A DNA stretch of 32,682 nt, taken from positions 1 through 32,682 of the forward strand of contig JAUXOG010000037.1 of assembly GCA_030682385.1 (NCBI GenBank). The letters run 5' to 3'. Under the pieces are notes generated by a model. The model worked only from the letters and a program-made list of their open reading frames with translations. It was not told the origin of the DNA and searched no databases. Positions 1 through 32,682 of this stretch are shown one piece after another; positions within the stretch are counted from its first letter, which is position 1, and each line of letters begins with the position of its first letter. Origin of the DNA: Bacteroidota bacterium. Lineage in GTDB: Bacteria > Bacteroidota > Ignavibacteria > UBA10030 > BY39. Both the position numbers and the translations under genes were made by a program.

Positions 1-519
1 AGATGGAGAACCAGATGTCCAAATGTTGATATCTGCTTGTATATTTAATGTACCCCAATTTGCAAGTACAGCACCGTTGCTCATCGTAAATGAACCAGTG
101 CAAACAGTTGTTACGCTGCTTCTGAGTGTGAGAGTTCGTCCGTTGAGTGTTTTACTCACTCCACTAGTTATGTTAACTGAACCACCTGTGTCAACGACTG
201 TCATCCCCGTACCTGTCATTGTTCCACCTGACCAGTTGAAAGTTCCGCTTATTGTCAATGTACTATCTCCACTCAATGTTCCTCCAGTTAGTATCAACAC
301 TTTGATACCGGCACTCGTGCAGGAAAAAGTTGGTGTGCCAGAATTTATGACAGCGGTATCATTAGATGTCGGTGCTCCAACGGGATTCCAGTTTCCTGGA
401 GTACACCAATCATTTGAAACTGAACCAGTCCATGTTCTTTTAACTTGTCCATAAGTAATTACAGAAATTACGATGAGGCAAAATATTGTGGCCACAATTA
501 TTCTGAACAATACTTTCAT
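1..519 (-). CDS. Secreted beta-repeat protein, N-terminal part (runs off left edge)
   Basis: An open frame with no stop runs from ATG at 519 to the window edge, giving 173 residues. A GGAGG ribosome-binding site lies just upstream (about 523-528). The first 25 residues are a signal peptide (MKVLFRIIVATIFCLIVISV, then a YGQ cleavage region). After that come WTGSVSNDWCTPGNW and SNDTAVI, followed by T/S/G-rich short beta strands (LTLSGDSTLTISGTF-like). This pattern is typical of the beta-helix or adhesin-like repeats of large secreted Bacteroidota proteins. It begins 25 bp after the stop of the T9SS cargo gene upstream, so the two are probably co-transcribed. The exact function and any C-terminal sorting domain lie outside the window. 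The plus-strand frame over the same DNA is an antisense shadow. Confidence 0.75.
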   Translation of the reverse strand, partial: MKVLFRIIVATIFCLIVISVITYGQVKRTWTGSVSNDWCTPGNWNPVGAPTSNDTAVINSGTPTFSCTSAGIKVLILTGGTLSGDSTLTISGTFNWSGGTMTGTGMTVVDTGGSVNITSGVSKTLNGRTLTLRSSVTTVCTGSFTMSNGAVLANWGTLNIQADINIWTSGSPS

Positions 520-544
520 ATTTCCTCCATAGATGTTTTATAGA

Positions 545-2851
545 TTATCTAAGTAAAATTAGTTTTTTTGTTTGAATAAAATTTCCAACTTGTAAGCGAT
601 AAAAATAAACACCACTTGAAACTGTTTTGCTACTTATGTTTGTGGTGTTAAATATTACCTCGTAATATCCTGGTTGTTTAATATCTTCAACCAATGTCTC
701 AATCTCTCGCCCAAGTAAATCATATATTTTTAGTGCGACAAATGAAGTTGCCGGTATTGTGTACTTAATTGTTGTTGTTGGATTAAAGGGATTCGGGTAA
801 TTTTGGTAAAGACAATATTCCTCAGGTATCGTTGAAACTAATTGTTCGGTGAAGGTGATAGCATCTTGGTGTACCCAAACGCTTTCTATTTCGCCAATTA
901 CATTATCTTGTGGTGGTGCAAAATCTATTGTCGTTTTAGGGTTTTGGTAATATAACTTTGGTACATATATACCGTGCCATGTATGACCAGAAATAATTTG
1001 TGAAGAAAATTGGACAAACTTCTGATCTTTCCAAACTCGTACAGCTTCGTACCGACTATAAGTGTTATCCCATATTTTTACAGTATTAATATCACTTGGT
1101 TCTAAACGAAGTTGCCACCCATTGTTATTATTATCGTTGGAAATTTTGGCTATATATGCGGATTGTTCTAATATTAAAGGTGTTCCGTCTTTCTTCTTTG
1201 AAGCAACCCAGCCAAAAATTCCTCCAATTCTATTTGGCAAGTAAATCTTATACCATTTTCTGGTTATATCGTCACTAATAAGATTTGAAAACGCTGTATC
1301 GGAAGTAACAAAAAACTGATCTAATCCTGTCCAACCTAAGACACTATATTTTGTTCCAGGACCTGTATAAACTCTTATACCTCTGTCAGGTTTAGAACTT
1401 CCACCTTCTTCACCAATAATTTTTATTCCGGTTGTATATGAAAACTGGTTTGGTAGTGAATAGATGAAATTAAAAGGATCTACATAGCCATATTTAATCG
1501 GTAGATCGGGTGTATATCCCCAATAATTTGTTTTTGTACCATCGTCATCATCGAACCTATTTCCCAGCGCTCCGTTTTCCTTGATCTCAAAATGTACATG
1601 AATGTTAAAATTATTTCGATTTTCATTTTCAGAAAAACCCATTAAACCAATCGGTTCACCTGAGCTTACGTAGATGCTATCATTATCAATAATAATTCTT
1701 TGATAAATGTCTTTACGGTTGCCACCAAAATCTATGCCTGTGTGATACATATGATTCCCAGCACGATTAAAAGCAGTAAATCCATTGTTCCAACTTGCGG
1801 GTGTTACAACTGGATATTGAAAAGATTGACAATCATTATTTGCTAAAACTTTTTCTATGATTTCGTTGCTCTGAGATCCTGTTATAGAATCAACACAATA
1901 AATACGTGTATCACCAACAGGATGATCACATTTGGGTGAATATTCCCATCTTATATTTCCAGAGGCGTCAGAAGTGATCGAATTAATTTGGCGAAAGTTT
2001 GCATCGAGCGGTTGTTTGATATAACGTTTCACGACTCCATTGGGTGTGTAATTGTTTCCCGTTACGACAAACATAACTTCTAATTGACGGCCGCTGTCTG
2101 GTGAAACGTATAAAGTGGGATATTGAGTACCAAGTGCTAATACCCAGTCTTTTTGAGAAGCGGAAGCTCTAAATCTGTCAATAACTCCATAGAAACCACC
2201 ATCATATTGATGATAGTCCCAAAATCCTGATACGGTCTGACCTATCGTTGGTTTATCTACTGGTGCACTGAAATTGCCAGCACTACCCATCTCTTGTGTG
2301 TAGTTTGGATCAGAAGCAACGATAGCACCATCAATCATTATATACTTTCCTTGACTTCCAAAGCTTATCCCAACCGCATACCACTCGTTAAATCTAAATC
2401 GCGTGCTATCAGCCAATAATACATGATAATCATGTTGAGCATATGCATTTCCTGTGGAGTATTGTATTCTACCGTCAGCATAGACTATTAATTGAGTCGC
2501 GCCGGGCCAGTTTACATCACCTCCCCGTACATCCGTGCTGAATAGCATCGCGTTATCTGAGCTATCATATAATGCATAATCGATATAATTATAACCTGCG
2601 TTAATTTTTGCCCACCACTCAAGAGTTCCCTGTCTAGGTATACCTTCATCGAATGAGTACTCAATTCTGCTATCGCTGACCCTAGTGAAAATAGCTCCCT
2701 GACCACTCAGTGTAGGACCGTAAGTTATGCCATGCGCGGTACCCAAGGTAGTCCCATTAAGTTCATCCATTATTGTTGTTTGAGCAGAAACTCGATATCC
2801 CAATAGTGAATAAAGAGATATAACAGTTATTAAAACTGCTAATGTTTTCAT
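545..2851 (-). CDS. T9SS-exported protein with LamG-like, M23 peptidase-like and SH3-like domains
   Basis: Secreted multidomain protein of 768 residues. ATG at 2851 is preferred over the in-frame start at 2872 because GGAGTT sits 6-7 bases before it and the signal peptide MKTLAVLITVISLYSLLGY starts there. Domains (numbering from 2872): a LamG/concanavalin-like region about 35-245; an M23 (LytM) metallopeptidase-like region with H377-x3-D381 (HTGIDFGG) and H425-V-H427 (HVHFEI), the zinc-ligand pattern of the family; a bacterial SH3-like region about 495-560 (GIRVYTGPGTKYSVLGW) and perhaps a second about 580-640. The last 90 residues are a T9SS type A sorting domain (NYPNPFNPTTTIKY, GVYFYRLQVG, KKLILLR). 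It should cross the outer membrane through T9SS and act on peptidoglycan or another cell-wall peptide. The M23 assignment is from motifs only, and activity is inferred. Confidence 0.82.
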   Translation of the reverse strand: MKTLAVLITVISLYSLLGYRVSAQTTIMDELNGTTLGTAHGITYGPTLSGQGAIFTRVSDSRIEYSFDEGIPRQGTLEWWAKINAGYNYIDYALYDSSDNAMLFSTDVRGGDVNWPGATQLIVYADGRIQYSTGNAYAQHDYHVLLADSTRFRFNEWYAVGISFGSQGKYIMIDGAIVASDPNYTQEMGSAGNFSAPVDKPTIGQTVSGFWDYHQYDGGFYGVIDRFRASASQKDWVLALGTQYPTLYVSPDSGRQLEVMFVVTGNNYTPNGVVKRYIKQPLDANFRQINSITSDASGNIRWEYSPKCDHPVGDTRIYCVDSITGSQSNEIIEKVLANNDCQSFQYPVVTPASWNNGFTAFNRAGNHMYHTGIDFGGNRKDIYQRIIIDNDSIYVSSGEPIGLMGFSENENRNNFNIHVHFEIKENGALGNRFDDDDGTKTNYWGYTPDLPIKYGYVDPFNFIYSLPNQFSYTTGIKIIGEEGGSSKPDRGIRVYTGPGTKYSVLGWTGLDQFFVTSDTAFSNLISDDITRKWYKIYLPNRIGGIFGWVASKKKDGTPLILEQSAYIAKISNDNNNNGWQLRLEPSDINTVKIWDNTYSRYEAVRVWKDQKFVQFSSQIISGHTWHGIYVPKLYYQNPKTTIDFAPPQDNVIGEIESVWVHQDAITFTEQLVSTIPEEYCLYQNYPNPFNPTTTIKYTIPATSFVALKIYDLLGREIETLVEDIKQPGYYEVIFNTTNISSKTVSSGVYFYRLQVGNFIQTKKLILLR

Positions 2852-3155
2852 ATCAACTCCTTTATTGACCACCTCGACACCAGAAGTAGTTAATATCCAT
2901 CATGGGTCGGTGTCACCTATTGTTAAATTAGTCAAGCATTTGTTGTTAAATTGAAATAAATAAATGATAAATGTTTTGATTTATCGCGGTGTTTTAAACC
3001 TATTATAAGATTATTCATAACCAACGCTTCATAATCTATATTTTAGCGGTAGAGTGTTATTCCAGAAAATAATCTGGAATTTATTTGTTCATTGGTCAAG
3101 AAATCAGAATTATGGATGTCCCAATTGTGGGCCAATAGTGGGAAAGGTACTCAAA
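2852..3155. other. Intergenic region with one short hairpin
   Basis: No convincing gene. It holds the upstream region of the T9SS cargo gene on the minus strand. A perfect 8-bp stem (ATTCCAGA / TCTGGAAT) lies at 3059-3080. It has no U-rich tail on the minus strand, so it is not a clear terminator for the gene that ends at 3156. Confidence 0.5.
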
Positions 3156-4640
3156 TTATGGGTAATTATGCGCTTTCTGGTAAAACTTATTTATTGTCGG
3201 TGTATTCACAAACTTCTCCCCATCCCAATACTTTATCGAATCTTTGAGTGATTGTAAGTATTCTGGCCCATATTTTTGACTTAAATTACCTTCTTTTTCA
3301 TATTGTTTATGTAGCTTCTGAAATGAAGCATCTCCTAATAATGTTTTTACTTTCATCCCTTCGCCGAATGTGTATATTATACCTTTACCATCATATTCTT
3401 CTCTACCGTAAATTTCTTCCGTGTATGCACGAAATAAATTATTTCCTACGATTTCAATTACACTTATACAATTATACGTTGTAACACTTAGTAATTGTCC
3501 AAGGTTTGTAAATGGTAATAATAAATAATATTTCTCAGTTGCTCTACTTATACCATGTGGGATATTTTCTGTAAGAGGAGATGTATATCCATTTATATTT
3601 TCTGGTTCCAACACTGCAATACATGCTCGGTCGAAATTATTATTTACACCCCCTAAAATAATTTCTTCACGACCGTCATTGTCTAAATCCATTGTTATCA
3701 TACTATACAAAACTCCCCGATGCCAGTAGCTTTGTAATTCAGTGCCATCTGTTGGATTGATCTCAAATAATTTTGAAGGTGAATACATTCTTTGTAACGC
3801 TAATGCAAACAATTTTGACTTCCCGCTTTTATTATTATTTACAACAAAAATATTTACAATAAGCCAAGTAGAATATGCAGTAAAATCAAGTTTTCCAAAT
3901 GCAATTGCGGGACCAACGCCATGCTTCCATTTTATATTTCCGTCACTGTTGAAACAGTAAAGAGTATCTTCGGTGAATTCCTTACCAATGTCGGAACCGG
4001 TGAGTAATAGTTCGTTTTTATTATCATCATCAATATCTGCGAGTAACAGTCGTCTTGGATTTGCATTGAAATTTCTATATTGTGATGACTCCACAGTTGA
4101 AGCATCGGGAATTCCAACAACACTCTTCGTCCATATCACTTCAGCTTCTTTGTTGTAAACCGTGAGGACATAATCCTTTATTTTCGCAAAGGCTGGGTTT
4201 TTGTCTTCAAATGCTGGTTTTATAAGAAGAAACGATGCAACCAACATAAATCCAGCCAGTGAGGTTGCACTGGCAAATCTAACAGGGTGTATTTGTATAT
4301 ATCGCGCAAACCGCTGCATCAACGGTCTATGGTACGGCTCAATGATTTCGAAGTAAGTATCAAGCGCGTCTTGTGAATGCTGTGCAAGTTCAGGTTTTCT
4401 AAAAGGGATTACCTGTTTCCTCCGGGTTAAAATTTTTTCAGAGAATACTTTATCTCTTTCTGTCGGCTCATTGTGCAATTCTTTACTAACGCCATCGTAA
4501 AACGCGGTGAGCTTTTCTGCGTGGTCTTTGCAGTAAGTGCACTGTGCTAAATGCGCTGTAATATTATCCAACTCGCCGGGAGTGAAATCCTCGCGTGAAA
4601 TAATGAATTTTTCTATTTGTTGTATTTCAATGTGTTCCAT
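3156..4640 (-). CDS. Anti-sigma-factor-like membrane protein with zinc finger and FG-GAP-like C-terminal region
   Basis: Protein of 494 residues from ATG at 4640; a TTG two codons earlier is possible but less likely. Residues 30-37 read H-x3-C-x2-C (HLAQCTYC), the zf-HC2 pattern of zinc-binding anti-sigma factors. A single hydrophobic helix at about 121-140 (FASATSLAGFMLVASFLLI) should span the inner membrane. The C-terminal part contains two acidic DxDxD loops (DIDDDNKNELLL near 202 and DLDNDGREEIIL near 318), like FG-GAP/VCBS calcium-binding repeats, so it probably faces the periplasm as a sensor. It follows the unknown gene at 4788-5810 by 147 bp, the position its partner sigma factor would normally take. 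Domain calls are motif-based; the regulatory role is inferred. Confidence 0.7.
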   Translation of the reverse strand: MEHIEIQQIEKFIISREDFTPGELDNITAHLAQCTYCKDHAEKLTAFYDGVSKELHNEPTERDKVFSEKILTRRKQVIPFRKPELAQHSQDALDTYFEIIEPYHRPLMQRFARYIQIHPVRFASATSLAGFMLVASFLLIKPAFEDKNPAFAKIKDYVLTVYNKEAEVIWTKSVVGIPDASTVESSQYRNFNANPRRLLLADIDDDNKNELLLTGSDIGKEFTEDTLYCFNSDGNIKWKHGVGPAIAFGKLDFTAYSTWLIVNIFVVNNNKSGKSKLFALALQRMYSPSKLFEINPTDGTELQSYWHRGVLYSMITMDLDNDGREEIILGGVNNNFDRACIAVLEPENINGYTSPLTENIPHGISRATEKYYLLLPFTNLGQLLSVTTYNCISVIEIVGNNLFRAYTEEIYGREEYDGKGIIYTFGEGMKVKTLLGDASFQKLHKQYEKEGNLSQKYGPEYLQSLKDSIKYWDGEKFVNTPTINKFYQKAHNYP

Positions 4641-4787
4641 TATCAAGCAAAATTAAAAAGTTAAAATTAAAAAAGCTAAGGGCGTTTAGCATAGAGCTAA
4701 GAGTTAAACAAAGAACTAAACACTAACATACTCATCTACTTAATACATTTCAACGTTTCATATCATTTCCATAAATCCGAAATCTCA

Positions 4788-5810
4788 TCAAATCTCTTTC
4801 ATCAACCTCGCTGCAAACTCATTTCTGGCTATTTTCAGCAAATATTCCATCTTCGGGCGAAGTGTTTCTTCGTATTCGGTTTCGTCAATATCAAGGTATC
4901 GTTTCAAATAACTGAAAAGGGCAAACTTTTCTTCGTTCGATTGCCAGTCACAAATCATGTCATGAAAGGCGCTGCATATAGCTTCGGCTTGTCTTCTGTC
5001 GATTTTACCCTTTGTGAAGTATGTTAGGAGGATTTTTTCTTTCAATACCGCTTCAACTTGCCGGCAAATCTGCTCAATTTCAAATTCCTGCAAACCCTCT
5101 GTTGATAGTGGTTGTGTATCACTCGGAGGGTCAAAATTATCGTAGTGGAGTTTTTTGAGGACGTGGACAAGGTCGTACAATGGTATTGATCGTCGATACT
5201 GAGTTTGTTCTGCAAACATCTCATTTAAACCTGTAAGGAATTTTCTTGTTGAGAACTGATAGTCAACTCGTTGAACAAGTTCTCTTTCAAGTTCTTCCAT
5301 AGGAAATTCACTCAGATGATTGCATAGATCAGCCCCGCTTGATTCAACAACCAATCCTCTTAAATCTCTCCGAAGATTAAAGAAAGGCGAAGCTCTAATA
5401 ACATCCCTGAGGTTACGATAAATCTTTGAGCCGGTGGGATCGGCTTGAGAGTAGAGCCGGGCAAGTTGAGAATCGGCGATACAAGTCAAGAAGCTTTTGA
5501 AAGCGTGAAACAGGTTGATATCAGAGATTTGGTCAATATTTTCGTCTAACGAATTTGCAAAATTTTCGATTTTTACAAATTTATTCTGGTCGTTGCGTGA
5601 AAACATATCGGCAATACAATCATAAGCGAGGTCGGTGATTGTTAACCCTTGTTGCGTGCAAAGGTTTGAAACCGAAGAGCGGATATAAAGTAGATACGGC
5701 TGGACGATCGAACGGCAAACATGAACAAACTCTGTTAACTCAACTTCTGCAATCGAGCTATTGAGAATTTTACGTAGATAAGGTTTTAATATCTTACAAA
5801 CGGCGTTCAT
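4788..5810 (-). CDS. Unknown helical protein, possible divergent sigma-factor-like regulator
   Basis: Protein of 340 residues. ATG at 5810 (MNAVCKILKPYLRKI) is chosen because the longer frame starting at 5876 runs into a terminator hairpin (5859-5893). There is no signal peptide and no membrane segment; the sequence is mostly amphipathic helix. Residues about 15-75 (VCRSIVQPYLLYIRSSV, then LTITDLAYDCIADMFSR) loosely resemble region 2 of sigma-70 proteins, where a D-L-A-x-D-x-x-x-x-x-F pattern is common. The rest is not recognised. The next gene downstream has an anti-sigma zinc finger and a membrane helix, which supports a regulatory pair, but this is inference from context. It could equally be an unrelated cytosolic protein. 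Confidence 0.5.
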   Translation of the reverse strand: MNAVCKILKPYLRKILNSSIAEVELTEFVHVCRSIVQPYLLYIRSSVSNLCTQQGLTITDLAYDCIADMFSRNDQNKFVKIENFANSLDENIDQISDINLFHAFKSFLTCIADSQLARLYSQADPTGSKIYRNLRDVIRASPFFNLRRDLRGLVVESSGADLCNHLSEFPMEELERELVQRVDYQFSTRKFLTGLNEMFAEQTQYRRSIPLYDLVHVLKKLHYDNFDPPSDTQPLSTEGLQEFEIEQICRQVEAVLKEKILLTYFTKGKIDRRQAEAICSAFHDMICDWQSNEEKFALFSYLKRYLDIDETEYEETLRPKMEYLLKIARNEFAARLMKEI

Positions 5811-5858
5811 AGTTGTAAAAATAAGATAACAATAATATCGTAAATTACAAAACCAAAC

Positions 5859-5893
5859 AAAAAGCCGATTCCTCAACAGAATCGGCTTTTTTT
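5859..5893. terminator. Bidirectional intrinsic terminator, copy A
   Basis: A 13-bp perfect stem (AAAAAGCCGATTC / GAATCGGCTTTTT) with loop CTCAACA and T runs on both strands. The same hairpin occurs at 6916-6950 after the M16 peptidase gene. Here it stands between a relict gene end (5921-5938) and the start of the gene at 5810. Confidence 0.85.
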
Positions 5894-5920
5894 ATACCAT
5901 ACTTTCTACTAAACATCTAA

Positions 5921-5938
5921 CTATTTCTCAAATAGTTC
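5921..5938 (-). pseudogene. Relict 3' end of a lost M16 peptidase paralogue
   Basis: The last six codons here read E-L-F-E-K-stop, as do those of the M16 gene ending at 6971. They differ at five bases, and all five changes are synonymous (GAA/GAG, CTA/TTG, GAG/GAA, AAA/AAG). The DNA downstream also matches, including ATACTTTCTACT and the whole terminator hairpin. This implies a former tandem copy of the peptidase gene, of which only the tail and terminator remain. Upstream of these codons the match fades. Confidence 0.5.
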
Positions 5939-5978
5939 GCTCCTGTTTTCAGCATTGCAGCACCCAGTCGATTAAGTT

Positions 5979-6050
5979 ATAAGACGTTAACACATTATTT
6001 TACAATTCCGCTTTAGGCGAAATAAATTTTTATTGAGATAGGCTTGCGGA
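5979..6050. repeat. Hairpin repeat R1 (72 bp)
   Basis: This 72-bp segment recurs at 6836-6908 with about six differences, one of them a single-base indel. It starts ATAAGACGTTAAC, has a short inverted repeat (TTCCGCTTTAGGCGAAA) followed by a T-rich stretch, and ends TAGGCTTGCGGA. Together the two copies bracket the plus-strand toxin-antitoxin genes. The rest of 5897-6267 shows no gene apart from the relict peptidase tail. Confidence 0.8.
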
Positions 6051-6267
6051 TGACAGGAAACAATCCATCCGTCAACTGACTGGAACCAATACTCCATTTA
6101 TACAGAACAAATTCAAAAGTAGATAAAATCCCACTTCTCCATTACTCCAAATAACTATTTGCCACTCTTTTCCATATCAATCTCTAACGCCGTTTTGAGA
6201 TTTTCAAGATAATTTGTTTTTGATAATTCACTAATTTATATTAAATTAGTTTAAATAAAGGATTAAC

Positions 6268-6474
6268 ATGTCAATAGTTTCAATAAATTTAACAGAGGAA
6301 CAGCTTTCGAAGGTTGTCGAGGCATACCGGACAATTCAAGAGTTTCTCGCAACTCTGCTTTCCCCGAACGAATTATACCAAACCGAATTCATCGAAGGAC
6401 TGAGAGAATCGGAAAGAGAAGTTATCTCAGGTAAAACAAAAGTGATAAATTCTTTCGATGATTTTGTCTCCTGA
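6268..6474 (+). CDS. Putative type II antitoxin (RelB-like role)
   Basis: Small acidic protein of 68 residues on the plus strand, with an AAAGGA ribosome-binding site 7 bases before the ATG. Sequence features (INLTEEQLSKVVEAYRTIQE and a C-terminal INSFDDFVS) suit an antitoxin that neutralises the toxin encoded immediately downstream; the two genes overlap by 17 bp. Antitoxins of this kind usually have an N-terminal DNA-binding segment and repress their own promoter. No fold can be named with certainty, and the assignment depends mainly on pairing with a RelE/ParE-type toxin. It is one of only two genes on the plus strand. Confidence 0.7.
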   Translation: MSIVSINLTEEQLSKVVEAYRTIQEFLATLLSPNELYQTEFIEGLRESEREVISGKTKVINSFDDFVS

Positions 6475-6742
6475 ACGGTCTTTGATACGCACAAACCGTT
6501 TCGCGCGTGATCTTAAAAAGGTTCCAGAGGGAGTTAAACACGAAGCTTATCGGAATGCAACATCAATTACACAGAATATATTTGCAGTCGAGCTCGATGT
6601 CCGTCCTCTTACTGGCTTGAAAGGGTATTATCGTGTTGTTGTTGCTAAGGAATATCGTATGATTTTTTCTTTTGATAATAAACATATTTACTTGCACCGA
6701 ATTGCACATCGAAAAGATATTTACCGAAATTTAGAATTATAA
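6458..6742 (+). CDS. RelE/ParE-family toxin
   Basis: Protein of 94 residues overlapping the antitoxin gene by 17 bp. Family features are NRFARDLKKVPEGVK near the N terminus (the F-x-x-x-x-K-K-L/V pattern), RPLTGLKGYYRVVV in the middle (the core L-x-G-x-x-x-x-R-V strand), and EYRMIFSFDNKHIYLHRIAH followed by RKDIYR at the C terminus. In the family this fold cleaves mRNA at the ribosome (RelE) or poisons gyrase (ParE); which applies here cannot be told. The frame is intact, unlike the toxins at 18.4 and 28.9 kb. TTG at 6479 is an alternative start. Confidence 0.82.
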   Translation: MILSPERSLIRTNRFARDLKKVPEGVKHEAYRNATSITQNIFAVELDVRPLTGLKGYYRVVVAKEYRMIFSFDNKHIYLHRIAHRKDIYRNLEL

Positions 6743-6835
6743 CAACTCGTCTCTCTCATTAATTTCAAAATCACCGGTTCGCAACGTTCTTCCTTCTCCG
6801 TTGCAAGCTACTTTTATTTCTGACAGAATAAATTC

Positions 6836-6908
6836 ATAAGACGTTAACGCATTATTTTACAATTCCGCCTTAGGCGGAATAGATTTTTTATTGAAATAGG
6901 CTTGCGGA
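6836..6908. repeat. Hairpin repeat R2 (73 bp)
   Basis: Second copy of R1. Here the central inverted repeat is perfect (ATTCCGCC TTA GGCGGAAT) and is followed by AGATTTTTTATTG, so on the plus strand it could itself act as a terminator for the toxin-antitoxin operon. It adjoins the bidirectional terminator at 6916. The remainder of 6743-6970 has no gene. Confidence 0.8.
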
Positions 6909-6915
6909 AAACAAG

Positions 6916-6950
6916 AAAAAGCCGATTCCTCAACAGAATCGGCTTTTTTT
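6916..6950. terminator. Bidirectional intrinsic terminator, copy B
   Basis: Same 13-bp stem, loop and T runs as the hairpin at 5859-5893. It can end the minus-strand M16 operon (stop at 6971) and the plus-strand toxin-antitoxin operon (stop at 6742). Confidence 0.88.
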
Positions 6951-6970
6951 ACACAATACTTTCTACTTAA

Positions 6971-8473
6971 CTACTTTTCAAACAACTCTTCAACCTTCAC
7001 AAGTTTCGATTTTTCTTTATTAATATCTAATGGGAAGGCTTCAATAATTTTATCTTCATCTAAAATCTTTTGAGCAACGGGGGAAGTGTATTTTATTGGC
7101 GATGGTGCATTGTTGAACATTGCTTCTTTAAGCGAGGCGGCATCGTTGGCTACGACCGCAACTCTAATATTTTCGGCACTCAAATATTTCTTTATTGCGT
7201 TGTTCACATCGGCTACTTTGAGAGTTCTCAACTCTTTCTCAATTTCATTTATGAAAAACTCTTTGCCGTAAAATTCCGAATCCATTTGATAACCAAGTCT
7301 GCGATTTGAAGTCTGAACCCAGAGTTTCGAATAATTGATCACGAATTTGCGAGTTGCCTCGAACTGTTCTTCGGTAAGTCCGCGTTCAACTAGATTTTTA
7401 AGTTCGTACATTGCATTCCGGATTGCAAAATGAGTATTTTCGGGTTGCACCGGACGAATCCAAATACTGAAATACTGCTGCCGTCGCGGAGTATTAGGTA
7501 GTTGAAAACGCGACCCGCCATCTTGCACCCAATGCTCGATGTATGAGTAATCGCCGTAATTCAGTCCGCGATCGCCCCGCAAACGATTCATCAACACACC
7601 GTTAAATGTGCGATGCTCGCCAAAGTACGAGTTAGCTAACATCAGTGCATAATAATCTTTATCTTTTCTTGTCAAATTAATCGGGAAGCCCATCGAAATA
7701 GCTGTGCCGCGCGCTGGCTTTTCAACGAACAGTATCTCCATTTTCTGAATTGGTGCTGGCTTTGGTAAATCAATATCAGTCAATTTGCCGGAGGGAAGTT
7801 TTCCAAAATCTTCTTTGATTTTATCTAATAACGATTTCGGATAACCGCCGGCAATTCCAAACTTTAGATTGTCTTTTGTGTAAACACGTTTGTAGTATTC
7901 TTTTACATCGTCTAACGTGATTGATTCTAAGCCTTGGACTGTGCCTACCTCTGTAGCGCTGTAGGGATGATTTTCGAACATGAAATAATTTAATGCTTGC
8001 TTGCCAAGGTTTTCGTCGTCAGTACCACGCAACGAGTTTTTCAGGTGATTGAGTAATAAATCTTTACTCCTATTGAAGTCGGATTCATCGAGCCGTGGAC
8101 TGAGAAGCAGGTCTGAAAATATCTGATAGAAGCCATCGAGATTATCTTTGTGAACTTCGCCAACAAAAACGCTAACTTCTTTATCCACTTGCGGATTGAT
8201 TGAAGCTGCCCATGGGTACAATTTATCAAGAACTTCCTGATAAGTTAAATCTTTTGTACCGCCTTGCCCGATTGTAAGCGATGTTAAAGCATTCAATCCT
8301 TCTTTGCCTGTTGGGTCGTTGATTGATCCAACTTTTAACTCAACTCTGAAAGTAATGAGCGGCGAATCGGATTGATATAATTCTGTTATCTCCGGTCCCT
8401 TTGCACAGTTTATATTTGTCATAATGATTCCTGCAAATAAAAATCCTGTTAATAAAATTTTAAGAGTTTTCAT
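6971..8473 (-). CDS. M16-family peptidase-like protein, non-catalytic partner
   Basis: Protein of 500 residues with an N-terminal signal sequence (MKTLKILLTGFLFAGIIM) and a cysteine at 23 that could be lipidated, though the lipobox is poor. The M16 fold is visible, but the HxxEH zinc motif is replaced (GKEGLNALTSLTIGQGG at about 56-72). The C-terminal half keeps the conserved R/Y region (RLRGDRGLNYGDYSYI) that binds substrate in this family. This is the pattern of the non-catalytic subunit in heterodimeric M16B enzymes. Its ATG overlaps the stop of the catalytic gene (ATGA) and has its own GAGGAGG ribosome-binding site, so the two are translationally coupled. Together they probably form a periplasmic peptide-degrading chamber. 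Confidence 0.88.
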   Translation of the reverse strand: MKTLKILLTGFLFAGIIMTNINCAKGPEITELYQSDSPLITFRVELKVGSINDPTGKEGLNALTSLTIGQGGTKDLTYQEVLDKLYPWAASINPQVDKEVSVFVGEVHKDNLDGFYQIFSDLLLSPRLDESDFNRSKDLLLNHLKNSLRGTDDENLGKQALNYFMFENHPYSATEVGTVQGLESITLDDVKEYYKRVYTKDNLKFGIAGGYPKSLLDKIKEDFGKLPSGKLTDIDLPKPAPIQKMEILFVEKPARGTAISMGFPINLTRKDKDYYALMLANSYFGEHRTFNGVLMNRLRGDRGLNYGDYSYIEHWVQDGGSRFQLPNTPRRQQYFSIWIRPVQPENTHFAIRNAMYELKNLVERGLTEEQFEATRKFVINYSKLWVQTSNRRLGYQMDSEFYGKEFFINEIEKELRTLKVADVNNAIKKYLSAENIRVAVVANDAASLKEAMFNNAPSPIKYTSPVAQKILDEDKIIEAFPLDINKEKSKLVKVEELFEK

Positions 8474-9813
8474 TTTGAATCCTCCTCGACTAATGTAACA
8501 ACAGTTCTGTTTTCTTTTATAAAATATTTTTTTGCAACCTTGACAATATCGTCGGCTGTAACTTTTTCGTATAACGCATACACTTTATTCATACTTTCCG
8601 GGTCCCCCGTTATTTGGTAGTAGTGGCTAAGTTTGCCGGCAATAGCGTCGGCATTATTCAACCCCATAGCAAAACTATATTTTAAGTACGATTTTATTGT
8701 AGCTAATTTTTCGTCCGCTACGGGTTTATTTTTAATTTCTTCGAGAGCGGCATAAATTTCATCTCTAACTATATTTATATTTTTTGGATCTTTGATTCGA
8801 GTGAAAATCATGAATAGTCCCGGATCCCGTGAATCGCCCTGACTTCCTTCAACGAACTCAACCAATTGTTTCTCGATCACCAACTTATTGTAAAGAGGGG
8901 AAGTTTGTGAAAATACAAGTTGTGATATTATATCCATTGTCGGCATTTCAAGTTCGTCCGTGCTAAATGCAGGTCCGCGATACCCCATTGCTAATATAGG
9001 AAGTGTTTTAGCTTTCCACGTTAAGTTCACTACTTTTTCTTTTTTCTGCGGTGCATCAATCGGAACATTCAGAGTGAAGCTACCTCGTTTCCAATTACCG
9101 TAATATTTGTGTGCAAGTTCAACTAATTTATTCTGGTCGAAATCGCCTACTACGATTACAGCACAATTTTCAGGGCGATACCATCTGTCGAAAAACTTTA
9201 AACTGTAATTGTACTGATTCGGCATATCGAGAATATCTTTTAAAAATCCCATCGTTGTGTGCTTGTATGTATGCTTTTCGTATGATGATTCACGAAGTTT
9301 CTCGTAAATCGTCATAAATGGACTTGAAAAGTTTTTGTTGTACTCGCCTAAAATTGCACCCGCTTCGGTTTTAAAATCTTCTTCTGAATATTTTAGATTC
9401 ATAAACCTGTCGGATTCAATATCCATAATTGTTTCAAGTTCGGCAGAGCTTGCCAAAGTGTGATAAGCTGTGAAATCGTCGGTGGTGAATGCGTTGTTAT
9501 CGGCACCCATTAATTTCAGGACTTCATTGTATTTATCCTTGTTGTACTTCTCGGTACCGCGGAACATCATGTGTTCGAAGAAGTGAGCAAAACCCGACAG
9601 TCCCGGCTCAATTTCGTTACGTGAACCGGCACGAACAACAGTGTAGTAAGCCACAATTCCAGGACTTGGAAATGGAACTGAAAATATTTTTAAACCATTA
9701 TCTAAAGTAACTTGATTCATTTGGTAAGGGAAAATTTTACTCTCATCTTCGCCACGAGCAACTAACAGAAGGGGGATGAAGAGGAGTAAAATCGCTAAGG
9801 TGAAACGGAACAT
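8470..9813 (-). CDS. M16-family zinc peptidase, catalytic subunit
   Basis: Protein of 447 residues with a signal peptide (MFRFTLAILLLFIPLLLVAR). ATG at 9813 is chosen because GGAGG lies about 5 bases before it; the upstream in-frame ATG at 9825 overlaps that ribosome-binding site. The zinc motif H77-F-F-E80-H81 (GFAHFFEHMMFRGT) is present. E157 in EAGAILGEYNK sits at the distance expected for the third zinc ligand. In the family, H77, H81 and E157 bind zinc and E80 is the base. The size is that of an M16B subunit (single half of pitrilysin). It leads an operon with the non-catalytic partner and is likely exported to act on peptides in the periplasm. Processing-peptidase-like annotation is possible; substrate unknown. 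Confidence 0.92.
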   Translation of the reverse strand: MFRFTLAILLLFIPLLLVARGEDESKIFPYQMNQVTLDNGLKIFSVPFPSPGIVAYYTVVRAGSRNEIEPGLSGFAHFFEHMMFRGTEKYNKDKYNEVLKLMGADNNAFTTDDFTAYHTLASSAELETIMDIESDRFMNLKYSEEDFKTEAGAILGEYNKNFSSPFMTIYEKLRESSYEKHTYKHTTMGFLKDILDMPNQYNYSLKFFDRWYRPENCAVIVVGDFDQNKLVELAHKYYGNWKRGSFTLNVPIDAPQKKEKVVNLTWKAKTLPILAMGYRGPAFSTDELEMPTMDIISQLVFSQTSPLYNKLVIEKQLVEFVEGSQGDSRDPGLFMIFTRIKDPKNINIVRDEIYAALEEIKNKPVADEKLATIKSYLKYSFAMGLNNADAIAGKLSHYYQITGDPESMNKVYALYEKVTADDIVKVAKKYFIKENRTVVTLVEEDSK

Positions 9814-9892
9814 TATTTCCTCCATATTGATTTGTTATTTTTTTTGTGAGTTAATTTTTGTTTAAATACTAAATTCAAACGATTAAGTTTCG

Positions 9893-9921
9893 GAAATTAT
9901 TTCCATATTTGAAATTATTTC
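9893..9921. promoter_or_regulatory. Possible tandem operator upstream of the M16 operon
   Basis: The 11-bp palindrome GAAATTATTTC occurs twice, at 9893-9903 and 9911-9921, with starts 18 bp apart. The pair lies about 80-110 bp before the ATG at 9813, where a repressor or activator could bind. The DNA is A/T-rich, so chance similarity is possible. Confidence 0.3.
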
Positions 9922-10090
9922 AATACCAGTGGGTAATAATTACAGCCAACACATAGGTGCCAAAAATAAAATCTGCAAATTTCCTTCATTTTTGAGGTTT
10001 TTATACACGTATTATTAACGGCACGGATATTGGCGCTTTATAAGGTGTTAACATGAATTAATTAATTGTTTCGTAAAGTACTCCTTACTT

Positions 10091-10122
10091 AACCCGCTCT
10101 TCTCTTCTTGAGCGGGTTTTTT
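10091..10122 (+). terminator. Intrinsic terminator oriented to the plus strand
   Basis: A 9-bp perfect stem AACCCGCTC / GAGCGGGTT with a 10-base loop, followed by a T run on the plus strand only. On the minus strand no U tract follows, so it does not look like the terminator of the TonB receptor gene ending at 10143. The gap 9826-10142 contains no open reading frame that could use it; a short plus-strand RNA is possible. Confidence 0.65.
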
Positions 10123-10142
10123 ATTTCTATTAACGATATAAC

Positions 10143-12296
10143 TTAAAAATTCCAATTTACAGAGATTGAACCAACATAATTCATCGGTAAACCGGGCTCA
10201 AGAAATATCGGATATTGTTTAGATATTCGATCTACGTCGGGATTAATGAATGCCGAAGCTGCATATTTTTTATCTGTCAAATTATTTATACCAACAATCC
10301 CCCGAATAACAAGTCTATTGGAAATTAATTTCAAATCTTCAAATCCGATTGTGAGATTAATTACATTGTAAACGGGAACAGTAAGTGTATTCGAATCGTC
10401 GGCGTAATAATCTCCTACACCTTGAATGGTTAATTCACAAAAAATATTTTGGAAAAATGTTGGTGCATACTTTAAACTTGTTCTATAAAAAATATCCGGC
10501 ACGCCCGCCATTTTATTATCTTTCAAATCTTTAATTTTTCCCGGCTTTGTGTAATGAACCGAATCAACCATATACTCAACATATTTGTTCTGCGAATAAG
10601 TCAAAGCCGATTTTAAAGTAACGCCATAATCCGAGATTATCGTAAAGCCCAGTTCGCCACCTATTCTCCTTGTTTTTCCGGCTGTAAAATAAAATCGTCC
10701 ATCTCGATATGGAATGAGATCGTTTTTGATTTCAATTAAATACACAGACAGGTCATAAAGAAGTGATTTCAAAATTGGGAATTCTCCGAATGTCAGAATT
10801 TGCTTTGTTCCGATTTCATAAGTAGTAGATCGAATTGGGTCTAATAATGGATTAAGAGATGTAACGGTATCCTGTCCTGTTGTGCTTGGCGGATCGACTT
10901 CGTTTCCCGCAGGCACTTCAACTCCGCCTCCCAAATTTGCATAAATGCTATGCGATGGACTGAAGAGATAAGTTACTCCTGCTTTAGGTGTAAGTTGTTT
11001 AAAAGACCTTGACGCGTTCAGATTTGGTTTGATATTGTTATCGCTATAATAAGTGATATTGTCGTAACGCCCGCCGAGAATTAAACTTAAATGCTCGCCG
11101 ACAAAAAATTCGTCTTGAGCAAAAATTCCGAAATTATTTGCTCCTTCGCGTTTGTTAGTACTCAAAGTTGTACCACGCTGACCGTTAACAAGATTATAAA
11201 ATAATATCGAGCCATCCTGATATGCTTCATCCAATCCAAGAAGCAGGCTGTTTTTTAAGTCAGGATTTATTATAAACGAATTTCTATAAACAATATTTCC
11301 CCCAATATGATAACGATTGAAATCTCTGAAAGTATTTCTCTCTGAACGTTGTAAAACTTTGGGCGTTACAAACACTAATGCTGTAATACTGTTATCATTG
11401 TCGGTGTCGTGTGAGAATTTAATTCCCATCCGTCCCAACCGATTCAATCTTCTTTCATCCCGCTGAACATAAGTCGGTTTGTAGTTCGATGTATCGTTTT
11501 GTGCTTGCTGCGGATTCTCGTTGAACTGTGCCTGTGTTAGAGGTCCAGGTATTCTAAACGAGTTACTTGCAGCAGTTATATAAATGCCAACGGTAGTATT
11601 TTGACCAATCGATGAGTGGATTCCGGTATTGAGTAATGCGCGAGTGCTTGCCGAGTGTTCTCTCCAGCCGTCATAATTCGTGTTGCTAAAAGTTAAGAAA
11701 AATTTCCCGCTGCCAATATTTGTTCCTAAATTTACGAGCTCTTTCCGGTAGCCAAAACTTCCGAAGGTTGATTGTAAATTGATAAATGGTGTTTCGAATG
11801 ATGTATTAGAAATAAAATTGACCACACCGCCCGATGCGTTCCCCCATAAAGCAGATGCGTTGGAACGAATAACTTCAATTCTTTCTGCGGATGAAATTTC
11901 AATTAAATCGAAAGATGTTCTGCCGTCGGGTTCGGTTTCCGGAAAACCATCAAGGAGAACTCGAATGCCGCGTGATGTTCCGGCATTTGATCTTTCGCCG
12001 GCACCGCGGGCACCGAAGCCACGAACCGTTAAACGCACATCCTGATTTCCATAACGCGATTGTACCATTACGCCTGGAATAGTCGCAAGCGCCTCATCAA
12101 GTCCGTAACCTCTCATTTGCTGTAAATCTTTTGCTTCCACAATACTCAAGGCGAGCGGAACTTCAAGCCACGATTCTGATATTCGTGTGGCAGTAACTAC
12201 GACCGGTTTTAATTCATACCGGACACTGTCCGATTGAGTATAGAGTGTCGAAATTGTAAATAGAATTAGGGTGGGAATTACAAAAATATTTCTCAT
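10143..12296 (-). CDS. TonB-dependent outer-membrane receptor
   Basis: Protein of 717 residues with a signal peptide (MRNIFVIPTLILFTISTLYT). A TonB-box-like segment (KPVVVTATR, about 30-38) precedes a plug domain containing GYGLDEALATIPGVMVQ, VRGFGARGAG, VLLDGFPETEPDG and IEVIRSNASALWGNASGG (to about 160). The rest is a 22-strand-type beta barrel with alternating aromatic residues and the usual ends NNLTDKKYAASAF and a terminal VNWNF. The plug most resembles the FecA/iron-chelate group, but substrate cannot be read from sequence. It lies 16 bp after the PorV-like gene and ends the probable envelope operon that starts near 18.4 kb. AAGGAT about 10 bases before the ATG is the likely ribosome-binding site. 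Confidence 0.9.
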   Translation of the reverse strand: MRNIFVIPTLILFTISTLYTQSDSVRYELKPVVVTATRISESWLEVPLALSIVEAKDLQQMRGYGLDEALATIPGVMVQSRYGNQDVRLTVRGFGARGAGERSNAGTSRGIRVLLDGFPETEPDGRTSFDLIEISSAERIEVIRSNASALWGNASGGVVNFISNTSFETPFINLQSTFGSFGYRKELVNLGTNIGSGKFFLTFSNTNYDGWREHSASTRALLNTGIHSSIGQNTTVGIYITAASNSFRIPGPLTQAQFNENPQQAQNDTSNYKPTYVQRDERRLNRLGRMGIKFSHDTDNDNSITALVFVTPKVLQRSERNTFRDFNRYHIGGNIVYRNSFIINPDLKNSLLLGLDEAYQDGSILFYNLVNGQRGTTLSTNKREGANNFGIFAQDEFFVGEHLSLILGGRYDNITYYSDNNIKPNLNASRSFKQLTPKAGVTYLFSPSHSIYANLGGGVEVPAGNEVDPPSTTGQDTVTSLNPLLDPIRSTTYEIGTKQILTFGEFPILKSLLYDLSVYLIEIKNDLIPYRDGRFYFTAGKTRRIGGELGFTIISDYGVTLKSALTYSQNKYVEYMVDSVHYTKPGKIKDLKDNKMAGVPDIFYRTSLKYAPTFFQNIFCELTIQGVGDYYADDSNTLTVPVYNVINLTIGFEDLKLISNRLVIRGIVGINNLTDKKYAASAFINPDVDRISKQYPIFLEPGLPMNYVGSISVNWNF

Positions 12297-12312
12297 TTCT
12301 ATATTTATCCTT

Positions 12313-14004
12313 TTACTTAACTTGATAACCTAATTTTACCGAAACATCCAACTGATTATAGCCACCTAATCGTGGCGCAGAACCACTGACGGCACTCAAA
12401 ATTGTAGTGAAATTTACAGAAGGAATCAGACTGATATTGGCAGGCAATTCAATGAGCGCTCCCATGCTTGCTGTCAGGAAAGTTCTGTAGTCATATTTGG
12501 GATAAGTTTCTATGACCGGATTTGCTCTTATTATTCCTAATCCACCCTGAATAAAAAGCGGTTGGAATGTTTCTATGGGATGATAACGGTAAGCAGATGA
12601 AAATAAAAATGTTTCAATTTTACTTTCATAAGTCCAGGGAGGACTGAAGTACCCGATAGATATATCGATAGGAACTGATTGATATGAAAAATTTGAAATC
12701 AATGCGTTGTTTTCATCTACATAAAAATCTGTTTCTATCGAATAACTGAGGCTGTTTTTATATTTAATTCCCCAATACATACCCCAATAGTTATAATTTT
12801 CTTCTTTTGACCTGCCGAGCCTGAAGGTATAACTAGGACCTGCAAATATAATTATTTTTTCTAATTTTTTAGCAGCCGAAGTTTTTTCAATGCCGTTGAA
12901 AATTAATTCCTGATCAACCCCAACATTGAATTGAAAAGTTTCTCTTGGTAGTTTTTGTGGGAAATAATAATTAGCAGAATGAACATTGTGCCACCAACCG
13001 CCATATCCCGCAGATATGGTAACCCCTTGGTATGCAAAACCTATAATCGCAGCGTGCGTGTAGTAATTTGTTAGATATGATTTTGGTCCCGTTGATCTGT
13101 TGCCGAGATAAAATTTTTGAAAGAACGAAAATCCACCCCCTAAATACAACGGGTTCCAATCGAAAGACAAACCCGTATGAACTGTAACATCCCGTGGAAA
13201 ATCCTGCCAATCAGTAAATAAAGATTTGAAAGCCGATTGACCGCGGAAATTATCGACACGTTCAACAATTGGTTTAGTTAATTGAAACTGTAACGCTATG
13301 TTGTGGTAATCGTTTTCGAGGGCATTAAAATTCAAACCTAATTTTATTTCAGAAGGAGGTGGTTCAATATTTATATATTCCTCTCCACTCGATAATTTGT
13401 CCCTGTATTCAATTGCCGTACTGAAATTAGTTAATGAAAAACCAAAATTAAGCGACCTATTAAACAAGTTAGTATTATAATTTAGACCTCCGCTGAATAA
13501 AAATTTATCAGTGTCCGTACCGAACTTATCTTTAGCATACCTTATCTGAATTCCTGTCGCGAATTCCTCTGAAAATAAATTTGCATAGCCAATCGAGATG
13601 CTGCGTTCGTATACTTCAATTATTTTTACAATCTCGGGGCCCTCTAGAGAAGTGATCATAAATTTTCCCAAATTCCAATTTAAATACTCGAAACCAAAAT
13701 ATCCAAGATTTGGAATATGAAGAGAAGAATTAATAGATGTAAAAGGCAGATTCCAACCATACATGTAGAATGGATTCCGGAAAAATGATAACTGTATATT
13801 TTTAGCAAATATCAGGTTAGCCGGATTATACGTTAAAGCGTCCAAACTACTTCGCGATACAACTCCCTGTTCTCCCAAACCAATAGATGCCACAGACCGC
13901 GGAAAGTTTAGATAGTACATTGCAGCTTCACCTTGAGAATTGCTTTGTAATGGAAACATTAAAAATGTAAATAATACAGCGAAAAATTTCTGGATGGTTT
14001 TCAT
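12313..14004 (-). CDS. Outer-membrane beta-barrel protein, PorV/PorQ-like N terminus
   Basis: Protein of 563 residues with signal peptide (MKTIQKFFAVLFTFLMFPLQ). The mature N terminus (FPRSVASIGLGEQGVVSRSS and then LDALTYNPANL) matches the pattern of PorV/PorQ-type (UPF0164) barrels, where a GG/G...YNPA(G/N)L stretch follows the signal. The remainder is rich in alternating aromatic/glycine strands (SISIGYANLF, VTISAGYGG, DVSVKLGYQVK at the end), typical of an outer-membrane barrel. AAAGGA stands about 9 bases before the ATG. It is sandwiched between the DUF4175 gene and the TonB receptor at short spacing, so co-expression is likely. A specific role, for example in T9SS or lipid transport, is not supported by the sequence alone. 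Confidence 0.7.
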   Translation of the reverse strand: MKTIQKFFAVLFTFLMFPLQSNSQGEAAMYYLNFPRSVASIGLGEQGVVSRSSLDALTYNPANLIFAKNIQLSFFRNPFYMYGWNLPFTSINSSLHIPNLGYFGFEYLNWNLGKFMITSLEGPEIVKIIEVYERSISIGYANLFSEEFATGIQIRYAKDKFGTDTDKFLFSGGLNYNTNLFNRSLNFGFSLTNFSTAIEYRDKLSSGEEYINIEPPPSEIKLGLNFNALENDYHNIALQFQLTKPIVERVDNFRGQSAFKSLFTDWQDFPRDVTVHTGLSFDWNPLYLGGGFSFFQKFYLGNRSTGPKSYLTNYYTHAAIIGFAYQGVTISAGYGGWWHNVHSANYYFPQKLPRETFQFNVGVDQELIFNGIEKTSAAKKLEKIIIFAGPSYTFRLGRSKEENYNYWGMYWGIKYKNSLSYSIETDFYVDENNALISNFSYQSVPIDISIGYFSPPWTYESKIETFLFSSAYRYHPIETFQPLFIQGGLGIIRANPVIETYPKYDYRTFLTASMGALIELPANISLIPSVNFTTILSAVSGSAPRLGGYNQLDVSVKLGYQVK

Positions 14005-14042
14005 TTTTCATTCCTTTATTAATTTATTTTGGGGAATTTATT

Positions 14043-17000
14043 TTACTCTAACTTCTCTTTCTCTAACGCTTCAAAATATTTCCTGATTAAATCTTCGTAA
14101 TCTTTGGAATACTTTTCTTCCAGGATTTTTAACAGTTCTTCTCTGAGTTTATTTTTTCCTTCTTGTGTAGTTAAATCAATATCTCTCGGACTTATCCGTT
14201 TATAATCTTTGCCAACTTCAGCACGGCGGCGTTTTTCGTAATCACGCTCGCGCATCGACTTTTGTGAATCGAGTAACCGCGATAATATCCGATCTTGCTT
14301 CTTTTGTGTTTCCGGATTAACGTTCCCTTGTTCCAAATCTGTTTGAACTTCCGACATATCTTTTGCAACTTTTTCTAAGTCGCCTAAAAGTTTACTCAAC
14401 TCGCCCATATTTTTCGCTTCATTAGCGAGTTGTTCTAACGATTTTTGTACGGCGCCCTGCTGACCGCCTAAGCGTCTGTACTCAGCCATTTGCTGTTGCG
14501 ATAAACCCTGCCCCTGCCCCCCCTGCCCCATAGCTTGTCCTGTCTGTGCATTGATTCCGGCTTGCATTCCGGACATTTGACCGAGCCGCTGCATCAAACC
14601 AGCCATGCCCATTCCTTGTCCGCCCCCTTGCTTCATTGCATTTATTGCGCCCTGCATCATCATTGCGGCGCGGTTCATCGAAGCCATTGCTTCGCCTTGC
14701 TGCTGCGAAGTTCCGAACGGATTCCGCTGTTCCATACTTTGCATTGCTTGCCCCATTTGCCTCATCGCATTTCCAATTTCTTTTCCCATCTCCGGACTTA
14801 TAGAAAACGACTTCTTGGAAATTTCGCCCATCGAGTTTGCTACGTTGTTCAAATCGCCTAACATATCCATTTGCTGTTGTGCGTTCTCGCGGAATCGCTG
14901 CGAGTTCGGGTCGAGATTTTTAGTTTCCTGTTTCAGTTCTTCCTGATTTTTCGAGATTTCTAACAGGTTTTGAACTGCCTTACGCATTTTATTTAAAACT
15001 TCTTTTTGCATCTGTTCTTGAAGCGATTTCTGAACGTCTTTCATCTGCGTCATAAAGTCCTGCATATCTTCAGTCATCTCTTGCTGTGTTTGACTTGCCG
15101 GCTTCATTTGTCCCGACATCATTTGCTGAGATGCTTTGTTCGATTTTTTCTGAAGCTGTTTTTCGCCTAAACTTTTTTCGGCTTGCGACATTTTATCTAG
15201 AGGCATATCTTCCGGAAACTCTTCCATTTTCTCCTTTAAATTTTTCGCCTCCTGCTGAAGCTTGTCGATTTTTTCCTGTATATCTTTCTGTTGCTTGGCT
15301 AAATTTTCTAACTTCTCTTTATCGTCGGAATTTGTTTTCGATGTCTGTTCCTTCAACTGCTGTTGCTGGTCAATCAACTCTTCGGTGCGTTTTATAAGCT
15401 CATCAATTTTTTGTTCGATGTGGATGCGTTTTAAAAGTTCAAGTGTCCGTTCTAAATTTTTCTTGAACTGCTCTTCCGAAAAATTCATCTGCTGCATTTC
15501 CTGTTTCATCTGTTCGGGGGTCATTTGCTGCATTTTTTCCTGCAGCTTTTTCATCGCCTCTTGAAGTTCAGGATTCTTCAGTTCTTCCATCAACTTTTGA
15601 AGTTCCAAATACTTCTCCATAGTTTGCTGCGAGACAAGTTTGTTCTCATCCATTTTCTCTATCATCTCTTCCATCTTCTGTGCAGCTTCCGAGATTTTCT
15701 TTTTCATATCCTCATATTTTTTAGTCAGCTCCTCTGTTTTTTTTTGCTGCTGCCAGTCAGCTTTTTGCTGATTCTTTTTCAGATCGCGCTGAAGCTCGTC
15801 GAACTCTTTCTTCAATTTTTCAGCTTCTTTTGTTACGTTTTGCATCGTTTCGATAGTCTGCTTATGGCTTTCCGAAACATCGGCAAAAACTTCATCGAGA
15901 GATGGAAGTCGAACCAAGTAAGTTTCACTTCGCGATGCTTTCGGTCCACTCACATTATCGTTATCAAAAACTTCAACATAATAAGCGATAACATCTTCGG
16001 GAACAAGTTGAAGTCCTGCTAAATTCCAGTTGTGCCAAAACTCCTGTGCGATTTGTTCTTTTGACGTTAGAGGAATTTCGATAAAAGAAAATTCTTCTGA
16101 CGGTCTCTCGTAGCGCGATTGAACGAGACGATATGCAAGTTGCAATTTTGAAAAACCATAGTCGTCTTTGATTTTGATTAGTAAATTGAGCAGCATGCTT
16201 TCGGTAACATCAACATTTTTAGCAGGCACAGCTATAGCAACAGTTGGATATTCGTCGGGAATAATTTTTAACTGATAATTGATCGGAGCGATATTCGTTA
16301 AGCCCTTTTCATCTTTTAGATTTATAGTGTAAGATTTATCTTTTGAAAAAGTAATTGACCCTCTTGCTTCTTTTTCGTTTATAGAAAGTTTAGTAATTGT
16401 GCTGTCGCTAAAATGCAGTCCTGCCGACGACAAGCTTTTACTCGATAAAATATTGAAATTAATTTTCGTCCCCGGTAATGCAGTAACATCGCCGACATTT
16501 TCTTCGAGTGCTTTAGGTGGGATGCGAGTGTAAGCCGGGTAAGTTAAATTCAACTGCAGCACGCGGATTATAGGTCGGTCGAGAACTAAAATTTTATATA
16601 CAGGACTGCGTGAATCCCCGGAAGATACATAATAATGAGTTGTAGATTTTATGTTTGGAATTGAGAACTTAAAAATTCCTGCGTCCGAAATTTTAAGCGT
16701 TGTTGTTTCATACTTTGTTACCCCCTCCTCGCGCGCTTGAAAAGTAATTGTATTGACAGAACTTCCAACAGGATGAATGGTGAAATCGACCGTTTCACCG
16801 CGAAGCGCTTCCGAATCTCCCGGTTCAACTATGAAAAATAGTTTGGGAATAACTGAAAACTGTTGGTTAAATTGGTAGATACGGAAAGCCGACGATAAAA
16901 ATCCTTTCGGTGAAATAATAATAGTCAACAGAAAAACACCTAATGCGTATAAAAAAAACTTTCTTATTTTTTTAAATCGTTTATAATCAACAGCTTGAAT

Positions 17001-17459
17001 AAAATCAATGCTTTTGATGGCATTGTATAAATCCATAAACGAAGCGTCGATAAGATCGATTGAGTATAAAATTTGTTCCTGCACTTTCGATTCATAAACT
17101 TGCAAAGCATTCAGCAGGCGGTCGCGGATGTGTGGAAATTGACTGCCGACTTTGATTGCAATTTCCGAATCGTTCGCGTTTTTTAATAGTTTGATTTTTC
17201 TGAGAAGCAGTCTGCCGGAAAACCACGCTGTTGCAGAAAGAGTAGATAAAAGTATGAAGAAGAAAAGTATCGTTCTTCCTGTTATTCCGAAACCGAAGAT
17301 GCGGTCTAATACAATTGAGAATAAAAATGCAAGAAGGAAAATGGAAGCTGATATTATGATACCTGCAATGAGGTCAATAGAATTTTGCTTCCGTCTGACG
17401 GTGTGAAGTCGCTGTTTGATTTCTTGGTAAAGCGGCGATATGTTTTGTGAGTTTTGCAA
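14043..17459 (-). CDS. DUF4175-type membrane protein with long coiled-coil C terminus
   Basis: Protein of 1138 residues. Two membrane helices near 28-80, with a third near 167-183 (FFLYALGVFLLTIII), anchor it in the inner membrane. A region of about 190-530 looks like Ig-type beta domains (LVLDRPIIRVLQLNLTYPAY, YYVEVFDNDNVSGPKASR). From about 540 to the end it is Q/K/E/M-rich coiled coil, with a low-complexity Q/G/M stretch near 940-1020. This layout fits DUF4175 family proteins, usually found with DUF4159, DUF58 and MoxR genes; DUF4159 is present just upstream here. The start is a TTG 20 bp after the hicB stop with no clear ribosome-binding site, and no better in-frame start exists. The molecular function of the family is unknown; an envelope-stability or scaffold role is speculation. 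Confidence 0.8.
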   Translation of the reverse strand: MQNSQNISPLYQEIKQRLHTVRRKQNSIDLIAGIIISASIFLLAFLFSIVLDRIFGFGITGRTILFFFILLSTLSATAWFSGRLLLRKIKLLKNANDSEIAIKVGSQFPHIRDRLLNALQVYESKVQEQILYSIDLIDASFMDLYNAIKSIDFIQAVDYKRFKKIRKFFLYALGVFLLTIIISPKGFLSSAFRIYQFNQQFSVIPKLFFIVEPGDSEALRGETVDFTIHPVGSSVNTITFQAREEGVTKYETTTLKISDAGIFKFSIPNIKSTTHYYVSSGDSRSPVYKILVLDRPIIRVLQLNLTYPAYTRIPPKALEENVGDVTALPGTKINFNILSSKSLSSAGLHFSDSTITKLSINEKEARGSITFSKDKSYTINLKDEKGLTNIAPINYQLKIIPDEYPTVAIAVPAKNVDVTESMLLNLLIKIKDDYGFSKLQLAYRLVQSRYERPSEEFSFIEIPLTSKEQIAQEFWHNWNLAGLQLVPEDVIAYYVEVFDNDNVSGPKASRSETYLVRLPSLDEVFADVSESHKQTIETMQNVTKEAEKLKKEFDELQRDLKKNQQKADWQQQKKTEELTKKYEDMKKKISEAAQKMEEMIEKMDENKLVSQQTMEKYLELQKLMEELKNPELQEAMKKLQEKMQQMTPEQMKQEMQQMNFSEEQFKKNLERTLELLKRIHIEQKIDELIKRTEELIDQQQQLKEQTSKTNSDDKEKLENLAKQQKDIQEKIDKLQQEAKNLKEKMEEFPEDMPLDKMSQAEKSLGEKQLQKKSNKASQQMMSGQMKPASQTQQEMTEDMQDFMTQMKDVQKSLQEQMQKEVLNKMRKAVQNLLEISKNQEELKQETKNLDPNSQRFRENAQQQMDMLGDLNNVANSMGEISKKSFSISPEMGKEIGNAMRQMGQAMQSMEQRNPFGTSQQQGEAMASMNRAAMMMQGAINAMKQGGGQGMGMAGLMQRLGQMSGMQAGINAQTGQAMGQGGQGQGLSQQQMAEYRRLGGQQGAVQKSLEQLANEAKNMGELSKLLGDLEKVAKDMSEVQTDLEQGNVNPETQKKQDRILSRLLDSQKSMRERDYEKRRRAEVGKDYKRISPRDIDLTTQEGKNKLREELLKILEEKYSKDYEDLIRKYFEALEKEKLE

Positions 17460-17479
17460 GTATAAAAATGCAATTTAAA

Positions 17480-17674
17480 TTAATTCAACAAATTGATTAA
17501 AAGTTCACCATTTGAGATGCGATCTGCAACATGCAGGCGTATTGCATCTCTAATATTTGCAAGCACCTCTTCGTAAGTATCGCCCTGAGTATAACAGCCT
17601 TGCAAATCAGGACACATCGCGTAATATCCATCGCTATCTTTTTCGATAACCACTGAAAAATTATATTTTTGCAT
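17480..17674 (-). CDS. HicB-like antitoxin (orphan)
   Basis: Protein of 64 residues with the HicB/UPF0150 pattern: NFSVVIEKDSDGYYAMCPDL, QGCYTQGDTYEEVLANI and RDAIRLHVADR. In complete systems HicB blocks the HicA RNase and represses the operon through an added C-terminal DNA-binding domain. This protein has only the RNase-H-like half and no C-terminal helix-turn-helix or ribbon-helix-helix region. No hicA gene is present in the gaps on either side (27 bp and 20 bp). An AAAGGGTGA ribosome-binding site precedes the ATG. It is inserted between the DUF4159 and DUF4175 genes, so it may be a leftover of a mobile pair or a solitary regulator. Confidence 0.82.
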   Translation of the reverse strand: MQKYNFSVVIEKDSDGYYAMCPDLQGCYTQGDTYEEVLANIRDAIRLHVADRISNGELLINLLN

Positions 17675-17701
17675 TATTCACCCTTTCTAAAATTAAATTT
17701 T

Positions 17702-18379
17702 CTAATGACTTAACGCCCACACAATTATGTTTGTTCCAAAACGAAGGGCTTCTTCTCGCTTATCGGGTGGAGTGTTGTGAACATCGGGATCGTTCCAGCC
17801 ATCGCTCGGATTCGATTCGTAAGTGTAGTATAGTACAAGTCGATTGTTATGAAAAATACCGAAACCCTGCGGCTGTTTGCCGTCGTGCTCGTGTGTCTTC
17901 GGCGGACCGTACGGAAAATTGTAGTGGCAGCTATACAAGCCGAATGAGTACGGCAGTTCAGTCAAATCTTTTTCAGGAAATACTTTTTTGATTTCGCGAC
18001 GAAATGCTTTATCTAATCCGTAGTCGTCATCGACATATAGGAAGCCGCCGTTTTCAAGATAAGTGCGTAACCGCTTTACTTCGTAATCGGAAAAAACTAC
18101 GTTGCCGTGTCCGGTCATAAATATGAATGGATAAGTAAAAAACTTGTCGCTGGAAATTTCCACAAACTCATAAACCGGTTCGGTATCAATCAAAGTATTT
18201 TGCTTAACAAATTTCAGCAGGTTTACATCTCCGCCCGGGTCGTTGTACCAGTCGCCGCCGCCGCTGAATTTAAGTCGTGCCATTTTGAATGCACTGGAAA
18301 CTTTAACTTGAGCAGAGAGATTAGAGCAGAGAGCGATGAGCAGCACCAGCGTGATTAATATTTTGAAAGTTCGTTTCAC
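17702..18379 (-). CDS. DUF4159 secreted protein
   Basis: Protein of 225 residues from GTG at 18379, where a signal peptide begins (VKRTFKILITLVLLIALCSN, cleavage near LSAQ). The body carries DUF4159 hallmarks: ARLKFSGGGDWYNDPGGDV, FMTGHGNVVFSDYEVKRLR, and YLENGGFLYVDDDYG. The family resembles a glutamine-amidotransferase-like flavodoxin fold and typically sits with DUF4175 and MoxR/DUF58 genes in Bacteroidota envelope operons, as here with DUF4175. The open frame extends upstream without a stop into a truncated RelE toxin (GTG at 18499), so a fusion product 40 residues longer is possible. The sequence around this GTG is repeated before the antitoxin at 18.7 kb. Confidence 0.78.
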   Translation of the reverse strand: MKRTFKILITLVLLIALCSNLSAQVKVSSAFKMARLKFSGGGDWYNDPGGDVNLLKFVKQNTLIDTEPVYEFVEISSDKFFTYPFIFMTGHGNVVFSDYEVKRLRTYLENGGFLYVDDDYGLDKAFRREIKKVFPEKDLTELPYSFGLYSCHYNFPYGPPKTHEHDGKQPQGFGIFHNNRLVLYYTYESNPSDGWNDPDVHNTPPDKREEALRFGTNIIVWALSH

Positions 18380-18395
18380 TAATTTGTAAAATTCA
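18369..18395. repeat. Short copy of the leader repeat at the DUF4159 start
   Basis: GTTCGTTTCACTAATT at 18369-18384 is identical to 18701-18716, and the following bases are related (TGTAAAATTCAGG against GAAATTTAGG). The two copies bracket the antitoxin and truncated toxin, as a target duplication around an inserted module would. Confidence 0.6.
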
Positions 18396-18499
18396 GGTTG
18401 TATAAATATGATGGGTTTATTTGTAAACATCTTTTGGATATCTAGTATCTCTAATTCTCGTCGAGCTGATTTTGTGACTGTAATACTGTATTTAAGCAC
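18380..18499 (-). pseudogene. Truncated RelE-like toxin, in frame with DUF4159
   Basis: GTG at 18499 overlaps the antitoxin stop by 8 bp, the normal coupling in RelBE-type pairs. The first residues (LKYSITVTKSARRELEILD) are the N terminus of a RelE/ParE toxin. After about 20 residues the similarity ends (QKMFTNKPIIFIQPEFYK) and the frame continues without a stop into the DUF4159 signal peptide. All catalytic and core strands of the toxin are missing, so no activity is expected. The piece could still act as a leader that couples DUF4159 translation to the antitoxin gene. Confidence 0.65.
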
Positions 18500-18683
18500 G
18501 TAATTTGCCTTTTTGGCGTAATTTTGATTTAACCTCTTCGAGGGATTCACGCGGCTCATCGGCACGAGTTCTTGCGATGAGGATATCGTAAAAATCTTCC
18601 CACAGTTCTTCGTGCTTTTTTAAATCGATAAGAACTCCGGTTTTATTTCCTTTTTTATCTACGATAAATTGTATTCCTGTCAT
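18492..18683 (-). CDS. Small type II antitoxin (Phd/YefM-like)
   Basis: Protein of 63 residues: MTGIQFIVDKKGNKTGVLID at the start, then an acidic/basic helical tail (DEPRESLEEVKSKLRQKGK). The opening 'QFIVDxKGNKTxVLI' is typical of antitoxins that pair with RelE/ParE toxins. The toxin gene immediately downstream is truncated, so this antitoxin has no intact partner here. AAAAGG lies about 8 bases before the ATG. Its leader and first six codons are duplicated almost perfectly at 28646-28705. Confidence 0.75.
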   Translation of the reverse strand: MTGIQFIVDKKGNKTGVLIDLKKHEELWEDFYDILIARTRADEPRESLEEVKSKLRQKGKLRA

Positions 18684-18726
18684 TTGTTATTCCTTTTAAT
18701 GTTCGTTTCACTAATTGAAATTTAGG
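18667..18726. repeat. 60-bp direct repeat, left copy
   Basis: Covers the first five or six codons of the antitoxin, its ribosome-binding site and the leader as far as TTTAGG. It matches 28646-28705 in the same orientation at 59 of 60 positions (one C/T difference at 18711). The two copies enclose the defence and repair genes. Confidence 0.9.
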
Positions 18727-18748
18727 AAAATGAAGGGGGATTAGCAAA

Positions 18749-21172
18749 TTAATCCAATTGCAAAATATTTCCTCCCAATAATTCCGCATGTTCCGGATTG
18801 CAGGTAAATATTATTGTCTGCTTGTTCATAGCAAAGTTAAAAATTATCTCAGCAGCTTTTTTCTGACGCTGTGGATCAAGATCTACCAGCGGGTCGTCCA
18901 TCACAAGAAATCCATCAGAACTGCCAAGAAAATACTTTGCAATCGCTAACCGAATTGCCAAACCAAGTACATCCATCGTTCCACCAGAAAGAAACTCAAC
19001 TGGGAGTATTTTACCGTCTTTACGAACAAATCCTTTCGGCAAACTGCCATCCATTTCTATATCACTATAACGGTCGCCAGTCATCACTGCCACATATTTT
19101 CCAATATCATTTTCTAATCCCTCGTAAGTGCCGATATCTAGCAGCTCAACGGATTTTTCAGTAACTTCTTTTAATCTTGCTATAGCTTTACCTCTTCGAA
19201 GTTGTGAACAAAAAACCTCATCAGCTAAAATAAAATCTTTATAAAGTTCTTCCACCGACTGCTCTGGCAAATTTTCTTCAATCCTTGCTTTTTCAATTGC
19301 TAGATTATTTTTTTTCTCACGCACTTCCTCAAGTTTTCCTTTTGTCTCCTCGAATTCACGTATGAAAGCATCAAAATCCGATACTCCTTCAGGCAAAGGC
19401 AGAAGCTGTTCGATCTTTTCGTTGATTTCGTTTTCTTTACCAAATGCTTTGGCAAGTTTCGTCAGCAATTCATCTTTTGTCTTGTATTTCTTTTCATAGG
19501 CACCAACAAATTCTTCTGATTTAATCAGCTCATTCTTTTTTGAATCAATATCTCGTTTAGTGTCGTTGAATTCGACTGCGACTGTGGCAAGATCACGTGC
19601 GGGTTTCAGGTTTTTAATGAATTCGATTTTCTTCTCAAGATTTTCAAGTGTATCGCTGCCTAATTCAGATTTTAGATTCTTTTCTGCATTCTTCACTGCA
19701 TTAAGCTCCTGTTCATATTCTTCATTAATGGCTACAGCTTCGTTCACGGTTCTAATATCAAATTGTTCAAGAATCTTCTTCAAATTCTGGGCAGATGCTT
19801 GAAGTTCTTTTTCTAATTTTTCGAAATCTCCCTCACCAGATGTTAACTCTAATATCCAATCCGAATGTTCAAGTTTTATTCTTCCACCTGCTTCAAATTC
19901 TTTTGCTTCAGCTTCTGAAATGCTGAATGATTCTTTAGGTTTGAAGTCGAGTTGAACTTTTAGCTGATTCTCACGCTTTGCAGTGAACTTTGCTTTTAGC
20001 TTACCGGCTCTAATGCTATTGAGCAGTTTTTCGTAAAACTGATTTGCATCTCTTATTTTCTTTAAATCTTCACGATCGAGTTTTTTTGTTTTATTCAACT
20101 CTGCTTGTGCCTTTTCTAATTCAGTTTGGAGCCGTTTTCCTCTTTCAACATTTTCAATTAACGGTTTATTTGCCTCCATCAGTTCTGCTCGTTCTTTTTC
20201 TTCTTTTAACTCTTTGAATTTTTCCTCCAAAGCTGGAAGCTGAGACTTTATTTCCTTTGATTTACTTTCTACAACGGGCCAATTTTCGTTTACATTTTTC
20301 AATTCATCAATATCTTTTTTCAGAGAGTTTAATTCTGCCTGCAGCGTTCTGCGTTCATGTGCATCATTTACTGCAGAAGAGTTTTTATTGATATATTCAC
20401 TCATCCTTCCAATCGCTTCATCAAAATCCCTGATTTCTTTATTCAGTTTATCATACTTTTCTTCCAACATTTCAGCATTTTTATGTTCCGTCCGTGTTTT
20501 TTCTTTGAGATAATACGCTTTTACGATACTTCCAAAATTCTTTTTCCACGGGTTTTCAATTCCACGCCCGCCCTCTGGTTGATTTCTCTGTGAATCCCAA
20601 CGCCGAAATTGATCATCATACAACTGGTTTACTTGCTCTTTGAATTTGTCAACAGAAACTCCGTCGGTGTTTAGCAAAGCAGCTCTGAGAAGGTCGCCTA
20701 AATTCTGCAAAGTTTCGGGATATTCATCTTTGAGTTCTTGTAAAGTTTGCTGCAATCCCGATTGGTATGTCATCAAAATCGATTTAAATGCTGCCTCCGA
20801 AGCAGGAAGAATTTCATTAAGTTTCTGTTCGATTGCATCATCGTCGTTCAATGTGCTGCCCGTTGGTAGAATCAATTCGACAGATTCTCTTGCGCCCCAG
20901 CTTTTCCGAAATGTGTATTGTTCGCCGTTGTGCGAAAATTGAATTTCAGCTGATGCGGTGTCGCCATCAATCGGTATGCACGGTGAGATTTCTTTTTCAA
21001 AATCCCTCCTGTGAAGCTGTGTTTTTGTGAATAGAACTTTCTGGATCGCACGGAAGATTGTAGATTTTCCAGCTTCGTTCGGACCAACAATAACGTTCAA
21101 GCCGTCTGTAAAAGTTAGTTCCGCATTAGCAATACCTGCAAACGGATTAAGTTTGATTCTTGTAATAATCAT
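18749..21172 (-). CDS. SbcC/Rad50-like (YhaN-type) ATPase
   Basis: SMC-like ATPase of 807 residues. Walker A is GPNEAGKST at 30-38, followed by long coiled coil (about 170-680). The C-terminal head has the ABC signature FLSGGTMDVLGLA (727-739), Walker B GFLVMDDPLVDLDPQ (754-768) and a final IIFTCNPEHAELLGG. No CxxC zinc hook is seen in the coiled coil; this and the length suit the YhaN group better than classical SbcC or Rad50. It overlaps the nuclease gene by 4 bp (ATGA), with GAGGTAAGG as ribosome-binding site. Together they should form a DNA-end-processing nuclease complex in the cytoplasm. The H-loop position reads TCNPEH rather than a histidine directly after TC, a variation worth checking. 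Confidence 0.88.
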   Translation of the reverse strand: MIITRIKLNPFAGIANAELTFTDGLNVIVGPNEAGKSTIFRAIQKVLFTKTQLHRRDFEKEISPCIPIDGDTASAEIQFSHNGEQYTFRKSWGARESVELILPTGSTLNDDDAIEQKLNEILPASEAAFKSILMTYQSGLQQTLQELKDEYPETLQNLGDLLRAALLNTDGVSVDKFKEQVNQLYDDQFRRWDSQRNQPEGGRGIENPWKKNFGSIVKAYYLKEKTRTEHKNAEMLEEKYDKLNKEIRDFDEAIGRMSEYINKNSSAVNDAHERRTLQAELNSLKKDIDELKNVNENWPVVESKSKEIKSQLPALEEKFKELKEEKERAELMEANKPLIENVERGKRLQTELEKAQAELNKTKKLDREDLKKIRDANQFYEKLLNSIRAGKLKAKFTAKRENQLKVQLDFKPKESFSISEAEAKEFEAGGRIKLEHSDWILELTSGEGDFEKLEKELQASAQNLKKILEQFDIRTVNEAVAINEEYEQELNAVKNAEKNLKSELGSDTLENLEKKIEFIKNLKPARDLATVAVEFNDTKRDIDSKKNELIKSEEFVGAYEKKYKTKDELLTKLAKAFGKENEINEKIEQLLPLPEGVSDFDAFIREFEETKGKLEEVREKKNNLAIEKARIEENLPEQSVEELYKDFILADEVFCSQLRRGKAIARLKEVTEKSVELLDIGTYEGLENDIGKYVAVMTGDRYSDIEMDGSLPKGFVRKDGKILPVEFLSGGTMDVLGLAIRLAIAKYFLGSSDGFLVMDDPLVDLDPQRQKKAAEIIFNFAMNKQTIIFTCNPEHAELLGGNILQLD

Positions 21173-22290
21173 TTCCTTACCTCCTGAATTAAATTGTATG
21201 CTAATTGGAGTGTTTCATAATCGTCTGCGTTTTCCGAAAGATGATAAAGTAACTTGTGCGGGAATGAGCCTTCGGTAAATTCCTTATTAATTGTTTCAAT
21301 TGTGATTTCCTGTCTCAGCTCATCGGTGTTATATTCGACATACAAAAGCTTTGTTTTTAACCCTTCTAAAATTTCAAAAAGGGTTGAGAAATCCTTTTTA
21401 GGAATTCGACCAGTAAGTTTAAGTTTTAATAAATTTTTAGAATTTATTTCTGGTGAATACTTATTGACCAACGCTTGCGCATCTTCCGATGAAGTGAGTT
21501 TAATTTTCTCTTGGATAAACCGGTGGTTTCCAGTTACAACAGATGATGCAGAAATTTTCTTTTCCTCATCGAGCGTGATAACCCAAACCTTACCTTCGTG
21601 CTGGCAGTCGAAGCCGTTTGGTTCAGGTGTGCCGGGGTAAAAGATTCGATCAAATGAACTTGATTTGGGTGGATACTGGATGCGGTCGGTGTGTCCCATC
21701 AACCAGATGTCAAGTCCGCAGTTCAGCAGCTCATCTTTTGTCATTGGATAAAATCTTTTATCTGGATCTGGAGAAACATCCTGTAAACTGCCGTGTGCAA
21801 TGCCGATGTGATATTTTACAGCAGATTCTTTTGATATATTTTTAATCCAGCCAACATTGTTAGTGCTTGAATGTTTTGATTGACACGGAGCTGAATACAG
21901 ATTCATATCAAGATCGTAATGGTTGAGCTGATAAACTTTACATTCTTCGAGCAGAAGCACACGATCGCCCTTTTGGGATTTGAACTTTTGCCAGAGTCTT
22001 GAATCGTTTGGGATAATGAAATCGTGATTACCCGGCAGAATAACGGCTAATTTTCCTTGAAACTCGTTAATTATTTGTGCTGTGCGGACGATATCTCGTT
22101 CTGACACACGCTGGTGGTCGAAAAGGTCGCCTGCAACAACGAACAAATCGCATTTTTGCTCGTTTGCCAACTCAACGATATTTTTAAGCGTGTTAAACCG
22201 AGCTTCACTGAGTTCCTGCTGAACCTCAGGGTAATTAGAAAATTTTAAGCCGAGATGAACATCGGCTGTGAGAAGGAGTTTAAGACACAT
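21169..22290 (-). CDS. SbcD/Mre11-like (YhaO-type) metallophosphoesterase nuclease
   Basis: Protein of 373 residues with all core calcineurin-like motifs: TADVHLG (D10, H12), VVAGDLFD (D55), LPGNHDF (N88, H89, D90), IAHGSL (H166) and LMGHTDRI (H200). These bind two metal ions in Mre11/SbcD nucleases. The C-terminal part is helical and would bind the ATPase encoded next. The downstream ATPase gene overlaps its stop. The pair degrades or trims DNA ends and hairpins in known relatives, and its place beside a restriction system and RloC-like gene suggests a repair or defence role here. GGAATT before the ATG is a weak ribosome-binding site. Confidence 0.9.
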   Translation of the reverse strand: MCLKLLLTADVHLGLKFSNYPEVQQELSEARFNTLKNIVELANEQKCDLFVVAGDLFDHQRVSERDIVRTAQIINEFQGKLAVILPGNHDFIIPNDSRLWQKFKSQKGDRVLLLEECKVYQLNHYDLDMNLYSAPCQSKHSSTNNVGWIKNISKESAVKYHIGIAHGSLQDVSPDPDKRFYPMTKDELLNCGLDIWLMGHTDRIQYPPKSSSFDRIFYPGTPEPNGFDCQHEGKVWVITLDEEKKISASSVVTGNHRFIQEKIKLTSSEDAQALVNKYSPEINSKNLLKLKLTGRIPKKDFSTLFEILEGLKTKLLYVEYNTDELRQEITIETINKEFTEGSFPHKLLYHLSENADDYETLQLAYNLIQEVRK

Positions 22291-22358
22291 ATTTTAATTC
22301 CAAAATTTTTTTAAACATAATTTTTAGTAGCTGATGATGCATTTAAATAAAATGCCGC

Positions 22359-22425
22359 TGTCATTCCGCCCTGAGTCCCGCCTTCAGCGGGATAAACTCC
22401 GCCGAAGGGTCGGAGGTGTGGATGA
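22359..22425. repeat. G/C-rich palindromic intergenic element
   Basis: A G/C-rich island in A/T-rich DNA containing two hairpins: TCCCGC-CTTCA-GCGGGA (22376-22392) and CTCCG...CGGAG (22397-22415). It begins CTGTCATTCCGCC; GTCAT also starts the element at the right edge of the window. It lies between the RloC-like gene and the SbcD-like gene and could reduce read-through. The gap 22291-22486 has no gene. Confidence 0.65.
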
Positions 22426-22486
22426 AAATCAACATCTACCAATTGTCCCTATCGATAAAATCAAAAAATATAACCTAACCGAGAAC

Positions 22487-24769
22487 TTACACACCGTGGA
22501 ATATTTTCAGTGCTCTCTTAACATACGACTGCAGTTCAGCATCATTAATTGGCTCTGTATCAGCTCGAGTATTTTCGGTGTGGTGATATTTCTTTGCATA
22601 ATCATTAATCTCCTCAATTTCTGAAAGCATAAGTTGCAACGAGTACAAGTTCTCGCGTGATGAAGCATGTCGTATTTTGTCTAGCATCTGACCAAACATC
22701 ACTGATGACTTGAATTCACGTGGAAATCTCTGACGCAAATTACCTTCAAGAAGTGGTCTGATACTGCGAGCAACCTCTCTCAAATCTCCAGTAGGTCCGT
22801 TTTCCAAATATTCAGCCAATAAAAAATAATTCTTTACGTAATCACTTCGAGTCTCCTCTTCAGGGTCCCACTCGGTCATGATACTGTCTCGCCCACTCCT
22901 TTTTATTTGGATCGTCATAAGGTCTGTACTAACCTTATTATGAATTCCAAAAAGAAAGTGCGGGTCATGAGACAACACTATGACCTGTTTTGCTTTCTGA
23001 CCCGCTCTTATAATCTGTTGTTGAGTGCATGATTTACGATAGCCATCCAAGCTGGAAATTGGGTCATCAAAAATTACTACTTTATTAGAAAGCTCAGTAT
23101 CTTGATCGAGTTTAGCAAGAAAGAAGGCAAATGCAAGTGTACTCTTATCACCAGAACTTAGTGTATTTTTGAAACTTGGGAGGTTCTCTTCTGTTTTCGA
23201 GTCCCCGAGTTCCACAGAAGTGTTATTGATCGATATTCTATAAATTGAACTCGGTTTTCCACCCATGTAGCTCGTTTTAGTTTCGACAATCTTGAATTCT
23301 GCTCCAAACTTATCAAGATATTGGTTTATGTCTTTTTCATACTGATCAAATATTTTCTTGTCGTATGCATCAAGAGTTTTTCTTGTCATTGTTTTTTCAT
23401 CTTCTAAACGCTTTTTCAAATTTACTGTCCGCTCATACTCATTGCACACTTTTACTAGGTTTGTTTGATGCCGTGCACGAGTGTTATTCAATTTTGCTAA
23501 TTCAGATTCAGCCAAAGCAAGATTTCCTTTCGCTGTTGCCTTTTTCTTTTCATTTATGAGTACATTCATATCATCAACTGCTCGGTTATAAGTACCCACT
23601 TTTTCTACTAAATTCCTATAAGCATCTATCTTCTTCTGCAGATCGGGATCAAGATTAATTTCTTCCATAGGAGAAGTAGCTTTCCTGCCTAAATGAGCCA
23701 ACAGAGATTCGGAAACATCGTCCAGAACTCTCTGTACATCTGAGAATTCTATTTTAGGATATGAGCCAGGAACGTATTGACTCCAGAATTCCGCCAATGC
23801 CATGTTACCCTGGATGCTTTGTTGGATTGTAAGAATCTGATTCTTTGAAAACGATGCCCTGACTGAATCAATATCTGAGTCGATTTCCGACTTCAACAAT
23901 CTGTATGCATCACCAAAATAGCCCCGATATGCCTCAACAAGTGCAATACTCTTAAGAGATTGGTTGCAAAATGGACAGGATTCGTTTTTAATATAGGGAA
24001 TGCCATCTCTCAACCACGATTCACCGTTTTCGTCCATACAACTTGCAATGTGTGCTTTGACCATTTCCATAGCTTCAATTGAAACACTTTCAACGGTTCT
24101 TTGCAGAGTGTTTCTGATATTGTCAAGCTGTATTGTGGGTAAGATAATCTTACTTAATAGGCTTTTCGCCGCAATTTCAGAACTCTTTTTAAGTGATTTA
24201 ATCTCATTCTCTTTTGTGGTAATTTGATCCTCTATATTTGAAATAATAGGTAAAGATAGAAAATCTTTGACCGAGATTTCCTGAACCATGTATTTCTTTA
24301 TCTCTTTTTCCTTTTCACCAATCTCCTTGTTCTTTTCTCTTATTTGATGATCTAGATCGTCAATCTTTGTTGCCAACTTCATACCTTCTTCACCGACAAC
24401 GAACCGATATAACCCCCTTTTATTATCAGATTCTACATAATCTCCTGAATAGACATTGTTGCTTATGAAAATAGGATCAAAGATTTCAATATTAGGGAAG
24501 ACATTATCCCATTTACTGTTTTTAAAGGTTGCATTGGTTGATTCCAGCCGTACGGCAACTTCAGGATTTCCATTTCCAGCTAAAGTTGTCCTGCAAACAA
24601 TGTACTTATTTTCGCCAGTACGCAATGATCTGAGAACGGCACAGAGTGTTGTTTTACCTCTACCATTCTCAGAATAGATGAGTGTGAATTTTTTAAACTC
24701 AACATTGCCTGCTGCAGAATAATCCACAAATCTTCCAATGTTTTTAATACTGATAATCTTTTTAATCAT
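22487..24769 (-). CDS. RloC/PrrC-like ATPase, candidate anticodon nuclease
   Basis: Protein of 760 residues of the AAA_13 type. Walker A-like YSENGRGKTT (32-41), coiled coil about 130-200, a CPFC pair (C265, C268) like the zinc hook of RloC, more coiled coil 380-480, ABC signature LSSGDKSTLAFAF (537-549), Walker B VVIFDDPISSLD (564-575), and H-loop VLSHD (H601). The C-terminal domain has R681-x3-E685 (RFPRE) and H729/H730 (KKYHH), which could correspond to the R-x3-E...H triad of PrrC/RloC anticodon nucleases. Such proteins cleave tRNA when DNA damage or a phage anti-restriction factor is sensed, and are often linked to restriction-modification genes, as here. Length fits RloC (longer than PrrC). 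The nuclease assignment is inferred from pattern; it could be another AAA_13 ATPase. Confidence 0.72.
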   Translation of the reverse strand: MIKKIISIKNIGRFVDYSAAGNVEFKKFTLIYSENGRGKTTLCAVLRSLRTGENKYIVCRTTLAGNGNPEVAVRLESTNATFKNSKWDNVFPNIEIFDPIFISNNVYSGDYVESDNKRGLYRFVVGEEGMKLATKIDDLDHQIREKNKEIGEKEKEIKKYMVQEISVKDFLSLPIISNIEDQITTKENEIKSLKKSSEIAAKSLLSKIILPTIQLDNIRNTLQRTVESVSIEAMEMVKAHIASCMDENGESWLRDGIPYIKNESCPFCNQSLKSIALVEAYRGYFGDAYRLLKSEIDSDIDSVRASFSKNQILTIQQSIQGNMALAEFWSQYVPGSYPKIEFSDVQRVLDDVSESLLAHLGRKATSPMEEINLDPDLQKKIDAYRNLVEKVGTYNRAVDDMNVLINEKKKATAKGNLALAESELAKLNNTRARHQTNLVKVCNEYERTVNLKKRLEDEKTMTRKTLDAYDKKIFDQYEKDINQYLDKFGAEFKIVETKTSYMGGKPSSIYRISINNTSVELGDSKTEENLPSFKNTLSSGDKSTLAFAFFLAKLDQDTELSNKVVIFDDPISSLDGYRKSCTQQQIIRAGQKAKQVIVLSHDPHFLFGIHNKVSTDLMTIQIKRSGRDSIMTEWDPEEETRSDYVKNYFLLAEYLENGPTGDLREVARSIRPLLEGNLRQRFPREFKSSVMFGQMLDKIRHASSRENLYSLQLMLSEIEEINDYAKKYHHTENTRADTEPINDAELQSYVKRALKIFHGV

Positions 24770-24834
24770 GTGTGATACCCAATTGTTTTTGACTTAATTT
24801 TGTAAATATTGCTATTAAAACCCCAATATCGCTG

Positions 24835-24859
24835 TCACTCCATCTCCAATCCCAATTGC
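24835..24859. repeat. 25-bp direct repeat, left copy
   Basis: TCACTCCATCTCCAATCCCA plus AATTGC; 22 of 25 positions match 26401-26425. On the minus strand both copies encode QLGLEME-stop in one frame. They bracket the two-gene unit at 24998-26304. Confidence 0.6.
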
Positions 24860-24981
24860 CCTTTGCTCGTTTTCCTGTGTGTTGAGCTGCTTTGAATGTA
24901 GTATTCACCGCCGCCGAGTTTGGATTTGGCTTTCAACTCACGGAGATGTTGGAGTTTATCAGAGTGTTGGGATTCGGACAT
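24835..24981 (-). pseudogene. Small ORF, possible remnant of a carboxyltransferase gene start
   Basis: A 48-codon frame from ATG at 24981. Residues 8-26 read DKLQHLRELKAKSKLGGGE, which resembles the N terminus of biotin-dependent acyl-CoA carboxyltransferase beta subunits, where an LGGGE-x-x-I motif follows a helical start. The family sequence is not continued; the frame ends in QLGLEME. No ribosome-binding site is seen. It is more likely a gene fragment than a working gene. It fills most of the 228-bp gap between the RloC-like gene and the membrane-anchored gene. Confidence 0.35.
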
Positions 24982-24997
24982 ACGAAAGAGGTATGAA

Positions 24998-26062
24998 CTA
25001 TATTTTTTTTGAACTTATGAAAAGTTCCTTTTTCTTGCTTCTCAAGACTGCCAAATAATGCAGTCTTTCAATAGAATGATCGGTATATCGAAGAACTTTT
25101 TGAAATTTTCTTTCGCATAGTACGTCGAATGATTCTAATACCTCTTCACAAATTTGCTTAATTTTTTCTTCGTTGTCAGCCAAACCAAGAACATATAAAG
25201 TTTCTATGTTGGAAGAAGCTATTCCCTTTTTAATGAAATTCACATAAGGATCGATCGAGACAATTAACTTGCTAGGCTTCCCCACAATAACTAAACCAAA
25301 GCGACAATACTCTTTAACAAAATCAAGTGGCATAGAAGTATCGCCAATTTTACGTTGAGCAAGTTTTTCGAGGTAATTTATCAGAGAATCAACTTCTGTG
25401 TGAATTGTCGAATCTTGTCTATTGCCAAACATCTTTTGACCTAAAAAGTGTAGTTCTTGTAGATATACTGGGAAAAAATATCCACCCTTTTGCATAACCG
25501 AGTACTTATCAAAGTACTTTCCAATTTTTGAGTCCTTTGGCGTGACAGACTTGTGAAGATATTCCTCTAGAAAAACATCAACAATTTGAGGTTTCTCTTC
25601 TTCAATAAGTTTCATTGAAACGAAAAGATCGGTTGCTTCAGCTTGTGATGGAGAAAGGTATCTTTTTACTTTATATAGCAAAGAAGTTGATACAAAAAGA
25701 CATGCAGCACGAACAAAATTTTGATCGTTACTATCTTGACGACGTAATCTAACAATAACATTATTTCCTTCAAGAAAGCTCTGCTTATTAATTTTAGCAT
25801 CTACCCACTCTACTCTGACTCCTTTCGCTTCTAATCCAGGCATATCTTTAGTACGCCTTTTGAGATAGCTATTAACGCTCGACTGAAGATCATGTTTGAC
25901 GTACTGCTTATGAGCAACTTTTACAAGTACACCAATCTTATCCGAAAGTTTCCATAGCAATGCTACCCATTTTTCGAACTTTTCTGGATTAAGGAATAGA
26001 AGTAAAATAATTGCGCCAAGTATCGTCGCTCCACCTAAAAGCCAACCAATAATCAAATTCAT
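24998..26062 (-). CDS. Membrane-anchored protein of unknown function
   Basis: Protein of 354 residues. One N-terminal membrane helix (LIIGWLLGGATILGAIILLL, residues 3-22) is followed by a soluble mixed alpha/beta region of over 300 residues with no family motif I recognise. Charged helical stretches include QYVKHDLQSSVNSYLKRRT near 54 and a basic C terminus (SKKKELFISSKKI). Without a cleavable signal it should face the cytoplasm. Its ATG overlaps the stop of the zinc-ribbon gene (ATGA) and GGAGGAGAT serves as ribosome-binding site, so the two are made together. It lies between restriction-modification genes and an RloC-like ATPase, which suggests a defence function, but only by association. 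Confidence 0.7.
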   Translation of the reverse strand: MNLIIGWLLGGATILGAIILLLFLNPEKFEKWVALLWKLSDKIGVLVKVAHKQYVKHDLQSSVNSYLKRRTKDMPGLEAKGVRVEWVDAKINKQSFLEGNNVIVRLRRQDSNDQNFVRAACLFVSTSLLYKVKRYLSPSQAEATDLFVSMKLIEEEKPQIVDVFLEEYLHKSVTPKDSKIGKYFDKYSVMQKGGYFFPVYLQELHFLGQKMFGNRQDSTIHTEVDSLINYLEKLAQRKIGDTSMPLDFVKEYCRFGLVIVGKPSKLIVSIDPYVNFIKKGIASSNIETLYVLGLADNEEKIKQICEEVLESFDVLCERKFQKVLRYTDHSIERLHYLAVLRSKKKELFISSKKI

Positions 26063-26304
26063 TTTTTAATCTCCTCCCTTGCACTGAGATACACTAAAAG
26101 TTGATTAACACAACTAGCCTTATCACAAACTAACTTTACCGAGCCACTTTCAGGATATATTGCGTGAAGATTCTCCCAAGTGACTACGTCTCCACAAAAC
26201 TTGCACTTGATTGCCCTCCGTTTGAAATCTCCAAGAATACCAACACTTTGAAGTAATTCTTCTAAATCATCGTCATGAACTGCGTGCAATGCTTGCTTTT
26301 CCAT
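26059..26304 (-). CDS. Small zinc-ribbon protein of unknown function
   Basis: Protein of 81 residues with two cysteine pairs, C35-x2-C38 (KCKFCGD) and C60-x4-C65 (CDKASC), the spacing of a small zinc ribbon. The N terminus is acidic (HAVHDDDLEELLQSVGI). A GAGAGGATAAT ribosome-binding site precedes the ATG. The gene overlaps the membrane-anchored gene by 4 bp, so the products likely work as a pair; the zinc ribbon might bind nucleic acid or the partner. Family not recognised. The 125-bp gap upstream (26305-26429) is A/T-rich and may hold its own promoter. Confidence 0.7.
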   Translation of the reverse strand: MEKQALHAVHDDDLEELLQSVGILGDFKRRAIKCKFCGDVVTWENLHAIYPESGSVKLVCDKASCVNQLLVYLSAREEIKK

Positions 26305-26400
26305 ATTATCCTCTCATTAAAATCTATTTAATTAAAGCGATATAAATTCTATCACCCTTATTTATTGCATTTTACTTATTATTTCCACCCACTACTAACT

Positions 26401-26425
26401 TCATTCCATCTCCAACCCCAACTGC
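26401..26425. repeat. 25-bp direct repeat, right copy
   Basis: Matches 24835-24859 at 22 of 25 positions in the same orientation. It lies directly after the methyltransferase stop. In another frame that runs through the methyltransferase end it encodes KREERMNAQLGLEME followed by a stop, which hints that the methyltransferase C terminus may once have read on. Confidence 0.6.
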
Positions 26426-26429
26426 GCAT

Positions 26430-27854
26430 TCATCCTCTCTTCCCGCTTCGTCTTTTAGCTTTCTTGCTTATCGCTCTCTTTTTCTTGGATTTAGTTTTTT
26501 CTTTCTTCGATTGAGTACGGTAAACAGATTGTTTTTCCGCTACAACACCTGCACGTCGTCTTCGACGCATAACCACGATGTACTCTCGCGTCATTGTTTC
26601 ATCGTTAATACCGACAACATTTGTTGGACTGTTCCGAAGCGGCATACGTTTGTTAGGAATAACTCTATTGTGAGTATCGATATGTTCGTATCCTAACGAC
26701 GAAAAAAAATTAATAATAGCGACATCTGTTGGAAGAACTATTCCTTTCACTTTTCGATTACCAACAACGTAGCAAGCAAATCCACCCGGCTTAATAACCT
26801 GCGCAACGTTTGTTATTGACTTATATAAGTCTTGATAGAAGGAGGCTACTTCATTCGCACGTTTTTGATCTTTTTGCGCAATCAACTCTATCGTTTCAGT
26901 TAGTTGCTCGCTGGGGAGGCGTGGTATCTTCTTTTGTATTTTTCCGCCCATCAGTTTTCTATCGACACCTTCCGGCTCTTCGAGTCCGAGCCAAGCTGCA
27001 GAAAGGCGAGAATATTGTCCATACGCAACTGTCGTGTGCGAATCACCATATGGTGGAGATGTTACAACGATATCGACACTATTCTTTCTTATGTATTCCT
27101 CTGGTATTCCCTCAACAGTATTGAAACCGTATATTTTTGCAATCGGTACGCTTTCGGTGGATTTGAATTGACTCATCAAACTGACAAATCTCTCCAGACC
27201 AAGCCGATTTCTCTTTAGCTTCGATGACATTATATAGAAGACGTTCGGATTGAAAAGTTTCAACTTTTCAGGTTGATACCTGTATAGTTTGAACTCGTCA
27301 TTTCTCGTGTTTGATGACTCACGAACAGTTTCGCTAAAAGCGATTTTAAAGAAGAGACATACATTATCGTCTTCCAATGTTTCGATAAAAATCTTCAGGC
27401 GTAGTAGTTTCTCAATAACTTGGGGCTTGAACCAAAACTCAATTCTTGAGATACCTGGAATGAGGGGTGGTTTTTCTAAATTGATTGCTTGCGAACGCAA
27501 AACGAAATCATTAAAATGCCGGATACTATTATCCAAAGCAAAAAAACTAGGCATAGAAGTTTTCGCTTGTGAAATCATCCTTGCCAGTGGATTAATATCT
27601 GTGCCGATGACATCAATGCCACGAATTACACCTTCAACAAGCGATGTTCCAGTTCCGCAATAAGGATCAAAAAGCAGTTTAGCATTACGCCCATATAAAT
27701 CAATCAATTTTTCTGCAATTTGCGGTATCATCCGTGCAGGATAGTCGTGGTAACAATGTGTCAATTCCCGAGTTGAAGCACCGTTAAATGTCCATTCATT
27801 TATCGCAGGATTAAATAGCTCTTCAAGAATGCTTAATTGGAGGGATTTCTTCAC
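26430..27854 (-). CDS. DNA methyltransferase, probably N4-cytosine, partner of the MvaI-like enzyme
   Basis: Protein of 474 residues. Motifs in order: X-like HDYPARMIPQIAEKLI (36-51), motif I DPYCGTGTS (63-71, the S-adenosylmethionine pocket), motif II GTDINPLA (84-91), motif IV TSPPYGDS (265-272, catalytic) and GGFACYVVGNRKV later. The S-P-P-Y form is usual in N4-cytosine enzymes, and known MvaI/BcnI-type systems use N4-methylcytosine partners. The region between motifs II and IV (about 100-260) may hold target recognition. The C-terminal tail is strongly basic (KKEKTKSKKKRAISKKAKRR). The start is GTG overlapping the endonuclease stop (GTGA), with GGAG upstream. It should protect host sites from the endonuclease. 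Confidence 0.88.
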   Translation of the reverse strand: MKKSLQLSILEELFNPAINEWTFNGASTRELTHCYHDYPARMIPQIAEKLIDLYGRNAKLLFDPYCGTGTSLVEGVIRGIDVIGTDINPLARMISQAKTSMPSFFALDNSIRHFNDFVLRSQAINLEKPPLIPGISRIEFWFKPQVIEKLLRLKIFIETLEDDNVCLFFKIAFSETVRESSNTRNDEFKLYRYQPEKLKLFNPNVFYIMSSKLKRNRLGLERFVSLMSQFKSTESVPIAKIYGFNTVEGIPEEYIRKNSVDIVVTSPPYGDSHTTVAYGQYSRLSAAWLGLEEPEGVDRKLMGGKIQKKIPRLPSEQLTETIELIAQKDQKRANEVASFYQDLYKSITNVAQVIKPGGFACYVVGNRKVKGIVLPTDVAIINFFSSLGYEHIDTHNRVIPNKRMPLRNSPTNVVGINDETMTREYIVVMRRRRRAGVVAEKQSVYRTQSKKEKTKSKKKRAISKKAKRRSGKRG

Positions 27855-28618
27855 GTCAGCTCCGAAATATCATTGAATAACGAAGTAAGCTTGTCTTCAT
27901 GAGTTCTGAATCCTGTTCCATGATTTCTGGCTGACGTACCTTTATCGTGAAGTCTTAGATCGACAAGAATATTTCCGGCACTAATTTGATTATGAATTAT
28001 GTTCGGCGATGTCCCTGTCAGTAATTGCGCACGATCATATTTAAACCATTCAGCATCACCCCGCATTTCACTAAACGCGCTTACAAGCACAAGACCGGGA
28101 ATTTTTTTCGCAAATCTCTCCGCCAATACATCCAATTGCCACTCTGCAATGACTTCTCCCGAAACATGTCTCACGTCAATGGTCGATTTATCGATATGAA
28201 GAAATAAGCCCATACTATTTGGAGTGCGTGCCATTGTAAAATACATGCCCAATCTTCCGTTACTATCTCGCGTGCCATACTTCCTTATTGCTTGAAGCGG
28301 GTTTATTTTCCATGCTTGCCTGCTGAAAGATCCATCCCGCCTGCCAAAGAACTTATTCGGCGGGCAGGTCTGCAAGCAGGCTTTCCTATTGAAAGTAAAA
28401 AGCGTAATCATTGATGATGATCCAACATGGTGCGCTTTCAACTCTACTGTACCCAAATCAGGCAAGGCGATATTGTTCTCTTTCATTCCAAGATAGTATT
28501 CTAAAGTTTGCCCAACTCCCGTAGGTCCTTTTCTCTTCGATGCTATCCAGCCTTTCTCTCTAACTCGAGCAAACTTTTTCTTGAATGTCGCAATAGTCAA
28601 TTGTTTGTGTTTTGTCAT
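27851..28618 (-). CDS. MvaI/BcnI-family type II restriction endonuclease
   Basis: Protein of 255 residues from ATG at 28618 (MTKHKQLTIATFKKKF). Family motifs: TGVGQTLEYYLG (33-44) and PDLGTVELKAH (53-63) giving D54-x4-E59-x-K61, the PD-(D/E)xK catalytic set with the spacing of MvaI. Known relatives cut CCWGG or CCSGG as monomers; the site here is not determined. The methyltransferase gene overlaps its 3' end. Residues 81-101 are encoded by a G/C-rich inverted-repeat insertion (28313-28382) that keeps the frame, between FNRKA and AWKINP; activity may be unaffected or reduced. Longer in-frame starts exist at 28690 and 28762. The upstream DNA is a copy of an antitoxin leader. Confidence 0.85.
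   Translation of the reverse strand: MTKHKQLTIATFKKKFARVREKGWIASKRKGPTGVGQTLEYYLGMKENNIALPDLGTVELKAHHVGSSSMITLFTFNRKACLQTCPPNKFFGRRDGSFSRQAWKINPLQAIRKYGTRDSNGRLGMYFTMARTPNSMGLFLHIDKSTIDVRHVSGEVIAEWQLDVLAERFAKKIPGLVLVSAFSEMRGDAEWFKYDRAQLLTGTSPNIIHNQISAGNILVDLRLHDKGTSARNHGTGFRTHEDKLTSLFNDISELT
28313..28382. repeat. Palindromic element inserted in frame in the endonuclease gene
   Basis: About 66 bp of G/C-rich sequence (plus strand: GCTTGCCTGCTGAAAGATCC, CCCGCCTGCC, then GGCGGGCAGG and GCAAGCAGGC). The outer and inner arms are inverted relatives of one another. It adds 22 codons without a stop or frame change and appears flanked by a short AAGC/AGC duplication. Composition contrasts sharply with the gene around it. 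Confidence 0.65.
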
Positions 28619-28638
28619 TGCCTTACGAGTTCCGTTAC

Positions 28639-28662
28639 TTATCTTAATTGTATTCCTGTCAT
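28639..28662 (-). pseudogene. Relict antitoxin start (seven codons)
   Basis: ATG at 28662 reads M-T-G-I-Q-L-R-stop. The first five codons and the AAAAGG ribosome-binding site are identical to the antitoxin at 18683; the sequence departs after ACAATT. The stop lies 20 bases before the endonuclease ATG, so this mini-frame could couple translation to the endonuclease. Confidence 0.6.
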
Positions 28663-28705
28663 TTGTTATTCCTTTTAATGTTCGTTTCATTAATTGAAAT
28701 TTAGG
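28646..28705. repeat. 60-bp direct repeat, right copy
   Basis: Same sequence and orientation as 18667-18726 with one difference (T at 28690). The change converts the GTG of the leader copy at 18379/18711 into ATG, creating an extra in-frame start for the endonuclease (28690). Confidence 0.9.
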
Positions 28706-28771
28706 GAAATAGGAGTGGAGATGCAAATGTTTTTTAAATTGTATAAATGTGTAACCGGACATTGAAGCCGT

Positions 28772-29124
28772 TTAAAAGATTTGTATTTGTTGATAAGTAA
28801 GTATAATTAATGATCTTTTCTGACCGAAAGCCATTTTTATTTCATCAAAATATTTTTCTACTCGAGATATAAGATAATCATTCGAAATATTCCCTAATTG
28901 AACGAATAAAACTTGTGGAGGCGAGCCATACAGTAAAGTGCGTTCAAAAAAGTCGGTATCTTTACTCACGATGACAAAATCATTCTCTTTCGCATATTCC
29001 ACAGCACGTCATCTGATAAATTCAAACCACCAGAGATATCAATCGTATGGAGGCAAGTTTCACCTTTCTTTTTGAACCACCCACACAATCGAGGTGGAAG
29101 TTGTGCATCAATTAACCACTTCAT
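28772..29124 (-). pseudogene. DUF5615 PIN-like toxin, frameshifted
   Basis: ATG at 29124 opens MKWLIDAQLPPRLCGWFKKK and continues to NLSDDV; the frame is then lost near 29003-29010, and the rest (VEYAKENDFVIVSKDTDFFE to the stop at 28772) continues in another frame. A single missing base explains it. The parts together give the full DUF5615 pattern, including the metal-binding D6 and the SKDTDF acidic motif of PIN-like RNases. The start overlaps the DUF433 stop (TGATG), the standard arrangement of this toxin-antitoxin type. Either the toxin is dead or there is a sequencing error in this base run. Confidence 0.8.
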
Positions 29125-29366
29125 CAAGCCGTAACCGTTGACGAGTCAATGGAGAAGGAGGATAAGCGTGCGGCGTAATTTAAACAAGCGAGAACATCTT
29201 CGTGTGTGAGGTATGGATAATCCTTGAGAATTTGCTGTTCACTCATACCGCCTGCAAGAAGTTCTAACACGTCGGTTACTCTGATACGCATACCTCGGAT
29301 TGTCGGTCTTCCTCCGCACAAACCGGGAACAATCGTAATGCGTGATAGCAAATTATTTGTATCCAT
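29124..29366 (-). CDS. DUF433 antitoxin
   Basis: Protein of 80 residues with the DUF433 pattern: ITIVPGLCGGRPTIRGMRI, VTDVLELLAGGMSEQQILKD, YPYLTHEDVLACLNYAA. The family has a winged-helix/HTH-like fold and is the usual antitoxin of DUF5615 PIN-like toxins, encoded just downstream. An AAAAGGTAA ribosome-binding site precedes the ATG. It likely represses its own operon and blocks the toxin; the toxin frame here is broken. Confidence 0.88.
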   Translation of the reverse strand: MDTNNLLSRITIVPGLCGGRPTIRGMRIRVTDVLELLAGGMSEQQILKDYPYLTHEDVLACLNYAARLSSFSIDSSTVTA

Positions 29367-29445
29367 AAATTTTTTTACCTTTTAAGTTCAACAATAATAT
29401 ACCAATTGAGTATCGGATAATCAACCATTACCACTCTGCATCAAC

Positions 29446-30582
29446 TTACTTCACAAGTCTCAAACTATCGATGACCTTTCCGTCAACATTTTTAGCTTCG
29501 AAGAATAACTCGTTACCGCTTACCACCACTTTACAATAATGGAAAATCGATTCGGTATAAGCAGTAAACCATTGGGCTTTAGTTTCATATAGAGGTGCGC
29601 CCGCTCCGCCGGCAACAATTTGGCAGCGTCCTTTGTCGGGTGTACTTCCGTATTCAGCAACTGGCGAATTAATGCTAATGTTACGATTTATCGGTTTTGT
29701 ACGCTCGTAATGATGCGAATGACCTGTTAAAACCAAATCAACTCCGTAGTCGTCCAACAACTTCCACCATGTATCAAAATATTTGTGCATAGCTTCCTGA
29801 TGACTTCCGGAACTATAAAATGGTTTATGAAAGAAAACAAACTTCCAGGTTTTGTCTTTACAATTTTCTAAGGTTTCTCTAAACCAAACAAGCTGTACTG
29901 AGTCCGTCGGGTTTTCGCTATTTAAACAAATGAATGCAGCATTGCCATAGTTAAAAGAATAATACAATTCGCTACCAACAGGGCTTGTCGGCATTACTAA
30001 AATATTTTCATAATTATTATTTCCTACATCGTGGTTTCCAATTGTATAGTAAACGAGGTTAGAAGTAAAAAATTTTTCTCCGCAATAAAACCAATTATCC
30101 CACTCGTAGTTGATCGATCCTTTATCGACCAAATCGCCAGTAAAAATATTGAAGTCGGCTTTTTCGATTGCGTTTGCAACTTGCCCCCAGCGATTCAGAC
30201 GTGTCCGGCTATCGCCCGTAACTGTAAATGTGTAGTTATCTGAAAGAGTATCCGTTGAAGTTTTAAAAATTTTCTGCGTCCAATTATTCTCTTTTGAATT
30301 GAATATCGAGTAATAAATTTCTGTCAGTGGTTTTACAATCGGAAAAGTATAATCGAACCAATATCCTTCAAAATTATTACGCCGTATGCCGGCATGTTCT
30401 CCCATTTCAAATGCTTCAGTATATCCCCATTTGATTTTATCACTTTCACCAAAACTTTTCCAGGTAACAGTTAAACCATTCAGAGGATTGCCGTGCGAGC
30501 CGAAATGGATGTTTTCGATGGGTTGCGAAAACATCGGATTACAAAAGAGGATAAAAATAAAGCCAAAAAGTATCTTACTCAT
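29446..30582 (-). CDS. Secreted purple-acid-phosphatase-like metallophosphoesterase
   Basis: Protein of 378 residues with signal peptide (MSKILFGFIFILFCNPMFSQ). An N-terminal Fn3-like region (about 22-110) precedes a calcineurin-like catalytic domain with TGDSR (D124), FTGDLVDKG (D150), IGNHD (182-185), FFHKP (H252) and LTGHSHHYERT (286-295). This matches the five blocks of purple acid phosphatases, which use two metal ions to hydrolyse phosphate esters. It should act in the periplasm or outside the cell, perhaps for phosphate scavenging. It stands alone between the DUF433 pair and the subtilase; no T9SS sorting domain is present. Substrate unknown. Confidence 0.88.
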   Translation of the reverse strand: MSKILFGFIFILFCNPMFSQPIENIHFGSHGNPLNGLTVTWKSFGESDKIKWGYTEAFEMGEHAGIRRNNFEGYWFDYTFPIVKPLTEIYYSIFNSKENNWTQKIFKTSTDTLSDNYTFTVTGDSRTRLNRWGQVANAIEKADFNIFTGDLVDKGSINYEWDNWFYCGEKFFTSNLVYYTIGNHDVGNNNYENILVMPTSPVGSELYYSFNYGNAAFICLNSENPTDSVQLVWFRETLENCKDKTWKFVFFHKPFYSSGSHQEAMHKYFDTWWKLLDDYGVDLVLTGHSHHYERTKPINRNISINSPVAEYGSTPDKGRCQIVAGGAGAPLYETKAQWFTAYTESIFHYCKVVVSGNELFFEAKNVDGKVIDSLRLVK

Positions 30583-30647
30583 AAATTTGTCGTAGTTAAG
30601 TTGATATTAATTTCTTACCTCGAATATAAGAAATTATTTTCTCTCTT

Positions 30648-30689
30648 AAAAAATAAAAAACACGGCTATTAATTTTTCAATAACCGTGT
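30648..30689 (-). terminator. Intrinsic terminator after the subtilase gene
   Basis: On the minus strand: ACACGGTTATT, loop GAAAAATT, AATAGCCGTGT, then TTTTTTATTTTTT. An 11-bp stem with one G-U pair, 25 bases after the stop at 30714. Confidence 0.85.
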
Positions 30690-30713
30690 CCTTTGTAGAA
30701 AGTTAGATATAAG

Positions 30714-32531
30714 TTATGGTTTTACCATATAGAATTCATAAGTTCCGCTGCCGCTGTAACTGTAAATTCTCCATTGGTAATAACCGGCTGTTCCGTTGTA
30801 CGAAATATTTTCGTTGGAGGTTGAGCTTGTTGAGCTAGCTACATTAGCCCAGCTTACTCCGTTCCATTTTTGTAGATACAAATCGAAGTCGGTGTTTATT
30901 GGACCGCGCAAACATCCTGAATGCGTGCCGCTGATACTGCTATAATAATAAGTACCGTTCGGTTGAATTTGAGCCGCCCCCGTTCCTGATAGCGTGCCTG
31001 TGTATTTTGTACCCGGACAAGGTTGCGTAGAAGTCGTGAAGTTCCAAACCGACGACCAGCCGCTTGTTCCCGCAGTATTAGTTGCATTAACACGCCAGTA
31101 ATATATTGTTCCATTAGCAAGTCCTGAAATTGCACGCGATGTTGTAGTTATACCGCTCTGATCAATCGTAAGTGTCGAAAATGCCGAGCTTGTAGAAACC
31201 TGTAATCGGTATGATGTGGCACCGCTTGATGCATTCCAACTTAAGGTCGGATTTGTAACAATACCGGTTGCACCATTGGATGGCGACAATAGTGTGGGCA
31301 CCGGCGGAACAGTAGCAGTTGTAAAAATTGTATAAAGCAAACGGTTCGGTGTGCCGGTTGGAACGCTTGTAATTTTGTTTAAGGTTGCATTTGAGATTAA
31401 AGCATTTGCAACTGTAGCGGGCGAGGCACTTGTGTTAGTTTTTAAGTACAACGCCGCAGCGCCGGCAACGTGAGGCGAAGCCATCGATGTACCTGATATT
31501 GTAGAGGTTGCAGTGCTGGAAGTGTACCAAGCTGAAGTAATATCGGTGCCGGGTGCAAGTATATCAACACATGAACCGTAGTTTGAGAATGACGAGAAGC
31601 CGTCGGTGCGGGTTGTTGAACCGACAGTAATCGCTTCGGGAACGCGGGCGGGTGAGTAGTTGCAGGCGTTTGCGTAAGAATTTCCGGCAGCGACTACATA
31701 AGTAACTCCATCGGCAATCGAACGTTTTACAGCATCGTCGATTGATGTAGAAGCGCCACCGCCGAGCGACATATTAGCCACAGCGGGATTTGTGGTATGA
31801 TGCGAAGTTACCCAATCGATTCCCGCAATAACGCCGGCGGTTGTACCATTGCCACTGTTATCAAGAACGCGGACTGCATAAAGCCGCACACCTTTGGCGA
31901 TTCCGTAGGTTGTACCGCCTACAGTACCGGCGACGTGTGTTCCGTGTCCGTTACCATCGTTAGCAGTTCCACCGCTTGTGATTGCATCGTAACCAGTTAC
32001 AGCCCGACCTCCAAACTCAACGTGGTCGAGTCGTATTCCGGTATCAATTACATAAACATCGATACCCGAACCTGTTTGATCGTAATTATAAGTTGTACTT
32101 AAAGGTAAATCGCGTTGATCAACCCGATCGATACCCCACGTAGCATTCGTTTGAGTTACCGATATTGATACGATTTGATCTTCTTCGATGTAAGCAATGT
32201 TTGGATTGTTGATTAAACCTTTGATTGCTTGTTCCTGAACATTGATAGAGAAACCGCGAAGTGCGGAGGAATAAATGTACTTAACTTTACCGCCTATCTG
32301 ATTAGCAAGTTGTTCTGCTTTTTCGGAAACATTAGTTACATCGTCCTTGAAAACAACGATGTAGCTATCGGGTATTCGGGATTGCGGTGAAGCTTTGAGA
32401 AATTGCGGAGCTGTAGATGAGATTTGTGTAGCTGGCTCCTGAGGATTGTAACTCTGCTGATCTTGGCAACCAAGTAGAGAAAGAACAAGAATGATTACCA
32501 TCGAGAAAAATAAAACTGAGACTCGTTTCAT
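30714..32531 (-). CDS. Subtilisin-like serine protease (S8, proteinase K/aqualysin type), lipoprotein
   Basis: Protein of 605 residues. A lipoprotein signal ends at C22 (LSLLGC). An I9 propeptide (about 50-125: PDSYIVVFKDDV ... IAYIEEDQIV) is removed to activate the enzyme. The catalytic domain has D163 (VIDTGIRLDH), H196 (NGHGTHVAG) and S349 (GTSMASPHVAG), the S8 triad. A fibronectin/Ig-like domain lies about 408-500 (SPSNGATGIVTNPTLSWN, TIYYWRVNATN). The last 100 residues look like a pre-peptidase C-terminal (PPC) domain. There is no T9SS sorting signal. AAGGAGATC gives a strong ribosome-binding site before ATG 32531. It probably degrades proteins at the cell surface or outside; a terminator follows. 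Confidence 0.94.
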   Translation of the reverse strand: MKRVSVLFFSMVIILVLSLLGCQDQQSYNPQEPATQISSTAPQFLKASPQSRIPDSYIVVFKDDVTNVSEKAEQLANQIGGKVKYIYSSALRGFSINVQEQAIKGLINNPNIAYIEEDQIVSISVTQTNATWGIDRVDQRDLPLSTTYNYDQTGSGIDVYVIDTGIRLDHVEFGGRAVTGYDAITSGGTANDGNGHGTHVAGTVGGTTYGIAKGVRLYAVRVLDNSGNGTTAGVIAGIDWVTSHHTTNPAVANMSLGGGASTSIDDAVKRSIADGVTYVVAAGNSYANACNYSPARVPEAITVGSTTRTDGFSSFSNYGSCVDILAPGTDITSAWYTSSTATSTISGTSMASPHVAGAAALYLKTNTSASPATVANALISNATLNKITSVPTGTPNRLLYTIFTTATVPPVPTLLSPSNGATGIVTNPTLSWNASSGATSYRLQVSTSSAFSTLTIDQSGITTTSRAISGLANGTIYYWRVNATNTAGTSGWSSVWNFTTSTQPCPGTKYTGTLSGTGAAQIQPNGTYYYSSISGTHSGCLRGPINTDFDLYLQKWNGVSWANVASSTSSTSNENISYNGTAGYYQWRIYSYSGSGTYEFYMVKP

Positions 32532-32591
32532 AAAAGATCTCCTTTTATTGATTGATGGAATATGTTAATTAAGATCTGAAGTTACGCAGAA

Positions 32592-32682
32592 CAGTCATTC
32601 TTCATCCGCCAAAGGCGGATGAAGAATCTTAAACCTCAATTTTGAGCTGTTTTTAGATGTTTCGCTTCGCTCAACATGACAA
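32592..32682. repeat. MITE-like intergenic repeat at the right edge
   Basis: Begins CAGTCATTCTTC, carries a perfect 14-bp stem ATTCTTCATCCGCC / GGCGGATGAAGAAT with AAA loop (32597-32627), and ends TTTCGCTTCGCTCAACATGA followed by CAA. GTCAT at one end and ATGAC at the other form short inverted termini. The GTTGAGCGAAGCGAAACATC end is of a kind I know to be widely dispersed in bacterial genomes. Region 32532-32591 is the subtilase leader. Confidence 0.6.

Follow-up and report, generated by a model that had tools for sequence, protein, structure and literature searches.

A 10-kb block of acquired defence genes lies between 83-bp direct repeats in a 32,682-nucleotide stretch of Ignavibacteria DNA (contig JAUXOG010000037.1; hereafter the window), and it looks like the footprint of stepwise insertion rather than a self-moving element. 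The reading we favour, with a probability of roughly 0.6, is that the block was assembled stepwise, as a composite accessory island, in front of an operon that begins with a DUF4159 gene, and that the repeats are duplications of the target. The repeat copies and the genes of the block and its immediate flanks lie on the minus strand.

The sequence-only reading that drew attention to this locus reported 60-bp repeats in the same orientation with one mismatch (18667-18726 and 28646-28705), and these are real and correctly placed. The ungapped homology extends to 83 bp (copy 1, 18667-18749; copy 2, 28646-28728), over which the copies differ at 10 sites, nine of them within the last 23 bp, and are identical over at most 44 consecutive bp. 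At full length the pair is unique to this locus in the 3.38-Mb genome, the next best match being 30 bp (E 1e-4), and a near-exact 60-bp match across 10 kb cannot be due to chance. The ends of the block coincide with those of the repeats: the stop codon of its SbcC-like gene is at 18749, and its restriction endonuclease (REase) gene starts 28 bp from 28646. Copy 1 and the SbcC end form a small inverted repeat, GGATTA-ATTTGC-TAATCC, and within the last 23 bp copy 1 differs at seven clustered sites both from copy 2 and from the copy in G001, the only same-genus genome compared. An att site or IS end was ruled out, there being no recombinase and the repeat being unique in the genome; a search for the repeat ends elsewhere in the genome, or for an att site in a tRNA, found none, and the repeat motif was absent from the viral contigs searched. 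Other direct repeats, of 59-61 bp and about 0.9-1.1 kb apart, flank a small ORF at 5856-6971, and one family of these includes a terminator-like stem.

Both copies run, in minus-strand order, TTTG-N20-TAAATTTC, (A/G)TGAAACGAACATTAAAA, the ribosome site AGGAATAACAA and ATGACAGGAATACAATT; copy 1 holds a promoter-like stretch, a relic of a DUF4159 start, a ribosome site and the first codons of an antitoxin. In copy 1 the start sequence opens a whole, intact 63-codon gene for a RelB-like antitoxin (18492-18683), which has homologues in 15 of 60 relatives and a profile match below the Pfam cut-off. In copy 2 the same frame is cut off by a stop codon (MTGIQLR*), and the REase gene then starts at 28618. 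A partial copy, the third, aligns over about 36 columns (18362-18397) and carries the GTGAAACGAAC stretch; its alignment with copy 1 scores 39, a value reached by none of 1,000 shuffles. It reads GTG AAA CGA ACT TTC AAA and opens a signal-peptide-like stretch of DUF4159, and we infer that it is the start of this gene, the first of the host operon (17702-18379), with the GTG start at 18379. Each repeat copy probably comprises the promoter and start of the DUF4159 operon together with the first RelB-like antitoxin codons. A family-wide antitoxin leader as the origin of the repeat was ruled out, as paralogous antitoxins have unrelated leaders.

Two sequence comparisons indicate that the DUF4159 promoter most likely makes up the outer half of the repeat. 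First, in G002, a genome of the same family, the 120-bp gap between an S8 peptidase gene and DUF4159 carries TTTG-N20-TAAATTCTTATTA, and the alignment of this promoter-like stretch to the repeat was matched in 0, 13 and 15 of 1,000 shuffles for the G001 copy, copy 2 and copy 1, respectively. Second, the motif TTTG-N18-22-TAnnTT, which we take to resemble a Bacteroidota promoter, lies upstream of DUF4159 at 19 of 85 distinct loci, compared to 5.8 expected and a maximum of 10 in 200 shuffles. The same arrangement, TTTG-N20-TAAATTC, is present in G004, but there the alignment to the repeat is not significant by score. The repeat copies would be expected to act as promoters.

Next to copy 1, the block encodes an 807-residue SbcC/Rad50-like ATPase (18749-21172) with a P-loop, LSGG and LVMDDP and without a CXXC hook, and an SbcD/Mre11-like phosphoesterase (21169-22290) with DVH, GDLFD, GNHD and GHT motifs; by sequence, the two match Rad50 and Mre11. 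No Lamassu or Gabija call was made, as the matches of the SbcC-like protein to LmuB and GajA profiles rest mostly on the ATPase head. The next gene (22487-24769), absent from the viral contigs searched, is predicted to encode an RloC-like ATPase with putative tRNA cleavage. Like the anticodon nuclease RloC, which has a zinc-hook CXXC and a C-terminal R-x3-E-x36-52-H triad (PMC2610378), this ABC ATPase carries a zinc-hook (CPFC at 265, after a P-loop GRGKT at 36) and, as C-terminal candidates for the triad, R671, E675 and H729/H730; unlike RloC, its E-to-H spacing is 53-54 residues, one or two past the published range, and its best profile is PADLOC PDC-S06 (E 5e-88). Between this module and the next lies a short coding-like fragment (24770-24997, MSESQHSDKLQHLRELKAKSKLGGGE...) that may resemble the start of an acyl-CoA carboxylase; this assignment was not confirmed.

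A rare 354-residue protein with one N-terminal membrane helix (24998-26062) and an 81-residue zinc-ribbon protein (26059-26304), their genes overlapping, follow. The pair occurs in 3 of 391 genomes of the class and recurs as a pair, overlapping or adjacent, in two other genomes, G039 and G238; it is possibly an undescribed two-gene module. By eye, a class III cyclase-like ORF stands directly upstream of the pair in G039 (L262), and the pair in G238 (L263) has a long C-terminal extension that looks S1-like. The membrane protein was not found on the plasmids searched, and its AlphaFold model (mean pLDDT 54) was too poor for a fold search. The block had been described as holding only DNA-directed genes. 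The REase, methyltransferase, zinc-ribbon/membrane pair, RloC-like and SbcD/SbcC-like genes are all present, but the description goes too far: the target of RloC-type proteins is tRNA, and we know of no DNA role for the zinc-ribbon/membrane pair.

At the far end, an N6/N4 DNA methyltransferase gene (MTase; 26430-27854; DPYCGTG, SPPY) adjoins and overlaps the REase gene (27851-28618), whose start codon is supported by relatives. This overlap and the profile match (Pfam MvaI_BcnI, E 5e-33) are as in MvaI/BcnI systems, and by sequence the restriction-modification (R-M) pair belongs to this family, with putative cleavage at the family recognition site. Unlike those systems, the window REase has about 22 extra residues relative to its relatives in G040 and G024. 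They come from an in-frame palindromic insert of about 66 nt (28318-28388), which has one weakly similar counterpart in the rest of the genome and may affect REase activity. As had been noted before, no integrase or transposase is found among the window genes, and there is no tRNA in the window either.

The proteins of the R-M pair are 81-85% identical to those in G040 and G024, which belong to another family, whereas a neighbouring operon gene (14043-17459) is only 49-56% identical in the same genomes; this difference points to acquisition of the R-M pair by horizontal transfer. The homology stops at the REase start codon or shortly after it, the neighbours of the pair in those genomes are different, and no direct repeats bracketing the pair were found in other genomes. 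The SbcC-like, RloC-like and membrane-protein genes were unmatched in the same-genus genome and in the other family genomes searched, where the MTase had weak matches only; at the sequence level, the block genes are supported as accessory. The block modules were not found together in any one genome among the relatives searched, and the R-M pair is found alone elsewhere, which marks the block, as judged from its genes, as a composite of modules.

The site in front of the DUF4159 operon is variable. Across the class the downstream neighbours of DUF4159 are conserved and the upstream ones varied (a median of 50 vs 3 other loci sharing the neighbour), and among relatives the locus is empty, scarred, or occupied by defence genes or by others. 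In G002 it is empty: DUF4159 and the S8 peptidase gene are immediate neighbours, with one promoter and no antitoxin. In G004, 9.8 kb of unrelated genes stand in front of DUF4159, including, by sequence, a serpin and a two-component system. In G001 a single copy of the repeat is followed by the antitoxin and DUF4159. Upstream of this repeat are 30 of 30 nt of the window's SbcC 3' end, a relic of an N6 DNA methylase (its N-terminal part; best match E 9e-8, 61% identity) and an AriA-like ATPase; the SbcC-like and RloC-like genes are otherwise unmatched in G001, and the MTase has no close relative there. The block is partly erased in G001. The proposed check for an empty site had a mixed outcome: G002 has the S8 peptidase gene next to DUF4159 and one promoter, whereas the G001 site is scarred, not clean. 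None of the genomes compared had exactly the allele expected before insertion (DUF433/DUF5615, one repeat, antitoxin).

Because the SbcC end lies next to the single repeat in G001, the SbcC-repeat junction, common to the window and G001, is either ancestral to both or has been exchanged. The G001 copy departs from each of the window copies at 4-5 sites in the 60-bp part, where these two have a single difference between them. Given that the two copies are closer to each other than to G001 and yet the junction is shared, either the duplication is old and its copies were homogenised, or the block ends are of different age. The sequence-only reading had taken the near-identity of the repeats as a sign of a recent event, which is unproved, since with a shared junction repeat identity does not date the block. 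Nor is the block supported as one recent unit, given the SbcC end in G001 and the separate occurrence of the R-M pair.

The surroundings are also less ordinary than the envelope genes first described: decayed toxin-antitoxin modules come first (18398-18683 and 28772-29366), and envelope-type genes lie only farther out. On the DUF4159 side, the RelE-like toxin gene that accompanies the antitoxin is truncated (18398-18499), with about 20 first codons followed by unrelated sequence and no Pfam match; the truncation was judged by eye against the intact toxin of G006. Directly outside copy 2 lies a frameshifted DUF5615 toxin-like gene (28772-29126), paired with a DUF433 antitoxin-like gene (29124-29366), and the S8 peptidase gene (30714-32531) bounds the variable stretch. 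The window ends in a dispersed repeat (32560-32682) with more than 25 copies in G001, which may explain the contig end.

We infer the following order of events. In a first step, a RelBE-type module would have entered the DUF4159 start, duplicating about 30 bp (copies 1 and 3), with later loss of the toxin. Copies 1 and 3 enclose the antitoxin and just the first 20 or so toxin codons, and an insertion of this kind would leave exactly such an arrangement; the duplication belonging to this step would rest on the 36-column match. In a second step, entry of defence DNA at the promoter and antitoxin start would have produced copies 1 and 2 by a duplication of about 83 bp. The R-M genes would then have copy 2 upstream of them, and the antitoxin and host operon would retain a promoter in copy 1. 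The observed positions, copy 1 towards DUF4159 and copy 2 towards the S8 peptidase, are those that target duplication predicts. Modules could have been gained or lost at the same spot, as in G001, and an insertion of this type would need no recombinase inside the block. A crossover between the repeats could possibly excise the block, leaving one repeat and one promoter.

It is unlikely, in our view, that the block instead goes in and out as a unit by homologous recombination of the Campbell type, as a circle carrying one repeat and the defence genes. The same-orientation repeats bracket the block exactly, with a 44-bp exact run, and copies near-identical over 60 bp are what mutual exchange would give. 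However, the single-copy site in G001 keeps an SbcC relic, so loss there was no clean crossover; the R-M pair moves independently of the rest of the block, neither a circle nor a replication gene was observed, and 44 bp is short for efficient homologous recombination. More doubtful is an account in which two toxin-antitoxin starts, from a tandem or local duplication, already stood at the locus and the defence genes gathered between them later, with the repeats uninvolved in insertion. This would suit the composite block and the other decayed toxin-antitoxin genes adjoining the repeats, but the unrelated leaders of paralogous antitoxins mean that copy 2 came from the very same locus, and the coincidence of both block ends with repeat ends also speaks against it. 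Misassembly, previously named as the main alternative, is very improbable: the genome is a draft of 140 contigs and repeats are classic join points, but the separate G001 assembly has the same order of SbcC end, repeat, antitoxin and DUF4159, reproducing copy 1 with both flanks, and the window copies differ, with an exact match of just 44 bp.

Stepwise insertion with target duplication has a precedent. R-M genes in Helicobacter pylori insert with long target duplications (Nobusato et al. 2000, as outlined in PMC1643837 and PMC3031569), which are variable in length and "in the order of 100 bp" according to PMC3874152. As in H. pylori, where the direct repeats are of about 100 bp, the window has direct repeats of target sequence at both insert ends (the 83-bp copies, of which copy 1 occupies its original position before DUF4159 and is shared with G001), and the insert holds R-M genes and no recombinase. 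The relative with a single target copy is matched only in part, by G001 with its one repeat and its SbcC and methylase relics and by G002 with one promoter and no antitoxin. In contrast to the H. pylori pattern, several modules make up the 10-kb insert, whose target is the promoter of an operon; the closest relative has a scarred site in place of a clean empty one, and a smaller second duplication is nested at the same spot. The type of event is already known; its neat feature here is a copy of the likely promoter before both cargo and host operon. One could go further and propose, though we consider it improbable, that the insertion site itself duplicates the promoter: defence DNA would repeatedly enter at one operon start and copy the promoter on every occasion, giving one to the cargo, leaving one to the host and keeping the block cleanly excisable without a recombinase of its own.

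Defence islands are variable hotspots at conserved operon boundaries. The locus resembles one in that R-M, RloC-like, AriA-like and methylase genes turn over at a shared position across related genomes; it differs in that the G004 site is filled with non-defence genes and that repeats bound the site in one genome only. How integrase-less defence genes enter and leave chromosomes is only partly understood, and this locus offers several states of one site in related genomes. That the invaded operon keeps a promoter suggests why an insertion with a long duplication would be tolerated, and the pattern of long target duplications associated with R-M genes would extend to a group far from Helicobacter.
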